From positions 56,727 through 120,726 of IMG/VR virus record IMGVR_UViG_3300025581_000001: a stretch of 64,000 nt of DNA; one strand, given 5' to 3'. The notes beneath the pieces are model-generated. The model ran no database searches and had not been told where the DNA came from. It was given only the letters and a program-made list of their open reading frames with translations. The DNA is from a virus. The translations under genes were made by a program, and so were the position numbers. Position 1 is the first letter of the stretch, and every line of letters begins with the position of its first letter. Shown in pieces: positions 1-64,000 of this stretch.

Positions 1-1
1 C

Positions 2-3000
2 GCCGAGGAGAAGGCGCTGCTGGCTCTGTTGCAGACTAAACTTAAGGTCAATGCTATCACTCCGCAGGCGTTTCAGACTCAGAGTTCAATTCTCAATGCG
101 CAGATGGGGATGCAGCGCACGGCAGTAGAGAATGCCAGCAGCCGCCAGCTGCTCATGTTCAACAGGCAGCAGCCTCAACTACGTGGAGGAAAAGGAGAAG
201 AGGGCAGCTTGCTGCGCGGTATGGGCATGGGCATTACCCGCAGCTTGGGTGGTGGACTTGTCGGCTCGATAGCGACCGGTCTGATGTTTGGTGGTGGTAC
301 CTTGATGGTGTTCGATCAAGCAGCTCGCGGCATCGAGCACATGATGCACTCGATGAAGGAGTTCATCCTGGCGTCCGGCCCCATGCAGCAGGTGAATGCG
401 CAGTTCCAGACGCTGGCCAAGGGAGCGGGCATTGATGCTCCAGCATTCATGGATAAGCTGCGCGCATCGACCCACGGGCTTGTCGACCACATGGATTTGA
501 TGCGGGTCGCTACCGGAGCACTGCGCAGCAATCTGAAGCTTTCCGATACAGATATTCTGCGGCTGGTCAAGGACACGACTGAGTTGGCCCGCGTGCAGGG
601 CAAGTCAGTGCCACAGGCCATGCATATGCTTGACACCGCTTTGCAGACTGGGCAGATGCGTGGCGTTGCAAGGTTTCTTGGTCTCAATCAGCGCGAGTTG
701 ATGATGAATGTTGCTCCACGTGGCGCAACGATACAGCAGCGTGAACAGCTGCAGATGACACAGGTGCGAGGAGCGATGGAGTCACGGCTGGCCAAGACTG
801 GTATCGCACCTGAGACCATGACCGAGAGCTTCCAGAAGTTGAAGCAGGCACAATCTGAATTTTGGGAGGACTTCGGGCAAGGGATGGCGACGTCTACCGG
901 AGCAAGGGCATTCATAGCGTCACTCAGCAAGATGGCTGACGGTATCGGTGGCCTGAGTGGTATGGCGAAGAAGTTGGGGGAAACGCTGGGAGAAGCGTTC
1001 GCATTTGTAGGACGCGTACTACTCAGTGTTATAGAGGACTTCGGAAGTCTTGCAAAAATCATAGGTTTAGTGGTTAGTCAGGGAGTTGCCGGAATCACAT
1101 CTCTTGGCGGAGCAGTTGGAGGATTGCAGGGGCAACTGACTGGCATGAAGTCTGTGTTCAGCTTCATGTTCGAAGTTTTTAACCAGATGGAGCTGGGGGC
1201 GAAGAAGTTGGGCTCTGTGTTCGTACTGCTTGCCGAAGTACGTAACCCTTGGATTAAATTTGGGGATGCGGTCGACCACTACAACGCGTCGGTCGGCAAA
1301 GCCGATGAGCACGCGACCAGTCAGACGTTTGAGATGAACAAGGCGTTGGTCGGGCCTCCGACTATTCCACTAGAGAAAGCAAAAGCTGACCTTACAGCTT
1401 ATCGGAAATTGCTGGAGACTGCTAATAAGGAAATTGCTGCTACAGGAGGTGTACCGAAGACAGGCCCCATCTCTACTGAGATGGCATCGCGGATTCAGAA
1501 GCGTGATGAGTATCAGAGGGGCATTACAACCATTCTCTTATCACGTCCAGAATTAACCTCTGCAGACACAAGTGGAGTGACAACTGGTGGAATTGACCCC
1601 GCTACTCGCGCGCAGAATATGCGCGATGCGCAAGCTGCGCTGAAGATTACCGAGCTGGTCGAGGACGAGAAGCTGAGTGTCGTCAAGCGGGGGCTCGAAG
1701 CGCAGCGCGACGCGCAGCAGCAGATGTTAAAGAGTGGTGAGACCGACCTCTTCAGCTACGTCCAGAAAATGAAGGGATACGTCGAGGCCGAGAAGAACGC
1801 GGAGCTTAGTCGTATCGATGCTGTAGAAAAAGCCAACAAAGAGATGCGGCAGGCTGAACTGGCTACGGGGGGTATCACTCAGAAAGACTACTTGAATGCA
1901 ACCGCTGTCGCTGCCAAGGAAGCGGCCAAGCAGAAGTCGGGGGTGGAAGAGGAAGCCGCCAAGAAGACGATGGCGCTTACTGACCAAGTCAACCAAGATA
2001 AGGTTGCTGCGGTAGCGGTTGCTGAGAATCGAGAAATTCAGATTCGCAAGGATGCTCTTGCTCTACAGCAGGAGATGATAAAAGACGCCTACGACAAGCA
2101 ACTGCTGAGTGTCAATACCTACCTTGCCAGTGAACGTGCTGCGATAGAGGAAACCTACAAGATCGAGGAAGATGCTGCTAGTGAAAAGTACTACCGTACC
2201 GAGCAAGGCCAGAAAGACTTGGAGCAGCTGGCTGCTGATTATACTGCTGCGCAGGCTAAGCGCGAGAAAAGTGTTACTACTCAAGCCAATAGCGAAGTAC
2301 AGAAACGTGTTGCACGTGCTCAGCAAGACTATGAGACCGTAGCTGGTTTTCTCCAAGCACGTCAGCAGTTGCAGGTAGCGCAACGTGGTGGGCAGGAGCT
2401 GCCGGTAGCGCAGCAGCGCGATGACTTGGCTACGCAGATTGCGGCCCTCAGCAAGGCCATTGCTACTATGGCGGCTGACATTGCGACTGCTCCGGCGGGA
2501 CAACGAATGCAGTTGGCTCCGCAGTTGATGGCGAAGCAGCAGGAGCTTATCCCGCTGCAGGTAAAGCAGGCGCAGCTGAATGAAGGGCCGATTCCTCTTT
2601 CCTCGGTGGGTGATTTGGCGTCCGCGCTTGGGCAACTTCCACAAGGCACGACTCGTGCTTTCAAGGGCGTGGGTGCGATACCGGAACTCATGCAGTGGAT
2701 GACCAAACAGCAGCAGGCACAGAAGGAAGGTGCTGTGCCAGGGATTATTTCTGGGCCAATGCAGAATCTTGGACTGCTGTTCCACGACTTGTTTACCAAT
2801 GCTCATGGCCTGCCTGACGCCTTCAGGAACCTAGAGCAGTCATTGCTCCCTGCTATTCAGGCCATTGCCAGCTTTGCTTCTGCCGTACAGCAAGGGCCAG
2901 TGGCGGGGGCCATCGCGGGTGCGGGCATGGGCAAGATGCTGTTCAGCGGTGGAGGAATGTTCAGTGGGATTGGTTCTTTATTGAGTGGGTTGCATGGTAA

Positions 3001-4306
3001 AAAACAGAGTGATGGGTCTGTACCTGGCCCAGGACAACCTGTTGAGTTTGTAGATAAAGGCGCTCCAACTGGAACTTCTGGAGTAGAAGGAGTGCCACCG
3101 GGAATGGGTTCTTCTGGGGTTACTTCCGAAGCGACTTCGGGTGCCTCCAGCGCTGTAGGTGGTGCTGTTAGTAGTATGGTTACAAAATTGGCCAGTAGCG
3201 TAGGTAGTTCGTTGCAAGGTCTCGGCGCGATGGCTGGGCCTATTGGTGCGGTTGCCGGTGCCGCTTTTGGTGCCATCCTTTCCAGCATTGTTGAGAAGAA
3301 GCAGCGGGCAACAGAGAAGTACCTGCTGCAGATGCAGCTGGATTTCCAACGGATAACCTTGTCGCTGCAGACCGGCCAGATAGGCATGAACGAGGCTATC
3401 ACCGAGGCCATTGCGCTGCGCAACGACGTGCAGGCGCAGATGAACAACTCCAGCAAGAAGAAGCGCAGCGCCTACATGCAGGAGTTGCAGGGGTTCAACC
3501 AACAAATCCAGCAGCTGCAGGCACAGCAGGTGCAGCAGGTGCAGCAGATGTACGAGCAGGTGAATACCGTTGGGGCATCGCCGCTGAACGCATTCACTCA
3601 GCAGCTGCAGCAGATCATCCAGCAGTATGCGCAGTTCGCCGGGGCGGCGCGGAACACGCAGGACTTGGCATCAGCGACCGAGTGGCTGACCAAGTCATTG
3701 CAAGGCTATGCGCAGACTCAGTTGACCGCAATGAACCAGGCTGAGACCGGAGCCATTCAAGATGCTATCCAGCTGAATGACTTGTACACCCAGCGCAACC
3801 AGCTGCTGCAGCAGGAAGCCAACACTGAGTACAACATCATGACTCAAGGCATCCTGACCCGGCAGCAGACCACGGCGCAGAGCAAGATGGAGCAGATTGC
3901 CCTGATGAAGCAGCAGGACGCTATCCAGCTGCAGAACCTGAACGAGCAGATCGGTGCCGCGCAATTCCGGGTGGATGCAGAGAAGAAAATTTTCAATCTA
4001 GCGACCACGCGAGTTGGACTGGAGATGCAGCTGTTGGCCATGCAGAATCAGTCGACCACCTTGCAGATGGCACAGGTTGCCGCTCTGCAGCAGGTGGTGA
4101 TGGCGATGCAGAGTGGGAACTTCCAGAACATCCTGACCGGCGGACTGAACGTTAATCAGAACGCTCCGGGATACCAGGCTTTCTGGAACCTGCTCAAGGC
4201 GCTAGGCATGCAGCCTTCCGACTTGATGAACCAGTTCCTCAAGCAGTTCAACGACATGAGTGGTTATGGCTTTGGTGGATTCTCTATCGTATCAGGTGGC
4301 GGATAA
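2..4306 (+). CDS. Tail tape measure protein, 5' end outside window
   Basis: Very long, mostly helical protein (at least 1,434 residues) fitting the tape measure role: it sets tail length and is threaded through the tail tube during assembly. The frame is open from base 2, so the true start is upstream; an in-frame TTG at 29 has no ribosome site and is probably internal. Gly-rich hydrophobic stretches occur near residues 80-105, 955-990 and 1065-1090, typical of tape measures, which insert in membranes at DNA entry. The middle is charged Lys/Glu/Ala helix, the last third very Gln-rich. Its stop overlaps the next ATG (TAATG at 4304-4308), indicating coupled tail genes. Identity rests on size, composition and position, not a signature motif. 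Confidence 0.85.
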   Translation, partial: AEEKALLALLQTKLKVNAITPQAFQTQSSILNAQMGMQRTAVENASSRQLLMFNRQQPQLRGGKGEEGSLLRGMGMGITRSLGGGLVGSIATGLMFGGGTLMVFDQAARGIEHMMHSMKEFILASGPMQQVNAQFQTLAKGAGIDAPAFMDKLRASTHGLVDHMDLMRVATGALRSNLKLSDTDILRLVKDTTELARVQGKSVPQAMHMLDTALQTGQMRGVARFLGLNQRELMMNVAPRGATIQQREQLQMTQVRGAMESRLAKTGIAPETMTESFQKLKQAQSEFWEDFGQGMATSTGARAFIASLSKMADGIGGLSGMAKKLGETLGEAFAFVGRVLLSVIEDFGSLAKIIGLVVSQGVAGITSLGGAVGGLQGQLTGMKSVFSFMFEVFNQMELGAKKLGSVFVLLAEVRNPWIKFGDAVDHYNASVGKADEHATSQTFEMNKALVGPPTIPLEKAKADLTAYRKLLETANKEIAATGGVPKTGPISTEMASRIQKRDEYQRGITTILLSRPELTSADTSGVTTGGIDPATRAQNMRDAQAALKITELVEDEKLSVVKRGLEAQRDAQQQMLKSGETDLFSYVQKMKGYVEAEKNAELSRIDAVEKANKEMRQAELATGGITQKDYLNATAVAAKEAAKQKSGVEEEAAKKTMALTDQVNQDKVAAVAVAENREIQIRKDALALQQEMIKDAYDKQLLSVNTYLASERAAIEETYKIEEDAASEKYYRTEQGQKDLEQLAADYTAAQAKREKSVTTQANSEVQKRVARAQQDYETVAGFLQARQQLQVAQRGGQELPVAQQRDDLATQIAALSKAIATMAADIATAPAGQRMQLAPQLMAKQQELIPLQVKQAQLNEGPIPLSSVGDLASALGQLPQGTTRAFKGVGAIPELMQWMTKQQQAQKEGAVPGIISGPMQNLGLLFHDLFTNAHGLPDAFRNLEQSLLPAIQAIASFASAVQQGPVAGAIAGAGMGKMLFSGGGMFSGIGSLLSGLHGKKQSDGSVPGPGQPVEFVDKGAPTGTSGVEGVPPGMGSSGVTSEATSGASSAVGGAVSSMVTKLASSVGSSLQGLGAMAGPIGAVAGAAFGAILSSIVEKKQRATEKYLLQMQLDFQRITLSLQTGQIGMNEAITEAIALRNDVQAQMNNSSKKKRSAYMQELQGFNQQIQQLQAQQVQQVQQMYEQVNTVGASPLNAFTQQLQQIIQQYAQFAGAARNTQDLASATEWLTKSLQGYAQTQLTAMNQAETGAIQDAIQLNDLYTQRNQLLQQEANTEYNIMTQGILTRQQTTAQSKMEQIALMKQQDAIQLQNLNEQIGAAQFRVDAEKKIFNLATTRVGLEMQLLAMQNQSTTLQMAQVAALQQVVMAMQSGNFQNILTGGLNVNQNAPGYQAFWNLLKALGMQPSDLMNQFLKQFNDMSGYGFGGFSIVSGGG

Positions 4307-7300
4307 TGTTCAGAATCTTAATCGACAACCAAGACGGTAGCCCAGCAGTGGACTACGCACGCTATGTAGCCCCCAGCTCTATCGTGGTGCAGGACAAGCT
4401 TAACCAGCCCAGTACTATCCAGATGGTCTTACGTAACATCGACGATGCCTTTGTGACGCCGGTGCGTGAAGCCTACGTGCGTATCTATTCGACCCGCTTT
4501 GGAAGGGTGCTGGCCACCGGCTTCGTTGCCCAGATACCGACGCAGACTTTCACCGGGCTGAACCACAATACTCCATCGACTGCATGGCAGAGCTTCGATT
4601 ATGCAATCACTGTGCAGTCCGACGACTACCTGTTGAACGCTAAGGCTAGTGAGTTCTTTCCGGCAGAGGTCGGACTGGGTGATGGCCAGATCATGGCAGT
4701 GCTGGCTAATCGGCTGGCCCCTGGATTCTTCGACTGCACCTCTGATTCGGTGACCGGCGACTTGATACCATACTTCGCATACGACCCCAGCAAGAACTGG
4801 GGGCAGTACGCCAAGCAGTTCGCCGACGCTGCTCGTTATCGCGTGGGCATCCGCAATAAGCGCATGTTCTTCGCACCCTACGGTGACCAGCCGCTGGGCA
4901 TCGCCTACGACGAGAGTCGACCACAGAAGACATTTAAGACTAGTGGGTTGAACACCGCGCTGATGAATACTCAGTTGGCCAACGATTGCATCGTGATTGG
5001 TGCGGAGGAGCCAGGCAACAATCACGACGACTACTTCTGTGGTGATGGTTTCACTGGCAACTTCGGGCTGCGCCACTTACTGTTTGAGGGCACATCGACC
5101 GACTTGATTAATGAGCCGTGGACGGGAAGTGCTATCGACTCTAAGCTGTGGGCGGTGGTCGACCCTACCGACGCGTTCTTCATGGCAGGCACGCTGAACG
5201 TGGTCGGCGGGCCGGGGCAGTATGTCAGTGGCAGCGACGTGTGGGGCTCGTCCTACATCTTGTCCAACAGCGCCATTGAGCTGGGAGGCAAGCTGGTCAT
5301 CGAGCACGGAGAAGTTGTTCCTATCGACTCGACGCGGGCGTTGATCGGTGGTCTGTATGAGAAGACCAGCTCGCGGATGCCAACGGTTAACCTGTTGAAT
5401 TTTGGGGACAATTTTACCGAAGCGAGCTGGAGTGTTTCTGGTGGCAGCGTTAGTGGAAGCAACATCGTGACGTTTGATCATGCTAGCAGCGTTGTGGAGC
5501 AGGTTGTCGGCCCACTTGCGACCTACGCTGAAACTTTCACCATTTCCTTCTCAGCATCATCGCTGTCGCCACCTACACCTGAGTTACAGGTTAGTGTTGT
5601 GGACATAGAGACCGGTGCTGAGGTTATTAACAGCGTTGCGGTATTACACAGTGATGTGTCGTTCTTTAGCTTTAGTGGCCAGTTTCCTTTTGGACTTGGG
5701 TCTGCTGTTCCTATACCCGGAGATCATCTGAGGGTTAGATTTTCTAATCGTGGTTCGAGTTCGATCACCGTCGATATTCAAAACACGCAGTTGGAATACG
5801 GTGGCGAGTCGACTCCATATGTTGACACTCAAGATGAAGCGAATTGGGCAATGACCGATGTTTTCCTCCCTTACGAGGGTTGCATTGCGGGGTTCGACTT
5901 GCGGGACGGCCCGTCGGGAGTAATTCCGTCGGTGTCCGGTGCAGAAGGCGTGGCCATTCAGCCGGTGTTCAATGGGGCGCTGGTCGCCGGAGTGCCTGTT
6001 CTGGCGATGGATGTTTCACAGGTGCAGGTGTTTAGTGGGACAAACTCGCAAGTCGAGGTGACGCTGGGAGCTAACTGCCCGTTCATCGTTGGTCAATGGA
6101 TTACTTTCGAGGAGCTTGAAGGCTACACCCGATTGAACGGCAGAAGTTACCAGCTGACCTCAACTGACGGCCCTACTGGGCCTCACTTTTGGTTCTATTT
6201 GGGGTACTCCGCCCCAGCATATGGCCCTACTGTCGATACCGGAAGCGTTAGCGCGTTGGGCGCAAATTTCCCGCTGCTGACCAAGATCAATCATAACTAT
6301 ACGTTGCGCACGATAGTTAGCTGCTACAACCAGAGCCGTTATGACACCGTCTATCGGACTCTGGCCGGGACTCCATATGGTGGCAACAACACGGTGGCGC
6401 TGGCCGATATCACCTGGGTGATCGACGACCTCGACCTGACTTACCCGTGGGCTAATCCGGTGGAGTACCGGCTCACTATCAAAAAGGTGCCGGTGCCGTC
6501 GTTCGTGCGCTACGCACCAATCAACAACTACGACGGCAACATGACTCTCAGCTATACCTCGGCGTATTTCCCGCCGCAAGGATCAGCGCAGGTGCAGTCG
6601 TTCTACAAATTTGTGAATGCAGCATCGCAGGCTCCATTGGCCGGATTCCCGTGGCCACCGTCTTACGACATGGTCGCGTCGCTGCCGCTGCTCGACTACG
6701 AGATGGGTTTCGGAATCTATGGAGCGAAGGCGTCGATTCAGAGCGCACAACAGGGAGCCGATAGCAGTCAGCTGGCGTTTTACTCCAACAACCTGCCTTC
6801 GCTGGGATCACGCATCCGCTTCCAGTCATGGGAGGCGCAGGCGGCTGTAGCTCGTGTGCAGAGTATTGCGTCGATCACTGCGCAGGCGGCGATTGTGGGC
6901 GATGATGGTGACCGCATGACAGTGTTCACTGACTTCAATCCCCCGCCACGCACCAGCGAGGAGTGTGAGCTGGCAGGGGCGCAGGCCATCGCCGACCGAG
7001 TAGACCCGACCTACCAAGGGTCATACACGCTGGAGCATACTTTCTTCGACTTCCTTAACTACGATTATCCGCGCTCCGGTAGGCTGCTGAACATCAACGC
7101 GCCGGAGCGCGACATTGTTTATCGCGACTTTATCGTGAATGAAGTGCAGTTCACCATCACCGAGTTGTTCGAGGAGCAGATGATGGTGCAGCTAACCTTC
7201 TCGCCGTCGAAGTACCTGCCGACCTTGCTGCAGCAGTTCTTGCCTACTCCGGTCGGTGTGCTGACCGCGACCGATACCCTGAATCCGCCGACACCCATCG

Positions 7301-8139
7301 AGCTGGCGCAGATCGGGCTGGCGTTTGCACCAGACTTAGATAATCTGCGACTTGAAGCTCCGTGGGATGTGTCGGCAGCAGGCTTCGATGGAAGCAGGAT
7401 TTACGTTGCGATTAACGATCCAACTATCAATGCAATCGAAGTTAGACGAACTAACAATGGCTGGGGCACGAACAACCGAGACCTGATTGGAAGATTCACT
7501 ACTCAGAATTTTACACTGCCAAGGCTGACGTTCGAACAGTCTTGGTACATGCGAGCAATAAAGCTAGGGGTGCCCAGTTATGGGATAGATTCGCTTGGGT
7601 TTGGCTATCTGCCCCATGGTAACTACTATCTTGTGACTACGAGTGTAATCAATGGCGTCGAAGGGCCACCGTTTCTGGAGTTGCCGATTGCATTAACTGT
7701 TGGCAACGCGATAGACCTTGGGTTCTTGACGAGTACGACCAGGGCATATCTGACTGCCGGATTACCGGGGAGCGAGAGGTTCTACACTGAGTTTTCGGCT
7801 GGTCATGCGTATATCACGATTTTTCCCACTACACCAGGAACCCCGCCTTTACCACCGATGTCGCGCCGGGCCAAAGTAGTCCGGGTGTACGCTCCACTAA
7901 TTCCACAGCCACCGATTCTCGACCCGACGCAGCCGGTGAACCCCGACAACTACACGGTGCCTGACCAGATCAAGTTCTGGTTCGCCTTCAACGGCGATAT
8001 CAGGAATATCTATGGTATTGAGATTCGGGGTGCTGACGACCGTACCGTGCTGTTGCGGCAGCCAGTGGTATCGCCCTACGACTTGATCTGGACGTATTCC
8101 TTGCAGACCGCTGGGACGCTGGCGGGATCGGAGATGTAA
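4306..8139 (+). CDS. Large tail hub/baseplate-like protein
   Basis: A 1,277-residue protein directly after the tape measure gene, where phages usually encode the distal tail or hub protein. The N-terminal ~200 residues resemble beta-rich tail hub proteins. A central part near residues 360-480 looks like a jelly-roll or carbohydrate-binding insertion, and beta-rich and Pro-rich segments follow to the C-terminus. No enzymatic motif is seen. Start and stop both overlap neighbours by one base, so it is translated with the tape measure gene and the downstream tail-tip genes. Virion location is inferred from synteny; receptor-binding or sugar-binding parts are possible but unproven. Confidence 0.6.
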   Translation: MFRILIDNQDGSPAVDYARYVAPSSIVVQDKLNQPSTIQMVLRNIDDAFVTPVREAYVRIYSTRFGRVLATGFVAQIPTQTFTGLNHNTPSTAWQSFDYAITVQSDDYLLNAKASEFFPAEVGLGDGQIMAVLANRLAPGFFDCTSDSVTGDLIPYFAYDPSKNWGQYAKQFADAARYRVGIRNKRMFFAPYGDQPLGIAYDESRPQKTFKTSGLNTALMNTQLANDCIVIGAEEPGNNHDDYFCGDGFTGNFGLRHLLFEGTSTDLINEPWTGSAIDSKLWAVVDPTDAFFMAGTLNVVGGPGQYVSGSDVWGSSYILSNSAIELGGKLVIEHGEVVPIDSTRALIGGLYEKTSSRMPTVNLLNFGDNFTEASWSVSGGSVSGSNIVTFDHASSVVEQVVGPLATYAETFTISFSASSLSPPTPELQVSVVDIETGAEVINSVAVLHSDVSFFSFSGQFPFGLGSAVPIPGDHLRVRFSNRGSSSITVDIQNTQLEYGGESTPYVDTQDEANWAMTDVFLPYEGCIAGFDLRDGPSGVIPSVSGAEGVAIQPVFNGALVAGVPVLAMDVSQVQVFSGTNSQVEVTLGANCPFIVGQWITFEELEGYTRLNGRSYQLTSTDGPTGPHFWFYLGYSAPAYGPTVDTGSVSALGANFPLLTKINHNYTLRTIVSCYNQSRYDTVYRTLAGTPYGGNNTVALADITWVIDDLDLTYPWANPVEYRLTIKKVPVPSFVRYAPINNYDGNMTLSYTSAYFPPQGSAQVQSFYKFVNAASQAPLAGFPWPPSYDMVASLPLLDYEMGFGIYGAKASIQSAQQGADSSQLAFYSNNLPSLGSRIRFQSWEAQAAVARVQSIASITAQAAIVGDDGDRMTVFTDFNPPPRTSEECELAGAQAIADRVDPTYQGSYTLEHTFFDFLNYDYPRSGRLLNINAPERDIVYRDFIVNEVQFTITELFEEQMMVQLTFSPSKYLPTLLQQFLPTPVGVLTATDTLNPPTPIELAQIGLAFAPDLDNLRLEAPWDVSAAGFDGSRIYVAINDPTINAIEVRRTNNGWGTNNRDLIGRFTTQNFTLPRLTFEQSWYMRAIKLGVPSYGIDSLGFGYLPHGNYYLVTTSVINGVEGPPFLELPIALTVGNAIDLGFLTSTTRAYLTAGLPGSERFYTEFSAGHAYITIFPTTPGTPPLPPMSRRAKVVRVYAPLIPQPPILDPTQPVNPDNYTVPDQIKFWFAFNGDIRNIYGIEIRGADDRTVLLRQPVVSPYDLIWTYSLQTAGTLAGSEM

Positions 8140-8951
8140 TGGCACATAATCCTCATGTAGCGCTTGTGACGATAGAGAACATGATGAACCAGTTACTCGT
8201 GCTGGCTGCGGCGGGTGGGTTCATTAGCATCTACACTGGAGCGCGTCCGGGTGTGGCAGGCGGAGGGCTGAACGAGAGCAATGTGCTGTTGGTTACTCTA
8301 GCGATGGCGAATCCCGCGTTCGGCTATAGCTCCTCTGGAGTGTCGACTGCGAATCCGATTACAGATGGTACTGCTGCGGCTAAAGGGGTGCCGACTTGGT
8401 TTCGCATGTTTGAGGCTGACGGGGTTACTCCAGTTATGGATGGCTCGGCAGGGCATGATAGCAGCTACGACTTAAGCCTGAGTGTATCTGAAATCGATCC
8501 GGGCATTGTGGTGTCGATTACCTCATTCGTAGTTCGCCAGCCAATTGGTAGTCCCTTTGTGGATGTTGCTCCGGGAGTTGCGAATCTGATGCTCAACTGG
8601 ATTGCGAACTATGCGAATAACGGATTCATAAAGGTGTACAGTGGCACGCAGGCAGCAAGCGCGGATGACGCGGTGCCGGGAGGCGATGTGCTGCTGGCTA
8701 CGCTTGACTTGGGCAATCCCGCCGTCGACTCGATAGTTGATGGTGAGATGGCGTTCTCACCGATTGCGCCTGGTTATGGACTTGTCAATGAGACGCCTAC
8801 ATGGTTCCGCATGTATCAGTCGAACGGGACGACGGTGTTGCTCGATGGCTCTGCAGGGTTCGGCGGAGAGTTCGATCTGCTGCTGGGCAGCGCGGTGATT
8901 TCAATCGGCCAGGAAGTACAAGTCGCATCTCTGGTGATGATTCAGAACTAG
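8139..8951 (+). CDS. Tail-associated protein with an internal domain duplication
   Basis: A 270-residue protein made of two diverged copies of a ~130-residue beta-rich domain (about residues 1-140 and 141-270). Each copy carries an I/VYSG or IYTG strand, an LL-TL-L/M-NPA segment, a PTWFRM(F/Y) motif and a DGSAG turn in the same order. The start ATG overlaps the previous stop (TAATG). No catalytic residues stand out. Its place between the hub-like gene and the HAF-repeat gene suggests a tail tip or baseplate decoration protein; this is inference from context. Confidence 0.6.
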   Translation: MAHNPHVALVTIENMMNQLLVLAAAGGFISIYTGARPGVAGGGLNESNVLLVTLAMANPAFGYSSSGVSTANPITDGTAAAKGVPTWFRMFEADGVTPVMDGSAGHDSSYDLSLSVSEIDPGIVVSITSFVVRQPIGSPFVDVAPGVANLMLNWIANYANNGFIKVYSGTQAASADDAVPGGDVLLATLDLGNPAVDSIVDGEMAFSPIAPGYGLVNETPTWFRMYQSNGTTVLLDGSAGFGGEFDLLLGSAVISIGQEVQVASLVMIQN

Positions 8952-8960
8952 GTAAAAATT

Positions 8961-11372
8961 ATGAGCTTTCCTGCTACACTTCCCGGCTTTGTCGCCTTCG
9001 ATCCGGCTGGCTACACGCATAGCCAAGTTACCTGCATCAACACCAGTGGCGTGGCGGCTGGCAACTGTTCCGATAGCAGCTACAACTCTAAAGGCTTTGT
9101 GCGTGCTGCCGATGGGACGATCACAATCTTTGGCCCATCCACCTATGGCACCCAGCCCACCTGCATCAACGATGCTGGCGTGATTGGTGGGTACTACGTA
9201 GACAGCGGCGGTGCGCAGCGTCTATTCGTTATTGGTCCACCCTATGGTTCAGGCGACTTTACGTCGATTAGCCCCGCAGGGTGGGAGACGAGTGGCGATC
9301 CCAATACGATGGAGATCAGGGGGATTAATAGCAGCGGCACGGTGTGTGGCTTCTTCTATCTGCATTCAGGAGGAGGGGAACACGGTTTCGTTCTGGCACC
9401 GCCTTACACTGCCAGTCCGACCATTCTGAATGATCCAAGTGGCCATACCTATGTTTTCGGTATTAACGACAGCGGAATGGTTACAGGTCAGTCGACTCAT
9501 GGCCCGTCGAGCATGTATTCTCATGGTTTCGTCGCATCTTCACCTTACTCAAGTTTTACAGACTTTGATGTGACTGGTGGTTCTATTACTGGTTCCACTT
9601 GTGGCTATGCTATCAACAATTCTGGGGTGGTGGTAGGCGCTGGAGTCTATGGTTCCCCGTCTCTGCCTTGTTTTGTTCGTGCCGCCGACGGCACCATCAC
9701 CACCTTCGATCCTTCGGTGGGAGCGGGATACCAATGTTTAGGTTTATGCATAAATTCGTCTGGAGTGGTTGCTGGTGGTTGGCGTGGCACCCCGTGGAAG
9801 GGATTTATCGCTGTTGCGCCCTATGGTCCAACCAATATCACGGCTGTGCCTGACCCTCCAGGGACTTATGAGGGTACAGGTAATGGCACGGTAGTTTTTG
9901 CTATCAATGCAGGTGGAGTCCCGGCTGGGGACTACAGTACTGGTAGTTTCATATTTCACAGCTTCATCGGGTGGTATACACCCCCTCCGCCGTCTATTTC
10001 TGGCACCGCCAACGTCTACTTGCTGCCACTGTTTATCGGAGGGCTAGACGCTAGAGTGCAGCAGTTTGGTATTCGCTACATCAGTACGATGGGTGACTAC
10101 TCCGATCCGTTGCATGTGACAGTAACTACGCCACCGCCCGACCCACCGGAGTTAACTTTAGGGGCTAAGATGGCGACTCACGTTGTACTACAGTTGTCTC
10201 CAGCAAACTACGACACGGGGCCGTTCGCCAATCAAGCGCGCAAGGACATTCTGTCGACTACTCTTCAGTACTCGCATGATTCAGCTTTTGTTACTGGTGT
10301 ATTCTCTCTTTCAGCGGCAGGCAACATCACCGAGGCCAACTTTGTGGTGCCAGACTCTATTGCCGATTGGTACGTGCAGGGTCAGCGCGCCGATGGCTTT
10401 GGTAACGGTGGGTGGGGGCCGACGCTCACCGTGCCGTTGGTCAACATTATCGACAGTGGATTTATGCGTGGGCAGGGTTCGATTATCCCTGCGCTTGACA
10501 GCTTAGTTACTGCGCTATTCACGTATACCGCGACCTCGATTGGTGGAGGAGGCCCGAATACCGGCGAGATCGTAGTGATCTGGCCTACCTTTGAGATTGA
10601 ATACGCCGACACTTCCATGCAAGTGCTCGTCTCTGGCGGCCTGGACTCAGGAGCAACGCTTGCGGCTTCCGGTAGTGGGCCGACTAACTACAACTTGTTT
10701 CCCAAGGTAGCCCCGATAAATGGCTCACCTGTAGAATTCGATAATCCTAGCGGCGTTCCTGGTGGCTGGTGCATACCAGACAGCTCTGCCGATCTAGTCA
10801 CTGCCGCTGCCGATGTGCAAAGGGACGGTGAGGTCAGCTTAGGGGGTTCCGACCTGTCGTTCGTCGCTATCGTCCCGGCAGCTGGAGGTGGGGGAGGAGG
10901 TGGTGGCAGTGGGGGCGGCGGCGGCGGAGGTCACCAGTGCATCGTGTTCGGAGAGAAAGTTGTGGTCGCTGCACGTGGCGAGACTCCGGTCGAGTTACTG
11001 GCGGTGGGCGATCTGGTATTGGGGGCCGACCCAGAGACAGGACTAGAACAGTGGAACGCAGTCGAGAGCCTAGCCTTCGGCGAAGCAGATTGCGTAGCCC
11101 TGAGCATTAAAGAAGATAAGTGTGTTAAGCTTTCCAAGTCCGCCCTTTGTCCGGTACGTGACGACTTGGCCGTGGCGCATAAGCTTGTCCGAGCGGGAGT
11201 CGTTAATGGAAGGCATAGCATGTTCCGTCGTGGGGTTTCATACTGGCAGCAAGTTTCTGGCCTCGTTGACTTAGGGCCACTGCGGGTGGTGCAGGTCAAG
11301 TTGCGGCCTCGTCCTTGGATGTTGGTGAATGGAATACTGTTGCACAACTCGCTTAAGATACAGACCAACTGA
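8961..11372 (+). CDS. HAF-repeat tail-tip protein with C-terminal Hint domain
   Basis: 803 residues in three parts. Residues ~1-340 hold about seven HAF-like repeats (INxSGVxxG...GFV...GxxTxFD pattern), thought to form a beta-propeller and common in acidobacterial extracellular proteins. Residues ~345-635 are fibronectin-like/beta domains. After a poly-Gly linker (~637-657) comes a hedgehog/intein (Hint) module starting at Cys660 and ending with the splice-type His795-Asn796-Ser797, leaving seven C-terminal residues. Block A (V-V-A-RG-TPVE-L-VGD) fits; the usual block B TxxH appears as SxxC, so activity may be altered. Hint domains cleave or splice peptide bonds; here self-cleavage or covalent attachment of the tail tip is possible but untested. 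Adjacent genes are tail genes. Confidence 0.75.
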   Translation: MSFPATLPGFVAFDPAGYTHSQVTCINTSGVAAGNCSDSSYNSKGFVRAADGTITIFGPSTYGTQPTCINDAGVIGGYYVDSGGAQRLFVIGPPYGSGDFTSISPAGWETSGDPNTMEIRGINSSGTVCGFFYLHSGGGEHGFVLAPPYTASPTILNDPSGHTYVFGINDSGMVTGQSTHGPSSMYSHGFVASSPYSSFTDFDVTGGSITGSTCGYAINNSGVVVGAGVYGSPSLPCFVRAADGTITTFDPSVGAGYQCLGLCINSSGVVAGGWRGTPWKGFIAVAPYGPTNITAVPDPPGTYEGTGNGTVVFAINAGGVPAGDYSTGSFIFHSFIGWYTPPPPSISGTANVYLLPLFIGGLDARVQQFGIRYISTMGDYSDPLHVTVTTPPPDPPELTLGAKMATHVVLQLSPANYDTGPFANQARKDILSTTLQYSHDSAFVTGVFSLSAAGNITEANFVVPDSIADWYVQGQRADGFGNGGWGPTLTVPLVNIIDSGFMRGQGSIIPALDSLVTALFTYTATSIGGGGPNTGEIVVIWPTFEIEYADTSMQVLVSGGLDSGATLAASGSGPTNYNLFPKVAPINGSPVEFDNPSGVPGGWCIPDSSADLVTAAADVQRDGEVSLGGSDLSFVAIVPAAGGGGGGGGSGGGGGGGHQCIVFGEKVVVAARGETPVELLAVGDLVLGADPETGLEQWNAVESLAFGEADCVALSIKEDKCVKLSKSALCPVRDDLAVAHKLVRAGVVNGRHSMFRRGVSYWQQVSGLVDLGPLRVVQVKLRPRPWMLVNGILLHNSLKIQTN

Positions 11373-11379
11373 GTGAACT

Positions 11380-11733
11380 ATGAAAATGCGATACTACGTC
11401 GAGCACCTGCCTGCACATTCCAATCCGCACGATCTTTCACAGCGGTCGCTGGTAGCTCCGCACTGCCATCAGCACCATTGGCTGCGAATCGACGAAGATA
11501 CAATCGTGGGCATCGGCCACTTCAGTAGTGCTGGCATGGTTAACGCTAAGGCAGCGTCGGGGATTACAGTGTTGCCACACCTGCACGACGCTACGCCGGT
11601 CAAGGCACTGCTGCCCGCCGACAAGCATGCCAAGCTCAAGTCTAAGCTTAATCTGAACGATGCCGATTCGACTTCCGACTTCATTGGCAAGCTGCTGGCA
11701 GCAGGCCATGCACAATTCGAACCTCCCATCTAA
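11380..11733 (+). CDS. Hypothetical protein at end of tail module
   Basis: 117 residues, His-rich in the first half, with no recognised family. It begins 8 bases after the Hint-protein stop, so it likely belongs to the same transcript and may be a tail accessory or chaperone; that is positional inference only. The segment of about 315 bases downstream holds only a doubtful 34-codon frame (11781-11885) and a promoter candidate, so this gene probably ends the tail operon. Confidence 0.65.
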   Translation: MKMRYYVEHLPAHSNPHDLSQRSLVAPHCHQHHWLRIDEDTIVGIGHFSSAGMVNAKAASGITVLPHLHDATPVKALLPADKHAKLKSKLNLNDADSTSDFIGKLLAAGHAQFEPPI

Positions 11734-11780
11734 AAGAAACGTAAAGTATATGCATAACTAGCACCATTTGAAAATTATGT

Positions 11781-11885
11781 ATGGCGTCGTTCCCGACTAG
11801 CATTAATGCGGCCTATGCGCTGCGCCCGCAAGAAATGCGCCTGCCAGCTAATTTAGACGTTGCTACCGATGCGCCGGTCATGTAG
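11781..11885 (+). CDS. Possible 34-residue peptide in intergenic region
   Basis: An ATG frame of 34 codons in the ~315-base gap between the tail module and the helicase gene. It has no clear ribosome binding site and no recognisable motif; residue composition is plausible for protein but chance is not excluded. The rest of the gap shows GC-rich inverted pieces near 11950-11980 and a promoter-like sequence at 12012-12039. Confidence 0.2.
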   Translation: MASFPTSINAAYALRPQEMRLPANLDVATDAPVM

Positions 11886-12011
11886 CATGTGAATCGTTCC
11901 CCAGATATTTGAAAGTTGCAGTCAACCGTAGATGGTTCCAGTTACTGTCGATGGCGGTGGTGGTCACCCCGGCCACAAGCAAGAAGTTAGTCTAGGGTGA
12001 AACTGGATGTC

Positions 12012-12039
12012 TTTACCGAAGGCGACGGGGTACTATATT
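12012..12039 (+). promoter_or_regulatory. Sigma70-like promoter giving an almost leaderless helicase mRNA
   Basis: TTTACC (12012-12017), a 16-base spacer, then TATATT (12034-12039). Initiation seven bases downstream would fall near 12046, three bases before the helicase ATG at 12049. No Shine-Dalgarno sequence precedes that ATG, which fits leaderless translation. The boxes match consensus only moderately. Confidence 0.45.
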
Positions 12040-12048
12040 TAAGCTCGC

Positions 12049-13497
12049 ATGAAAGTCCCGATCATCAACGTAAGTATCGAAGGCAAGTCGGCGTTCTTGG
12101 GCTTGGACGAGAAAACTTACCAAGCCCTGGAACCGCTCTACCGCTACCATCCACCGGGATACCAGTACAGCCCCAAGTTCAAGCTGTGGAAGCAAATCAT
12201 CGACGAAGGCCTCGACATCGAGGAGTTCGATCCGGCCAGCTACTGGGATGGCTGGGTGCGGATGCTCAAGGAGACCGGCTGGTGCCCGGCGCAGCTGTTC
12301 CGCGCATCACAGTCGATGGTCGAGAAGAAAGTTCCCTGCAAGTTCAAGATCATCAATGAGGACTGCAAGCCAGTGCTGTTCAAGGCGCTGGGCAAGCAGT
12401 CCGACCGCAGCTACCAGAACGAGTGTGTGAACAAGATGCTGGTCGCATCGGCGCACGGTGGTGGTTTGATACTTGCGGCAACCGGCAGTGGTAAAACCTA
12501 CACCTTAGCCGTCTACTTCAGCTACCTCGAAGGTAACGCGGTGTTCATCGTGGACGAGTTGGCCTTGATGAAGCAGGCGCAGATGGAGTTGGAGAAGGGG
12601 CTGAACGAGCCAGTCGGCATCATCGGCAACTCGCGCTTCGAGCCCCGCCGCATTACCGTAGCTACGGTGCAGAGTCTTTACAAGCACAGCAAGCGCGCCG
12701 ATTTCAGGAAGTGGCGCGACGGCATCGACGTGGCGGTTGTCGACGAGCTGCACAAGGCGCTCAACCGCCGCCACTTCTCGGTGGTGCGCAGCATACCGGC
12801 AGGCGCGGTGTTCGGGCTCACCGCCACCTTGCGGATGGGCAAGATGCACACCCGCATGCAGGCGTACGCGCTGTGTGGCCCGGTGGTGTTCCAATACCCC
12901 ATCGAGCAGGGCACGCAAGAAGGATTCCTCACGCGAGGCCGAGTCATCCAGGTTGAGCATCGCCAGTTACATGAATCCAGAAAGCGCGACCTGCGTGCAT
13001 ACCAGCTGGACTACGACTGGCTGATCGTGCAGTCGGAGAGCCGCAATGAACTCATCGCTGATATCGTCCGCCAGTTGATTGCTAAGGGCAAGTACGTAGT
13101 GGTGCTGGTGGAGCGCATCCACCACCTCAAGACCCTCTCCGACATGTTCCGCAAAATCCCGCACCGCGTCATCTTCGGCAAGGTCAAGGGAGAAGAAAGG
13201 CTAGACGCGGTGCGGGAGTTCGAACGCGACGACTTCCGGCTGATACTAGCGAACGTGGTGTTCAACAAGGGCATCGACATTAAGCGTCTGGACGCTATCG
13301 TCAATGGTGCAGCCAAGCGCAACCCCGACGATGCCCTGCAAGCGTACGGGCGCGGGGTGCGCCTGCACAAGGACAAGAAGATGCTGCTGTACTACGATGT
13401 GGCCGACAGGGGTAACCGCTTCGAGGCAGCAGCTAATGAGCGCAAGCGGGCGTTCGAGAAGGCAGGTATCGAAGTGCGAATCAGAAAGGTAGCGTAG
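12049..13497 (+). CDS. Superfamily 2 DNA helicase, UvsW-like
   Basis: 482-residue SF2 helicase. The Walker A motif AATGSGKT lies at residues ~143-150, the Walker B box is VVDELH (D232-E233-L234-H235), motif III is LTATLR at ~264, and the C-terminal RecA-like domain has a QAYGRGVR motif VI near residue 430. Architecture and length resemble phage UvsW/T5-type helicases, which unwind branched DNA in fork regression, recombination-dependent replication and origin R-loop clearing. A ~110-residue N-terminal region precedes the motor, as in UvsW. It is the first gene after the intergenic gap and probably starts the early transcript. The exact subfamily is uncertain; the helicase call is secure. Confidence 0.85.
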   Translation: MKVPIINVSIEGKSAFLGLDEKTYQALEPLYRYHPPGYQYSPKFKLWKQIIDEGLDIEEFDPASYWDGWVRMLKETGWCPAQLFRASQSMVEKKVPCKFKIINEDCKPVLFKALGKQSDRSYQNECVNKMLVASAHGGGLILAATGSGKTYTLAVYFSYLEGNAVFIVDELALMKQAQMELEKGLNEPVGIIGNSRFEPRRITVATVQSLYKHSKRADFRKWRDGIDVAVVDELHKALNRRHFSVVRSIPAGAVFGLTATLRMGKMHTRMQAYALCGPVVFQYPIEQGTQEGFLTRGRVIQVEHRQLHESRKRDLRAYQLDYDWLIVQSESRNELIADIVRQLIAKGKYVVVLVERIHHLKTLSDMFRKIPHRVIFGKVKGEERLDAVREFERDDFRLILANVVFNKGIDIKRLDAIVNGAAKRNPDDALQAYGRGVRLHKDKKMLLYYDVADRGNRFEAAANERKRAFEKAGIEVRIRKVA

Positions 13498-13501
13498 AAA
13501 A

Positions 13502-13714
13502 ATGCGAAAGGTACTAGACGTGAAGAAAGTCCGTAGGGCAGAGCATGTTATCGCTTTTTGCGGACGTACAATGCACGTGCTGAAGAGCCGCAGTCGGCTT
13601 CCAGACAAACTTGACAATTTCCCCATGCCCGAGCTGGTTATCGGTTACTTTCCACGGCCCAAACCACATACTGAAGTAATCGAATTTATTCCGTGCCTCA
13701 AAAAGGAGAAGTGA
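13502..13714 (+). CDS. Small basic hypothetical protein
   Basis: 70 residues, Lys/Arg-rich, starting five bases after the helicase stop and followed directly by a zinc-ribbon gene. No family recognised; a nucleic-acid-binding accessory role is only suggested by charge and location. Confidence 0.55.
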   Translation: MRKVLDVKKVRRAEHVIAFCGRTMHVLKSRSRLPDKLDNFPMPELVIGYFPRPKPHTEVIEFIPCLKKEK

Positions 13715-13715
13715 T

Positions 13716-13883
13716 ATGGACTGGTGGTGCTCAACTTGCGGCGCTGTCGACTTGGACGTGCATGGGCGCTGCGCGTGCTGCGGCAGCGATAACGTAGCTC
13801 CGGTAGGCACGGTTAAGGTCATCGTAGGACGTGTGGAACGTCCTCGTGAAAAGACCGGAATCGAGCGCTATTATGAAGTATGA
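13716..13883 (+). CDS. Small zinc-ribbon protein
   Basis: 55 residues with an N-terminal CSTCG knuckle (Cys5, Cys8) and a second CACCGS knuckle (Cys19, Cys21, Cys22), a typical short rubredoxin-like or zinc-ribbon fold, then a basic beta-strand tail. An AAGGAG ribosome site sits at 13703-13708 before the ATG. Probably binds zinc; target unknown. The next gene starts inside its 3' end. Confidence 0.6.
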   Translation: MDWWCSTCGAVDLDVHGRCACCGSDNVAPVGTVKVIVGRVERPREKTGIERYYEV

Positions 13884-14082
13884 AAAACGCGCTGCGGTGT
13901 ACCTAAATTGGCCCAAACGTAGCCAACCACCACCGCAGGGGCGTTCGCCGTTTGTAGCGCAACGTGGCACGAATTTCGCGCTATCCTGTGGCCTATCACT
14001 AGTGGCATTCGGGGCTGGATTCGGCTACTTAGCGGCGGGTTGGGTTCTGGCTGGCTTAAAAGCCACCGCGTTGCCATGCTGA
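13873..14082 (+). CDS. Small single-pass membrane protein
   Basis: 69 residues: a basic, Pro-rich N-terminal half, then a hydrophobic Gly/Ala/Leu segment (~residues 41-65) that would span the inner membrane once. The ATG at 13873 overlaps the previous gene by 11 bases and is chosen over upstream starts because of that coupling. Function unknown; last gene before the regulatory gap at 14083-14253. Confidence 0.55.
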   Translation: MKYEKRAAVYLNWPKRSQPPPQGRSPFVAQRGTNFALSCGLSLVAFGAGFGYLAAGWVLAGLKATALPC

Positions 14083-14103
14083 GTGCACTCAAGAAAAGCG
14101 CTG

Positions 14104-14192
14104 TTCCTTCTACGTAGTAGAAGGAATGCAGACAGTAGTTAAGTCTACGTATTGTATACACATGTACAATTGTGATCTGTAGTCTGCAGATC
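14104..14192 (+). promoter_or_regulatory. Regulatory gap with three inverted repeats
   Basis: The 171-base gap 14083-14253 holds a hairpin TTCCTTCTA/TAGAAGGAA (14104-14112 with 14118-14126, 5-base loop), an inverted repeat TTGTA-N8-TACAA (14152-14169) and GATCTG-N7-CAGATC (14174-14192). -10-like boxes TATACA (14155-14160) and TACAAT (14165-14170) are present without a convincing -35. The layout suggests a terminator or attenuator followed by an operator/promoter for the operon starting at 14254. Confidence 0.45.
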
Positions 14193-14253
14193 ATAGTAGG
14201 TAAAGAGCAAAGGTGTAAACTGCCGAAAACTACTTAAGAAGGAGAGAAAGCGA

Positions 14254-14469
14254 ATGGCAAAAACGAAAGTGAAAAAGGCAATGGTGGAGTTTCCTAACGA
14301 GGTTTTCGTGACTCGTGAGGACGATGATGATGATTCACTCTCAGTATGGACAAACGTGAAGCAAATCACCGAAGGCAAGATTGCCGTTTACCGGCTGCTG
14401 GAAGTGATTGGCAAACGAACTGTTGATGAGGTCAAGCGGAAAGGTTCAGATTGGGAGCGTGCCGAGTGA
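14254..14469 (+). CDS. Small acidic hypothetical protein
   Basis: 71 residues with a DDDDD run near residue 23. A strong AGAAGGAGAG ribosome site precedes the ATG. It is the first gene after the regulatory gap and overlaps the next start by four bases (GTGA). No family recognised. Confidence 0.6.
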   Translation: MAKTKVKKAMVEFPNEVFVTREDDDDDSLSVWTNVKQITEGKIAVYRLLEVIGKRTVDEVKRKGSDWERAE

Positions 14470-14693
14470 AGAAGGCTGAAAACCCGGAAGACTTGAAAGC
14501 TCGAATCGCCGCCGCACGCTTTCCTCAGCGGGTGGCTATGCGCTGGGTTCAGCTCGGCAACCGCAAGGCAGTCGAAGAGGTGACCTTCGAGCGGTACGCA
14601 GAAATGCATGACGACGAGTTGATCGCCATCTATGACATCGTGGGTGTCGGTGAGCGGCGCACCATGAAACTAAAAAAGGAGAAAGTGCAATGA
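14466..14693 (+). CDS. Hypothetical protein
   Basis: 75 residues from GTG 14466, chosen because it overlaps the previous stop in the GTGA arrangement used throughout this phage. Predicted helical, mixed charge, no recognised motif. Ends in an ATGA overlap with the next gene. Confidence 0.6.
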   Translation: MKKAENPEDLKARIAAARFPQRVAMRWVQLGNRKAVEEVTFERYAEMHDDELIAIYDIVGVGERRTMKLKKEKVQ

Positions 14694-14863
14694 GGAAGTA
14701 CGTGATAATCCAACAATCTGCTGACGACAGAGGAGTACACCAGCTGGAAGATGAAGTTAATACCGCTGTGGCACAAGGCTACAAGATGGCCGCTGCCTAC
14801 GGTCTTAGCATGAATATCCAAGCGGTGAATGTCGTCTGGATGGTCAAGGAGGATGCCAAATGA
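14690..14863 (+). CDS. 57-residue protein resembling DUF1737
   Basis: A short beta-strand followed by an LEDEVN-AVAQGYK helix and a glycine-containing turn gives the pattern of small DUF1737-type proteins, whose function is unknown. ATG 14690 overlaps the previous stop and its own stop overlaps the next ATG, both as ATGA. The family match is by eye only. Confidence 0.5.
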   Translation: MRKYVIIQQSADDRGVHQLEDEVNTAVAQGYKMAAAYGLSMNIQAVNVVWMVKEDAK

Positions 14864-15090
14864 AGAAAGTCGACTGTCAGGTGATTGGCCAGATTGCGGA
14901 GATGCTGCTGGACGGCGAGCCGGTGTTCCTGCTGCGGGCGCAGGATGTTGCTTCGGTGCCCACACTATTGCGCTACTTGGAAGAGTCGGCGAAGGCGGGT
15001 GGTACGAACCAGATTCGCTGCCACGCTCAGATGCAGCGCTTCAAGGCGTGGCAGCTGCAGCACAAGGACAGAGTGCGGGCGGCGGACTGA
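14860..15090 (+). CDS. Hypothetical protein
   Basis: 76 residues, predicted alpha-helical, with a conserved-looking GEPVFLLRAQD segment near residue 20. Coupled to the previous gene by ATGA. No family recognised. Confidence 0.6.
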   Translation: MKKVDCQVIGQIAEMLLDGEPVFLLRAQDVASVPTLLRYLEESAKAGGTNQIRCHAQMQRFKAWQLQHKDRVRAAD

Positions 15091-15091
15091 T

Positions 15092-15370
15092 ATGAAAGAC
15101 GACCCATCAGCAAAGCGCTGTTACGACATCGTCAAGAAGTGGCAGAAGCGGCAGAAGGAACACGCCCGCACCTGGTCACACGATAAAGAGATGTCAATGC
15201 AGTTCTATCGCGAATCTCAAATGCTGGGATGGGTAGCTATGGACATTTACCGTAATCTGCTGTGCGAGAGCGCGGAAAGGTACAGGAATGCAAGGAAAGA
15301 AAAAAATAGAGCGCGAAGGACTGCCACGCAAGGCGAGGATAATCTTCTGCGGCGACCGCAATTGGACTGA
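15092..15370 (+). CDS. Hypothetical basic helical protein
   Basis: 92 residues, strongly basic and helical (Lys/Arg/Gln-rich). Starts one base after the previous stop. Its last 83 bases overlap the SLOG gene in another frame, unusually long for this compact genome, so its functional C-terminus may be poorly constrained or the downstream start may be later than annotated. Confidence 0.5.
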   Translation: MKDDPSAKRCYDIVKKWQKRQKEHARTWSHDKEMSMQFYRESQMLGWVAMDIYRNLLCESAERYRNARKEKNRARRTATQGEDNLLRRPQLD

Positions 15371-15764
15371 TGGAGACTCGATAGTCCACGTGGTATCTGC
15401 ATTGCGCAGCAACCTCGGGCCATTTGTCATCATCGAGGGTGAAGCGCGAGGCGCAGACAAACTTTCACGCAAAGCGTGCTTTGTGGTGGATGGAGTCTCC
15501 TACATGCCTTTCCCTGCCCATTGGGACGAGTACGGACGGGCGGCGGGGCCGATACGCAACCGCCAGATGCTCGACAAGGGCTGGGCCGATGCGGTGGTTG
15601 CGTTCCACTTGAACCTCGACGAGTCGAAGGGCACCGCTGACATGGTAAGGGAAGCGCGCAAGCGTGGCCTGCCAGTGTGGGTGTGCACCGACGGGCCGGA
15701 TGCGCTGGCCGAGTTCATCATTCGAGTGCGAAGGCTGGTGAAAGACGGAGTGAATGCACAATGA
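15288..15764 (+). CDS. SLOG-family nucleotide-binding protein, YspA/DUF2493-like
   Basis: 158 residues. Rossmann-like SLOG hallmarks: first strand with IIFCGDRNW, the nucleotide-loop motif GEARGAD (~residues 50-56), a GPIRNRQM helix start, then DxSKGTADM before a C-terminal strand. This matches the YspA/cpYpsA-related SLOG family (DUF2493), thought to bind nucleotides or nucleotide-derived ligands. Many phages carry one; roles are unsettled, with defence or counter-defence often suspected. ATG 15288 has a weak ribosome site inside the previous gene; the conserved fold begins ~15 residues in, so a slightly later start is possible. Confidence 0.75.
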   Translation: MQGKKKIEREGLPRKARIIFCGDRNWTDGDSIVHVVSALRSNLGPFVIIEGEARGADKLSRKACFVVDGVSYMPFPAHWDEYGRAAGPIRNRQMLDKGWADAVVAFHLNLDESKGTADMVREARKRGLPVWVCTDGPDALAEFIIRVRRLVKDGVNAQ

Positions 15765-15925
15765 CGAAAGTAACTGAGCTGTGTCCTATCTGTCGCAAGC
15801 TGACAACGCCGCGCAGACAGACGACCATCGAGGACGGCATCAAGCACGTTGAGTTCTACTGTACGAGCTGCAACTCGTTCATCCGCGCCGAGCGCAGCGC
15901 GTCGACCAAGAGCAAGCATGACTGA
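15761..15925 (+). CDS. Small zinc-ribbon protein
   Basis: 54 residues with CPIC (residues 8-11) and YCTSC (~32-36) knuckles, a two-CxxC zinc ribbon, and a basic C-terminal tail. ATG overlaps the SLOG stop as ATGA. Likely zinc-binding; partner unknown. Confidence 0.6.
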   Translation: MTKVTELCPICRKLTTPRRQTTIEDGIKHVEFYCTSCNSFIRAERSASTKSKHD

Positions 15926-15938
15926 GAAAGGTAAACGC

Positions 15939-16286
15939 ATGAATAGTGTTGAGTTTAAGCAGAAGACTCTCGATATTTTGCGGGACGAATCAGCGGAGCC
16001 CGAAGACTGGTGGTACCTTTCGTTTGCGGATGATACCTTTCGCGAGGCTGTGATAGTGCGCGCCAAAGGTTTGCTCCACGCTGTGACAGCAGCAAATATG
16101 CTGGGCATCAATCCCGGTGGCGAAGTTGTCGGCGCTCCGATGACCGGCTTTACGGAATTGCCTGCGGAGGAGTTCCGCAACCGGCTGCTGACCCGCGAAG
16201 ATGTGCTGGCGATATGGCCGGATGCAAAGAGCGCTCGTGAATGGGATGAGGAAGAATCCAAATGCAACCCGACGCCAAGTACGTAA
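15939..16286 (+). CDS. Hypothetical acidic protein
   Basis: 115 residues from ATG 15939, preferred for the AAAGG seven bases upstream; an in-frame ATG at 15918 overlapping the previous stop is the alternative. Acidic at both ends, with a hydrophobic centre and an LPAEEFRNRLLTREDVLAIW segment. No recognised family. Overlaps the next gene by 25 bases. Confidence 0.55.
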   Translation: MNSVEFKQKTLDILRDESAEPEDWWYLSFADDTFREAVIVRAKGLLHAVTAANMLGINPGGEVVGAPMTGFTELPAEEFRNRLLTREDVLAIWPDAKSAREWDEEESKCNPTPST

Positions 16287-16858
16287 AGTGCAAGTTCCTG
16301 AATGCGGAGGTCGACCGCACCGAGCGTCGCATCACTCTGGTGAGGCGTCTGGTGGACGAGGCGCTGTTGGAGCAAGGGCGGCACCTGTATGCGCTGAAGC
16401 GGGCCGACGAGCTTCGTCTGCTGGTGCTGTTCAACTGGCGCGACAAGCACGGCGTCGGCGTGTTGTGGATGCTGCGCAAGCTGCTGCCCATCTGGCATCG
16501 CAAGTTCTCGCGGTTCAGGAAGAATGCAGCGCTGGGCTGTACGGTGCCAGTGCTGGTGGGCCGCAAGTCGGAGGAGATTATTCAGGAGTGCATAGCACGG
16601 GAGTTCCCAGCGGGTGAGAATCAGCGGGAGCAACGCGAGCGGCAACGGCAGCGCATCGAGCGTCTGTTCCTGCCACAGGGAAGCAAAATGCATGCACGCT
16701 ACAAGTCACCACTGGACGCTATCAACGTGGACGACTTCGTGGCGACTTACGAGAAGGAGCTGAAGCAATGGAGCCGATCAAGGTCAACGACCGCCGCCGT
16801 TTCGCAGGACTTGCGGACGCTGCAGCGGATGCCGTTTCGCGGAAACCCCTTTCGGTAG
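16262..16858 (+). CDS. Hypothetical basic protein
   Basis: 198 residues, Arg/Gln-rich helices throughout, so a nucleic-acid-associated role is plausible. The last ~30 residues overlap the following gene in another frame. It precedes the replicative helicase by two genes; a loader or accessory role cannot be excluded but nothing specific supports it. Confidence 0.55.
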   Translation: MQPDAKYVKCKFLNAEVDRTERRITLVRRLVDEALLEQGRHLYALKRADELRLLVLFNWRDKHGVGVLWMLRKLLPIWHRKFSRFRKNAALGCTVPVLVGRKSEEIIQECIAREFPAGENQREQRERQRQRIERLFLPQGSKMHARYKSPLDAINVDDFVATYEKELKQWSRSRSTTAAVSQDLRTLQRMPFRGNPFR

Positions 16859-17331
16859 AGGAAGAGGTAGAGGAAATCTTCTGTGATCTGGCAGAACGGT
16901 ACGAGCTGCCACCGGAGGATGTGGATGGTGCTAGGGCCAACATCCGCCAGCAGCTTCTGCAGCAGCGGGTGATGTACCGCGCCATGCTGCAGCGGGCACA
17001 GGCCGAGCTACAGCGAGTTAGCTTCAAGCAGCTGCGGGCTGCTGAGCTGAAGACGGTGGGCGGAGTGCGCAATAAGTTCATCCTGACCCTTGGCAAGTTT
17101 GTGTATGGGCGCGAGGAGACTTGGCTGTTCGAGGTGAACAATGCCGAGATGCTTGAGAAGGCGTTGCGCTTCTCGCGGATGAAGGACGCCAGCAACAAGG
17201 GGCTGCTGGTGCATAAGCAGCTCATGAAGACTTGCGAGTTCGACGAGGACGGCAAGGTCATCGCTGAATGGTGGAAAACTGGTATGGCTGATAATATCGC
17301 GCAGGAGCTGGCTGCGCTGGAGGTGGAATAG
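16768..17331 (+). CDS. Hypothetical helical protein
   Basis: 187 residues, helical with EEEVEEIF and QQLLQQR stretches in the first half and a mixed alpha/beta second half (TLGKFVYGREETWLFEV). Starts 91 bases inside the preceding gene. No family recognised; lies in the helicase/primase gene block. Confidence 0.6.
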   Translation: MEPIKVNDRRRFAGLADAAADAVSRKPLSVEEEVEEIFCDLAERYELPPEDVDGARANIRQQLLQQRVMYRAMLQRAQAELQRVSFKQLRAAELKTVGGVRNKFILTLGKFVYGREETWLFEVNNAEMLEKALRFSRMKDASNKGLLVHKQLMKTCEFDEDGKVIAEWWKTGMADNIAQELAALEVE

Positions 17332-17336
17332 TGGTC

Positions 17337-17462
17337 ATGTTGAGAACAAGAATCCTGTGGTGGGGTTGGGATATGTGTCCAGAGTGGTTGCGACTATGGT
17401 GGCAGCGCAATGGTATTCAGTTGATTAAAGATTGGTATGCGCGGGACGGTAACCACGGATGA
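17337..17462 (+). CDS. Trp-rich 41-residue peptide
   Basis: Short frame rich in Trp and Arg (seven Trp in 41 residues), giving an amphipathic or membrane-surface helix. Its stop overlaps the next start exactly as ATGA, the coupling used by real genes here, which is the main support. Function unknown. Confidence 0.4.
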   Translation: MLRTRILWWGWDMCPEWLRLWWQRNGIQLIKDWYARDGNHG

Positions 17463-18826
17463 ACCTTCTCCGCGACGAAGAGTTCCGGCGCATATTGCTC
17501 AGATTCCTGATCAAGGACAGGAACTTTCTGAAGACCTGTGGCCACCTGTTATCGGCGGAGGACTTCAAGCCCACGGCGCAGTCGGACGGTAACGAGACCT
17601 GGCTGATCGCATCGTGGGCGCTCGACTACTACCGCGAGCGTGGCGAGCCTATTGGTGGGCTGCTGCGCACCGAGGCGATGGAGAAGGCCGACACCCTGCG
17701 CTTCGGCTCTAAGCAGACGGCGCGGCTGCTGGCGGCGGTCAAGGAGTTGCAGAACCCGGCGACCGACGTTATCGCTGCTGATGCGGTGCAGGAGAAGGTG
17801 GTCGCCTTCAAGAAGAGCCGGGCCAAGCAGCGGGCGATGGAGAAGTTGGTTGAACTGCAAGAGCGCGGTGAACTTACTGATGAAAGGTGGTATGAAGTGA
17901 CGACGGAAGCTAACCGGATGTTCGAGATGGGCTACAAGATTACCGACTTCATGTCGGATGACGAGTTTAAGAAGCGAGCACTGCGGAGGGCCGACGAGCA
18001 GCGTAAACATCGGCGACCGTTTTTGCTCATTGACGAGATCGACCGGATGTACCCGACTGGCTTTATAGGGCGGGGAATGTTGGGTGTGATACTCGGCTAT
18101 CTTAAGGCTGGCAAATCGCTGGCACTGGATTGGGTGACACTCTCTTTGGCTTGGCAGGGGATGAACGTGCTGCACTTTGCCTTGGAAGACCCGGCCAATG
18201 AAGTCGAAGACCGGCTGGACGCCGCCATTACCCACCTACCGATAAACCGGCTGGGCATGACGCCTATCAAGTTGCGCAAGCGCTTCGAGCGGATGCGGCA
18301 TACGATGCACGGTCGTCTGAAGGTTATCGACGGCACTGAAGGTGGCATGTCGGTGCAGCGCATGGATGAGATTTATGAGCGAGAGCGTAACCTGGGATTC
18401 TACGCAGATGCGATAGTGTGTGACTACGACGACGAAGTCGAGCCACCGCGCAAGCAGAAAGACCGGCGCTTCGAGTTTGCTGACATCTACCGCGACTACC
18501 GTCGTCTTGTGGCCAAGCGCTCGCTGTTTGGGTGGATGGGGGCGCAGACCAACACCAAGGCCGAGGGCAAGCGAGTCATCACCGCGAGCAATTCGGCGGA
18601 GGACATCAGTAAGATACGCAAGGCAACCATAACCCTCGGCATCGGCGACGGCGAGTGGGGGGACGATTCGAAGTACCTGTCCATCGTGGCCAGTAAGATC
18701 GGGAGGCAGAAGATTGGCTGCAATATTATGACCAAGTACGAGCAGGGGTTGTTCTACGACCGCGATGCAACGCTGGAGCGTATGGCACAGGAGGAAGGCG
18801 GCAGGCCGACTAGGAGCAGGGGATGA
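17459..18826 (+). CDS. DnaB-like replicative helicase
   Basis: 455-residue RecA-fold ATPase with a Walker A variant GYLKAGKS (residues 213-220), an FALED strand after it, Walker B VCDYDDE (~residue 320) and a GAQTN sensor strand (~355), the order of the DnaB/RepA-type helicase core. An N-terminal helical domain (~1-160) matches the DnaB N-terminal collar. It would form a hexamer unwinding DNA at the fork, working with the primase encoded at 19281. ATG overlaps the upstream peptide gene and its stop overlaps the next ATG. Divergent from bacterial DnaB, but the motif set is clear. Confidence 0.8.
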   Translation: MNLLRDEEFRRILLRFLIKDRNFLKTCGHLLSAEDFKPTAQSDGNETWLIASWALDYYRERGEPIGGLLRTEAMEKADTLRFGSKQTARLLAAVKELQNPATDVIAADAVQEKVVAFKKSRAKQRAMEKLVELQERGELTDERWYEVTTEANRMFEMGYKITDFMSDDEFKKRALRRADEQRKHRRPFLLIDEIDRMYPTGFIGRGMLGVILGYLKAGKSLALDWVTLSLAWQGMNVLHFALEDPANEVEDRLDAAITHLPINRLGMTPIKLRKRFERMRHTMHGRLKVIDGTEGGMSVQRMDEIYERERNLGFYADAIVCDYDDEVEPPRKQKDRRFEFADIYRDYRRLVAKRSLFGWMGAQTNTKAEGKRVITASNSAEDISKIRKATITLGIGDGEWGDDSKYLSIVASKIGRQKIGCNIMTKYEQGLFYDRDATLERMAQEEGGRPTRSRG

Positions 18827-19056
18827 GCGTCAACTTCGAAGACAGGTTCGACGAGACCGGGATGTACCGCCACCGAGAGAACAGGTGGATGGCTCCGACG
18901 CGGCACAAGCGTGGGCCGAACAAGACGCAGACGCACTGGCTGGGCAGCAAGGTGCTGTGCGAGACGCATGGGGTGCGGCAGGTGGTCGGCTTCCCGAATC
19001 ACAAGTTGATGGTGCTGGAGTGCGGCTGCAAGCGGGGGCTGGAACAGTTGAAATGA
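18823..19056 (+). CDS. Hypothetical zinc-binding-like protein
   Basis: 77 residues with a basic centre (RHKRGPNKT) and a possible metal site of Cys/His residues (CETH at ~46-49, CGC near residue 67). ATGA-coupled to the helicase gene. No family recognised. Confidence 0.6.
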   Translation: MSVNFEDRFDETGMYRHRENRWMAPTRHKRGPNKTQTHWLGSKVLCETHGVRQVVGFPNHKLMVLECGCKRGLEQLK

Positions 19057-19065
19057 GAGGGGAAT

Positions 19066-19284
19066 ATGAAAGTGAATCTGGATGAGTTAGAACGTAGATT
19101 GAAGCGACGGACGATATTGAATATTGTAGGAATAGCATCAGCTACTATTCTAGCGATGAATGTGCCGCTCTACTTTGTATTTCGAGATGCTGCTTGGCGG
19201 CACGGAGCAGCGCAGCTTGGCTTGGCGATTGCTGGAGCACTTGGGTTGGTCGCTACTCTAATCTACGCAAGAAAGACACGATGA
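19066..19284 (+). CDS. Small two-pass membrane protein
   Basis: 72 residues: a charged N-terminal helix, then hydrophobic segments at ~18-38 and ~47-66 with a short basic C-terminus. Its stop overlaps the primase ATG as ATGA. A membrane tether or superinfection role is conceivable; nothing specific is seen. Confidence 0.6.
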   Translation: MKVNLDELERRLKRRTILNIVGIASATILAMNVPLYFVFRDAAWRHGAAQLGLAIAGALGLVATLIYARKTR

Positions 19285-20228
19285 CCTTCGAGCAGATACT
19301 TGACAGCAAGGGCATCCACCACGAGCAGGGCTCACCGGGGTGGATAAACATACTCTGTCCTTTCTGTGAGATCCGAGGCAAGCAGCAGGGCAGTCGTCCG
19401 TTGCTTGGCGTGCATGTATCGAATGACTGCGCCTATTGTCTGCACTGTCAATGGAGCTGCAAGAATGGTGGAGTGCAGAAGGTGCTGGATGCACTGCGTA
19501 TCGTCGAGCAGGTCAGCGGCAGAGAGAAGCCTGCTGATGTTGAGGAAGCCGAGGCCAAGCTGCCCGACGAGTACGTGCGATTGATTCCGATTCCGAAAGG
19601 CGACATGCTGCGCGAAGCCTACAACTACTTGCGCCATCGCGGAGTGTCAGACGCGCAGATTACTAAGAAGCGGGTCGGGGTGTGCCTGAGTGGGCGCTAC
19701 GCCTACCGTGTGATCTTTCCGGTGATTACCGAGCACGAGCTGCGAGGCTTTGTAGCCCGCGACTTCACCGACAGGCAGAAGGTGCCATACCTGAATAGTG
19801 TGGGTACCAAGGCGGTGTACAACTTGAAAGGCAGACGGCAGAACGTGGCACTGCTGTTCGAGGGCATCCTGAAGTGCTTGGCGGCGGAGCGGGTGCTGGG
19901 TGAGGATGCAGATTGCCTCGCGGTGCTGGGCAAGTCGATCACCGACGAGCAGGTCGAGTTGCTGCGTGGCTACAAGCGAGTGGTGTTGGTGCCCGATAAT
20001 GATGGGCCAGGGCTGCGGGGCACGCTGAAGATGGCGCAGAAGTTGTGCACCGAAGGATTCAATGTTGGCATTACTCGGTTGCCAGTTGAGTTTAAGGATT
20101 GCGATGATGCCTACGTTGCCGGAGACTTCGGTTGCATACGTGAATTGCTGACCTATGCCAGACCATACAACGAGGTAACCGAAACTAAGACACGCATCGA
20201 AGCAGCGTGGGATTTTCGGAGTCGCTGA
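19281..20228 (+). CDS. DNA primase (zinc finger plus TOPRIM)
   Basis: 315 residues. A zinc-binding N-terminus with Cys26, Cys29, Cys50, Cys53 and Cys56 precedes a TOPRIM fold: FEGILK with the catalytic Glu near residue 194, then VVLVPDNDGPG carrying the Asp pair near 235. This fits phage DnaG/T7-type primases making RNA primers for lagging strands. Short length suggests a minimal primase relying on the separate DnaB-like helicase two genes upstream. ATG 19281 is chosen over in-frame upstream starts for its ATGA coupling and because the zinc finger begins just after it. Confidence 0.8.
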   Translation: MTFEQILDSKGIHHEQGSPGWINILCPFCEIRGKQQGSRPLLGVHVSNDCAYCLHCQWSCKNGGVQKVLDALRIVEQVSGREKPADVEEAEAKLPDEYVRLIPIPKGDMLREAYNYLRHRGVSDAQITKKRVGVCLSGRYAYRVIFPVITEHELRGFVARDFTDRQKVPYLNSVGTKAVYNLKGRRQNVALLFEGILKCLAAERVLGEDADCLAVLGKSITDEQVELLRGYKRVVLVPDNDGPGLRGTLKMAQKLCTEGFNVGITRLPVEFKDCDDAYVAGDFGCIRELLTYARPYNEVTETKTRIEAAWDFRSR

Positions 20229-20242
20229 AAAGGAGAGAAATC

Positions 20243-20524
20243 ATGAAGGTTGGAGAGTTGATTGAACAGCTAAAACAAGTGCCTGCAGAACTGCGAGTGG
20301 TTGTTCGTGGTTATGAAGATGGCGTCGATGATGTCAATGTGTGCGAACGCGTATCGATATCAGTTGATGGCTTATCAGGCTACGATTACTATGGCATGCA
20401 TGCTCTGGCGTCTGAAGGAAAAGAGAGGCACATTCAAGACACAAAAGGAACCGGGATTGTTCCTGCGCTTTACATAAGAAGCGGGCGTGGTGGAGATCCA
20501 TCGCAGTCGGATGATGACGAATGA
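20243..20524 (+). CDS. Small acidic hypothetical protein
   Basis: 93 residues starting MKVGELIEQLKQVP, a common opening of small phage proteins that pair an LxxLP helix with a beta-rich body; family unassigned. A strong AAAGGAGAG ribosome site at 20228-20236 fixes the start at 20243. The C-terminus is Asp-rich and overlaps the exonuclease ATG. Confidence 0.6.
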   Translation: MKVGELIEQLKQVPAELRVVVRGYEDGVDDVNVCERVSISVDGLSGYDYYGMHALASEGKERHIQDTKGTGIVPALYIRSGRGGDPSQSDDDE

Positions 20525-21462
20525 ATCAAGTTCTCATTATCGATGCAAACAACTTGTCACATCGAGCGCATTGGAGCCGACGTGGTCTGAGTAGCCGTGG
20601 CCGACCGACTTCGGTGCTGGCGGGTGTGTTGTCGATGCTGGCGACCATTGCACGGAAGATGCCTGACACTCCAATGGTCTGGGTGTGGGACGGCGGAGGA
20701 ACAACGTGGCGGCACAAGCTGCTGGCCAAGCGAGGCACATATAAGGGCGGGCGGCGGACAACCAACCAAGCCGACTACGAGTCGGTCGAGAAGCAGATGC
20801 CGGTGCTGCGCAGCTTCCTGAAAAACGTGATGGGCTTCAGGAACGTCTTGATACCAGGCGTTGAGGCCGACGACGTGATCGGTGTGCTGTCGCAGGCGCT
20901 GCCACAGCACGTGGTCATCTACAGTGGCGACCGTGATTTCTTTCAGCTTATCTCTGACAAGGTCGATGTGTGGCGTCCTAAGACGGGAGAGAAGCGACCG
21001 ACGCTGGTGACCGACAAGGCGGTGCGTCGCGAGTTCAAGGTCGGCGTTCGGCAGTGGATTAAGTACCGGGCGCTGTGTGGCGATGCCAGCGACAAGATTC
21101 CGAATGCCTGCAAGGGGGTGGGGCCGAAGACGGCGGCGCTGCTGGTGAAGATTGGGGTGGACGCGAGCGCGGTCGAGTTCCGCAGTATGCCGTTGATGGT
21201 GAAGGTGCATCCAAGGGTCGTGTTGTTGCAGAATCACTGGCGGAACATCCACGAGAACTACGAGTTGTGCAAGATTCCGACCGAGTTCGATGAACGGATG
21301 ACAGTTGCTACTCGCCAAGAGTTGATTTTGGATGTAGCAATGCTTCAGAACTATGGCGTTGGACGAAGGTGTGGTTCGTACCATGCGATGCTGAAGTTCC
21401 TCGCCGACTATGAGCTGGCTGATGCATATGAGCGGAGAGAGACGTTGTGGAGGATTCCGTGA
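20521..21462 (+). CDS. 5'-3' exonuclease, FEN1/PolA-exo family
   Basis: 313 residues with the metal-binding acids of the FEN superfamily: LIIDANN (Asp8), VWDGGG, PGVEADD (~residues 117-123), IYSGDRDFFQL (~140-150), then the helix-hairpin-helix GDASDKIPNACKGVGPKTA (~190-208). Removes RNA primers and 5' flaps; the phage PolA polymerase at 27928 lacks its own 5' exonuclease domain, so this gene supplies it. ATGA/GTGA overlaps on both sides. Similar in length to T4 RNase H and T5 D15. Confidence 0.85.
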   Translation: MNQVLIIDANNLSHRAHWSRRGLSSRGRPTSVLAGVLSMLATIARKMPDTPMVWVWDGGGTTWRHKLLAKRGTYKGGRRTTNQADYESVEKQMPVLRSFLKNVMGFRNVLIPGVEADDVIGVLSQALPQHVVIYSGDRDFFQLISDKVDVWRPKTGEKRPTLVTDKAVRREFKVGVRQWIKYRALCGDASDKIPNACKGVGPKTAALLVKIGVDASAVEFRSMPLMVKVHPRVVLLQNHWRNIHENYELCKIPTEFDERMTVATRQELILDVAMLQNYGVGRRCGSYHAMLKFLADYELADAYERRETLWRIP

Positions 21463-21668
21463 ACGAAGCTGAATGGAAAGAAAAGCTTGATAAGGTAACG
21501 ATTGAACTTTTCAAGCCCGATTCGTATGAAGACCCTTATTGTTGTACTCCTACACGTATGGATGTTGTGAATAGGATTCGAGAAGAGTTTGGATTGGATG
21601 CGATTCCAACCGAGGGAAAGCAATACCTAACACCTCCTCAGATATTGAGAAAGATATTCAAGCGGTAA
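21459..21668 (+). CDS. Hypothetical protein
   Basis: 69 residues from GTG 21459, preceded by GGAGG at 21449-21453 and overlapping the exonuclease stop. Acidic N-terminus, CC pair near residue 28 and a basic C-terminal QILRKIFKR. No family recognised. Confidence 0.6.
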   Translation: MNEAEWKEKLDKVTIELFKPDSYEDPYCCTPTRMDVVNRIREEFGLDAIPTEGKQYLTPPQILRKIFKR

Positions 21669-21679
21669 GTGAGGTCAAG

Positions 21680-22297
21680 ATGGTAAGACCGGAAGACGTG
21701 GAAGGCTACAAGCGGATGGTGGCGGCGCACGCCCTGCTGGCGTGGCGCTACCTGCCACCGCAGGTCAGGGCGACGACCGACGTCGACGACCTGATTCAGG
21801 ACGGGCTGATGTTCGCCCGCTTCGGGCTGGCACCGAAGTGGAGGCCTGAATGGGGCAAGTTCACGACCTTGTTGCACGCCTCGCTGCCGCACTTCTACAT
21901 GAACAAGATAATGGCGAACGGCGGGCCACGCAAGGCGCAGCGCATTACGCTGGGCGCGGTGTCGATAGAGGACATCTGGATAGACCTGTGTCCCTACTTG
22001 CACGAGCAGCCGGTGGACAATGCGATGTGCGACCATGTGGTGCGGGCGTTCGAGCGCATCTACTGCGATGGCAGCCTTCCTTTGCGGGAGAGCCTGCGGC
22101 GCTGGTTCCTGAATGCTGGAGTTAATGCTCACAAGCATGGTGCGCGCTTTGAAAGAGACCGGCAGGAGTTCTTGCGGCTGGCGAGCAGGTACAACGTGGA
22201 CAAGACCGACTGCCAGATACTTATGGCGAGTGATCGTTGCCAACAGCGGCTTGCGAGTCTATTGCCCGAACAGCACTTTGTGCCGGTGACGTTGTGA
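21680..22297 (+). CDS. Sigma-factor-like DNA-binding protein
   Basis: 205 residues. The stretch TDVDDLIQDG...ARFG.APKWRPEWGKFTTLLHASLPHFYMN at ~36-78 follows sigma70 region 2 (DLxQEG...FDpxrGxxFsTya), and a C-terminal helical part (~150-195) could be a region 4-like HTH. Suggests a divergent phage sigma factor that would redirect host RNA polymerase, perhaps to late promoters; alternatively a transcription or replication regulator reusing the fold. Recognition is by pattern only. It lies between the exonuclease and methyltransferase genes, in the early block. Confidence 0.5.
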   Translation: MVRPEDVEGYKRMVAAHALLAWRYLPPQVRATTDVDDLIQDGLMFARFGLAPKWRPEWGKFTTLLHASLPHFYMNKIMANGGPRKAQRITLGAVSIEDIWIDLCPYLHEQPVDNAMCDHVVRAFERIYCDGSLPLRESLRRWFLNAGVNAHKHGARFERDRQEFLRLASRYNVDKTDCQILMASDRCQQRLASLLPEQHFVPVTL

Positions 22298-23046
22298 ACG
22301 GCTGCGGAAGACAAATCGGGGCTTTCGATTGCTGCACGGTGGTGCAGGGCGATTGTCTGAAGTTGATTCGGCAACTGCCAATGGGTGGCGTCAGCCTGTG
22401 CGCGACTGACCCTCCGTATGGAATCGACTACCAGTCGAACATGCGGACGCGAAGCGACAAGTTCAGGAAACTGGCCAACGACGCCAATGACTCGCGCTTT
22501 GAGATGTACCACCAGCTGCGGCGGGTGCTGGCGATGAACTCAGTCTTGGTCAGCTTCTGCAGCTGGAAGAACTACGCGGTGGACTACGTGGAGTTGCAAA
22601 AGTGGTTCACGGTGCGCAATGCCATCGTGTGGAACAAGGGAGGTGGAGGCATCGGCGACTTGAAGCACAGCCTAGCCACCGACTACGAGATGGCAATCGT
22701 GGCCCACTGGGGCAAATGCAAGCTGCGGGGCAAGCGCGACGGCAGCGTGTGGACGGTGGGCAAGATTAACCCCAACGCGATGGAGCACGCCACCGAGAAG
22801 CCGGTGGCGCTGTTCGAGAAGATCATCGCCAAGTTCTCCGACCCTGGTGCGTTGGTGCTCGACCCGTACTGCGGCGGGGGCAGCTGCCTGATTGCGGCGC
22901 GCAGGCTGGGGCGTCACTTCCTTGGATTCGAGCTGGATGAGAAGTACTGCCGAATGGCGGCTAAGCGGGTAGCGCGAGTGGAGCCCATGCCGCAGATGCA
23001 AACCAAGGGGAGCAAGTCGTTCGAGTACTTCAACGTGCTGCGATGA
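22294..23046 (+). CDS. DNA methyltransferase, beta-class-type
   Basis: 250 residues. Catalytic motif IV TDPPYG (~residues 47-52) comes first and the AdoMet loop DPYCGGGSC (~190) near the end, the order of beta-class N6-adenine/N4-cytosine methylases (PF01555). It begins with the cassette GCGRxIGxxxCC-TVVxGD shared with the genes at 23898 and 26857, so the three are paralogues. GTG 22294 overlaps the previous stop. Probably modifies phage DNA against restriction; target sequence unknown. No restriction enzyme is nearby. Confidence 0.85.
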   Translation: MNGCGRQIGAFDCCTVVQGDCLKLIRQLPMGGVSLCATDPPYGIDYQSNMRTRSDKFRKLANDANDSRFEMYHQLRRVLAMNSVLVSFCSWKNYAVDYVELQKWFTVRNAIVWNKGGGGIGDLKHSLATDYEMAIVAHWGKCKLRGKRDGSVWTVGKINPNAMEHATEKPVALFEKIIAKFSDPGALVLDPYCGGGSCLIAARRLGRHFLGFELDEKYCRMAAKRVARVEPMPQMQTKGSKSFEYFNVLR

Positions 23047-23294
23047 GAATAAAGCCGGGTAGCGTATTCGTTTGTCAGCGATGTGAACGCCGCTTCACCG
23101 AGGAGGACTTCGGCAAGCTGCGCTTCTTCCCGTCGACCGGCATCTGCCGCGTCTGCTACATCGAGGCGATGGGCGACGGTAGCGTGTGCTTCGGCAAACG
23201 CGAGTACCTGGATGTTGAGAAGACGGCGTGCAAGCGGGTCTGTCCAGATAGATTTGTGTGCAGACTTTTCGTGAAGCTAGAGGAGTTGCTGTGA
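23043..23294 (+). CDS. Cys-rich zinc-binding protein
   Basis: 83 residues with CQRC (~11-14), CRVC (~35-38) and further Cys at CFGK, ACKRVC and C-RLF, enough for two zinc sites. Coupled by ATGA upstream and GTGA downstream. Function unknown. Confidence 0.6.
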   Translation: MRIKPGSVFVCQRCERRFTEEDFGKLRFFPSTGICRVCYIEAMGDGSVCFGKREYLDVEKTACKRVCPDRFVCRLFVKLEELL

Positions 23295-23557
23295 GTGTTT
23301 TTGTAGACAATATGGAGGCTCCATTTGGCCGCATGATAATGTGCCACATGATTGCGGACTCGACAGAAGAGCTTTGCTTGATGGCCTGCAAGATTGGCGT
23401 TGCTCGGAAGTGGATTCAGAAGAAGGGGACTGTCTACGAGCACTTTGACATCTGCCAATCAAAGCGTAATAAGGCTATTGCGATGGGTGCGGTAGAGACT
23501 ACTAAAAAGGACTTGGTCCGAATGCTGCACGACCGCAGAAAGAAGGCGTCAAAGTGA
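23291..23557 (+). CDS. DUF4031-like protein
   Basis: 88 residues from GTG 23291. The opening VFVDNM-APFGRMIMCHMIADS-EEL, then IGV-RKWIQ and YEHFDICQSKRNKAIAMGA, follow the DUF4031 pattern (VYVDDM...HL-AD...EL...IG...YDL...R..AL..GA). Function of the family is unknown. Lies between two zinc/charge-rich small genes. Confidence 0.65.
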   Translation: MSVFVDNMEAPFGRMIMCHMIADSTEELCLMACKIGVARKWIQKKGTVYEHFDICQSKRNKAIAMGAVETTKKDLVRMLHDRRKKASK

Positions 23558-23901
23558 ACCCGTTCCGCAATCCCGGCTCGCTGGCTCACCAAGCTTTCAA
23601 GATGGCGCTGCAAGGCACCAGTTTCGATGCGCTGCAAGCCTTGGCGAAGAAGAAGGGTGGTGATGCCTACCATTTGTTCGCGCACCTGCGCGCAGGCAAG
23701 CACAAGAACTTCGAATGGGACGTGGACGAGCGGGATGGCAAGTTTGCAATCAGGAGGGTAAGACAGAGTGACATGAATGGGGGTGGTAGCAGTGAAGAAG
23801 AGAGCCGAGGACGCGATGGTGCGCCAACTACTGAAGGGAGTGGCCCTGGTGGAGCGACGCAAGGAACCACGCAAGGGCAAGCAGTACCGGAGGAAGAATG
23901 A
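23554..23901 (+). CDS. Hypothetical protein with disordered acidic tail
   Basis: 115 residues: a compact first half (~1-70) and a Gly/Ser/Thr/Glu-rich tail from ~75 that is likely disordered. GTG start overlaps the previous stop and the stop overlaps the next methyltransferase ATG. No family recognised. Confidence 0.55.
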   Translation: MNPFRNPGSLAHQAFKMALQGTSFDALQALAKKKGGDAYHLFAHLRAGKHKNFEWDVDERDGKFAIRRVRQSDMNGGGSSEEESRGRDGAPTTEGSGPGGATQGTTQGQAVPEEE

Positions 23902-24668
23902 AGACCGCAAAGCGGCGTGAGGGTTGTGGTCACAAGATTGGTGACTATGATTGCTGCACTGTGGTGTGTGGTGACTCCCTGAAGCTGCTGAAGCAGTTGC
24001 CTGTGAAGTCTATCGGTGCGGTGGTGACCGATCCGCCGTATGGCACGCAGAACCTCTGCGGCGGGTACGGGATGCGGCAACTGTATCCCGGCGGAACTGG
24101 ACGTCGCATCCTCAACGATGAAGATCTGTCCATGATAAGCGGCGCTGTGCCGATGCTCTACCGAGCGCTAAGGAAAGACAGCTGGATGATGTCGTTCTGC
24201 GGAGCGCGCACCATGCTGGAGATGGGAGACTTGATTCGCGGGGTCGGGTTCAAGTCGGTCGGGGAGTTCGTATGGGACAAGGGGCACGGGCTGGGCTACG
24301 GCCCGATTCGCTACATGCACGAGTCGATACTGGTCTTTTCCAAGGGTAAGCCATCGGCTACGACGAGGTGCAGCATAAGCATCATACGTGCATGCCCACC
24401 TAATCAGGACGCGAGACACCGGCATCCACATGAGAAGCCATTGCGGGTGACACTGCGGCTGGTGTCCATCGTTCAGGGAGTGGTGCTCGACCCATTTTGC
24501 GGAACTGGTTCAGTGGTGGTTGCTGCGAAGATGCAGGGCAAGCACTTTCTCGGATTCGAGCTGGATGCGTCCTATGCAGCGGAGGCTCGCAGCAGGCTTG
24601 CTAAATGTTCGGTGATGCCGGTAGCAGGCCGGAAGAATGACGGCGCGTTTTTGTATCATGAAATGTGA
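23898..24668 (+). CDS. DNA methyltransferase, second paralogue
   Basis: 256 residues with the shared opening GCGHKIGDYDCCTVV-GD, motif IV TDPPYG (~residues 49-54), and C-terminal AdoMet motif DPFCGTGS (~195). A HEKP segment before the last motif fits the PF01555 family. Its target-recognition middle differs from the paralogue at 22294, implying a different sequence specificity. ATGA-coupled upstream; the next gene starts within its last 11 bases. Confidence 0.85.
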   Translation: MKTAKRREGCGHKIGDYDCCTVVCGDSLKLLKQLPVKSIGAVVTDPPYGTQNLCGGYGMRQLYPGGTGRRILNDEDLSMISGAVPMLYRALRKDSWMMSFCGARTMLEMGDLIRGVGFKSVGEFVWDKGHGLGYGPIRYMHESILVFSKGKPSATTRCSISIIRACPPNQDARHRHPHEKPLRVTLRLVSIVQGVVLDPFCGTGSVVVAAKMQGKHFLGFELDASYAAEARSRLAKCSVMPVAGRKNDGAFLYHEM

Positions 24669-25029
24669 AGCTCTGGTGGTCATCCAAGACGTGCCGCAGA
24701 TGCAGCTATGCCAAGTGTGCCCGGAGCCGGGGCACTGCTGCCACGAGATAGTGCTCTATGAGGACGGCGGAGTCGTTCCGTTCAAGTACAAGCGGGAGAC
24801 GTGGCGGGCGGATGCCGCCGCCGACATGGAGAGGCAGGGCTTCCCGTTCGTGCCGGTCGCAATCGAGGAGGACTTGGGCGGCGGCATGGTTTCCGTCAAG
24901 CTTGCCTGCCCGAAGCTGTCGGCGGATGGGCGCTGCACGATCTACACAAGCAGGCCGCAGCTGTGCCGAGATTATGTTCCGGGCGGCGGTGGTATCTGCG
25001 TGTTCGACTTTGAGAAGGAGAGTGAATGA
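24658..25029 (+). CDS. YkgJ-type putative metal-chelating Cys-cluster protein
   Basis: 123 residues with CQVCPEPGHCCHE near the N-terminus and CPKLSADGRCTIYTSRPQLC-DY later, the spacing of the YkgJ/'CxxCxxCC' family (PF03692), thought to bind iron or zinc. Role in phages unknown. ATG 24658 is used because it overlaps the methyltransferase stop; upstream in-frame starts would overlap more. Confidence 0.7.
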   Translation: MKCEALVVIQDVPQMQLCQVCPEPGHCCHEIVLYEDGGVVPFKYKRETWRADAAADMERQGFPFVPVAIEEDLGGGMVSVKLACPKLSADGRCTIYTSRPQLCRDYVPGGGGICVFDFEKESE

Positions 25030-26177
25030 AACAAGCGACAGAAGAGTGTGTGGTGAAGAAGGAGCGTCTGCTGGATGCGCTGGAGATGCTCGACCAGATT
25101 CCGGTGCGAACCAGCCTCCCGACATCGGTGTACGTGAAGGCTACGCCTGTCGGAGGAAGCAAGTTGAGATTCGTGCGCTTGTACTTGTCGGCTGAGGTCG
25201 CAGGCTATGTGGATATAGCACCATATGCTGGATTGTGGCCGTTTGACCATACGGTCTACCTCGACCGTCGATTGTTGTTTTCATTCTGCTTGGCGGCGCG
25301 AACTATCAAGTCGAAGTCGGACTTCAAGTTCAAGGTGCAGAACGGCGAGCTGCTGGTGACCAGTGGTACTCGTAAGCTGAAGCTGGCGTGTGCGGTCGAG
25401 ACTGCCGGATACGCGCAGGCTCCGGTTGGCGGCAGCAGGGTGGAAGTCGAGCCAGAGCTGGTGGCCATGTTGCAGCGGGCGAAGCAATGCACGCAGGGGG
25501 AGTGGGCCAAAGCTGAGCTAGAGACCGTGATGCTGAACCCCGAGGACGGAGGCATCGCGCTGTATGCGACTACTGGAATGCTGCACTTCCGCGCTCAAGT
25601 ACCCAGCGAGTTGAAGCTGAAACGTCCGACGCCATTCCCGCTGATGCTCATCGACATGCTGAAGGCCAAGGTGCTGGCTGGGCTGGAGGTCACCGACAAG
25701 GAAGTCGTGCTGGTCTACCGGCACGGCAAACTGTGGCAGTCGATGAATGCGGTAGCCCGCAAGGAGTTCCCACTGGTCAATTTCTCGAAGATGGTGGCCA
25801 AGCTGCGTCAGAGTTCGAAGCCATCGTTCACCCTCTATTCGACGGCGCTGTCGGCATCGGTGCAACGGTTGGTGAGTTATCTGGCGTCGGTGCGCAAGCT
25901 GGACTGGATAGTGACGCTCAGCGGCAAGAAGGAGGACAGCAGCCGACTGGGGATGGTGGTCAAGATTAGCGGCGCGCTGTTTCGCGAGCAGGTGAAGTTG
26001 AAGTCATCACTGACTAACGACGTGGATGTTGACTGGCCACTGGATAAAGTGGCGGGTCTGTTGGTGGATGTTGCTGAGAAGGGGCGAGTCATGGCGGTGT
26101 CGCTCGACCAGCAGGGCCGGGCGTATGTGAAAGTGGGCAGTGATATCGAGTTGGTGGTACCGCGTCGTCTTAGGTAG
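25026..26177 (+). CDS. Probable sliding clamp (DnaN-like, divergent)
   Basis: 383 residues, close to bacterial beta clamps (~366-380). Three similar alpha/beta parts can be traced (~10-125, ~130-255, ~256-383), with clamp-like features: an FCLAARTIKS helix, an FRAQVPSELK strand, a KEFPLVNFSKMVAKL segment and a final VKVGSDIELVVPRRLR strand resembling the DnaN C-terminus. A clamp loader gene at 36339 and a PolA polymerase at 27928 make a phage-coded processivity ring reasonable. Sequence identity with known clamps is low by eye, so this remains probable. ATGA-coupled upstream. Confidence 0.55.
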   Translation: MKQATEECVVKKERLLDALEMLDQIPVRTSLPTSVYVKATPVGGSKLRFVRLYLSAEVAGYVDIAPYAGLWPFDHTVYLDRRLLFSFCLAARTIKSKSDFKFKVQNGELLVTSGTRKLKLACAVETAGYAQAPVGGSRVEVEPELVAMLQRAKQCTQGEWAKAELETVMLNPEDGGIALYATTGMLHFRAQVPSELKLKRPTPFPLMLIDMLKAKVLAGLEVTDKEVVLVYRHGKLWQSMNAVARKEFPLVNFSKMVAKLRQSSKPSFTLYSTALSASVQRLVSYLASVRKLDWIVTLSGKKEDSSRLGMVVKISGALFREQVKLKSSLTNDVDVDWPLDKVAGLLVDVAEKGRVMAVSLDQQGRAYVKVGSDIELVVPRRLR

Positions 26178-26183
26178 CCGAAA

Positions 26184-26846
26184 ATGGGGAAAGTAACAAA
26201 TGAAACCGGCAAGCGCTACGGAAGATTGACGGTTATTCGTCGGTCTGACAAAGCGACGTATCGAGGAGCCTCTTGGCTTTGTCGATGTGATTGTGGAATG
26301 AAAACCGTGGTTGCAAGTTGCCATCTTCGTAAGGGGGATACTAGAAGTTGCGGGTGCCTGCGAGTTGACGTTGGCAGAGAACTTCTCACTACGCATGGGC
26401 TTTACTACGAACGGATGTCAGAGTACTGGACTTGGAACGACATGATTCGTCGTTGCTATAGCCCGAAACGTAAACGGTATCCAGATTACGGTGGTCGTGG
26501 AATTCGAGTCTGCAAGCGTTGGCGGGAATCATTTGCTAACTTTTTCGCTGATATGGGGCCACGCCCAAAGAGGCTGACGCTGGAGCGCAAGAACAACGAT
26601 GGCAACTACACTCCGAAGAACTGCTGCTGGGCTACCCGAAAGCAGCAGGTTCACAACCGTCGTGATCTTGTTGCTACGCACAGAAAGCTAACCAGAGAGC
26701 AAGCTTACTTCATTCGAGATGCTTATAACGCTGGTGGGGTGACACAGCAGCAACTTGCCGATAAATTCAAAGTGCATGTCACGAACATAAGTATGATCAC
26801 ACGAAATAAGATTTGGATGCCTGTACCATCACGAGGTGTTCTGTGA
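26184..26846 (+). CDS. HNH/AP2-type homing-endonuclease-like protein
   Basis: 220 residues. N-terminal part: GRLTV-R, W-CRCDCG, RSCGCLR zinc-like motif found in phage DNA-binding/HNH proteins. Middle: YPDYGGRGI-VCKRW, then LERKNNDGNYTPKNCCWAT-KQQ-HNRR, typical of free-standing HNH-like phage endonucleases. C-terminal HTH (~175-215, QQLADKFKVH). Such genes spread by cutting DNA near their insertion site; this one sits between the clamp gene and a frameshifted methyltransferase. Own ATG with little ribosome site. Activity not certain: the first His of HNH is unclear. Confidence 0.65.
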   Translation: MGKVTNETGKRYGRLTVIRRSDKATYRGASWLCRCDCGMKTVVASCHLRKGDTRSCGCLRVDVGRELLTTHGLYYERMSEYWTWNDMIRRCYSPKRKRYPDYGGRGIRVCKRWRESFANFFADMGPRPKRLTLERKNNDGNYTPKNCCWATRKQQVHNRRDLVATHRKLTREQAYFIRDAYNAGGVTQQQLADKFKVHVTNISMITRNKIWMPVPSRGVL

Positions 26847-26856
26847 GGCGGCTGCG

Positions 26857-27132
26857 GTGAAGGGCTGCGGAAGAAAAATCGGGCCTTACAAGTGCTGCAC
26901 CGTAGTGCAAGGTGACTGGATGGACGTGCTTCGCAGGTTGCCAAGCGAGAGCGTGCAGTGCGTGGTGACCAGTCCGCCTTATTGGGGCTTGCGTGATTAT
27001 GGAACGGCGGTTTGGGAAGGAGGCGACCCGAAATGCAAACATCGTGGAAGTGTAGTACTTGCCGACCGCGCGAGCGCTAAAAGTCATAAGCAGAGAAGCA
27101 ACAAAAGGTGCGAACAGTGTGTTCGCAGGTGA
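26857..27132 (+). CDS. DNA methyltransferase N-terminal part (frameshifted gene)
   Basis: About 91 residues from GTG 26857 carrying the paralogue cassette GCGRKIGPYKCCTVVQGD and catalytic motif IV TSPPYWGLRDYG. The expected continuation is in the +1 frame and starts to make sense from about 27104, after SNK, where the DNA reads AAA AGG TGC. Reading AAA-A-GGT restores a normal methyltransferase. The frame instead runs on to a stop at 27130. An earlier in-frame GTG at 26836 overlaps the previous gene. Either a real indel, a sequencing error, or +1 programmed frameshifting. Confidence 0.7.
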   Translation: MKGCGRKIGPYKCCTVVQGDWMDVLRRLPSESVQCVVTSPPYWGLRDYGTAVWEGGDPKCKHRGSVVLADRASAKSHKQRSNKRCEQCVRR

Positions 27133-27928
27133 CTGTCGATGTGGTGCTCGTCGCGTAGATAATCAGCTCGGTCTGGAGCGAACGCCGGAAGAGTACGTGG
27201 CCAAGATAGTCGCAGGCTTTCACAAGGTGCGACGGGTGCTGCGCAGCGATGGGACGTGCTGGTTGAACTTGGGTGATAGCTACTACAACTACCGGCCGGG
27301 AGCGACTGCTTATGTTGCGCAGAGTCTTTCCAAGAAGAACCTGCGAGACATGCCCAGTCAGTGCGCGAAGCGCTCGGAGCAAATTGTTGGACTCAAGGAA
27401 AAAGACCTTGTTGGCATTCCGTGGATGACAGTCTTTGCCTTGCGCGCCGAAGGTTGGTATTTGCGGCAGGACATCATCTGGTCAAAGCCTGCGCCTATGC
27501 CAGAAAGCGTTCGTGATCGTTGTACTAAGGCGCATGAGTATATTTTCCATTTGACAAAATCGAGGAAGTACTTCTGCAATATGGGAGCGATTGCAGAACC
27601 CCTGCGAAATCGACGTTCTGTATGGACGATAGATACCAAGGGTTATAATGAAGCGCACTTTGCTACGTTTCCGCCAGAGCTTCCGACGCTTTGTATTAAG
27701 GCCGGTACTGAAAGGAAGGGACTAGTGCTTGATCCATTTGCCGGAGCAGGAACCACCTTGCTTATGGCGAAGAAATTGGGCCGACACTTCCTTGGAATTG
27801 AACTTAGTGAAGAGTACTGCCGGATGTTAACCAAGCGGCTGGCGAAGGTTGAGCCGATGCCCCACATGAAGAATCCACGCAAGCCCAACAACAGCCAGTT
27901 CGAGTACTTCAACGTGTTGGAGGACTAA
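27059..27928 (+). CDS. DNA methyltransferase C-terminal part (frameshifted gene)
   Basis: Continues the methyltransferase of 26857 in the +1 frame: CRCGARRVDNQLGLERTPEEYV, VRRVLRSDGT-WLNLGDSY and the AdoMet motif DPFAGAGTT (~residue 225), all conserved in PF01555 enzymes that start with SPPYWGLRDYG. The nominal TTG start at 27059 has no ribosome site, so this part is probably made only if the frame is corrected. Coding quality is intact to the end (stop 27928 overlapping the polymerase ATG), which argues against an old pseudogene. Confidence 0.75.
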   Translation: MPTARALKVISREATKGANSVFAGDCRCGARRVDNQLGLERTPEEYVAKIVAGFHKVRRVLRSDGTCWLNLGDSYYNYRPGATAYVAQSLSKKNLRDMPSQCAKRSEQIVGLKEKDLVGIPWMTVFALRAEGWYLRQDIIWSKPAPMPESVRDRCTKAHEYIFHLTKSRKYFCNMGAIAEPLRNRRSVWTIDTKGYNEAHFATFPPELPTLCIKAGTERKGLVLDPFAGAGTTLLMAKKLGRHFLGIELSEEYCRMLTKRLAKVEPMPHMKNPRKPNNSQFEYFNVLED

Positions 27929-30786
27929 TGCCACAGTTTGAAAACCTCCTCGGAATTGAACCACCCAAGTCACAGAAGCTGACCGGCGAGCACCGGGGCT
28001 GCGACTACTGCCCGGCGCGCAAGACGTGGCCGTACGGTATCAAGCCAGTGATGGGCACAGTCACTGGCACCAAAGACATCATGTGCATCGCGCAGAACCC
28101 CGGCAAGGATGAGAACGAGGAGGGGCGTGAACTTGTCGGGCCAAGTGGTAAGTTCTGGTGGGATGCACTGCGCAAGGTCGGTATCAAGCGCAGCGACTGC
28201 GATATCCAGAACGCGGTGCGCTGCTGGGTGGTGGAAAAGGACGAGGATGGACATCTGGTAGGCAAGAGTCTGAAAGCTACCGACAAGGAAGTGCACTGCT
28301 GTTCGGTCTACACCGAAGATGCGCTGAAGAAGTCACGGGCCAAGCTGTACCTGATAATCGGGCAGGTCGCCGCCAAGCAGGTGCTGGGCAATGAATGGAC
28401 AAAGGGCAGGCCGCAGTTGTTCTACTCTGACAAGTTGGGAGCGAGAGTAGCAATACTTGACCATCCAGCATACTTCCTGCGAGGTGGTGGCTGGGGCCAG
28501 CGGCGCAAGCAGTTCCACAAGATGCTGCGGGTGGTTGCCCACGAGTTGAAACATCCGGCACCCAAGGGGCTGGAGCGGTTCCACATACTCGGCCAGCAGG
28601 AATACATCAAGGTGCAGAGCTACGCGCAAGCGCTGCAAGCCAAGAAGGAACTAGAGCATGCACCCGGACGAGTGTCGTGCGACGCTGAATGGGACGACGG
28701 CAAGATGCTGGTCTATGGCTTCTGCCCCAAGCCGGGCCGCAGCTTGGTGTTCGTGCTCGACCACAAGGAAAACCTGAAGAATCCCGACCGTGACGCGGTG
28801 CGCGAAGTCGTCTGCGAAATCCTGCTGAATCCGAAAATCAGGAAAATCTTCGCACACGGCTCCGGCGACGTGAACGAGACCAAGAAGATGCTGGGGGTCA
28901 AGGTCAAGGGCTACGACTTCGATGCCGAGTACGCGGCCTACTTCTACGATTCCAGCATGAACTCGTTTGCTGTGGATACCTGGGCGGCAATGTGGTGGCC
29001 AGAGTTTACCGGCTACAAAGAGGTGGTGATGCCCGAGGCTGCTCCCGAGGGCATGGATTATAAGCGCGGGCGCAAGACCGGCAAGCTGCGCTACGGCAAC
29101 GTGCCACTGTCCAAGCTGGTGCCCTACAATGGCGCGGACTGCGACATTCCCAAGCGGGTTGAGCTGAAGGTCAGGAAGCACATACCGATGCCGCTGCTGC
29201 GGGTGTACATGGATGCGGCGTTCGTGGTCGACCGCATGGAGAAGGACGGCCCACTGCTCGACCGCAAGCACGTCGAGGTGATGAAGAAGATCTTCCCGGT
29301 GCGCTGGAACCACTACCGTGAGCAGTTGCGGCAGATGGCTGCCGACCCGAACTTCAATCCCAACTCACCTAAGCAGCTGAAGCCGATGTTGTATGAGCAC
29401 TTCAAGTTTGACTGCCCAGTCGAGCTGGAGCGGGGCCGCGAGGTCAAGCGCTGGTCGACCGACCAGGACACCGTGAAGTGGATAATTAGTGAGACCAATC
29501 ATGAGTTCCCCAAGACGCTGCAGCTGTTCAAGGCGGCGAACACGATTGTGTCGAAGTCGCTTAACAGCTATGAGAACTCTGCCAACAAGCACGGCGGGGC
29601 GCTGCAGACCATCTGGTGGCTGACCGGGGCCATCACCGGGCGCTTGCGCTCCGGTTCCGGCATCATGGGTGCGGCCAAAGAGAACGGCATTGTTAACCTG
29701 CAGAACGTCGACCTCGACCCCATTGTGCAGAACATGCTGATTAGCGACCCACGTTGGTATGACCTGTTCGAGGAGTGGAAGCGCTCGCTGCAGTATGAAT
29801 GGAAGTGGAATAAAGTCTTTGCTAAAGACCCTAAGACCAAAGGCTATACCGCTGATGCGGTGGAGCTGCAGGAACTATTGCTGCGCAAGGAACGATTTAA
29901 CGCCAACGACTTCGACGACTTGGAAGTCTACTTGGCGCTCGATCACGGACAACTAGAAGTGCGAGTGCTGGGGCAGATGTCGCAAGACCCGGTCTATCAG
30001 CGCATCTTCGAGTCGGGCAAGGACGTGCACGTGATGTTCGGCGCGGAGCTGACCGGCTGGGCACCAGAGCGAATAGCCCACGACAAAGACACCCGCGTGG
30101 CAGTCAAGGGAGTGCACTTTGCAATCATCTATGGTAAGCAGCCTCGTGGGGTGTGGCAGCAGCTGAAAGAGAAGGGTGTGAAGATTACGCTGGCACGAGT
30201 CGAGGACTTGTTCAATGCATATTGGAGCAAGTTCAAGCGTGCACGGGCGCTGCTGGAGTCATTCAAGGAGGAGGCCGAGACCAAGCACTACGTGACCAAT
30301 CTGTTTGGCTTCCGACGTCCCATTGGTGGAGACGAGAAGCGGAGTACGTTCTCAGAAAATCAAGCCGTGAACTCGCCAATCCAAGGGACGGCTGGGCAGC
30401 TGCTGGTGATTGCGATGGCGCTGATGCAGCGCAAGCGCAAGACCTACAAGCTGCTGCAACGGCTGCGGCTGGAGATTCACGACAACAACACGTGGAGCAA
30501 CAAGCTGAAGCATGTGGGTGCGATGCTGCCGCTGGCCAATAAGCTGCTGTGCGGCGACACCCTGGATGTGGTGCACAATGAGTTTGGCATCAACTGGAAC
30601 GTGCCTCTGGTGTCGGAGGCGTCGGCGGGGTTCCGCATGGGCACCATGATCGACCTTAAGGGTGACGAGTTCAACAGGGATGACTTCGTAGGCCGCTGGT
30701 GCCTGAAGTGCCTCGACAACAACCTCGCGGTGGAGCGAGAACTTAAGAGTGTAGAGAAATTCGGTGGCGCGGCGTTTGTGGTCTGA
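27928..30786 (+). CDS. Uracil-DNA glycosylase / family A DNA polymerase fusion
   Basis: 952 residues. Residues ~1-235 resemble iron-sulfur uracil-DNA glycosylases (family 4/UdgX-like): GC-DYC (Cys25, Cys28), AQNPGKDENEEG, NAVRC, VHCC and HPAYFLRG, giving four likely cluster Cys and both active-site blocks. Residues ~245-420 carry a DEDD 3'-5' exonuclease (CDAEWD, AHGSGDVNET, NGADCDIPKRV). Residues ~500-950 are the PolA core: TGAITGRLRS, NLQNVD, motif A LALDHGQLEVRVL, motif B RVAVKGVHFAIIYG, motif C H851-D852-N853. Motif C normally reads HDE; the Glu is Asn here. Main replicative polymerase, with 5' exonuclease encoded separately. Only a fusion of glycosylase and polymerase makes this long N-terminus. 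Confidence 0.88.
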   Translation: MPQFENLLGIEPPKSQKLTGEHRGCDYCPARKTWPYGIKPVMGTVTGTKDIMCIAQNPGKDENEEGRELVGPSGKFWWDALRKVGIKRSDCDIQNAVRCWVVEKDEDGHLVGKSLKATDKEVHCCSVYTEDALKKSRAKLYLIIGQVAAKQVLGNEWTKGRPQLFYSDKLGARVAILDHPAYFLRGGGWGQRRKQFHKMLRVVAHELKHPAPKGLERFHILGQQEYIKVQSYAQALQAKKELEHAPGRVSCDAEWDDGKMLVYGFCPKPGRSLVFVLDHKENLKNPDRDAVREVVCEILLNPKIRKIFAHGSGDVNETKKMLGVKVKGYDFDAEYAAYFYDSSMNSFAVDTWAAMWWPEFTGYKEVVMPEAAPEGMDYKRGRKTGKLRYGNVPLSKLVPYNGADCDIPKRVELKVRKHIPMPLLRVYMDAAFVVDRMEKDGPLLDRKHVEVMKKIFPVRWNHYREQLRQMAADPNFNPNSPKQLKPMLYEHFKFDCPVELERGREVKRWSTDQDTVKWIISETNHEFPKTLQLFKAANTIVSKSLNSYENSANKHGGALQTIWWLTGAITGRLRSGSGIMGAAKENGIVNLQNVDLDPIVQNMLISDPRWYDLFEEWKRSLQYEWKWNKVFAKDPKTKGYTADAVELQELLLRKERFNANDFDDLEVYLALDHGQLEVRVLGQMSQDPVYQRIFESGKDVHVMFGAELTGWAPERIAHDKDTRVAVKGVHFAIIYGKQPRGVWQQLKEKGVKITLARVEDLFNAYWSKFKRARALLESFKEEAETKHYVTNLFGFRRPIGGDEKRSTFSENQAVNSPIQGTAGQLLVIAMALMQRKRKTYKLLQRLRLEIHDNNTWSNKLKHVGAMLPLANKLLCGDTLDVVHNEFGINWNVPLVSEASAGFRMGTMIDLKGDEFNRDDFVGRWCLKCLDNNLAVERELKSVEKFGGAAFVV

Positions 30787-30828
30787 AAATGCGGTAGCGG
30801 AATTTGTATCATGTAGTAGAGGAAGAAA

Positions 30829-31485
30829 ATGGCAAGAATGACGACAGCGGACTTGAAGGGCGACACTGCTCGCGGTGCTGCTTATAACTCACGACGCATG
30901 TTTAAGTTTGTCGACAAACAACATCGGACATCTGAGCAAGCGAAGCGTCGGCTTGAGCCACCAGCAGAAGATCGAGACTACGACATCGAGCTGCGCGACT
31001 ACCTGAAGCAGCCGGTGGACGTGTTGGCGCTCATCAAGAAGTTGGATTTCTCCGAGGAGGACTTCGAAGGTGCGGCGATGGAGCAGCCTGCGCTCTACTT
31101 GGATGCCGCACGGCTGCGGGTGCAGAAGATGCGCAAGCGGGCGCAGGCCAAGATTGCATCCGAGACCGAGAAGGCGCAGGCTCGCATCCGCATCCAAGGC
31201 ACGATTCAGGAGAAGAACGACCGCACGACGTTGAAGAAGACGGTGCGCATGGCGGAGCGGGCCTACGAGTACGCGCTGAGCGTCGAGGAGTTCTGCAAGG
31301 GTTTGATGCGGGCTTTTGAGGAGCGCGACAAGGCGATTGCGATTATCAAGGATGCGCGCTGGGCAGAGGCGGGCAACGTGGTGCGGCGGGTGAAGGAGAA
31401 GGAGGGCCGCGACTTGGCGCGGCGTGCGCAGCAGGACGTGCGGCAGCGGTACAGCAAGCTGCGGGAGGACGACGATGAAGATTGA
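30829..31485 (+). CDS. Hypothetical charged helical protein
   Basis: 218 residues, long Arg/Lys/Glu helices with coiled-coil character (~80-215) and an acidic C-terminus DDDED. ATG 30829 is preceded by AGAGGAAG. Lies between polymerase and SSB genes, so a replication or recombination accessory is plausible, but no motif shows it. Confidence 0.6.
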   Translation: MARMTTADLKGDTARGAAYNSRRMFKFVDKQHRTSEQAKRRLEPPAEDRDYDIELRDYLKQPVDVLALIKKLDFSEEDFEGAAMEQPALYLDAARLRVQKMRKRAQAKIASETEKAQARIRIQGTIQEKNDRTTLKKTVRMAERAYEYALSVEEFCKGLMRAFEERDKAIAIIKDARWAEAGNVVRRVKEKEGRDLARRAQQDVRQRYSKLREDDDED

Positions 31486-31705
31486 AGAACTGAAAAGTGA
31501 ACTTCACAATTTGGTGGGAGTAGGTTTGGACGATGCACAACTTGCAGAAATTAAGGACAACGTGCAGTACATACTTGTGCTCCCCTCGTTGAGCAATTCG
31601 CAACTGAATGGGCTGCGCGATCGCATGGGCAAGACCTTTCCACGCATGGCGTTCTTGGCGCTTGCTGACCCCGAGAATGTGAAGTTGTTTGAGGTGAAGG
31701 AGTGA
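31475..31705 (+). CDS. Hypothetical protein
   Basis: 76 residues, helical, acidic (LKSELHNLVG-GLDDAQLAEI). ATG 31475 follows GGGAGG and overlaps the upstream gene by 11 bases; stop overlaps the next GTG. No family recognised. Confidence 0.55.
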   Translation: MKIEELKSELHNLVGVGLDDAQLAEIKDNVQYILVLPSLSNSQLNGLRDRMGKTFPRMAFLALADPENVKLFEVKE

Positions 31706-31893
31706 CTCGGGAGATTGTCTACGGCATTTTCATATTGCTCGTGATGGCATGGGCATACGTACTGGTCGGCGCGCTTATCGAGGCGTCGCTGCGTGCGACT
31801 GGGACGCTGGTCGTCACGTACTACAAAGCAAAGCAAGAGTGGTTAACCGCACTGGACGTTTCGACGTCCAGAATAACTAAGGAGAAGGAATAA
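31702..31893 (+). CDS. Small membrane-anchored protein
   Basis: 63 residues with one N-terminal transmembrane helix (~6-28) and a charged C-terminal half. GTG start overlaps the previous stop (GTGA); the final base is shared with the SSB ATG (TAATG). Function unknown. Confidence 0.6.
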   Translation: MTREIVYGIFILLVMAWAYVLVGALIEASLRATGTLVVTYYKAKQEWLTALDVSTSRITKEKE

Positions 31894-33137
31894 TGAGTTG
31901 GAAAGACACAGCAAAGCAACAGATGGTGAAAGCAGGCACGGGCAAGCGGTTCAAGTTGCAGAAGGGTGACAACAACCTGCGCGTGCTGCCGACCAAAGAT
32001 CACAAGGGCGACGAGGAGCCATCGGTATTCCACCCCTTCAATGTCCACCCCAACGTGGGGCCGGAGAAGCGCTGGCCGACCTGCGGCAAGGACGCCAATG
32101 GCAAGGGCCGTTGCTACACCTGCGACAAGAAGATTCCCAAGCTGGAAGCATCCAGCAGCCGCTCCGACCGCAAGCGGGCCGAGGACTCCAAGCCCATCGA
32201 GCAGCTGAAAATCCAGGTGGCCAGCTACAACCCCGAGGCCGAGAAGTTCAGCGGGCCGTTCCCGCTCGACCTGAAGGGCGGCGGTGCGGACTCGATCAGC
32301 TTCCGCATCCTGAAGGCGCTGCAGAACCCCAAGAAGGATTGCGTCGACCCCCGCCACGGTCACAACATCGGCATCGAGGCCACAGGCGACAACCTGTCGC
32401 GCCGCTACTCATCGCCGGTCATTGACGACGACGAGACGATAGTGCCCAAGAGCATCTTGCTCGCCATGAAGACGTTCGACGAGCTGATTCCCAAGTACTC
32501 GGAGCAGGCACACATTGACGCGTGGTCGACCCGCGCCCGCGACGAGGAAGAGGACTACGACGAGCCGGAAGAGGACGAGGAAGAGGAAGAAGAACGTCCC
32601 AAGAAGAAGGGCAAAGCTGTCGTCGAAGACGGTGATGAAGTGGAAGAAGTCGACGAGGAAGAAGACGAGCCTGCTCCCAAGAAGAAGCGCAAGGTCGTCG
32701 AGGACGAGGACGAAGAGGACGCCGAGGAAGAGGAACCGGCTCCCAAGAAGAAGAAGCGTCTAGCACCCGTCGAGGACGAGGACGAAGAGGAAGTCGAAGA
32801 AGAAGATGAAGAAGAGGAGCCAGCTCCCAAGAAGAAAGCCAAGGTCGTCGCTGAGGACGATGATGAGATCGATCCCGAATATGACAACATGGATGAGGAA
32901 GATGAGTCTGCGTCGAAGAAGAAGCGCAAGGTAGTCGAAGAAGAAGATGAAGAAGAGGAGCCCGCTCCCAAGAAGAAAGCCAAGAAGCCTCCGGTCGAGG
33001 AAGACGATGAAGAGGACGAGCCGGAAGACGACCCCGACCTGCCCGAGGAAGATGATGTGCCGGAAGACGAGGAAGAGGAACCAGCTCCCAAGAAGGTGAC
33101 TAAGAAGTCTGCGCTCAAGAAGAAAGTGCGGCGCTAA
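31893..33137 (+). CDS. Single-stranded DNA-binding protein, gp32-like, with long charged tail
   Basis: 414 residues. The N-terminal ~215 residues resemble T4 gp32-type SSBs: LQKGDNNLRVLP strand, FHPFNVHPN, and a zinc-site-like CGKDANGKGRCYTC (~residues 64-77). From ~216 to the end is a low-complexity tail alternating Asp/Glu runs with PAPKKK(R/A)K blocks, at least five units. SSBs commonly use an acidic C-terminal tail to recruit partners; this tail is exceptional in length and in carrying regular basic blocks. It would coat single strands for the phage polymerase, RecA and helicases. Preceded by AAGGAGAAGGA. Confidence 0.75.
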   Translation: MSWKDTAKQQMVKAGTGKRFKLQKGDNNLRVLPTKDHKGDEEPSVFHPFNVHPNVGPEKRWPTCGKDANGKGRCYTCDKKIPKLEASSSRSDRKRAEDSKPIEQLKIQVASYNPEAEKFSGPFPLDLKGGGADSISFRILKALQNPKKDCVDPRHGHNIGIEATGDNLSRRYSSPVIDDDETIVPKSILLAMKTFDELIPKYSEQAHIDAWSTRARDEEEDYDEPEEDEEEEEERPKKKGKAVVEDGDEVEEVDEEEDEPAPKKKRKVVEDEDEEDAEEEEPAPKKKKRLAPVEDEDEEEVEEEDEEEEPAPKKKAKVVAEDDDEIDPEYDNMDEEDESASKKKRKVVEEEDEEEEPAPKKKAKKPPVEEDDEEDEPEDDPDLPEEDDVPEDEEEEPAPKKVTKKSALKKKVRR

Positions 33138-33144
33138 CGAAGGT

Positions 33145-33240
33145 TCGTGCGACTGCGACATGATACCTGAAGTGCTATCAGATTCTGGGCGCGAAGAGAA
33201 ATGCTGAGAGACTCGCCTCGTTAGCCCTTCAGTCGCACGA
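33145..33240 (+). ncRNA. Candidate structured RNA (three-way junction)
   Basis: In the 116-base gap after the SSB gene, an 11-bp perfect stem TCGTGCGACTG (33145-33155) pairs with CAGTCGCACGA (33230-33240). Inside are a hairpin TGATA/TATCA (33161-33165 with 33176-33180) and a second arm GGGC/GCCC (33187-33190 with 33224-33227) extended by GCGA/TCGC (33191-33194 with 33213-33216). It lacks T-arm features of tRNA and has no U-tract after it. AAGGTT flanks it on both sides (33140-33145, 33243-33248). Could be a cis-regulatory element, processing site or small RNA. Confidence 0.5.
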
Positions 33241-33253
33241 TTAAGGTTGCCCT

Positions 33254-33556
33254 ATGGAAACATGCAAAACAGAACGTAAGTACTATTATAAGGACGTGCC
33301 GGGGCTGGGCAACGTGGCGGTCAGCCGCCATGCCCAGTTCCGCATGGACGAGCAGGGCATCCCCGAGACATCATTTGAGCGGGCGCTGCTGACCCCGGTG
33401 GGTGGCGACACGCCTGATGGCATCGGGATACGCTGGCGTGAGCGCGACGGGGTGCGGCTGGTCATCATGGAGAGGCCGGAGCCGTGGCGCGGTGCGATGC
33501 TGGTGAAGACAGTGCACCGCGTGCTGGCAGCATTTGAACTGAAAGGGAAGGCATGA
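33254..33556 (+). CDS. DUF4258-like protein
   Basis: 100 residues. VSRHAQFRMDEQGIPETSFERALLTP resembles the DUF4258 start (HA..RM.eRgI....v..al), followed by beta strands around GIRWRERDGVRLVIMERP. Such folds relate to BrnT/RelE-like toxins, but no antitoxin partner is seen. First gene after the structured RNA. Family match by eye. Confidence 0.5.
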   Translation: METCKTERKYYYKDVPGLGNVAVSRHAQFRMDEQGIPETSFERALLTPVGGDTPDGIGIRWRERDGVRLVIMERPEPWRGAMLVKTVHRVLAAFELKGKA

Positions 33557-33822
33557 ACCTGCAAGGTACGCATATTCTATTTATTGAATCTGGGCCTACT
33601 GGGAAGAAGACAGAAAGGTGGAATGTGTTTTCTAAATACGAGATAACTGAGAATGACTCGTTCGCTGGGCTTCTCGGTCAAGTGAAGTGGTTTGGCAGGT
33701 GGAGAAAGTACAGCTTCTTCCCGGTAATGGGTGCAATCTTCGAGGAGATTTGTTTGCGGGATATTGCTCAGTTTTGCGTCGACGCTACCAAAGAGCATCG
33801 CCAACGGAAGAAGGCTGCATGA
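33553..33822 (+). CDS. Hypothetical phage protein
   Basis: 89 residues, alpha/beta, aromatic-rich centre (VKWFGRWRKYSFFPV) and a basic C-terminus. ATGA overlaps on both sides link it to the DUF4258-like gene and to recA/uvsX. Function unknown. Confidence 0.65.
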   Translation: MNLQGTHILFIESGPTGKKTERWNVFSKYEITENDSFAGLLGQVKWFGRWRKYSFFPVMGAIFEEICLRDIAQFCVDATKEHRQRKKAA

Positions 33823-34862
33823 TCACCAAGAAGAAAATCCGCAAGCTGACTCCGCAGCAGGAAGTCAAACTGTTGCAAAAAGCTCTTGGCTATGTTTGCT
33901 TTCAGGAAGATGAGACCTCGGTCTATGAGCATCTCGACTTGGGCAATCCCGACGCTAACGAACTGCTGGGCGACCGTGAGTTGGGTATGCGATGGGGTTG
34001 TATCGTTGAGTTGCACGGGCCGAACTCCTCTGGCAAGACGTGGTTGGCTACACGGATATCCGCCATCGCGCAGCAGCAGGACGAGCACGTGTACGTGGCC
34101 AAGGCCGACCTCGAAGGCAGCAACGACGACCGCTTCAATGAGAAGGTAGGCATCGACCTGCAGCGCTTCTACTTGTTCAAGGCGTCATTGGCGGTCTCGG
34201 TACAGGAGCTGGCCAAGATAGACGCCCTGCGTAAGAAGAAGGCGGAAGGCGGTAAGCTGACGACGTTGCAGGAAGAGAAGCTGGCCACGCCTCCCGAAGC
34301 CTACGAGCAGTCGGCGGAGCAGGTCTGTGATGAGATCGAGGCGTGGATAAAGTTCCGCCACGTCCGTGACCCGCGAGCCAAGATTGTGCTCATCATCGAC
34401 AGCGTGACTGGCATGCTGGTGTCGGAGGAGGACGAGGGCCATCTGTCCGACCAGAACATGCGCACCAAGGTTAGCCTTGCGTCGTTCCTGTCGTTGTTGT
34501 GCCGTCGTTGGGTGCGGCTGGCGTCGAACTACAAGGTCATCATGCTGTTCATCAACCAGGAGCGCGAGGCTCCGGGCGTGATGTACGGCAGCCCCATCCG
34601 CACTAGTGGTGGTAATGCACTGAAGTTTTATGCGGTGGTACGGGTGCGCATCCGGCGCTCTGGCAATGGCCGCATTTTGAAAGACAAGAAGATGATCGGG
34701 CTGCGCAGTATCCTGCTGAATGAGAAGAACAAGGTCGGAGGCCGCGAAGGTGGGGAGCTGGCCTTCAAGGGTTATCCACGCACAGGAAAGTGGTCGTGGA
34801 TAAGCAAAGAGCAGGCTGACAAGGAAAGTGCGGCTGGCAGGAAAGCGAAGGTGAAGAAATGA
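33819..34862 (+). CDS. RecA/UvsX-type recombinase
   Basis: 347 residues. Walker A GPNSSGKT (residues 67-74), Walker B IVLIIDSVTGM (~188-198), an MLFINQ motif (~245) and the GGNALKFYA-VRVRI strand (~270), as in RecA-like recombinases. An additional charged insertion (~125-165) is present. Forms filaments on single-stranded DNA for repair and recombination-dependent replication, with the SSB, UvsW-like helicase and SbcD-SbcC fusion of this window. ATG 33819 overlaps the upstream stop. Confidence 0.85.
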   Translation: MITKKKIRKLTPQQEVKLLQKALGYVCFQEDETSVYEHLDLGNPDANELLGDRELGMRWGCIVELHGPNSSGKTWLATRISAIAQQQDEHVYVAKADLEGSNDDRFNEKVGIDLQRFYLFKASLAVSVQELAKIDALRKKKAEGGKLTTLQEEKLATPPEAYEQSAEQVCDEIEAWIKFRHVRDPRAKIVLIIDSVTGMLVSEEDEGHLSDQNMRTKVSLASFLSLLCRRWVRLASNYKVIMLFINQEREAPGVMYGSPIRTSGGNALKFYAVVRVRIRRSGNGRILKDKKMIGLRSILLNEKNKVGGREGGELAFKGYPRTGKWSWISKEQADKESAAGRKAKVKK

Positions 34863-35140
34863 TGTCAGTTTGGAAGTTTGAGTTTGAGATTAAAGACGGG
34901 CCGCAAGCTGTTGTGATGCCGATGGGCGCGCATCTGCTGTCGGTCGGAATGCAGCGAGATACGCTTTGCCTGTGGGCGTTTGTTGATACCGCAGCTGTGA
35001 CGGAGAAGCGATTCTTCGTTGTGCATGGAACCGGGCACCCAATTAAGTTGGGTGAGACCTATGTAGGTACTGCAATGCACGGTGCCTTGGTTTGGCACTT
35101 GTTTATGAGTTTGGGCTTAAAGGAGGCCAAGAATGGCTGA
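34859..35140 (+). CDS. Hypothetical protein (DUF7352-like)
   Basis: 93 residues, a compact beta-sandwich-like small protein (VWKFEFEI..., VVMPMGAHLLSVGMQ, LWAFVD, FFVVHGTGHPI). This pattern recurs in many phages and is listed, as I recall, as DUF7352; no function known. ATGATG start overlaps the recombinase stop. Confidence 0.6.
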   Translation: MMSVWKFEFEIKDGPQAVVMPMGAHLLSVGMQRDTLCLWAFVDTAAVTEKRFFVVHGTGHPIKLGETYVGTAMHGALVWHLFMSLGLKEAKNG

Positions 35141-35204
35141 ACAGCAGAAACAGCAAGGCAAGGGGCGTCCGGCAGCGTCGGATGCGCCTACGGATGTGAT
35201 ATGA
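35133..35204 (+). CDS. 23-residue Gln/Lys-rich peptide
   Basis: Very short frame with a strong AAAGGAGG ribosome site (35119-35126) and overlaps with both neighbours (ATGA downstream). The good ribosome site could also serve translational coupling only. Function unknown. Confidence 0.35.
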   Translation: MAEQQKQQGKGRPAASDAPTDVI

Positions 35205-35389
35205 AGTGTCAGTTCTGTAAATGTCAGTTTTCACCTAAGACAAACTGGCAGAAGTTTTGTTCTCGTGCTTGCCGAAATGATGTTACGAAGCAAGCACGAG
35301 TTTGGAACGGCCAACGACGTTCAGAAGTTTTGCCTCAACTGTGTTCTTCTGCAGCAGGAGCAGTGAAACGAGTTAATTGTGGCGACTGA
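35201..35389 (+). CDS. Small zinc-finger protein
   Basis: 62 residues opening with CQFCKCQFSPK...QKFCSRACRND, a Cys4 zinc knuckle seen in many phage and bacterial HNH-associated small proteins. ATGA-coupled to the preceding peptide and overlapping the next gene by 11 bases. Target unknown. Confidence 0.6.
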   Translation: MKCQFCKCQFSPKTNWQKFCSRACRNDVTKQARVWNGQRRSEVLPQLCSSAAGAVKRVNCGD

Positions 35390-35687
35390 CTTGATGCTGC
35401 GAGGTTACGATGTTTTTCACGCGATGAGTCCAAGTAGCTCCTGTGACTTGGTGGTAGTTATTAGTAAAAGCAGTATTAGAATTCAAGTGAGATCAGCTTA
35501 CATGAAAGCTGGTGGGCTACTCGGAGGCTTAAAGCCTCTTCCGAAGGATGCAGATAGGCAAGATGTCTTTGCTCATGTTTTTGGAGATAGTATTTATTAT
35601 GACCCTCCAATTTCAACGTGGGCTGACTTGAACAAGCAACATAAAGAGAAGGAGCAAAATGATGGCAAGCAAAAAAGAAATCATTAA
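35379..35687 (+). CDS. PD-(D/E)XK-like nuclease-fold protein
   Basis: 102 residues from GTG 35379. ATDLMLRGYDVFHAM-P-S-CDLVVVI...IRIQVRSA follows the small PD-(D/E)XK 'group I intron endonuclease' pattern (rG..V..p....D......iQVKta), with D, Q and R in catalytic-like positions instead of D, E/Q, K. Could act in recombination or be an inactive relative. Recognition by pattern only. Confidence 0.45.
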   Translation: MATDLMLRGYDVFHAMSPSSSCDLVVVISKSSIRIQVRSAYMKAGGLLGGLKPLPKDADRQDVFAHVFGDSIYYDPPISTWADLNKQHKEKEQNDGKQKRNH

Positions 35688-36036
35688 CAACGACCAATCA
35701 AACCAAAGTAGCGACGTAGCGCAGACAAACGTGCCTGTGGAAGGCACTAACGATGTGGAAACGGGCTGGAAACGAGGCCCAGATTTACATTTTACACCAC
35801 TGACGCCTACTGACCGTGCCAAGACTTTGGTACAAGATGGTCTGGGACTATTCGATGCTGACGAGCCAAGCGTCTCGCGGCAAGTCGTGTCACTGGTGGC
35901 CTCAGCAGTAAGCAATTGTCCGAAAGAAGAACGGGTGGCGTTCCGCGTCGAGGGCAAGCTGCGGTGCGAGCGGCTGAAGCAGTTTAGCGAGATGCTTTTC
36001 AACGAGTTCATCTACCAGACGGCGACGCTCAAGTAA
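35659..36036 (+). CDS. Hypothetical protein
   Basis: 125 residues: a polar, probably disordered N-terminus (~1-45), then helices with an EERVAFRVEGKLRCERLKQF segment. AAAGAGAAGGAG precedes ATGATG at 35659/35662. No family recognised. Confidence 0.6.
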   Translation: MMASKKEIINNDQSNQSSDVAQTNVPVEGTNDVETGWKRGPDLHFTPLTPTDRAKTLVQDGLGLFDADEPSVSRQVVSLVASAVSNCPKEERVAFRVEGKLRCERLKQFSEMLFNEFIYQTATLK

Positions 36037-36042
36037 GGAGGA

Positions 36043-36342
36043 ATGATGAAGAAAAAGGATGACGCTGTGGTGGTTGTTCATTCTGAGAAGGTTCATGATG
36101 AACGTCAGGTTCCTGTATATCTTGGTGACAGCTTTCGCGAGTTGGTTCGCGACCGTGTTGGAGTTCAGGGGCTGCTTCAATACGCCGAGCGGCGCTTTCG
36201 GGAACTCGGGGTTATGGGAGAAGCAATCTGGAATAAGATTTTCCTTGAATGCGGGGTGACGCGGGGAACCGACGACCGATGGGAGTATGACCAGCAACAT
36301 AACGTAATTCGGTTGGTGAAGAAAGCTGCGCCGAAGAAATGA
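36043..36342 (+). CDS. Hypothetical protein
   Basis: 99 residues after a consensus AAGGAGGA ribosome site. Mixed alpha/beta, basic termini. The stop overlaps the clamp-loader ATG (ATGA), so it is co-translated with it; function unknown. Confidence 0.6.
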   Translation: MMKKKDDAVVVVHSEKVHDERQVPVYLGDSFRELVRDRVGVQGLLQYAERRFRELGVMGEAIWNKIFLECGVTRGTDDRWEYDQQHNVIRLVKKAAPKK

Positions 36343-37343
36343 AGAAGCAACAACTATCGCTCAGCCTGCGGCCCAAGAGCTTCACCGAGCTGGTCGGTCA
36401 GCAGGCTGTGGTCAAGAGTATCGAGAAGCATGTCGCAGGCGAGCGGCTGGCGACCGCGTGGCTGTTTACCGGAGCCCCCGGCACTGGCAAGACCAGCATT
36501 GCCCGCATCATTGCACTGTCGTTGCAGTGCACCCATGCACCGTTCGGATACCCTTGCATTGAGTGCCGACGCAACCGCAGTAGCTTCGACATTAAAGAGG
36601 AGAAGGCTGCGACTCTAACATCTGGCGAGACACACGGCGAGGCATTGGAAGTATGGCTCAATGACCGGAACTTTCTTCCGTCGGAAGGTTCGCAACGACG
36701 GGTCTACATCCTCGATGAGCCACAGACGATTTCCGGTAAGGGACAGGATTTCCTGCTCGACGCATTGGAGCCGAAGAACCAGGTCGAGACATCGGTGCTC
36801 ATCCTGTGCACGTCGCAGCCGAGTAGATTGAACAAGGCAATGCGCCGCCGCTGCGTGAACTACCACATGCGAACGCTCAACGAGGACGAGGTCGAGCAGT
36901 ATGTAACGTGGGCTTTGCAGAAGGCAGGCAGCAAGCTTCCAGCCAAGCCTTTATCGGATGCGCTGGTTGCGAAGGAGGTCAGCGCGCCCGGCTTCCTGGT
37001 GATGGCCTGTGAACGCTATCTGACCGGGATGCCAGCGAAGGAAGCGGCGCAGGTGGACGCCGACTTCGGCTATGATCATCGGGTGCTGACGCGGGCCATT
37101 TTCCGGGGTGATTGGGAAGCAGCTCGTACCGAATTGCAGAAGGCGACGCCGGAGGATGCTGGGTCAATCCAGATGGGGGTCGCTGGCTACTTGCGGGCAG
37201 TGCTGCTGAACAGTGATGCCGGGGAGCAGGCGGCTGCGGTGTCCAAGGGCATCAAGATGCTGTCGACGAATTCGCCGGATAGGTTGATGCTGAGCATTAT
37301 TTCGGCAGTTAGCTACGACCTTTGTCGAACTTTTAAGAGGTAA
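36339..37343 (+). CDS. Clamp loader AAA+ ATPase (DnaX/gp44-like)
   Basis: 334 residues starting RPKSFTELVGQQ, the hallmark opening of DnaX/RFC subunits. Walker A GAPGTGKT (residues 45-52), Walker B VYILDEPQ (~130), sensor 1 ILCTSQPSRL, and RRRCVNYHM in the SRC position. The usual zinc module is represented by CTHAPFGYPCIEC (~66-78). Opens and loads the sliding clamp, probably the protein at 25026. Walker B ends DEPQ rather than DExH. ATGA overlap upstream; the next gene begins directly after its stop. Confidence 0.85.
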   Translation: MKKQQLSLSLRPKSFTELVGQQAVVKSIEKHVAGERLATAWLFTGAPGTGKTSIARIIALSLQCTHAPFGYPCIECRRNRSSFDIKEEKAATLTSGETHGEALEVWLNDRNFLPSEGSQRRVYILDEPQTISGKGQDFLLDALEPKNQVETSVLILCTSQPSRLNKAMRRRCVNYHMRTLNEDEVEQYVTWALQKAGSKLPAKPLSDALVAKEVSAPGFLVMACERYLTGMPAKEAAQVDADFGYDHRVLTRAIFRGDWEAARTELQKATPEDAGSIQMGVAGYLRAVLLNSDAGEQAAAVSKGIKMLSTNSPDRLMLSIISAVSYDLCRTFKR

Positions 37344-37628
37344 ATGAAAATGCCATTGTGCAGGACTCCAATTGAACTGGGCCACAGCGTTGTGGTTTAC
37401 TGCGTCCTCAAGGAGAAGCATCAAGGGCGCTGCTTGCCGGAGAAGGTGCCATGCCAGAAATGTGTGGCGTTGGCGCGGTGGTGGAAGGAGCACGGTGGAG
37501 CGCCTGTGGTTGCCAGCGAGCCGAACATGTGCGTTGAGATAAGCCCGCATGACAAACAGCCTTGTGGCTTTCCGGCAGGGCATAACTATCAGCACGGTAG
37601 CGGAGTGCTGCGACGGACTTGGGAATGA
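37344..37628 (+). CDS. Cys/His-rich hypothetical protein
   Basis: 94 residues with two similar halves, each Cys...Gly-His...: C-PIELGH...KHQGRC and C-EISPHDKQPCGFPAGHNYQHG, suggesting two small zinc or beta-hairpin repeats, and a CQKC knuckle between. Overlaps the next ATG. Function unknown. Confidence 0.6.
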   Translation: MKMPLCRTPIELGHSVVVYCVLKEKHQGRCLPEKVPCQKCVALARWWKEHGGAPVVASEPNMCVEISPHDKQPCGFPAGHNYQHGSGVLRRTWE

Positions 37629-40393
37629 GAATTCTTGTCACCGCCGACGTGCAGGCTGAGTGGTCGTGCTTGCCACAGTGCCGCCAAGCGCTGTGTCAGA
37701 TCAAACTCTTGGTCAAGCAGTACGACTTGGATGCAGTGGTGGTTGCAGGCGATTTGAAAGCAGCCTACGACCCGGTGCAGGTGCGGGTCATACAGTTTTG
37801 GCAAGGTGCGATTCACCAGCTGCGCAAGTTAGGAGTCAGGGTTCTTGTGCTCTTGGGCAACCACGACCGCATCGGCATGTACAGCGACGCTCAGAACTGG
37901 CTGTCGATACTGCGGCGTGCCGGGGCCGAGACCTTCGACACCGCCGAGGTGGTGGACGTGGGCAATGGCACAATAGCGATGCTGCCGTTTACCACCTCGG
38001 TAAGTTTGCTGCGCAAGCGGGCGGCGCGGTTGGCGAAGCAGGGGGCTGACGTGTTGGTGTTCCATGCCGACGTGCGCGAGTGCCGCTACAACGCGTTGGG
38101 AGAGAAGTCGCATGCTCGGGTGTCGGTTGCCGAGTTGCACCCGGAGATGTATAAGCTGGTGGTGGGCGGGCACATCCACATGCCACAGAAGTACTATGTG
38201 GGCAGCCCGTTCTGCACCGAGTGGGGCGAGGCCAACCAGCGCAAACGGTTCCTGCTGTGGCTGGACGGCAAGACGTTAAGTATAGACTCGGAGATACCAG
38301 GTTGGTTCGATGAGTCGTGGCCGGGCTTCAAGAAGCCTGCGAGTTGGGAGGGAACGCATGTACGAGTCCATGTGGACTGTGAAAGCAGTAACTACCTCAG
38401 GAGAATGCAGGCCGCTGCATCTCTCAGCAATAAACGCTTCCGAGGGGCAAGTATTAGCATTTTGCCTAAGTTTGGAAATGCTGGAGTCATACGAGATACA
38501 AGCGTTGGAGTTGGTGCTTCCGACGAAGCAAACATTGCTCAGTACGTTGCTGAGACATTGCCTGCAAGACTGGACGCCAAGCAGGTGGTGGGGTTCTTAT
38601 CGCACAAGGTCGACGCCGTAGCTCGACGCCGCCGTGTTGAAGGGGCGCAGATACGCATCACGGGGGTCGAAGCGCAGAACGTCCTCAGCTTCAAGAAGGT
38701 CGAGTGCAGATTCGACCAGCCTGGCATCACCTGTGTCGAGGGGGTCAACCACGACTGGAACGGGCAGAGCAATGGCGCGGGTAAGACCTCGCTGCTCAGT
38801 CTTATCTCGGTGGCATGGAGTGGTACGACATTCAAAGGGCAGAAGTTCGACGGCTGGGCTCGGCAGGGAACTAAGCGACCAGCATGGGTGAAGCTGCACT
38901 TGCAGGACGCAGTGGGCACCAAGCTGGACATGGTGCGTGGGCGCAGGCCGGTAAAGCTGCAGTTGTGGGTGAATGGACACGATCAGTCGGCGGGCATGAA
39001 CCGTAGCGCCAAGGACGGCACCCAAGCGCTCATCGAGCAGGTCACAGGCTTCACGTGGCAGACGCTGGCCAACAGCGTCTACATTGACCGTGCCACTACC
39101 GACGCCTTCCTGCGAGGCACCAAGAAGGACAGGGCCGACCTGCTATACCGCTTCCAGAATCTGGAGCGCTTCGAGAAGGCGCTGCTGCTGGTGCGCGACG
39201 ACACCCGCAAGCACGGCGTTGCGATCGAGCAGGCGCAGGCGGCGGTCGACATGCTGGATGGACAAGTGGTGTCTGCCAAGGAGCATTTGCAGCAAGCGAG
39301 AGATGAAGCGCAGTATGTCACCACGCATCAACACGAGCAATATCGTAATGGTCTGACAATATGGAAGGCATTGCATCAGCGCGAGTTGGCGACTGAGAAA
39401 TTGTCGTATCGTACGCAGCGGGTGCTGGAGCCGAAGTACAAGAAGCTGAATGCAACACTGTCAATTTGCGAAGGCAAACTCGACAGCAAACGTATTTCCT
39501 TGGCAGCAATGCAGCGGGTGCTGGATAGGAATGAAGCGCTGCCACAAGGTGGAAAATGCCCCATGTGCGGCTCTACCGTCGATGCCAAACGATTAGGCCG
39601 CGACAGCGCAAACGTGCGCAGAGAGATGGCATCTGTTGCGGCATATGTACCGCGATTGGAGTCTAATTACAGCCTTTTGCGATGCCGCAGTGCGGAATTG
39701 GAAGCCAAGATTGATACCGCAAAGCTTGCGTGGGCCGAAGCGAAATCGAAAGCCGGTCTAGAGTATGACCGCCTGCGATTCATCAAGCGCCAGTTGAGTG
39801 AGCAGCGCGACCGCGAGCGCAAGTCGGTGGCTGACGCCAGGAAGAACTACCTGCGGGTGAAGGAGCAGTTGATTGAATATAAGGCATACGTGGTGTCGCT
39901 GCAGTCCGAAGAAGGCTTTTACGCTTACTGTGAGCACGCGCTATCCCGAGACGGCCTACCTGCCTTCCTCATTGCTCAGCTCGCTGTTCCGCTTACAAAA
40001 GCGGCTGAGGATTACGCAGCTCTGTTTGCAGACGGAGAGATACAAGTACGGTTTGAGGCTGAGGGTGGAGGAGTCGAGCCTCGGATCATCAATGCCCACG
40101 GCGGTGGCACACTGGGTGATCAGTCGCTGGGTGAATCTGCTGTGGGAGCACTTATTGCTGCGTTCGCTCTACGAGAAATAGCGCCCCGGACGAACCTGCT
40201 GATACTGGACGAGCCGGGGCTGGGCATGACCGCGCACAACCTGCGGATGCTGGCGCGTGGGCTGGTGAAGCTGAAGCGGAGGTTCCCGAGCATCTTCGTG
40301 ATTACCCATAGCCCGTTCCTTGCCGGTGAGCTGGCGGGCGAACGAGTGATGCGAGTGGAAAAACGCGATGGAATATCGAGGTTGGTGCAATGA
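37625..40393 (+). CDS. SbcD-SbcC (Mre11-Rad50) single-chain fusion nuclease
   Basis: 922 residues joining two proteins normally encoded separately. Residues ~1-240: Mre11/SbcD phosphoesterase motifs VTADVQ, AGDLKA, LGNHDR, HADV and GGHIH; motif I has DVQ where DxH is usual. Residues ~345-922: Rad50/SbcC ATPase with Walker A GQSNGAGKT (380-388), coiled coil, zinc hook CPMC (645-648) placed near mid-length, signature DQSLGES, and Walker B LLILDEPG. Short coils compared with bacterial SbcC. Processes DNA ends and hairpins for recombination, as T4 gp46/gp47 do. ATG 37625 chosen for ATGA coupling. Confidence 0.9.
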   Translation: MRILVTADVQAEWSCLPQCRQALCQIKLLVKQYDLDAVVVAGDLKAAYDPVQVRVIQFWQGAIHQLRKLGVRVLVLLGNHDRIGMYSDAQNWLSILRRAGAETFDTAEVVDVGNGTIAMLPFTTSVSLLRKRAARLAKQGADVLVFHADVRECRYNALGEKSHARVSVAELHPEMYKLVVGGHIHMPQKYYVGSPFCTEWGEANQRKRFLLWLDGKTLSIDSEIPGWFDESWPGFKKPASWEGTHVRVHVDCESSNYLRRMQAAASLSNKRFRGASISILPKFGNAGVIRDTSVGVGASDEANIAQYVAETLPARLDAKQVVGFLSHKVDAVARRRRVEGAQIRITGVEAQNVLSFKKVECRFDQPGITCVEGVNHDWNGQSNGAGKTSLLSLISVAWSGTTFKGQKFDGWARQGTKRPAWVKLHLQDAVGTKLDMVRGRRPVKLQLWVNGHDQSAGMNRSAKDGTQALIEQVTGFTWQTLANSVYIDRATTDAFLRGTKKDRADLLYRFQNLERFEKALLLVRDDTRKHGVAIEQAQAAVDMLDGQVVSAKEHLQQARDEAQYVTTHQHEQYRNGLTIWKALHQRELATEKLSYRTQRVLEPKYKKLNATLSICEGKLDSKRISLAAMQRVLDRNEALPQGGKCPMCGSTVDAKRLGRDSANVRREMASVAAYVPRLESNYSLLRCRSAELEAKIDTAKLAWAEAKSKAGLEYDRLRFIKRQLSEQRDRERKSVADARKNYLRVKEQLIEYKAYVVSLQSEEGFYAYCEHALSRDGLPAFLIAQLAVPLTKAAEDYAALFADGEIQVRFEAEGGGVEPRIINAHGGGTLGDQSLGESAVGALIAAFALREIAPRTNLLILDEPGLGMTAHNLRMLARGLVKLKRRFPSIFVITHSPFLAGELAGERVMRVEKRDGISRLVQ

Positions 40394-41208
40394 AAATAGT
40401 AAGACCGTACATGCGGATGTTGACGAGTGGTGCGGTGGTAGACCCTCAAGATGGTCTTGGCATATCTGAGGAGTGTCGTTATGACATGCCTTTGGATTTT
40501 ATCAACTGGTGTGCACGCATTTCACATCGCGCCGAGGATGCAGAGAATCAGGATGTTGAGCGATTCCTGCGCAGCGTGGTGCTTCAGCATGGCGATTGGT
40601 CAGTTACCGAGCACGTGAGCATCTCGGTGGATGCATATGTCGACCGTGGCATCACGCATGAGATCGTGCGCCATCGGCTGGGCGCGTACACTCAGGAGAG
40701 CACGCGCTTCGTGAACTATGCGAAGAAGATGCTACCGAGCTTTATTTATCCGATTGTGGGTGTCGAGTGCGAGCGCTGTTTGGGTGGCGATGAGGTTTTG
40801 TTTAATCGCAAAGAGCAAATACTAATGCATCAAGTTTCCGGCAGTACAGCAGATGGCAATGATTTGTGGAAACCATGCTGCTATGAGCAAGCTTGGCTTC
40901 AGGCTATTCACGGCAGCGAATCGTCTTATAAAGTTCTGCTGCTTTCAAATCAAGAGTATGGCAGTGGTTGGCGACCGCAGGAAGCCCGCTCGGTGTTTCC
41001 CAATGCGCTGGCGTCGAGAATTATCATTACTTACAATTTAAGGCAATGGAGACTTTTTTTTCTTATGCGAACTAGTGCTGAAGCACACCCGCAGATGCGG
41101 CAGGTGACCATTCCCCTGCTTGAGGACTTCAAGAAGGCGGTGCCGGTGCTCTACGAGGACATCGAGCCCAACGCCAAGCAGTCGGACAATTTGAAAAAAG
41201 CACGATAA
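40390..41208 (+). CDS. thyX: FAD-dependent thymidylate synthase ThyX
   Basis: 272 residues with the ThyX signature: RHRLGAYTQESTR (residues 94-106), preceded by EHVSISVD and H-DWSVTEH, and a C-terminal R-WR-FF-MR-S-EAHPQMRQ. Converts dUMP to dTMP with FAD, methylene-THF and NADPH, supplying thymine for phage DNA; this fits a polymerase carrying its own uracil glycosylase domain. A ~60-residue insertion with extra Cys (~118-180) lies between signature and C-terminal motifs. ATGA-coupled to the SbcD-SbcC gene. Confidence 0.92.
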   Translation: MKIVRPYMRMLTSGAVVDPQDGLGISEECRYDMPLDFINWCARISHRAEDAENQDVERFLRSVVLQHGDWSVTEHVSISVDAYVDRGITHEIVRHRLGAYTQESTRFVNYAKKMLPSFIYPIVGVECERCLGGDEVLFNRKEQILMHQVSGSTADGNDLWKPCCYEQAWLQAIHGSESSYKVLLLSNQEYGSGWRPQEARSVFPNALASRIIITYNLRQWRLFFLMRTSAEAHPQMRQVTIPLLEDFKKAVPVLYEDIEPNAKQSDNLKKAR

Positions 41209-41226
41209 CTAAAGGGAGGAACTAAA

Positions 41227-41469
41227 TTGGCAGACGAAAAGGTACGAGAACAAGGAGTAGTTGATTGGTTCAATGCGGCCAAGGGCTACGGTTTCATCAA
41301 GCGCGAGGGCGGCGACGACGTGTTCGTGCACTACTCGGCGATACGCGGCGAGGGCTTCCGCGAGTTGCAGCCGGGCGACAAGGTCGAGTTCGGTGTCATT
41401 GACGGCAAGAAGGGCAAGCAGGCCGAGGACGTCGAGGTGCTTGCGCCAGCAAAAGAGGTGACGCCATGA
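41227..41469 (+). CDS. Cold-shock domain protein
   Basis: 80 residues, a single cold-shock fold: [17 protein letters not shown] (RNP1), DVFVHYSAI (RNP2), then [11 protein letters not shown]. Binds single-stranded RNA/DNA and may keep phage mRNA unfolded. TTG start with a good GGGAGG site (41214-41219) 7 bases upstream. Overlaps the next ATG (ATGA). Confidence 0.9.
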
Positions 41470-41654
41470 CCGATGAGGATTGGTCAGCACGCTACAAGGC
41501 GCGACTGATAGCAGGCAGTAGAGTGGATGAGGACACAGCGCAGGATTGCCTCGACGCTTGCCCGTTGGATGAGTTGAAGGATAGCTTCGAGGACGATCCC
41601 GAGGGTGCAGCTAACGAAGAAATGTCCTACTGGGAACTGGACGAGGAGGACTAA
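41466..41654 (+). CDS. Small acidic protein
   Basis: 62 residues, about a third Asp/Glu, helical, ending DEED. Could be a DNA mimic or simple adaptor; nothing decides it. Coupled to the cold-shock gene by ATGA and abutting the next ATG. Confidence 0.6.
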
Positions 41655-42041
41655 ATGTTCGCAGTGATCGTGGGTGATATGTCGCTGGAAAAGCCAGCCG
41701 ACCGACAGCGGGTATTCGACTTGGTCGACGAGCTGGGCCGCAAGTACGCTGATTTGGTTATCGTTAGTGCGGGCTGTGACCGGGGCATCGGGAGGTTCGT
41801 GCGCGAGCGCTGTATCAAGGGCAAGCGCGACGTGGGCTTTGTCGAGTATGCGGTGTATCCGTGGGCCAGCATGTCGAGCGTGCGGTTGGCGCAGGTCTAC
41901 ATCGCTAAGAACGCGACCTTGGTGGAGGTGGGCGAGGAGTTTCATGTGTTTGTGGCAATGGGCCGGGAGCACGGGCACATCCAGGACTTAGTGGAACGTG
42001 TACGTAGTGCTAAACACCAACCGCCACTGACAATTTATTAA
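41655..42041 (+). CDS. SLOG-like nucleotide-binding protein
   Basis: 128 residues with a Rossmann-like layout: FAVIVGDM first strand, LVIVSAGCDRGIGRFV loop-helix, then AKNATLVEVGEEFHVFV. The SAGCDRGIG segment occupies the place of the SLOG GG(A)xG(A)D loop. Probably binds a nucleotide-like ligand; second such protein of the window after 15288. Family placement by pattern. Confidence 0.5.
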   Translation: MFAVIVGDMSLEKPADRQRVFDLVDELGRKYADLVIVSAGCDRGIGRFVRERCIKGKRDVGFVEYAVYPWASMSSVRLAQVYIAKNATLVEVGEEFHVFVAMGREHGHIQDLVERVRSAKHQPPLTIY

Positions 42042-42121
42042 GGAGTCTGAGTCACCGTGGTGCTCGCTGCCTAGTCTCAATCGAGAACGTGTGCGAGGCG
42101 CTAGGAGCGTGGGAGAAACGA

Positions 42122-42247
42122 ATGCCTGATTGGACATTAGTGGTTGCTTCATTCGTTCTTGGGTTATTTACGGGGGCCTGGTTGATGCAGGCGTTCCGAG
42201 ATTGGCTTGAACGTGAGCGCAAGGTGCTGAAAGCGTGGCCCAAATGA
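42122..42247 (+). CDS. 41-residue membrane peptide, first of a tandem pair
   Basis: One N-terminal transmembrane helix (~5-22) and a charged tail ending ERKVLKAWPK. Preceded by GGGAGAAACG. The next 126 bases (42248-42373) encode a related peptide of exactly the same length in the same frame after the TGA stop. Possible holin/antiholin-like or membrane regulator; upstream of the endolysin gene. The 80-base gap before it (42042-42121) shows nothing recognisable. Confidence 0.5.
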   Translation: MPDWTLVVASFVLGLFTGAWLMQAFRDWLERERKVLKAWPK

Positions 42248-42373
42248 ACGCATTATTTCACAGCAAGCATAGTTATAGTTGGAGGCTGTTTAGGTATCCT
42301 AGCCATCAAATACGTGGTTCGCCCAGTGTTTGTATGGCTAGACCGCAAAGTAGATGGAGCGTGGCCCAAATGA
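42248..42373 (+). pseudogene. Second copy of the membrane peptide, lacking ATG
   Basis: 42 codons including stop, same length and frame as the copy at 42122, with a transmembrane helix (residues ~5-21) and an ending DRKVDGAWPK. The first codon is ACG where the sister copy has ATG, so it is either a weak-start gene, a readthrough product of the TGA at 42245, or a decaying duplicate. A 17-base direct repeat GCGTGGCCCAAATGAAC marks both 3' ends (42233-42249, 42359-42375). Confidence 0.45.
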
Positions 42374-42564
42374 ACATCGTTATCACCATCACGACCAACC
42401 GCGCTGACGCAGAGAGCATGAATCGCTTGGCCGCTGCCTGGCATGACGCGGGTCGGGATGCTGGAGACTGGGCGAAGATCATCCAAGGCGTAACGAATCT
42501 GTTGGGTAATCCAGACAACGCAATAAGCCTGGAGTTGGAGAAGTCGAAGAAAGGATGCAAGTGA
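42370..42564 (+). CDS. Small hypothetical protein
   Basis: 64 residues from ATG 42370 inside the second 17-base repeat. A beta strand IVITITT is followed by helices (ESMNRLAAAWHDAG). An open in-frame extension to 42235 exists but crosses the duplicated peptide gene, so the shorter start is preferred. No family recognised. Confidence 0.5.
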   Translation: MNIVITITTNRADAESMNRLAAAWHDAGRDAGDWAKIIQGVTNLLGNPDNAISLELEKSKKGCK

Positions 42565-42683
42565 TGAGCCGATACCCGGCACAGCCGATGATTAGATTTT
42601 ATCTTGGACGATTCAATTTTAACGGATGGGCCTTGGAAGTGTGGTGTTCTTACGAAGTACCATTTATTACAAACATCTATTGA
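42564..42683 (+). CDS. 39-residue aromatic-rich peptide
   Basis: Short frame starting ATG 42564 (GTG 42561 possible) overlapping the previous stop; rich in Phe, Tyr, Trp. No motif. Lies directly upstream of the endolysin gene. Confidence 0.35.
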   Translation: MSRYPAQPMIRFYLGRFNFNGWALEVWCSYEVPFITNIY

Positions 42684-42704
42684 GGCGTTGCGCAAGGAGA
42701 AACC

Positions 42705-43124
42705 ATGAACATCACAGAGCAGTTGATGCGGGATGAGGGGCTAAGGCTGAAGCCCTACCGGGATTCAGTTGGCAAGCTGACCATCGGTGTTGGCCGTAAC
42801 TTGGATGACGTGGGGATCAGTGAGTCAGAGGCGATGACGCTGCTTTGGCATGATGTGCAGGATGCCAACACCGAATTGATCGCTGCATTGCCGTGGGCGT
42901 TTTCGCTGCGAGCTAACGAACCAATCCGATTCTTTGTGTTAGTCAATATGGCCTTCAACATGGGCATCTCTGGCCTGTTGCAGTTCCACAACACACTTTC
43001 TCACGTACAGGCCGGAAACTACCTAACAGCAGCCGATGACATGCTGTTGAGCAAGTGGGCCACGCAGGTAGGGGATCGAGCGCAACGACTGGCAGAGCAG
43101 ATGCGAACAGGGGTGTGGCAATGA
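42705..43124 (+). CDS. Endolysin, T4-lysozyme type (GH24)
   Basis: 139 residues with the T4 lysozyme triad in exact spacing: Glu11, Asp20, Thr26 within EGLRLKPYRDS-GKLTIG-GRN. Cleaves peptidoglycan glycan strands at lysis. No signal peptide or SAR helix is visible, so it needs a holin for release; candidates are at 47512 and the small membrane peptides upstream. AAGGAGAAACC precedes the ATG; the stop overlaps the next ATG. Confidence 0.92.
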   Translation: MNITEQLMRDEGLRLKPYRDSVGKLTIGVGRNLDDVGISESEAMTLLWHDVQDANTELIAALPWAFSLRANEPIRFFVLVNMAFNMGISGLLQFHNTLSHVQAGNYLTAADDMLLSKWATQVGDRAQRLAEQMRTGVWQ

Positions 43125-44812
43125 GCACAAGTGAACCGATGAGCGCGGAACGGTGGCAGCAATGCAAGCAAGCACTAATGAGCTATACAGACAAGACAAT
43201 ATGGGCTTGCGACTTAATTTGTGAGATGAACCGCCTGCGTTCGGCTCCCGCACAGCAACTAACTGGAGACGATGATTCCGTGGCTCATGCACGGAATACG
43301 GTGCCGGTGGATGTTGTGGCTGATGTGGATCGCGGGATTGCTCCACTCGTCGCTGCGCTCAATAAGATTCCCGGCGTCCGGACGTTTGCAAGCTGCGAGG
43401 GGCATCCCCACAGCACAGCTGGAAATACCAGCCCTTACGTCATGCTCTACGTTGGCGACGTAAAACAGGTGGCTATTGTGGCTGAGGCGATTGAAGCGGC
43501 GGTAAGTTCGGCTCCCGCACAGCCTGAACTTGATTCTTTGGAGAGGGAGTACAAGGGTGCACAGCCTGAGCAACCCCGTAATCAGACCCTAGAACGAGCG
43601 CGAGAAATCGCCAAAGAGCACGAACACGATTGGAGATTTCCGCAACCCTGTATGAGCGGCGGTAAGCAGTATTGTGGTATCTGCAACATTCTCAGGGAAG
43701 ATGCAATTCGTAACGATGAAATTCGTCGTCTAACACAGCCTGAGCATGGCGACGTGGAAGCGGCGCAAGGGGTTCTAACATGCCTGTTTTGCGGTGAACC
43801 AGCGGATCACAAATGCGGCGATGACCATGATTGCGGGAATTGCTGCGGGATGCGTGGAGGATTAGCTCACCAAGACGCGAGAACTTACAAGTGGCTACAT
43901 GACATTGTTCGCCCCCATCTCAAAAAACTGAAGGACGCCGCCTCCGTAACCGCCGCGCTGCGGGCCGAACTGGCCGAGCGCGATGCTGACGATGAAGCCT
44001 GCATCAACTGCAACAACGAGATTCTAGAGAAATACGAGGCCGATTTGGACGCGCTGCGGGCCGAGTTAGAAGATGAACGCGATGCTAAAGACGCGCTTGG
44101 AGTCGAGAACGAGCGGCTCAAAGAGCAAGCAGCCGAGCACACCAGATGGGTTCTGCTTAACGCTGTAGACAAGTTTGAGAACGAGCGGCTGCAAGGCGAA
44201 CTGGCTGAGTGGAAAGCCAAACAAGCGGAATCGTTCGCATTCTATGAAGATGCGGTTCGCCAACTAGAGGCTTGTCGTGGCGAACTGGCGCAGATGAGGG
44301 AGGCGTTGCGAGAATGTCTCCACTGGTGCCCAGACTGCGAAGGTGATATGGAAAAGCCATGTGATTTTTGTACAAAGCAGCGGAACGCAATTTCCTCCAC
44401 CACATCCAGCAGCGCATGGCTGGCCCAGCACGACCGCGAGGTTGCAGCGGGAGCAGTCCTGCGTACTCCGCCAGCATCAGAAGAGCAGGAAAAATATGGC
44501 ATTGCGTGCCTGAAAACTATCCGCATGGAACCAGCACATCCCCCTGATTTCTCTAAATTTCCTCCTGAGATCGTGCTGTTTGTTAAGAGTGCGCAGTTTG
44601 CGTGGGATATTTGGCAAGAATCGGGGGCTGACGATGGAACGCTGGCCGACATACAGTGGTGGTTAGCTGCTGCTATCCAAGAGTACGCAGCCTCTAACGA
44701 CAGCGAGGTTGCGGCCAAGGCGCTGCGAGATGCGGCAGATGCAGATTTTATAAGACTACAGCCATCATGGGAACAGGTGGCTGAATGGCTCCGTAAGGGA
44801 AAATGCAAATGA
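43121..44812 (+). CDS. Large Cys-rich coiled-coil protein of unknown function
   Basis: 563 residues. Residues ~60-125 form a domain with VDRGIAPLVAALN...TFASCEGHP and a VMLYVGD strand, common in phage orphan proteins. A Cys/His cluster at ~205-255 (CLFCGEP, CGDDHDCGNCC) and CPDCEGDMEKPCDFC at ~405-420 look like zinc sites; a Glu/Leu coiled coil spans ~270-395. SAPAQ linkers recur. ATG 43121 chosen for the ATGA overlap with the endolysin. It looks like a mosaic of small modules; function unknown. Confidence 0.6.
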   Translation: MSTSEPMSAERWQQCKQALMSYTDKTIWACDLICEMNRLRSAPAQQLTGDDDSVAHARNTVPVDVVADVDRGIAPLVAALNKIPGVRTFASCEGHPHSTAGNTSPYVMLYVGDVKQVAIVAEAIEAAVSSAPAQPELDSLEREYKGAQPEQPRNQTLERAREIAKEHEHDWRFPQPCMSGGKQYCGICNILREDAIRNDEIRRLTQPEHGDVEAAQGVLTCLFCGEPADHKCGDDHDCGNCCGMRGGLAHQDARTYKWLHDIVRPHLKKLKDAASVTAALRAELAERDADDEACINCNNEILEKYEADLDALRAELEDERDAKDALGVENERLKEQAAEHTRWVLLNAVDKFENERLQGELAEWKAKQAESFAFYEDAVRQLEACRGELAQMREALRECLHWCPDCEGDMEKPCDFCTKQRNAISSTTSSSAWLAQHDREVAAGAVLRTPPASEEQEKYGIACLKTIRMEPAHPPDFSKFPPEIVLFVKSAQFAWDIWQESGADDGTLADIQWWLAAAIQEYAASNDSEVAAKALRDAADADFIRLQPSWEQVAEWLRKGKCK

Positions 44813-44898
44813 AGCGGCGGTAAACATTCGCCTGATTGCTGGCTTGGAAATCTGCTCTCCTCCATCGCCTCCAGCAGGCTTGAAAATGGTGATAACAA

Positions 44899-45024
44899 AT
44901 GATGAAGCTGATTATAGTTAGAAGCCATCTGCGATTCTTGCGCACTGCGCTTTCACCTAGCGTTTATGCACTTGCAACGCATCGCAAGCATGTGTGGTAC
45001 AGCAGGCTCTTGACACCCGGCTAA
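44899..45024 (+). CDS. Doubtful 41-residue peptide in promoter gap
   Basis: The 44813-45094 gap contains an ATGATG frame of 41 codons, basic, with no ribosome site; it overlaps the promoter at 45010 and is probably chance. The remainder of the gap shows a weak CTGCT/AGCAG hairpin near 44862-44888 and nothing else. Confidence 0.12.
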   Translation: MMKLIIVRSHLRFLRTALSPSVYALATHRKHVWYSRLLTPG

Positions 45025-45037
45025 TCGTTCGTACAAT
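45010..45037 (+). promoter_or_regulatory. Strong sigma70-type promoter with overlapping operator-like repeat
   Basis: Consensus TTGACA (45010-45015), 16-base spacer, TACAAT (45032-45037); transcription would begin near 45044. The -10 box sits in the centre of a perfect inverted repeat CGTTC-N7-GAACG (45026-45042), a plausible repressor site. This is the best promoter in the window and would drive the genes from 45095 onward with host RNA polymerase. Confidence 0.75.
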
Positions 45038-45094
45038 GAACGCAGTGTGGACACCCGTACTTTGAGCACAACCTACCAAAAGGAGTTAAGGCAA

Positions 45095-45274
45095 ATGGCA
45101 GATAAGACACCGGCTCAGCCGAGTACACCAGCAAGAGGAACCTCGCCTAGCAAGGGCGTAGACCGCGCCGCCAAGACCAGCTGGGATTCGTGGCACCAGC
45201 ACGGCAACCAGAACCCCGGCGAGGCCATCGCCGACTCGCCGCAGAAGAATCCCATCCAGCCAGGAAAACTTTAA
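45095..45274 (+). CDS. Small Pro/Ser-rich protein
   Basis: 59 residues, polar and probably disordered, first gene after the promoter at 45010, with AAAAGGAG upstream of ATG 45095. No family recognised. Its last base is shared with the next ATG. Confidence 0.6.
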   Translation: MADKTPAQPSTPARGTSPSKGVDRAAKTSWDSWHQHGNQNPGEAIADSPQKNPIQPGKL

Positions 45275-45477
45275 TGGAAGAGATACGCGAGCCCCACTCC
45301 ACGGTACAAGCGCGCCGTCGCAATGCCGCTAAGGGTGGGCTGAAGACCGCCGCTACTTATCCGCTGGAAGTGCGCCGCGAGTGGGGCCGCAAGGGCGGGC
45401 TGGGTACGCAAGAACGCTACTCGAACGAGTTCTTCAAGCACATCCGTGGGCTAAGAAGGGATACATGCGGCGACTAA
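45274..45477 (+). CDS. KGG-motif small basic protein
   Basis: 67 residues with two Ala-Lys-Gly-Gly type repeats (AAKGGL and GRKGGLGTQERY), like KGG-repeat stress proteins and small phage DNA-associated proteins. Function unknown; likely co-transcribed from the promoter at 45010. Confidence 0.55.
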   Translation: MEEIREPHSTVQARRRNAAKGGLKTAATYPLEVRREWGRKGGLGTQERYSNEFFKHIRGLRRDTCGD

Positions 45478-45557
45478 AGTTCAAGTGCGGATTCTGCTAC
45501 TTGCGCTTCAAGTCGCTGCGCCTGCGGTTTAAACACGCGAAGGATTGCAAGAGGTAA
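45465..45557 (+). CDS. 30-residue zinc-finger-like peptide
   Basis: Very basic peptide with Cys8-x2-Cys11...His24-x3-Cys28, a C2HC finger spacing. ATG overlaps the preceding gene by 13 bases. Probable nucleic-acid binder if expressed. Confidence 0.4.
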   Translation: MRRLKFKCGFCYLRFKSLRLRFKHAKDCKR

Positions 45558-45561
45558 GAAA

Positions 45562-45963
45562 ATGACACTCGACGAAGCAGTTGAGAGACTTGAATGCAGA
45601 TCAGGTTTCGGTGCGTTCCTCGGATTGGCAAGCACCGAGGTTACGGAAATCCTTTCTGCAGCAGTCTTGGAAGTGAAGGAGCAGCGGCAGGAAATCGCTA
45701 AGCTGCGCGTCTTGCTGGAGCACGAGGAGACGGTGCGCAGCAAGAAGTTGCATCGCGAGACGCCGGTCAAGTCGCAGTCGTTCCTGCGTGGCAACACATT
45801 GCATAGAGGTGACCGGATGCGGGTGACGGCAGAGAAGGCGACAGGCACAGTTGATCATGTTGATGGCGGGCGCGTGAAGCTGGTGTTCGTGACATCCAAG
45901 GACGGCGAGTATGCGCGCTGGTACAAGCGAACCGAACTGGAACGCGTAGCCAGCGTCGCCTAG
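45562..45963 (+). CDS. Hypothetical protein with coiled coil and SH3-like end
   Basis: 133 residues: helical coiled-coil first part (~25-60), then beta strands (RMRVTAEKATGTVDHVDGGRVKLVF) like a small SH3 barrel. Ends the short operon before the terminator at 46070. Confidence 0.6.
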   Translation: MTLDEAVERLECRSGFGAFLGLASTEVTEILSAAVLEVKEQRQEIAKLRVLLEHEETVRSKKLHRETPVKSQSFLRGNTLHRGDRMRVTAEKATGTVDHVDGGRVKLVFVTSKDGEYARWYKRTELERVASVA

Positions 45964-46069
45964 AGTTTATGCACAAGGCCAGGTGTTGAAGCATTGTGTT
46001 TTGCGGGCGTAATCGCATGCAAACAGAATAAAAGCCAAACAACCAATGTTGATGGCCGCTTAAACACCG

Positions 46070-46100
46070 GGGAGGCTGGGGAAATGCGCTCCGGCCTCCC
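46070..46100 (+). terminator. Strong hairpin terminator
   Basis: GGGAGGC-TGGGG (46070-46081) pairs with CTCCG-GCCTCCC (46089-46100), a 12-bp stem with a few G-T pairs and a 7-base loop, followed by TGTTGTTAACTTT. Lies in the ~196-base gap 45964-46159 between operons; no promoter is clear downstream before 46160. Confidence 0.7.
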
Positions 46101-46159
46101 TGTTGTTAACTTTGATTGAGTGAAAGCCGGTAAGCGCACACAAATCCCAGGAGCAATCA

Positions 46160-46642
46160 GTGGCAGCGCTGGCCGACTTTGCCGTACCGATCATTGCGCA
46201 AGCACTAAGCTGCCCGTATTCGCCTGATCAAGCGTTAGCGCTCACCCGCTTGCAAGAGTTGAAGCTCTACCCAGAACAGAAGCACGAGGAGTTCGACGCA
46301 GTCTATACCCCGCTGCAATGGACACCCTCGATAAGTATCGAGCATCTTAAGTTCAAAATCAGTGATTCTACTCAAGACGTAAGTACGATATTTACCAGCC
46401 AGCGTTATGTCTACCGCAGTAAACTCAAGTGGTACATCCTGCACCCCGAACAAATAGAAATCCTGCAGCTGCATCAGAGTAAATACTGGTGGCGCGCAAG
46501 CATCTTCTGCGTGGATGGAGTGTGTTTCGTGGGCAATGGAAACCATAGAGTGTGTGCGGCTTTGCTGTTGGGTTGGAAGCAGATGCGGGTAAGACTATTG
46601 GAGCCAATAGCGCAGCAGATGCGAACTGGACAATGGATGTAG
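46160..46642 (+). CDS. ParB/sulfiredoxin-fold-like protein
   Basis: 160 residues. VDGVCFVGNGNHRVCAALLLGWKQMRVRLLE matches the ParB/Srx-fold motif (v.dGnHR..Aa...G...v.v), placed C-terminally rather than N-terminally. May be a DNA-binding, nuclease or nucleotide-using member. GTG start with AGGAGC upstream. First gene after the terminator. Confidence 0.5.
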   Translation: MAALADFAVPIIAQALSCPYSPDQALALTRLQELKLYPEQKHEEFDAVYTPLQWTPSISIEHLKFKISDSTQDVSTIFTSQRYVYRSKLKWYILHPEQIEILQLHQSKYWWRASIFCVDGVCFVGNGNHRVCAALLLGWKQMRVRLLEPIAQQMRTGQWM

Positions 46643-46647
46643 GCTCA

Positions 46648-46697
46648 CGACGTTGTAAGGCACACAAAGGAGCGTGGAGGCCAGAGCAACAACGTCG
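46648..46697 (+). other. Intercistronic RNA hairpin
   Basis: CGACGTTGT (46648-46656) pairs perfectly with ACAACGTCG (46689-46697), and GGC/GCC inside extends the fold. Located between the ParB-like gene and the lipoprotein gene, whose AAGGAGGAG site is 3' of the stem. Could be a processing or stability element. Confidence 0.45.
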
Positions 46698-46730
46698 CGA
46701 GCCTGCTTTGAATGCAAGAAGGAGGAGAAC

Positions 46731-47144
46731 ATGACCAGAAAAAGAATCATCCTGGTGTTGGCGATAGTGCTGTCGTTTGGACTGGGTTGTGCTAAGGCAC
46801 CACCTACAATTGTTCCGTCAGCACCACCGCCCATTGGCTCGCTCAACTGTGCGGTCGTCGGGCAAGTGGCATGCACGTTTGACGTTGATACTAACGCTAC
46901 TCTTGCGGCTGCGCACGCCATTGTGCTGCGCGTGGTAACCGACAACAATGCTGGGAACTTCGTTCTGACCGCTTCGCAGAAAAGTCTGCTAAACCAGATT
47001 GTCGATGACCTCAACCTTGCTGATGCTATTTTTCAGGCATGGCACAATGCAGGCGGCTCGGGTTCGACCGTTCCAGTGCAGTCAGCGGTAGCGAAGGTGC
47101 AAGCTGACCAGAATGCATTGAATGCAGTAGTCGGAGGCAAGTAA
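46731..47144 (+). CDS. Small lipoprotein, possible spanin-like
   Basis: 137 residues with a lipoprotein signal: Arg/Lys start, hydrophobic core and lipobox FGLGC at Cys20, then a Pro-rich linker and Ala-rich helices. Consensus AAGGAGGAG before ATG 46731. Likely outer- or inner-membrane anchored; in a lysis-gene neighbourhood it may act as an outer-membrane spanin subunit, although the length and missing partner make this uncertain. Last base shared with the next ATG (TAATG). Confidence 0.6.
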   Translation: MTRKRIILVLAIVLSFGLGCAKAPPTIVPSAPPPIGSLNCAVVGQVACTFDVDTNATLAAAHAIVLRVVTDNNAGNFVLTASQKSLLNQIVDDLNLADAIFQAWHNAGGSGSTVPVQSAVAKVQADQNALNAVVGGK

Positions 47145-47515
47145 TGGGAGCAGCGACCATTCTCGGACTTGTAGCCAGCATTGTCGTTGGCCTGAAGAAC
47201 TCGCAGGGCCAGCCGCTCGTCGGCTCCATGCTTGCCAGCATCATTCCAGCAGCACAGAGCGTCGTGACTTCGGTGGTGGCTGATATTGCAACGGCGAAGA
47301 CGGTGCCGCAGACTTCGGCGACTATCGAGCTGGAAGCGTTGCAAGCATTGGCTGCGTTACTGGTTGTGCTCAAAGGCACCACTGGATTATCAGCGAATAC
47401 GTTGGCTGAAATCGACACGTTGGACAAGGCGCTGCAGGAGGGTTTGGCAGCGTATGCAGCAGCGAAGGTCAAGACCGACCCGAGCCTGCTGACAGTAATT
47501 CCAAAGGCGGTGTGA
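47144..47515 (+). CDS. Ala-rich hydrophobic phage protein
   Basis: 123 residues, with hydrophobic segments at ~3-17 and ~68-80 and Ala/Thr-rich helices. Sits between the lipoprotein and holin-like genes with one-base and four-base overlaps, suggesting a shared membrane or lysis function. No family recognised. Confidence 0.6.
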   Translation: MGAATILGLVASIVVGLKNSQGQPLVGSMLASIIPAAQSVVTSVVADIATAKTVPQTSATIELEALQALAALLVVLKGTTGLSANTLAEIDTLDKALQEGLAAYAAAKVKTDPSLLTVIPKAV

Positions 47516-47946
47516 TGAACACCTTGGCGCAGTTCCTCAAGCCTGAAGTCGTTGCCATGCTGCTGGCCATCGTTGCAGTCCTCGTGCTTGCGTTGTATGG
47601 CAAGCTGCCGACGGTGGCCAGCTTCGTGACCTTCTGCAATGCCATCAACACACGGGGTGGCAACATCGTGTTGTTGTCCTTCATGGTGTTCCTGTTAGTC
47701 ACCATGTCGATGAAGTACGTGTACTTCCTCGTTGGGCTTGAGATTACTGGCAAGCTGACCAAAGAGTCGGCGCTGGCCATGAACGGCTTCACCTTCATTA
47801 CCGGAGGCGTGACCGGCCTGATCACCGGCGCGTTCCTCAAGGCATTGTCGCCGCAGGACATGCCGACGCCAGGGAGCACCACCGCGAGTACGTCGAGTAC
47901 GGTTACTCCTATTCCTGAGCTACCGAAGGAAGAGGTCAAGCTATGA
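47512..47946 (+). CDS. Holin-like membrane protein
   Basis: 144 residues with three predicted membrane helices (~12-30, ~50-75, ~88-110) and a Thr/Ser/Pro-rich C-terminal tail that ends acidic. Topology fits a class I holin forming membrane lesions to release the endolysin of 42705, or a related membrane protein. GTG 47512 overlaps the upstream stop; ATG 47515 is equally possible. Confidence 0.5.
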   Translation: MMNTLAQFLKPEVVAMLLAIVAVLVLALYGKLPTVASFVTFCNAINTRGGNIVLLSFMVFLLVTMSMKYVYFLVGLEITGKLTKESALAMNGFTFITGGVTGLITGAFLKALSPQDMPTPGSTTASTSSTVTPIPELPKEEVKL

Positions 47947-48158
47947 ACCTTGACACTTTGCTGAGCATAAGTGAATCGATGGCAGCTTCCAGTATGCGCA
48001 GCATGAAGGCGGCGTGCCACGGTGCGAACTGCGGACGCAAGGGCAAGAAGGGTGATGCCAAGCCACTGCGCTCCTACATGACCAAGCAGGAGAGCGACAC
48101 ATTGAACTCCAAGGCACTGAAAGTGAAGTCACGCCGCAAGGCGAGAAAGAAGTACTGA
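47943..48158 (+). CDS. Very basic small protein
   Basis: 71 residues, Lys/Arg-rich C-terminus (KSRRKARKKY) and a CHGANCGRKGKKG segment, suggesting nucleic-acid or capsid binding. ATGA-coupled to the holin-like gene. Function unknown. Confidence 0.6.
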   Translation: MNLDTLLSISESMAASSMRSMKAACHGANCGRKGKKGDAKPLRSYMTKQESDTLNSKALKVKSRRKARKKY

Positions 48159-48159
48159 T

Positions 48160-48426
48160 ATGAGCAAGTGTGCAGCACAAATTTTTGATGGTATCACCCC
48201 TGAGCAGTACGCCTGCCTTACTGCCAAGGCCACCGTGCAGGGTATAAGCATCACCGGCCCTAGTGGTCAGGCAACAGCGCACGGCATCACAATCAGTTGG
48301 CTGTATGACGCCACTGCACAAGAGTTGACGCTGCAATGCTTGTCGGCACCTTGGATTATAAGTGGAGGCACGATCAATCACCACATCCACGATCTGGTGG
48401 ACAGTTGTGCGAGTGCTGCGCAATGA
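48160..48426 (+). CDS. Hypothetical protein
   Basis: 88 residues, beta-rich (TVQGISITGPSGQATAHGITISW). Starts just after the preceding stop and overlaps the next ATG. No family recognised. Confidence 0.6.
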   Translation: MSKCAAQIFDGITPEQYACLTAKATVQGISITGPSGQATAHGITISWLYDATAQELTLQCLSAPWIISGGTINHHIHDLVDSCASAAQ

Positions 48427-48590
48427 ACCTGCTCGACTACATCAAGCAGAATGACCAAGGCTTGGGTGACACCATCAAGCGGGCCACCGAGAAGGTCGGC
48501 ATCAAGCCCTGCGGTGGCTGCAAGCAGCGGCAGGAGAAGTTGAACCAGATGTTCACATATCAAAAAGGAGAGAAATCAAATGGCAAATGA
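48423..48590 (+). CDS. Small CGGC-motif protein
   Basis: 55 residues ending in a helix with CGGCKQRQEKLNQM, a motif frequent in short proteins of phage structural regions. Function unknown. ATGA coupling upstream. Confidence 0.55.
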   Translation: MNLLDYIKQNDQGLGDTIKRATEKVGIKPCGGCKQRQEKLNQMFTYQKGEKSNGK

Positions 48591-48738
48591 ATCATCAGGA
48601 ACCGACCGAGAGTTAAGGATTGAGGCATTGCGGCAAGCGGTTATATGTAAAGCTCCGATCCCCGATCTGAAAGCAATCGCTGATTGTGCTCAAGTGTTTT
48701 ACGAATTCCTGAGCAATCGGGCAGCAAAGGACAAGTAG
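48580..48738 (+). CDS. 52-residue hypothetical protein
   Basis: Helical peptide starting at ATG 48580 after AAAAGGAGAG; the ribosome site lies inside the previous gene, which supports real translation. Stop overlaps the next GTG (TAGTG). Confidence 0.5.
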   Translation: MANESSGTDRELRIEALRQAVICKAPIPDLKAIADCAQVFYEFLSNRAAKDK

Positions 48739-49799
48739 TGGACGCTAACTTACAGAAGAAGGTCAAGCAGGCACAGCCCAGCAAGGCGAGTGGCAAGCAG
48801 CGCTATGCGCAGGCGACTAAGGCGCTGCATCGCCAGCCGAGCAAGCGCTTCGCCAAGAACGACCCGCGCAGCGAGGAAGAACAGATATTCTTCTCCATAG
48901 CGTGGGACGACGCGTGGCGTCAGTTCCTGGAGCGTGATCCAGACGGCACTTTCAAGTACAAGACAGCGAAGAACCTGACTCATGCGTTGGCGGTAGGCAT
49001 CGACGCTGCGACCAAGATGCAGCGTGGCAACTATTTGTATAAGGCGGTCGGTCCGGCTTCGAACGCCGACAAGACCAAGAAGATTCCCTACCTTGGCGAC
49101 TGGGACATATTGCGCTCGCAGACGTTCCTGGGCGAGATGCGTCACGACAACGCTTTGTTCGGCACTCCTCGCATGAAGGTGATGCGCGAGGCGTTGCGCG
49201 AGCACATCGACGTCACCCATACCGCCAAGGACATGGCTGAGCAGTTGCTGGGCTGGCTGGCGCGAGTGGAGACCTGGACGCGGCAGGTGGATGAGTTTTT
49301 CGAGTACAAGGCATTCGACAAGAAGCTGTCTTTGGAAAATAATGAGAAGCGCTTCAACAGGTACATGGCGGTGCAGACGACATTGCGTGTTTCTACTGAA
49401 GGTTTGGTAGAGAGAATATTGGCTTGCTACGGCGTGGGCAAGGGAGGCATGGACGTGCTGGCCCAGTTGATTGTGGCCAGCAGGCTGCAGGGCGCGGCAG
49501 GCGACCGGGCGCACGAAATGATCTTGCAGGGGCTCAGCGGGGTGGAGACGTTGGATGGCAATGCGACCGGAGGTGGAGTAAATGATCTGCCTGCAGCGGA
49601 AGATGCGCAGCACAATAAGGCGTTGCAATTGATGGTGGCGTCGTTTACCGACAAGGCGATCACCTACAAGATGCCGCACCCCGAGCTGCACATTCCCGGC
49701 GTGCCCGACGTCGACGACCAAGAGTCGCCGCGCCAGCATATCAAGAAGACGGTCGAGGGCATGCTGCCTGCTAACGGCAGTGGGAAGAAGGTGAACTGA
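48738..49799 (+). CDS. 353-residue protein of unknown function
   Basis: Mostly helical, basic N-terminus (~1-50) followed by a globular part with many Arg/Trp residues and a Pro-rich end (HPELHIPGVPDVDDQ). GTG 48738 chosen over earlier in-frame starts because it is stop-coupled. Placement ahead of the fibre-like genes hints at packaging or structure, but no terminase, portal or scaffold motif is visible. Confidence 0.6.
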   Translation: MDANLQKKVKQAQPSKASGKQRYAQATKALHRQPSKRFAKNDPRSEEEQIFFSIAWDDAWRQFLERDPDGTFKYKTAKNLTHALAVGIDAATKMQRGNYLYKAVGPASNADKTKKIPYLGDWDILRSQTFLGEMRHDNALFGTPRMKVMREALREHIDVTHTAKDMAEQLLGWLARVETWTRQVDEFFEYKAFDKKLSLENNEKRFNRYMAVQTTLRVSTEGLVERILACYGVGKGGMDVLAQLIVASRLQGAAGDRAHEMILQGLSGVETLDGNATGGGVNDLPAAEDAQHNKALQLMVASFTDKAITYKMPHPELHIPGVPDVDDQESPRQHIKKTVEGMLPANGSGKKVN

Positions 49800-49984
49800 T
49801 GAAGTGTGAATGCGGGCAGGAAATGAAATGTTTGGGAAATGTTTCGGGCCTGGTTATGACTTCTAACCCGGTGCAGTGGACGGCTACATATGTGTGTGAT
49901 ACCTGCAAGATTAGGAAAGATATTCGTATGCATGGAGTAGCTATACCTCCTGCTCCCGACTTGTCAGGGTACAGAAACATATGA
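49799..49984 (+). CDS. Small zinc-ribbon protein
   Basis: 61 residues with CECGQEMKC near the start and CDTC at ~33-36, a zinc ribbon. Coupled to both neighbours (TGATG and ATGA). Function unknown. Confidence 0.6.
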   Translation: MKCECGQEMKCLGNVSGLVMTSNPVQWTATYVCDTCKIRKDIRMHGVAIPPAPDLSGYRNI

Positions 49985-50016
49985 GCCAAGGGCAGCGTAA
50001 CAAGCGAGGTGGGAAA

Positions 50017-51996
50017 ATGACGAATTGGCGGTCACACAACGGGGCCAAACGCGCTGGATTTCGCGCCACGTTTAGCCACAAACGGCGAACGGCATCACGG
50101 TCGTGGTTAGCGACGTGGCTGCAAAAGCTATCGCCGTGGAGCGCGATTCTATTACTTACCATGCTGGCGACCGGGGCGCTGGCGCAAGGGCCTCCCGTGG
50201 GTTCAACCCCGCCGCCGCAAGCAATGGCTGCATTGTCGCCTGGTGGAATTTGGACGTACTTGAGACTCGACCCCAGCGGCAATCTCTACACTTCTGGTTC
50301 GCCTGCGATGGGGCCTGCGGTGGGAGCGACTCCATCACCTGTGGCATTGGTTGGATTCAATCCGACGACTGGGCGATGGGAGTACCTGACCCTCGACGCC
50401 AGTGGCAACCTAAACGTGACCGGAGGTGGTGGAGGCGGAAGTATGACTTACCCGTCCGGCACTGGCATTCCCGAAGTTACGAGTGGAGCATCTTGGGGAT
50501 CGACGTACAATGCGAGTAATCCGATCCCTACGAACTTCTTAACTCTACCTTCAGCATTGCCACCGAATGGTTCAGCGAGTGGTGATTTGAGTGGGAGCTA
50601 TCCCAGTCCAACCGTGGCTAAGATTAACGGGACTTCATTTCCTACTTCAGCGGCAGTGGTTGGTAGCGATGGCAGTGCTAAACCTGTGGCAGCTACAGTG
50701 CATGCTCTGTCTTTGATTCCACAGTGCATATCAGCTTCGGGCTCGGGCTCAGCATATACGTGCTCAACTTCCCCGACGTTTGTTCCCGCCGAAGGTGACT
50801 ACATTTGGTTCAAGGCAGATCTTGCAAGTACTGGCACTGCGACCCTGAAGGTGAACGGACAAGCAGGCACGCCCAATATCCACAAGGTTGGTGGGACGGT
50901 AAACATCGTTGCTAACGATCTGCGGGCTTTGCAGTGGACACTCATGCTATTTGACGGCAGCGCTTGGGACATGCAAGGGCAGCTTGGAAATGCTCCGCAA
51001 GCCGCACTTGGATATACGCCAGAAGACGTCGCCAACAAAGATACGACGACCACGTTGGGAACATCCGACACGAAGTATCCAAGTCAGAATGCAGCCAAGA
51101 CATATGTTGATACGTCGGTCAGTAATGCCATTGCGGGAGTTAATCCGGCGGTGGCGGTTCTTTTAGCTACCACGGCGGCTGGCGATACGAGTGGGTTGAC
51201 CTATGTGAGCGGTGTGTTCACGGGTTCAGTGAACACTCCCATTACCATTGACGGAACTGTGCTCACTGCCGTGGGCCAGCGTGTGCTGGTCAAGAATGAC
51301 ACGCAGAGTCCGTCTGGCGCGTTCAACGGCGTCTATTCCATGACTCAAGTCCAGACTGTTGCGCTTCCTCCTGTTCTAACTCGCGCTACGGACTACAACG
51401 CCCCAAGCGATATCAACAGCACTGGAGCGATCCCGGTACAAAGTGGGACGGTCAATACTACTACAAGCTGGCTGCTGACTTCTCAGGTTGTAACGGTAGG
51501 GACTAGTCCACTGACTTACGTGAAGTTCAGCCTTGCCCCAAGCACGATTCTTTATACAACGTCTGCTCCGACAGCGAACGGTGTTCTGTACGGTGCGGGA
51601 ACGCAGATCCCCAGCGTGGTGACTCCCCCCACCGTCAATGGACGCTACTCGGTAGGTTACACGGTCACAGGATCGGTAGCAGTTGCACCAACGGCTGTTC
51701 TCAGCACTATTCTAATTGCTAGCGGTGCTCAAGCGCTAGGCACTCCTACCGTCACGACGGGTACTTGTTCATCGGCTGTTACCGCAACCGCCACAGGCAC
51801 CTTGACTTCAGATGTAATCATTGCTACGCCTGCGGTTGACCCGACAGGCGTTACTGGCTACGCGCCTTCGGCCACAGGCAGTCTCTACATTCAAGCCTAC
51901 CCAACAACGGATACGGCGAACTTCAAGGTGTGCAATAACACTAGCGGTAGTCTCACACCATCGGCCATGACGATGAACTGGAGGGTGGTGAGATGA
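50017..51996 (+). CDS. Tail-fibre-like protein with N-terminal export/membrane segment
   Basis: 659 residues from ATG 50017, which has GAGGTGGG upstream; ATG 49981 overlapping the previous stop is the alternative. A long Arg-rich leader precedes a hydrophobic helix ending TGALAQ (~40-57), as in a signal peptide. The rest is beta-rich fibre-like sequence with a Gly run (~131-137), a SGDLSGSYPSPTV repeat, and the fibre motif ALGYTPEDVANK...YPSQNAAKTYVD (~325-365) known from phage tail fibres. Fibre identity is good; export of a virion fibre would be unusual. Confidence 0.7.
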   Translation: MTNWRSHNGAKRAGFRATFSHKRRTASRSWLATWLQKLSPWSAILLLTMLATGALAQGPPVGSTPPPQAMAALSPGGIWTYLRLDPSGNLYTSGSPAMGPAVGATPSPVALVGFNPTTGRWEYLTLDASGNLNVTGGGGGGSMTYPSGTGIPEVTSGASWGSTYNASNPIPTNFLTLPSALPPNGSASGDLSGSYPSPTVAKINGTSFPTSAAVVGSDGSAKPVAATVHALSLIPQCISASGSGSAYTCSTSPTFVPAEGDYIWFKADLASTGTATLKVNGQAGTPNIHKVGGTVNIVANDLRALQWTLMLFDGSAWDMQGQLGNAPQAALGYTPEDVANKDTTTTLGTSDTKYPSQNAAKTYVDTSVSNAIAGVNPAVAVLLATTAAGDTSGLTYVSGVFTGSVNTPITIDGTVLTAVGQRVLVKNDTQSPSGAFNGVYSMTQVQTVALPPVLTRATDYNAPSDINSTGAIPVQSGTVNTTTSWLLTSQVVTVGTSPLTYVKFSLAPSTILYTTSAPTANGVLYGAGTQIPSVVTPPTVNGRYSVGYTVTGSVAVAPTAVLSTILIASGAQALGTPTVTTGTCSSAVTATATGTLTSDVIIATPAVDPTGVTGYAPSATGSLYIQAYPTTDTANFKVCNNTSGSLTPSAMTMNWRVVR

Positions 51997-53459
51997 GGAA
52001 GCTTCTTGCGCTATTACTTATCCTTTCGGCTTCTTGCTGGGCGCAGCAGGTTATGCCAACTATGGGATCAAATTGGCAAGGAGCAGCAGCTATCGGCACG
52101 TTTACCGTAGTACAGACTGGACATTGCTCCCCTGGTAGCGCATCTAATACCTGCAACATCACACTTTCGCAAGCCTTGGTTGCGGGGAATCTTTATGGTT
52201 GGCTGCTTTACAGCAATAGCATAACCGTGCCGCTTCCGCTGTTGACCAGCACCAATGCCGGCGGAACTCTTGTAAAGCCTGTAAGTTGTGCAGTGGGTGC
52301 TGAGGTCGGCCCTTATCAGCCTTCCTGTGGATACATACTTCCAAGCACGAGCACAGGAACGAGCGGCACGACACTTACCACGACCATGACGCAGAACTGC
52401 GGAAGCAGTCAGTGTCAGATTTACTTTGCAGAACTATACCCCAGTGCGGCTCCTAGCAATGTCGCTCTGGATGGTGTTGGTGCTCTCTACAACGCTGCAA
52501 GCACCAGTATCGTCGGGCCATCATTTACATTTTCCGGCACTGGCGACGCAGTATTTCAAGGTGAAGCGACGAGTGGGACGGGGCCAAGTTCGGTTACTTC
52601 TCCTTATAATACGAACGCCTATTTAGCAGCGCGAGAAGGATTGTCGGTGGCCATTCCGAGCAACGGGACAACGCCGACGTGGACGATTGGCAGTTCTACT
52701 CCTGCTACTGCTATAGCAATGGCGTTTGGTTGGAATACGACCGCTTGCGTGGAAAACAGCTTTCAGGATTTCGAGGGCGGGGTTAGCGGAAACTCAGTCA
52801 CTGTGCCGCTGCTTCATGCTAGTCAGCATGGTTGGAATGGTGGTGTTTGGACGATTACCGGAGCACCAAAGTACAGTTCAACGCAAGCTCACGGCTTAAC
52901 TAATGCCACCCGCTTATGTGGGGATGGTGTGACTTATTCTAGCGGAGCGGGCACGTTGGGCCTTAGCGTAACAGGTACGGGGAGTGCCGTTGCCGATGGT
53001 CTTACCTACAGTTTCGGAATATCCATGATCCCCTCAATGACCTTGGGATTCTGGTATTACAACTCGCTTGCCGCTAACGATACCTCCCTCATTGATTGCG
53101 GGTCTATAACTGCCGGGGCCGGTGGACAAGATTACTCTTCAGCGAACTGCTATGGCGACGGAGCCACCCGATATGTAGTGATTGAAACCAACGGCGGCGG
53201 GGGTTCTCACGTCAACATGCCGAGCGTGGGCTGGTACTTCATCGAGGTTGACTACAATGCAGGAGGAACGCACGCGGTCAAGCTTTATGATTCGACCCAC
53301 AGTTTAATCGGAACATCAACCCACGCTGCAACTGGAACCTATTATCCGACCCTTTTCAACATAGGGCATAACAACGCTTCATCTATTACGAATGGAGCCG
53401 TAGTTTACTGGGACAGTGCAACCTTGTCCCTTACGGGGCAGACTCCGATTGGATGGTGA
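51993..53459 (+). CDS. Exported protein with LamG-like C-terminal domain
   Basis: 488 residues. Signal peptide of ~17 residues ending SCWAQ. Residues ~30-245 are a Ser/Thr-rich beta domain with Cys pairs; residues ~255-488 resemble a concanavalin/LamG jelly-roll (FQDFEGGVSGN..., GFWYYNS, HAVKLYDSTHSL, ALAVYWDSATL-type end). Likely surface-acting or sugar-binding. ATGA coupling to the fibre-like gene upstream suggests a joint role. Confidence 0.6.
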   Translation: MRKLLALLLILSASCWAQQVMPTMGSNWQGAAAIGTFTVVQTGHCSPGSASNTCNITLSQALVAGNLYGWLLYSNSITVPLPLLTSTNAGGTLVKPVSCAVGAEVGPYQPSCGYILPSTSTGTSGTTLTTTMTQNCGSSQCQIYFAELYPSAAPSNVALDGVGALYNAASTSIVGPSFTFSGTGDAVFQGEATSGTGPSSVTSPYNTNAYLAAREGLSVAIPSNGTTPTWTIGSSTPATAIAMAFGWNTTACVENSFQDFEGGVSGNSVTVPLLHASQHGWNGGVWTITGAPKYSSTQAHGLTNATRLCGDGVTYSSGAGTLGLSVTGTGSAVADGLTYSFGISMIPSMTLGFWYYNSLAANDTSLIDCGSITAGAGGQDYSSANCYGDGATRYVVIETNGGGGSHVNMPSVGWYFIEVDYNAGGTHAVKLYDSTHSLIGTSTHAATGTYYPTLFNIGHNNASSITNGAVVYWDSATLSLTGQTPIGW

Positions 53460-53465
53460 TCTGTT

Positions 53466-53684
53466 GTGAGGTTAATTTTTAGCGGCACTAAAAACATTAC
53501 CGAGGACGGGAAGAAAGTGATCGAGATGATTGCACGAGGCGGGATGAACTCGGAGATTGCCGAGGAGTTTAGTACGACGGAACAAGTTGTTAAGAACGCG
53601 GTAGGGAAACTGTGTGATCGCTTCGGAGCGGTTAATCGAGCGAATTTGGTTGCACGCGCTTATAAGTGGGGGATTCTGAAATGA
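53466..53684 (+). CDS. Solo LuxR-type HTH regulator
   Basis: 72 residues that are almost only a GerE/LuxR HTH: EDGKKVIEMIARGGMNSEIAEEF-TTEQVVKNAVGKLCDRFG-VNRANLVARA. No sensor domain. GTG start; stop overlaps the next ATG (ATGA). A DNA-binding regulator set within an operon of exported proteins; may control these genes or host surface genes. Confidence 0.75.
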   Translation: MRLIFSGTKNITEDGKKVIEMIARGGMNSEIAEEFSTTEQVVKNAVGKLCDRFGAVNRANLVARAYKWGILK

Positions 53685-54019
53685 AACACTTACTCTTGAT
53701 TCTTGCGCTTCTAGTTTCCACGGCAGCATTTGCTGCGCCTCCGGGACAGATCCACGGTCTTATGTGGTCGTGGGTCCTATCGCCTAGCCAGGGGGTCATC
53801 TTACAAGACCTTTACTGTGGCACGGCTGCTGGGGGAGAGAACTACTCGACGCCGGTGGCTACGCTGTCAGCCACGGCAACATCATATCTCTATCAAGGCG
53901 GAGTCGCAGGCACGAAGTATTATTGCACCGTTACCGCTTCCAACACATTTTGGGAATCTGTGCCGAGCAACGAGGCGGCGGCTATTTATCCTTGTTCCCA
54001 CGGGAAACCTTGTAGGTAA
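53681..54019 (+). CDS. Exported fibronectin III-like protein
   Basis: 112 residues: signal peptide to ~AFA (residue 18), then one fibronectin III-like domain (LMWSWVLSPSQGV...YCGTAAGGENYSTPVA...TKYYCTVTAS...ESVPSNEA). This layout is frequent in acidobacterial exported proteins. Paralogue of the protein at 58929. Co-translated with the LuxR-type gene. Confidence 0.65.
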   Translation: MKHLLLILALLVSTAAFAAPPGQIHGLMWSWVLSPSQGVILQDLYCGTAAGGENYSTPVATLSATATSYLYQGGVAGTKYYCTVTASNTFWESVPSNEAAAIYPCSHGKPCR

Positions 54020-54025
54020 TCCACA

Positions 54026-55504
54026 ATGAGCATGAAACACTTACTCATATTTTGTGTATTGCTGGTTGCTTCTTACGTGGGCGCTCAAGCTGTGACTCCG
54101 GGCACGCTCTGCACTGCGAAATGGCATCCATACGGAGGGGCAATTAGTTCCGGCTCGAAGACATTTACTTCGAGTTACGCTGATTTCACAAAGGCTGGCG
54201 TTAAACTGCATCTCTTGGTTTCTGGTGCTGGCGCGTCGGGCGTGGACTTAATTACGACTTGCAGTACCCAGCGCGACGGAACTTGTATAACCAGCGATGC
54301 AGCTAGCACGCCCGTCACCAACGCCGCTTTCGTGTTCGGCGCAAGCGTAGACGATACTGTTGCTCTTAGGAAGGTTATCGCGGCAGGTGGTCGTATTGTC
54401 TTACCTGCTGGCGTTTGTCCTATCTCGTCTACGCTAACCATCAATTTGCCCGACGATAGCAGCGTTGGAATGGTAATCGAAGGCGGCGGAAATTTTGCCA
54501 GTACGACTCTCCTGTGGATAGGCGCAGCGGGTACAAGCGGAGCTACAGGCCCAAACATTATTGCGGTGGGGGACGGCTTGGCGGTCGGCCCTGGCCCCGT
54601 AAAGGTGGACGGAGTTCAGTTCACTTCTCTTGATGCGGCGCACAAGGCTGGCGGAGGATTGCGGTGGTTGAACGGCGGACTAGACGAAGTTACCAACAGC
54701 CTATTTGGTCTTTTGTCTGATGGTGTGAGTGCCAGCAATAACATGAAGTCGCGCATCGACTTTAACCATTTTGCTAGAACCACGCGAGATGCGATTGCTT
54801 TCGACGCAGGGCAAGGTGGCCCAGTCAATTCGACTTCTGTAATTTTCAATGAGTTCTATTACTGTGGGCGCTACTGCTTCGAGAACACCAGCGGTGGAAG
54901 TGGCGGGTCGAATGTCAACTGGGTCGCTTTCAATGATTTTGAAGGACAAATTGCCGATAAAACCTTGGGAATGTTTTACTCCATCGGTGCGCGAGAAGTA
55001 TATGCATTCAACCGCCACGAGGATGGTGTCCATTCTGCACCCACATATCGCACTGCAACCTTTGGAGCGCAGGCGCGAGTTCTAGGGAACGCCTTCAATC
55101 AAATCCCTACTGCAGACTACACGATAGAGTTCCTCGTTGGTGGTGAGAGCCACCTCAGCGCGAACACCTACAACGGCAGTAGCAGTCTCGGGGTAGCCGA
55201 ATTTGATGCTGGAGGGGCTTTTGGTTCTACCAGCTCCAGTGAGGAGTTGGCATACGGAGCAGTTGGAGGAACCTTCGGCCCATATGTTCAATTTGCTGTG
55301 AGTGGGAGGGGTTTAGTTGCGGGGAACTTAACGAAGGCCGTGGCTAATGGGGCATTGCCCCCAACACTAGGGGATGCTGGAATCTCGGCGGCAAATGTGG
55401 TTACTACCTGCGCCGGATCAAATGCGGTGGGTCACGCAACTTGCTGGAAGACCGGAACTACTGTTGGCTATGTGGCCCCGGACGGAACATGCGTATGCAA
55501 CTGA
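54026..55504 (+). CDS. Exported beta-helix, tail-spike-like protein
   Basis: 492 residues. Signal peptide ~1-21 (ends VGAQ). Residues ~100-400 show the pectate-lyase-like right-handed beta-helix pattern used by phage spikes and polysaccharide depolymerases: DDTVALRKVIAAGG-IVLPAG, then repeated short strands with Asn ladders. The C-terminus ends GYVAPDGTCVCN. Could degrade or bind surface polysaccharide. Its last ~44 bases are repeated at 55938. Confidence 0.65.
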   Translation: MSMKHLLIFCVLLVASYVGAQAVTPGTLCTAKWHPYGGAISSGSKTFTSSYADFTKAGVKLHLLVSGAGASGVDLITTCSTQRDGTCITSDAASTPVTNAAFVFGASVDDTVALRKVIAAGGRIVLPAGVCPISSTLTINLPDDSSVGMVIEGGGNFASTTLLWIGAAGTSGATGPNIIAVGDGLAVGPGPVKVDGVQFTSLDAAHKAGGGLRWLNGGLDEVTNSLFGLLSDGVSASNNMKSRIDFNHFARTTRDAIAFDAGQGGPVNSTSVIFNEFYYCGRYCFENTSGGSGGSNVNWVAFNDFEGQIADKTLGMFYSIGAREVYAFNRHEDGVHSAPTYRTATFGAQARVLGNAFNQIPTADYTIEFLVGGESHLSANTYNGSSSLGVAEFDAGGAFGSTSSSEELAYGAVGGTFGPYVQFAVSGRGLVAGNLTKAVANGALPPTLGDAGISAANVVTTCAGSNAVGHATCWKTGTTVGYVAPDGTCVCN

Positions 55505-55981
55505 TGCGCACGGGAATTCGAACAGTATGCGATTTTCTCTGGATTCACCGAGATCGCCTTCGCAGCGTGGCGGTCGATGAACTTCCGGATTCACTGGCTC
55601 AACGCCGTCTCTATCTCATCGGCAGCGGCGTTCCATGGTCAGCAGCGCTCCTTTGTCCGTGTGGTTGCGGCGAGGTGATCCAGCTCAGTCTGTTGCCCGA
55701 CGACTCACCAAGTTGGACGGTCAGCTTTGATCGCGACGGGTTGCCAACACTTTCTCCTTCGGTTTGGCGGACGAAGGGATGCCGTTCGCATTTCTTTTTG
55801 CGGCGTGGGGCGATCGTATGGCACCGGGGCAGAGAGGTCGTTCATCGGCACGCGCGTTAAGCATTTGTGCTGAGGCGCGCTGGTTCAGGCTTGGAACCCG
55901 GTCCCGGCCGCGGTGGCCGCGCTTTGCTGCCAGAGGTGTTGGCTATGTGGCCCCGGACGGAACATGCACCTGCAACTGATG
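55463..55981 (+). repeat. Direct repeat flanking the DUF6527-like gene
   Basis: A 44-base segment at 55463-55506 (coding the end of the spike-like gene) recurs at 55938-55981 with the first 30 bases identical, then a 3-base change, then 11 identical bases. The copies are 475 bases apart and enclose the DUF6527-like gene. The second copy still encodes a VGYVAPDGTC-CN ending, out of context, indicating a duplicated 3' end around an inserted cassette. Confidence 0.75.
55504..55860 (+). CDS. DUF6527-like protein
   Basis: 118 residues. LCPCGCGEVIQLSLL, then SW-V--D--GLPTLSPSVWRTKGCRSHFFLRRGAIVWHRG fits the DUF6527 pattern (PCGCG...W...P.L.PSv....CrSHf.ir.G.v.W). I recall this family near bacterial ubiquitin-like conjugation genes; none are present here. 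The Cys/His set suggests zinc binding. ATG 55504 shares one base with the upstream stop; ATG 55495 is an alternative. Lies in a repeat-flanked cassette. The 156 bases after it hold only the second repeat and GC-rich sequence. Confidence 0.65.
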   Translation: MRTGIRTVCDFLWIHRDRLRSVAVDELPDSLAQRRLYLIGSGVPWSAALLCPCGCGEVIQLSLLPDDSPSWTVSFDRDGLPTLSPSVWRTKGCRSHFFLRRGAIVWHRGREVVHRHAR

Positions 55982-56016
55982 AGCATGGGTAGGAAGAGCA
56001 TGACAAAGGAGTATAT

Positions 56017-58917
56017 ATGAAAATCTTTTTCAAGATCATCGCAGCCTTGGCGTTGTTGTCTCTGCCACTATGGGCGCAGATCACGAATGTCCAGTGCGGC
56101 AATGACGTCACTAATACATGGACCGCCTGCCCAGCCAATCCCCCGTATCCGCCGACTACGACAGTCGGAGGCATCGACACGACCCAGCCCAGCACTGGCG
56201 CATTTGTAGCCTTCAAGTGGCAGACTCCAACTTGCTCCTCGACGGTCTTGGTGTGGATTCGTGACATCAACCACGTTTCCGAGCGTTATTTTCAAGGCGA
56301 TGCTGGGGGAAACGACGGCTGTGCTCCCGGTTATGCGAAGAACCACAGCGTTCGCGCCGATCATTTGGTTCCTTCTTATGATGGACTGACGGTGCTTGGT
56401 AATCAGCTAAAACCGTTCAGTCTTAGTCAGCACGGTACGTTCTTCTATGTCGCATCTCAAGACCAGAATCACACTGGGGCGAATGATCTGTGGATTACTC
56501 TTGGTGGGCCGTGTATGGCTGATACGATGCACGGTTGCGCTCCCTATGGCGTGGCGCTCCCGATTCCCGATACCACCCAAAGTCCTGTGTGGGGTCTGTG
56601 GATTTACGGGGCACAGAACGTCTATCAGGGCGACGATCTGTGGCTGGCTCTATTTAATGTGCTCGCTCAAGGGCCGGGAGCAGGCTCTGTTGTCATGCCG
56701 TGGAGCAGTGTTCAGTGGACACGATTGACGATGCCGGACGGCTCGGCCTGTATGAGCAATTGTGCCGACGTTCAGGATGGGAGGGTTTTCAATCTCGACC
56801 TTCAGCTTGTCGATTCGCAAGCGTTCTCGGATTCTCCGGGTTCAGACTATACAACCTACATGATTGATAGTGCAAAGCACTGGGACTGGTCTTATGCTGG
56901 TAACTTCAGGGCGCTGACAGGTACTCAAGCCCTTCGCGTGAGATTGAACTGTAACGGCCACGGTTCGCAAGCAGCTTGCGGTCAGGCGGCTCCGACGCCG
57001 CTTGGCAGCTATAAGATGCAAGCGCAGTTTCAGCCCTTGGCTGGACGCGATACCGGAGCAGTAGTAGGACAGCCGATCACGCTGAGCTATACGTTCACGG
57101 TGAGTCCGATGCCGACGCCGTTTGTGGCTAATCCACCAGCGTGTCTTGCAGCAGGAAACTGTCCGCCTGTACCTTGTGAATTGAGCGGAAGTTGCGGTGG
57201 CTATAACTACGAAGACGAGATTAAGAATTGGGGAGTAATCAACTGCACTGGTGGCCCTCGCACATGGATGAGCCGCCTTAGTCGAGAATACACTTACTCG
57301 ATTGGCAACATGGATGTCAACGCTTATGGTGCGAACACTTCAACGGAGCTTGCTGGACAGTGGAACTACGACAACACGCGGGCTTATTTGGATGCAGCGG
57401 ATCGTGCTGACCTGAAAGGATGGGCTGTGCCAGCAGGAGCATCGCTGCAACCTAACGGCCAGCCTTATCCAAGCGCCGGAGCCTACTTCCGTCACTGCGC
57501 GTCGATATCAGGACAGGCGTACCGAGATTTCTACGCCGGAGTTGGAGCGGCAGGAACATTGTGGCCGGGCGGAACGCTGCGCGAATGGAACATTTTTCCG
57601 AACGGCGCGGCTATGCTTTCGGAGCGGACGGGCAGCATCGAGGCCAAGCAAGCGGTGCTTAACATGGGGTCGATGGGTGGAACTGGCGGGACGAAGCAAG
57701 GCAGCACAATCTATCGGTACTTCCCTCTTACAGCATATGACCAAGCACGGCAAACACCTTATCAGATGAATGCTATTCTAGCCGCTTGGCAAATCAACAA
57801 CTCAATTTCTGCAATGGATAGGTATCAGTTAAAGCGATTAGCCACGACGTTGATGGGAGGATTTGACCAGACTATCAACAATGACCCTTATGGTCGCAAC
57901 TACGGCAGCATCCAGCATCCTCAGACATGGCCTTTCGGTATGATAAACAGGAATTACATGTTGGGTGTTGGTATGGAAGCCCTGGCTGAATACTACGATT
58001 GGCAAGGTGTTGTAGGAGAACCGCAAGACCCACGCATACCTGTAGCGATCAAGGCCATGCTAGATTATATGTGGAACCGCATGTGGGCAGTGAATTCCAG
58101 TGGCTATCATGCTTTCTACTATGACGGTTACGATCTTCCACACGGCCCCAGCATTGACAACGATGGTTTTACTTTGTTGAACAACATTGTGTGTTCATCC
58201 TTCGCGTGGTACTGGGCTAAGTCAGGTGACGACACCTATCGAACACGGGGTGACGACTGCTGGCAGAACGGAGTTGGACAGTCTGCTCAAGGACAGATTT
58301 ACTTCACTGGTAAAGACTTCGGGCAGATGAACAAAGCGGCTGCGGATTACATCGGTTACCGTTCCAAAGCTGGATTCCTGTCTTCTACTTTTCCTGCAAG
58401 CAATCCTCCGGTGCCGGGTGGAGTCCCGGATACGGTTCCACCTGTTTCGCGTCCGATGGTGATGACGAATACGACGACGACGGATTCACCTGTAGATCAA
58501 TTTACTGGAGTGAAACCAGTAACAGCCATCACTAGCTCATCGGTGAAGCTAACATGGAGCACCTACAAGCAACTGCAAAGAGTTGAAGTGGACTACGGTT
58601 CAACTGCCAACTACGGTTCAGTCGCTCTTGGAGTTAGCACTTCATGCACTGCGATCAATGAGTGCCACATAGGTTGCAGCACGGTGGTTGGCTCAATCGG
58701 GCAGTCGATCTGCAACGAGTCCTATTGGAACACGGTAACGATCAGCGGGTTGCTACCAAGTAGCACCTATCATTTCCGTGTGCTTGGCAAGGACATGTTT
58801 GGGAACATAGCCGTATCGAACACATTTCCCGGAACAACCGGGTCGAACAAGGACTTCACATTTGTGACGGCAGCGGGTGGCTCCAAGCCTCCAGCTCCGC
58901 AACTGACGGTGCAATAA
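56017..58917 (+). CDS. Large exported multi-domain protein with fibronectin III-like end
   Basis: 966 residues; signal peptide ending LPLWAQ (~21). Residues ~25-370 are beta-rich with Cys pairs; ~395-800 form a helical, Trp/Tyr-rich region (repeated NDPYGRNYG, YYDWQG, YMWNRMW) resembling alpha/alpha toroids of polysaccharide lyases, though no catalytic set could be fixed; ~850-950 is a fibronectin III/purple-acid-phosphatase-N-like domain (KLTWSTYKQLQRVEVDYGSTANYG). AAAGGAG precedes the ATG. Possible depolymerase or surface protein. Confidence 0.6.
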   Translation: MKIFFKIIAALALLSLPLWAQITNVQCGNDVTNTWTACPANPPYPPTTTVGGIDTTQPSTGAFVAFKWQTPTCSSTVLVWIRDINHVSERYFQGDAGGNDGCAPGYAKNHSVRADHLVPSYDGLTVLGNQLKPFSLSQHGTFFYVASQDQNHTGANDLWITLGGPCMADTMHGCAPYGVALPIPDTTQSPVWGLWIYGAQNVYQGDDLWLALFNVLAQGPGAGSVVMPWSSVQWTRLTMPDGSACMSNCADVQDGRVFNLDLQLVDSQAFSDSPGSDYTTYMIDSAKHWDWSYAGNFRALTGTQALRVRLNCNGHGSQAACGQAAPTPLGSYKMQAQFQPLAGRDTGAVVGQPITLSYTFTVSPMPTPFVANPPACLAAGNCPPVPCELSGSCGGYNYEDEIKNWGVINCTGGPRTWMSRLSREYTYSIGNMDVNAYGANTSTELAGQWNYDNTRAYLDAADRADLKGWAVPAGASLQPNGQPYPSAGAYFRHCASISGQAYRDFYAGVGAAGTLWPGGTLREWNIFPNGAAMLSERTGSIEAKQAVLNMGSMGGTGGTKQGSTIYRYFPLTAYDQARQTPYQMNAILAAWQINNSISAMDRYQLKRLATTLMGGFDQTINNDPYGRNYGSIQHPQTWPFGMINRNYMLGVGMEALAEYYDWQGVVGEPQDPRIPVAIKAMLDYMWNRMWAVNSSGYHAFYYDGYDLPHGPSIDNDGFTLLNNIVCSSFAWYWAKSGDDTYRTRGDDCWQNGVGQSAQGQIYFTGKDFGQMNKAAADYIGYRSKAGFLSSTFPASNPPVPGGVPDTVPPVSRPMVMTNTTTTDSPVDQFTGVKPVTAITSSSVKLTWSTYKQLQRVEVDYGSTANYGSVALGVSTSCTAINECHIGCSTVVGSIGQSICNESYWNTVTISGLLPSSTYHFRVLGKDMFGNIAVSNTFPGTTGSNKDFTFVTAAGGSKPPAPQLTVQ

Positions 58918-58928
58918 GGAGAATCATT

Positions 58929-59324
58929 ATGAAAAAGATTGGTTTGCTTCTCGTGCTGGTATTCACGATGTCGGCGATCACCGTTTCGCAAGAGCGAGCG
59001 ATAACCCAAGGGCCAGTTAAGTCATCCCCTGCAACGCCCGGACAGATCCAAGGCCCCAAGTTGTCATGGTCGGACACACAGAGCTGCGATAGCTTTAATA
59101 TCTACCGGGGAACAGCACCGGGCGGCGAAGGGACGGTGCCGTATATGTCGTTTCCGGGAACCATCCTTAGCTACCAGGACAGTGCTGTAACTTGTACAAG
59201 TCCGCCGACGACTTATTACTATGTGGCAACGTGTGTGGCTGGTGGCAACGAATCCCCTGTCTCAAATGAGGGCAGCAAGCAGGTTGTCTGTCCCACACCT
59301 CCGAAGTTGAACCCGGTGCAGTAG
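58929..59324 (+). CDS. Exported fibronectin III-like protein, paralogue
   Basis: 131 residues, signal peptide ~1-20 (ends VSQ), then one fibronectin III-like domain (LSWSDTQSCDSFNIYRGTAPGGEG...TYYYVATCVAGG-ESPVSNEG). Similar to the protein at 53681. AAGGAGAATC before the ATG. Directly upstream of the HAD-domain gene. Confidence 0.65.
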   Translation: MKKIGLLLVLVFTMSAITVSQERAITQGPVKSSPATPGQIQGPKLSWSDTQSCDSFNIYRGTAPGGEGTVPYMSFPGTILSYQDSAVTCTSPPTTYYYVATCVAGGNESPVSNEGSKQVVCPTPPKLNPVQ

Positions 59325-59327
59325 GCG

Positions 59328-61388
59328 ATGAATCTTGCAAGCGCAGTCGCGATAGTCGCCGGTGGGCCGGGCTCAGGTCGCAAGCCAGAGTTCGGTTCAC
59401 CGCAGTCTAAGAAGGCTGCGTGGCTCGATAAGCGACAGACGTCGATCTTCGGCCCCAAGCATGCCGAGGAGATACAGAAGAACGCCAAGCTGAAGAAGGA
59501 TCTGGATGCGTTCGGCACTGCCACTGGAGTGACCAAGGCGTGGGACACGCGAGGGCGCGGTCGGACTGGTGAGTTAGACTCACTGCGCGACTTGCACGAT
59601 GGCATTAAACAAATGCTGCTAAGTGGCAACCATGAAGAGATGTTTCAGGCGCAGCGTTCCAAGATGGCAGCATTGGTAGACGGTGCGAGAAAAGTTGCGT
59701 CCGATGCGCCGATGATTAAGATGGCGAGTCAGCAGATGGCGCGAGCCAATAGCTTCGCTCGTCAGGGCGACCACAAAATGGCGCTGGCCTATCAGGACTC
59801 TGCGCTGACGGCGGTGCACCACTGGTTGAATGGGCGACAAGGAACCCTGAACGCGAGTAGTGGTTGGATAGGCTTCGACTTCGACGGCACGCTGGCCGAT
59901 GCGGTGATTCCGTTCGATCCGGCCAAGACCGGCAGGCCGATCAAGAAGATGCTCGACCTGCTCAAGGCGTACCTGAAGCAGGGCACTGAGGTGAGGATAT
60001 TCTCTGCTCGCGTGGGCAATGACCCTGTGGGCCGCGATGCGATAGACAAGTGGTGTTTGAAGTACGTCGGGCGCAAGCTGCCCATCACCGACAAGAAAGA
60101 CCACCTGATGATGAAGCTTTATGATGACAAGGCGGTGAACCCCAAGGACTTGAGTGCGGGCGGGCCGGGCAGTGGTAGGCATAAGGAAGTATGGGATATG
60201 ACTCGTTCGGAGTTTGCTGGAACAAAAGCATTTGGACATCCGATGGGTACCAAAGGTGGGCAGTCAATTGCGGAGACATTTCAGAAAGTGGGGGATGCGA
60301 CTCAGGGGCGTGATAATGCAATACGAAATGCTCTTGCAAAGTTCCCCGATGGAACTGAGATAAAAGGTTGGAAGAAAATCACAACCGGGGGCGATGTATT
60401 TTGGCAGAAGGGTAGTAGAGTGGTGTTCAATTTACATAAAGAGATTGGAACCGATGCTGCTCATCAAGCGGTTCTGAAAGTTAAAGACCTCAAAGCCTAC
60501 GGCACATCCGAAGGCGTGACCAAGTCGTGGGACATCCGTGGCCGCTCGCGAGCACGCGTAGGTGAACTGCTGAAGCAGGGTGGATGGAAGACCAAGTACG
60601 CGTCGACGGAGTGGGCGCAATTCCACCGGCCCGGACAGCCGGGGGTGCTGATAGTGAATCGCTACTTCGACAGGTGGCAGCACAAGGACGACGCAGGCAA
60701 GCGACTGGCGTCGGGTGATAGCTTGGCGTCGCTGGCCGACTATATGGAGAAGCTGCACGGCAAGCAGATGCAAGCTTCCGGTACAAGTGAAGGTGCGAAG
60801 AAGGCGTGGGACACCCGAGGACGTGGCAAGAACACCATGCCAGAGCGCGAGCAGAAAGTGCGGGCCAAGAAGACAGTGCTGCTGCCGTCGGGTGCTATGG
60901 TTTACGTGGGCCGACCGCACGCACCGCAGGACAGGCCACTGACGCCGCCCAAGCAGGGCGTCTACCCGGTCGGCAAGCACGGAGGCTACGGTGGCGTGAA
61001 AGTTTCCAAGGGGCGGCTGTGGCCGGAGCAGGCATACTGGCGCAATGGAGTGCCCGATGCTGGTTTGCATCCTTTGAAGGACAAGTTTACTGAAGCCAAC
61101 CGGCAGTTGAATCCGAAGGACTACACTATCGAGAAGCGCAATGCATACTTGAGTGATCAGTCGACGCAAGTCTACGCAGCGCTCGACCATGCAGGCGATA
61201 GAGGCGCGACTGTGTTCGTCGAGCCTGGCAGGGTTGTCGAGTTCAATCACGACTCGGCAGGCCGCTTGCAGTACGGGCGCAAGCTGCTGCCGTCGCTGGG
61301 CGACACGCAGGTGGTGCGCTTCAACAGCGGACGGGCGCAGTCGACGTTCCTGCGGCAGCGATACGGAATTGAAAAGAAGGAGGAGTAG
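59328..61388 (+). CDS. Modular phage protein with HAD domain and repeated linear motifs
   Basis: 686 residues. A HAD-type phosphatase domain starts at GFDFDGTLAD (~182-191) and runs to ~270. Two GGPGSGR motifs (residues 12-18, 278-284) and three copies of a 17-residue motif G-TxxG-xKxWDxRGR (residues 63-79, 392-408, 485-501) mark module borders. The last ~180 residues form another globular domain with a GDRGATVFVEPG-VV turn. The motifs look like processing or assembly tags of phage head proteins, which is inference. First ATG after the fibronectin gene; ends near a membrane gene. Confidence 0.65.
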   Translation: MNLASAVAIVAGGPGSGRKPEFGSPQSKKAAWLDKRQTSIFGPKHAEEIQKNAKLKKDLDAFGTATGVTKAWDTRGRGRTGELDSLRDLHDGIKQMLLSGNHEEMFQAQRSKMAALVDGARKVASDAPMIKMASQQMARANSFARQGDHKMALAYQDSALTAVHHWLNGRQGTLNASSGWIGFDFDGTLADAVIPFDPAKTGRPIKKMLDLLKAYLKQGTEVRIFSARVGNDPVGRDAIDKWCLKYVGRKLPITDKKDHLMMKLYDDKAVNPKDLSAGGPGSGRHKEVWDMTRSEFAGTKAFGHPMGTKGGQSIAETFQKVGDATQGRDNAIRNALAKFPDGTEIKGWKKITTGGDVFWQKGSRVVFNLHKEIGTDAAHQAVLKVKDLKAYGTSEGVTKSWDIRGRSRARVGELLKQGGWKTKYASTEWAQFHRPGQPGVLIVNRYFDRWQHKDDAGKRLASGDSLASLADYMEKLHGKQMQASGTSEGAKKAWDTRGRGKNTMPEREQKVRAKKTVLLPSGAMVYVGRPHAPQDRPLTPPKQGVYPVGKHGGYGGVKVSKGRLWPEQAYWRNGVPDAGLHPLKDKFTEANRQLNPKDYTIEKRNAYLSDQSTQVYAALDHAGDRGATVFVEPGRVVEFNHDSAGRLQYGRKLLPSLGDTQVVRFNSGRAQSTFLRQRYGIEKKEE

Positions 61389-61435
61389 CTGGTGGTAGCG
61401 AACGTAGAAAATGAATCCTTGGAAGGGGATACTCG

Positions 61436-61804
61436 ATGACCAACAGCGCTACCAACAGCGCACCAGGCAGCAACGGCAATGGCAATATTAAAGGCTTCTG
61501 GCGTGATCTTAGTATGCGCGAGGTTTTTCTATTGTTCCTTGCTCTTGGCCCGTCGCTTTTATTTATTGGTGGAGCTACGTGGCAGTTGCACTCGATTCAG
61601 ACCAACTATGTTACAAAGACCGAATTGCTACTTATGAGCTTAAATAGCCCGCAGGGGGTCACAGCAGAGCAGATTAAGGAACTGACCGATCAGCTTAAGT
61701 CGACATCGCAAGAGGTAGAAGCGTTACGCCAGATTGAAGAAAAGCATACGGCAGAACTGCAAAGGCAGAACGATGCATTACTCAGACAGGAGGGAAGGCG
61801 ATGA
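61436..61804 (+). CDS. Membrane-anchored coiled-coil protein
   Basis: 122 residues: polar Asn/Gly-rich N-terminus, one transmembrane helix (~29-48), then a coiled coil (~75-120). Topology resembles spanin inner subunits or other envelope-spanning phage proteins; no further evidence. GGAAGGGG precedes the ATG; ATGA overlap with the next gene. Confidence 0.6.
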   Translation: MTNSATNSAPGSNGNGNIKGFWRDLSMREVFLLFLALGPSLLFIGGATWQLHSIQTNYVTKTELLLMSLNSPQGVTAEQIKELTDQLKSTSQEVEALRQIEEKHTAELQRQNDALLRQEGRR

Positions 61805-62325
61805 TACATAGATTGGTCGTAGTGGCTATGTTGTGTTTGCCGTTGTTGGCCAGCGATAAGATTAACGACAAGGACAAGATCACGAAGCTGATAGCTTTTA
61901 GGAAGGATTTTGTCGCTAACATCGTTGCTCTACAGGGAGCGGAGACCGAATTGTATGAGCAGCGAGTTCCTGCTGTTCAGAAGGCAAGCGGCGCGTGCTG
62001 GGTCTGCCTGCCACCTTATCTTGCTACAGGGAAAGACGAGAAAGGAGTGTTGGTTTGTAAGGCTGGCGCGATTAGCCCATCAGAACATAAGAGTCTGTCA
62101 TTGCTCATTTCACAGCTGCTTATCACTGAGCGATCTATGCAAGATGCGATCAATGCTGGCAATGCGAAGGTCGCGGTTACCAGGATAGATGTCAGCGACG
62201 TAGCTATGCAGCAGTTGCTCGACAGAATTAAGCTGGTCAAGAATTCGACCAGTAGAGCACAGTTACAGTCTTTAGCGTTGCCAGCAAAGACCACGCTGGT
62301 AACGGCGAAGGCGATTTTGCAGTAA
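61801..62325 (+). CDS. Periplasmic helical protein
   Basis: 174 residues: signal peptide ~1-17, helical body with one CWVC pair (~63-66) and a later Cys near residue 83. Coupled to the coiled-coil membrane protein by ATGA, so the two may form an envelope complex. Function unknown. Confidence 0.6.
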   Translation: MIHRLVVVAMLCLPLLASDKINDKDKITKLIAFRKDFVANIVALQGAETELYEQRVPAVQKASGACWVCLPPYLATGKDEKGVLVCKAGAISPSEHKSLSLLISQLLITERSMQDAINAGNAKVAVTRIDVSDVAMQQLLDRIKLVKNSTSRAQLQSLALPAKTTLVTAKAILQ

Positions 62326-62347
62326 GACAAATGAAAAAGGAGACAAA

Positions 62348-62944
62348 ATGAAATTACGAATCCTGATTGCAGCAGTTATCTTGACCGCCGTGTGCGCGGC
62401 CCAAACCTTAACGCCGGTGGAGCCACCCAAGTTCGAGTTCTTTGCTGGCTATAGTCGGTATATGCCGAGCGTTCATGTCACTGACATGTCATCGCTCCAG
62501 AGCACCGTTATCGGTGGTCTGAATGGTGGCAACGCCAGTCTGGACTTTAACCTGGGGCAGTCGCGCACCTTCGGGATCAAGGCTGACATCAGTGGCTACA
62601 CTACGTCGCACACCTTCCAAGGTATCAGTGGGAGTCCGAACACGTATATGTTCCTCGTCGGCCCGCAGATCAAGAAGCATTCTGGGCGGTTCAACCCGTT
62701 CGCTGAAGCACTGTTTGGTGTAGCTCGCCAGAACTCAGGCTTCACATTCAAAGGTGGATCGGATGCATTTGCTTTGAAATTCGGTGGCGGCATCGACTGG
62801 CAGGTAGCGCACCACTTCTTCATTCGACCTATTCAGGTTGATGGCGTGCTTACTACGTTTGGGAGTGGGACGGCAAACAGTTTCAGCTTCCACAACCGCG
62901 CGATCAGCGCTTCTGTTGGAGCTGGGCTGGGATTCACATTCTGA
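62348..62944 (+). CDS. Outer-membrane beta-barrel protein, host-like
   Basis: 198 residues. Signal peptide ending VCAAQ (~20). Eight amphipathic strands can be traced: FEFFAGYSRY, GGNASLDFNL, FGIKADISGY, YMFLVGPQIK, FNPFAEALFGV, FALKFGGGIDW, FFIRPIQVDGV and a last strand ending in Phe (GAGLGFTF), the outer-membrane insertion signal. This matches the small beta-barrel (PF13505-type) proteins abundant in Acidobacteriota. A phage-coded outer-membrane protein could mask receptors or remodel the host surface. AAAGGAGAC before the ATG. Confidence 0.8.
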   Translation: MKLRILIAAVILTAVCAAQTLTPVEPPKFEFFAGYSRYMPSVHVTDMSSLQSTVIGGLNGGNASLDFNLGQSRTFGIKADISGYTTSHTFQGISGSPNTYMFLVGPQIKKHSGRFNPFAEALFGVARQNSGFTFKGGSDAFALKFGGGIDWQVAHHFFIRPIQVDGVLTTFGSGTANSFSFHNRAISASVGAGLGFTF

Positions 62945-62956
62945 AAGGTGGCTCCA

Positions 62957-63538
62957 ATGAGTCCAATTGCATACGAGCCGTCGCGGACTGAGCATCCCCA
63001 GCGGGTGCTCAGTATCCCGTCGCCTTTGGCGGGGACGTCGTGGGCAGGCAACGAAAGCATCATCGCTGACCTGCTCGACCGCTTTCACGTGGGCCGCAAG
63101 GTCGCATTGGAGTTCGGTGTTGAATTTGGTTACTCGGCGGTTGCGCTGTCGAACTTCTTCGACAAGGTGATTGGAGTCGACACCTTCCTTGGCGACGAGC
63201 ATTCGAACTTTCGGCCCGACTACTCTGATGACGCACGTCGTCTGTGTGCTCCCTATGACAACATCGAGCTGGTGCAGTCATCGTGGGAGGACTGGACGGC
63301 CAATGCAAGCCCGAAAGTAAAGTACGACTTTATCCACATCGACATCGTGCACAACTACCAGCCGACTTTCGACTGTGGGTTGTGGGCGGTCAAGCACGCG
63401 CCGGTCGTCATCTTTCATGACACCCTGAGCTTTCAAGACGTGATGCAGGCCTGTGAAGACTTGGCGGTGCAGTACGAGATGGACTTCTACAACTACGAGC
63501 AGAGCTATGGACTGGGGATTCTGGTTGGTGGCGTATGA
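62957..63538 (+). CDS. Class I SAM-dependent methyltransferase
   Basis: 193 residues. Motif I VALEFGVEFGYSAVAL (~51-66) with FGVxFG in the glycine-loop place, acidic strand VIGVDTF (~72-78), and DFIHIDIVHNY (~123-133) as in the Methyltransf_24 group that acts on small molecules or sugars. Its stop overlaps the glycosyltransferase ATG, so both may modify a surface glycan or a glycosylated protein. Not a DNA methylase: no NPPY/DPPY motif. Confidence 0.65.
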   Translation: MSPIAYEPSRTEHPQRVLSIPSPLAGTSWAGNESIIADLLDRFHVGRKVALEFGVEFGYSAVALSNFFDKVIGVDTFLGDEHSNFRPDYSDDARRLCAPYDNIELVQSSWEDWTANASPKVKYDFIHIDIVHNYQPTFDCGLWAVKHAPVVIFHDTLSFQDVMQACEDLAVQYEMDFYNYEQSYGLGILVGGV

Positions 63539-64000
63539 GCTTCAGCGTCGTAATCTCGGCTGGCAACCCCAGCAACTTGGTGGCCTGCGTTAGAGCAGTT
63601 ATGGATTGCGAACCTGCTCTCGATCCGCAGAAGATCATCGCGGTGCATGACGGTGCGAGGGTGGGGGCTGAAGCTATGCTTCCGCCAGAGGTCACGTGGC
63701 TGGACGCCCCGCTGCCCTTCATCTTCGCACGCAATCTGAACATTGGAATCCGGGCGTGCAGCGACGATGTTGTCATTATGGAGGACGATGGGCTCCTGCA
63801 GACCCCGTCGGGGCTGTCCCTTCTTTCAAGGCACAGCGCCGGATATGGACTGCTGGCCAGCTCTACGAACTACGGGTGCAATCAGCGGCAGTACAGGCAG
63901 CCTGGCGGCGCGATAAGGGAAGAGCCGGGGATGGTGATATGGGTCTGTATCTACGTCCCACGCTCTACGATTGACCTGATTGGGCTGATGGACGAGCGTT
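63535..64000 (+). CDS. Glycosyltransferase family 2-like, 3' end outside window
   Basis: The first 155 residues of a GT-A-type glycosyltransferase: VVISAGN strand, FARNLNIGI (donor-site helix) and VVIMEDDGLL with the acidic DxD-type motif near residue 80. No stop before base 64000. ATG 63535 overlaps the methyltransferase stop (ATGA). Substrate unknown; may glycosylate virion proteins, DNA or host surface. Confidence 0.75.
   Translation, partial: MSFSVVISAGNPSNLVACVRAVMDCEPALDPQKIIAVHDGARVGAEAMLPPEVTWLDAPLPFIFARNLNIGIRACSDDVVIMEDDGLLQTPSGLSLLSRHSAGYGLLASSTNYGCNQRQYRQPGGAIREEPGMVIWVCIYVPRSTIDLIGLMDER

Follow-up and report, generated by a model that had tools for sequence, protein, structure and literature searches.

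A hypervariable late cassette of predicted Sec-exported fibre, spike and envelope proteins in a tailed phage of Acidobacteriota

Gene content of the locus

The window, i.e. the whole stretch of 64,000 nt that was analysed and to which all positions below refer, makes up the right-hand portion of a phage contig of 120,726 bp. An exact 99-bp repeat is common to both ends of the contig, which is therefore probably complete. Relatives of its MCP were found within Acidobacteriota genomes, bearing out the acidobacterial host proposed earlier: judged from sequence, the host is a member of the Acidobacteriota. The MCP had no match among annotated phages, and a search with TerL returned distant contigs, none closer.

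The open reading frames and their N-termini lie where the original prediction had placed them. The genes of interest are listed below, with the supporting evidence in brackets (SP, signal peptide; FN3, fibronectin III).

46731..47144, plus strand: likely lipoprotein whose SP has the lipobox LGC; first gene of the exported cluster (SP scan)
48684..49799, plus strand: conserved phage gene immediately 5' of the cassette (relatives in phages G004 and G007)
50017..51996, plus strand: tail-fibre protein with a long-n-region SP, ALA|Q (motifs, fibre similarity, phrog_30390)
51993..53459, plus strand: exported Cys-rich protein, 10 Cys in the mature part (SP)
53681..54019, plus strand: small exported FN3-like module (SP; homology to 58929)
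54026..55504, plus strand: exported tailspike-like protein, Cys-rich, with a pectin-lyase-type (beta-helix) N-part (SP; phrog_32881)
56017..58917, plus strand: large exported protein whose mature part has 22 Cys, C-terminal FN3 (SP; PF16656)
58929..59324, plus strand: second small FN3-like exported module, paralogous to 53681 (SP; homology)
61436..61804, plus strand: coiled-coil protein with a membrane anchor in place of a cleaved SP (hydrophobic segment)
61801..62325, plus strand: exported protein (SP)
62348..62944, plus strand: Lom-like moron, an exported beta-barrel of the outer membrane that belongs to a host family (SP; host homologues)

The 50017 protein has the motifs of phage fibres (YVD, GDLSGSYPSPTV and LGYTP), local similarity to phage tail fibres and a match to phrog_30390, and its N-domain has a homologue in a 1070-aa fibre of the related phage G004 that also bears an SP. 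The n-region of its SP is unusually long, but the h-region is good and a cleavage site, ALA|Q, follows; apart from the SP it reads as a canonical phage fibre. The beta-helix spike seen in 54026 (start codon at 54026 or 54032) also received support, from a PHROG pectin-lyase match over part of the protein (phrog_32881, E 4.5e-8). As to the FN3 domains, PF16656 (aa 835-926) scored above and fn3 below the Pfam cut-off at the C-terminus of 56017, and the FN3-like modules 53681 and 58929 share homology with one another as well as with an SP protein of phage G007 (E about 1e-6 to 4e-6). The 56017 product is a putative glycan-active enzyme, an idea that comes from inspection of the sequence since AF2 without alignment, run on a 431-aa middle piece, was uninformative (pLDDT 35). 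Direct relatives of 56017 were absent from IMG/VR, GTDB genomes and INPHARED, and in 297 Acidobacteriota genomes a relative was found for its FN3 part only; 54026 had no direct relatives in IMG/VR. Most SP proteins had no hit in Pfam or PHROGs: 46731, which is possibly lysis-related, hit no informative Pfam family, and 51993 matched neither collection, leaving the LamG-like domain once assigned to it unsupported. In 61436, a hydrophobic segment (aa 26-46) precedes a coiled-coil-like stretch.

The 62348 protein has no direct Pfam match. Homologues are present in 75 of the 297 Acidobacteriota genomes, and three of them match PF13505 (OMP_b-brl) above cut-off; the outer-membrane beta-barrel is thus supported by way of its host homologues. 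With an SP, a barrel recognized through homologues and a late phage locus, 62348 has the attributes of a Lom-like moron. The epithet 'host-like', given earlier to the whole set, is clearly deserved by this barrel only: it does not suit the fibre 50017, nor 56017 with its FN3-restricted relatives.

Distribution of signal peptides and controls

Sec SPs were called by a controlled heuristic scan over all open reading frames of the 120.7-kb contig. Every high-scoring SP preceded by a good ribosome-binding site fell between 46.7 and 62.9 kb of the window. The exported cluster predicted at 50.0-62.9 kb was thus confirmed and found to be wider, beginning at 46.7 kb with the additional exported protein 46731. 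On a strict count, which includes 61436 (better read as a membrane anchor) and misses 53681 and 54026, SPs were present in 8 of the 13 plus-strand genes of this interval versus none of 70 elsewhere (Fisher p=3.3e-8). The SPs show the canonical n-h-c organization; the residue at -1 is small and Q mostly comes next.

When applied to internal methionines, the scan made 3 calls out of 3272. It called nothing in T7; in lambda and P22, it picked up Lom, Rz and RexB, all known to be exported or membrane-bound, together with two further calls that were weak or spurious. No fibre or spike was called in these phages. Chance hydrophobic N-termini were rejected as the source of the SPs on the basis of the internal-methionine control and of the control phages.

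Signal-peptide cassettes in other phages and in chromosomes

Phages related to this one (MCP identity 41-75%) also encode fibres, spikes or glycanase-like proteins with SPs, for the most part within the same late arc. There the SP genes form tandem cassettes (at the tail-fibre position in G007), and relatives of 48684 precede the SP cassettes of G004 and G007. Related phages also encode glycosidase-like, PKD, InlB-repeat and chitobiase-C-terminal modules. The cassette sequences are hypervariable, but in homologous pairs the SP is kept while its residues diverge. Cysteine makes up 2.11% of SP-bearing fibre-like proteins versus 0.55% of SP-less ones, i.e. about four times as much (p=2e-8). One 978-aa fibre-like protein of G001 has 22 Cys and no SP.

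In G004, G005 and G006, the only large separate fibre genes at the tail-module position are SP-bearing; a large SP-less protein sits at the usual fibre position in G000, G002, G003, G007 and G010. The idea that an SP-less tail-module fibre and an SP cassette are complementary, suggested by G004-G006 versus G002/G003, was dropped because G000 and G007 have both.

Two cultured and unrelated Acidobacteriota phages, Tunturi 1 and Tunturi 4, have SPs on proteins annotated as tail spike, as tail fibre and as structural components of the virion; in Tunturi 1 the SP genes are inside the structural module. Tunturi 3 and Tunturi 1 share a host strain, in which Tunturi 3 makes fibres without SPs.

Terriglobales chromosomes contain a phage-derived element with a fibre gene; of 35 distinct copies of this fibre, all 35 bear an SP. 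The fibre gene lies within a cluster of MCP, TerL, portal and baseplate genes, and each of the 14 MCP-bearing genomes examined had a single place for it; the structural cluster and shared flanks are seen in KBS 146 and E. modestus. The element may be a gene transfer agent, a class marked by phage structural genes that are present mostly once per genome and in a chromosomal context shared through vertical inheritance, and by particles carrying random host DNA. Like tailed-phage fibres, the protein displays YVD and GDTMTGPL-type motifs and a modular C-terminal enzyme, here an SGNH esterase; the differences are the Sec SP directly before the N-domain and the Cys-richness of the SP-bearing class. 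In a structural model made for this chromosomal fibre, the domain just behind the cleavage site folds like the neck fibre of cyanophage A-1(L), the XM1 neck, the DEV collar and the Ur-lambda tail tip, with a modest best E of 7.8e-4 (Foldseek against the PDB). A virion-docking type of N-domain, of the sort found in neck, collar and side-fibre proteins, is thus predicted in the chromosomal fibre family, and most SP proteins of the window, including 51993, 54026 and 56017, show no recognizable docking domain.

Discussion

Assembly of tailed phages is taught as purely cytoplasmic, tail fibres being normally assembled there. Since tailed viruses assemble inside the cell, SP-tagged fibres and spikes are unexpected. 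Sec export of the cassette proteins is nonetheless a well-supported prediction, because SPs are clustered, because they persist through sequence turnover and because cysteine is enriched.

We propose that the locus is a late, hypervariable Sec-exported cassette of an Acidobacteriota tailed phage, made of an SP-prefixed tail fibre, a tailspike-like beta-helix protein, a large Cys-rich putative glycan-active protein, FN3 modules and a host-derived barrel, and that its fibre and spike members are exported first and dock afterwards; we give this proposal an even chance of being right. The proteins would be produced before lysis, would cross the inner membrane and would probably form disulfide bonds once in the periplasm. 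Those of the fibre and spike type would most likely meet finished virions when the envelope breaks, and dock through the N-terminal domain laid bare by signal peptidase; the target of the barrel and the small modules would be the infected cell's envelope. The other possibility raised in the original prediction, that parts of the virion are put on display or set free along an unusual path, suits the fibre subset better, because the chromosomal fibre has a docking-type fold directly behind the cleavage site and because cultured phages carry SPs on tail-module spikes and fibres. Several observations run against docking after export: export takes proteins out of the cytoplasm, the site of tail building, the structural matches of the docking domain are modest, most SP proteins of the window show no such domain, the Tunturi 3 fibres do without SPs, Cys-rich virions form without export in phage Milano (see below), and the 22-Cys protein of G001 has no SP.

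The export evidence (SP clustering, controls, Cys enrichment) is also compatible with a surface programme whose products never join the virion, a reading that we consider possible though rather doubtful. Fibres, spikes and enzymes, recruited from tail-fibre and host genes and no longer particle parts, would be displayed on the infected cell or shed from it, where they could keep out superinfecting phages, serve as decoys of the receptor or remove exopolysaccharide and so let progeny spread. The host outer-membrane family of 62348, the glycosidase-like, PKD, InlB-repeat and chitobiase-C-terminal modules of the relatives and the five phages in which an SP-less large protein fills the fibre position all suit this reading. 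It sits badly with the docking-type N-domain of the chromosomal fibre, with the SP genes lodged among structural genes both in Tunturi 1 and in the chromosomal element, and with G004, G005 and G006, whose only large separate fibre gene at the tail-module position encodes an SP. Of the remodelling of the cell surface suggested by the original prediction, the part that stands is the barrel, beyond which we found no positive evidence.

That the hydrophobic N-termini are retained, as assembly or membrane-contact anchors of ordinary tail proteins put together in the cytoplasm, would agree with the usual site of fibre assembly and with the atypically long n-region of 50017. We consider it improbable: the canonical n-h-c structure with its small -1 residue and usual Q, the signal properties that outlast divergence of the residues, the fourfold Cys excess of SP-bearing over SP-less fibre-like proteins, and the sharing of SPs by unrelated folds (barrel, helix, FN3) all argue against it. 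Still less credible is a misassembled host segment, or a recently acquired batch of host secretome genes without role, even though the barrel belongs to a host family. The exact 99-bp overlap of the contig ends and the uniform base composition speak against the contig breakpoints envisaged earlier and, with 48684 relatives preceding the SP cassettes of other phages, led us to reject misassembly and contamination; 50017, moreover, resembles phage tail fibres. Cassettes of the same kind in relatives and cultured phages, i.e. recurrence in independent genomes, largely refute the host-DNA reading.

Among known systems, the lambda morons Lom and Bor resemble 62348 as phage-encoded, SP-bearing outer-membrane barrels beside fibre genes, but 62348 is a member of a family found in Acidobacteriota hosts, and export in the present case extends to the fibres. 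Sec-dependent endolysins, SAR endolysins and spanins are likewise late phage proteins using the host Sec system, and endolysin genes often lie close to SP cassettes; the present proteins are adhesins, spikes and glycan-active proteins instead of peptidoglycan hydrolases or membrane fusogens. In open-access papers, we found SPs on phage endolysins and on one esterase, and none on tail fibres. The esterase, gp40 of Xanthomonas phage PBR31, is similar in that its N-terminal SP precedes an enzyme that resembles tail-associated hydrolases and is encoded near lysis genes, and differs in being a single 215-aa enzyme, from a phage for which no SP-bearing fibre or spike was reported (PMC10975493). Agrobacterium phage Milano has a comparable wealth of Cys in structural and receptor-binding proteins, with a disulfide network across sheath, baseplate and receptor-binding proteins, and shows that Cys-rich virions can form without export (PMC10811340); in our phages, Cys enrichment follows the SP-bearing members.

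SP-bearing fibres and spikes persist in at least three unrelated lineages of Acidobacteriota phages and in a chromosomal element. Tentatively, and with less than an even chance of being correct, we suggest that tailed Acidobacteriota phages and the Terriglobales element, a domesticated phage derivative, Sec-export their receptor-binding fibres, that these acquire their fold and disulfides beyond the cytoplasm, and that they are joined to virions only at lysis. We know of no such two-compartment assembly pathway in tailed phages. The question can be addressed now, with cultured Tunturi 1 and Tunturi 4 and their cultured hosts. Receptor-binding proteins of soil phages may be taken for secreted proteins of the host, and the start codons of SP-bearing fibres may be called too far downstream (as in Tunturi 4 gp111). 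To conclude, the recurrence of these proteins in phages of one of the most abundant soil phyla would mean either a second compartment for assembly or that phages commonly secrete adhesins and glycanases of a class which has been overlooked.

The genome carrying the cassette

The IMG/VR record is 120,726 bp long (the window covers bases 56,727-120,726) and 99 bases are identical at its two ends. Since two related contigs have similar terminal repeats (123 and 102 bases), the genome is probably complete, and either circular or circularly permuted. It encodes the core proteins of a tailed phage (terminase, portal, major capsid protein or MCP, a tape-measure-sized protein and a baseplate-like protein of 1277 aa) together with replication and recombination functions (helicases, primase, DNA polymerase, UvsX-like recombinase, clamp loader, SbcCD, thymidylate synthase). 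The MCP was assigned from its position and company in related contigs and chromosomes rather than from a PHROG match.

The C-terminal stretch of an 803-aa tail-module protein resembles by eye, without family match, a Hint/intein-type domain. The motif GTSEGxxKxWDxRGRG occurs nine times in the contig's proteins, three times at most in any one, and is seldom seen in relatives. Both the contig and its relatives commonly carry GGPGSG motifs.

Window 8961-11372: tail-module protein (CIVFGEKV ... LLHNS)
Window 59328-61388, and several proteins in the contig's left part (L001): carriers of GTSEGxxKxWDxRGRG
Window 62948-64000 and L001 272-958: a methyltransferase-like gene and glycosyltransferase-like genes that come after the exported cassette once the contig ends are joined

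Strong predicted signal peptides are confined to one region

The original prediction was of Sec signal peptides (SPs) on a series of proteins between 50.0 and 62.9 kb; upon re-reading, the ORFs and N-termini were present at the claimed positions. SPs were called by a simple rule set scoring the n-, h- and c-regions plus the ribosome-binding site. Over the whole genome, strong SPs were confined to window 46.7-62.9 kb: among genes of at least 100 aa, they were found in 8 of the 13 plus-strand genes of that region versus 0 of 70 elsewhere (p=3.3e-8). One of the eight, the coiled-coil protein 61436, is better read as carrying a membrane anchor, judging from its sequence. Two further SP genes, 53681 and the tailspike-like 54026, lie beyond this strict count, and an exported protein at 46731, likely a lipoprotein, adds to those predicted. 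As to controls, the threshold was passed by 3 of 3272 internal methionines, and phage T7 gave no call. In lambda and P22 the scan picked up Lom, Rz and RexB, all known to be exported or membrane-bound, plus two weak or spurious calls; no fibre or spike of either phage was positive in the same scan.

The beta-barrel protein 62348, for which lambda Lom is the best comparison, belongs to a host family represented in 75 of 297 Acidobacteriota genomes, members of which match OMP_b-brl. Proteins 53681 and 58929 are FN3-like paralogues. The large protein 56017, a putative glycan-active enzyme, had no relative in the 297 genomes beyond its FN3 domain.

Among proteins of fibre-like composition from these phages, median cysteine content was 2.11% in the SP-bearing ones (n=30) versus 0.55% in the others (n=47; p=2.4e-8); the coarser comparison of SP proteins with all others was weak (1.80% versus 1.20%, p=0.06). 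This enrichment is compatible with folding in an oxidising compartment but falls short of proof, because the virion of phage Milano is also cysteine-rich (PMC10811340). One protein departs from the association:

Related contig G001, oriented 94656-97592 (L074-L078 region): 978-aa fibre-like protein with 22 cysteines and no SP

Related phages and host chromosomes

An MCP search of IMG/VR gave 25 related contigs (41-75% identity), ten of which were fetched whole, some being partial genomes and one (G008) duplicating part of another (G003). Core genes are collinear among them; for the exported proteins of the window, sequence relatives are nearly absent there. Tandem large SP-bearing proteins are nevertheless found in the late arc behind SbcCD in four (G004 to G007), with weak matches to glycosidase, PKD, InlB-repeat, chitobiase-C-terminal and beta-propeller domains, and G007 has three additional SP proteins immediately behind its baseplate gene. 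In three homologous pairs (the window fibre 50017 and a 1070-aa fibre of G004; G005_71420 and G006_21144; G005_72186 and G006_22414) both members carry an SP, the residues of which have diverged. Selection for export predicts this pattern, i.e. signal properties retained despite sequence turnover.

The same trait occurs among the cultured phages of Tunturiibacter, Tunturi 1-5 (PMC11924767). Four proteins of Tunturi 1 carry SPs (gp12, the annotated tail spike gp14, gp16 and gp17), and its gp13 has an SP-like N-terminus. In Tunturi 4, gp114 is SP-bearing, as is the annotated tail fiber gp111 when read from an in-frame start further upstream; the N-terminus of gp113 is similar and SP-like. Gp114 and gp17 are homologous, in phages described as otherwise dissimilar (PMC11924767), and an IMG/VR relative of this family (L228) is likewise SP-bearing. 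The tail fibres of Tunturi 3 have no SP; since its host strain is that of Tunturi 1, the trait is common but optional. The annotated start of gp111 is apparently too far downstream: an in-frame TTG adds about 119 residues, beginning with an SP that resembles that of gp113.

Tunturi 4, L219 33077-36172 (PP885687 80433-83171): gp111

A search of GTDB genomes with an MCP alignment gave 214 relatives. Of the best 80, 79 are named as Acidobacteriota, among them Terriglobus, Granulicella and Edaphobacter, the remaining one carrying a Bacillota label. The MCP gene of Terriglobus roseus, strain KBS 146 and Edaphobacter modestus belongs to a cluster of about 14 kb, together with a long fibre and relatives of the window phage's TerL, portal and baseplate proteins.

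Terriglobus roseus NC_018014, about 153.9-170 kb, also KBS 146 and Edaphobacter modestus (L212-L217): chromosomal element

The element is mostly present in one copy per genome, and its fibre was found in 14 of 14 MCP-bearing genomes tested and in 21 of 199 sampled Acidobacteriota. That KBS 146 and E. modestus share its chromosomal flanks suggests vertical, GTA-like inheritance; a 2018 survey reported no prophage in KBS 146 (PMC5900883). All 35 distinct element fibres read have an SP ahead of the mature N-domain (L177 being doubtful), and that of KBS 146 ends in an SGNH esterase.

Export and assembly

For the element fibres, AF2 (11 aligned sequences) predicted with confidence a beta-sandwich over about the first 100 residues past the cleavage site (pLDDT ~88), the remainder being unreliable. 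In the PDB this fold best matched the neck fibre of cyanophage A-1(L) (E 8e-4), the neck of XM1 and the collar of DEV, with the Ur-lambda tail tip fifth; phage tail fibres and tail proteins are also among the matches in BFVD. Because the fold modelled after the cleavage site matches neck, collar and tail proteins, the SP of this family, to which the model applies rather than to the window proteins, is predicted to be fused immediately before a virion-docking type of domain.

Taken together, the data support a late-positioned, hypervariable cassette of Sec-exported fibres, spikes and envelope proteins. In the reading that we prefer, the exported fibres would wait in the periplasm or at the cell surface and would dock to virions at lysis; to the whole statement, cassette and docking together, we give about an even chance. 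Endolysin-like genes lie near the SP cassettes of Tunturi 1, L228, L229 and G006, a proximity that fits expression near lysis. An exclusively cell-surface or secreted role for the exported proteins is the less likely, though still substantial, alternative. In the open-access literature we found no report of Sec SPs on tailed-phage fibres; the phage SPs named there are those of endolysins and of one esterase. If assembly by export and subsequent docking were shown, the finding would be categorically new.
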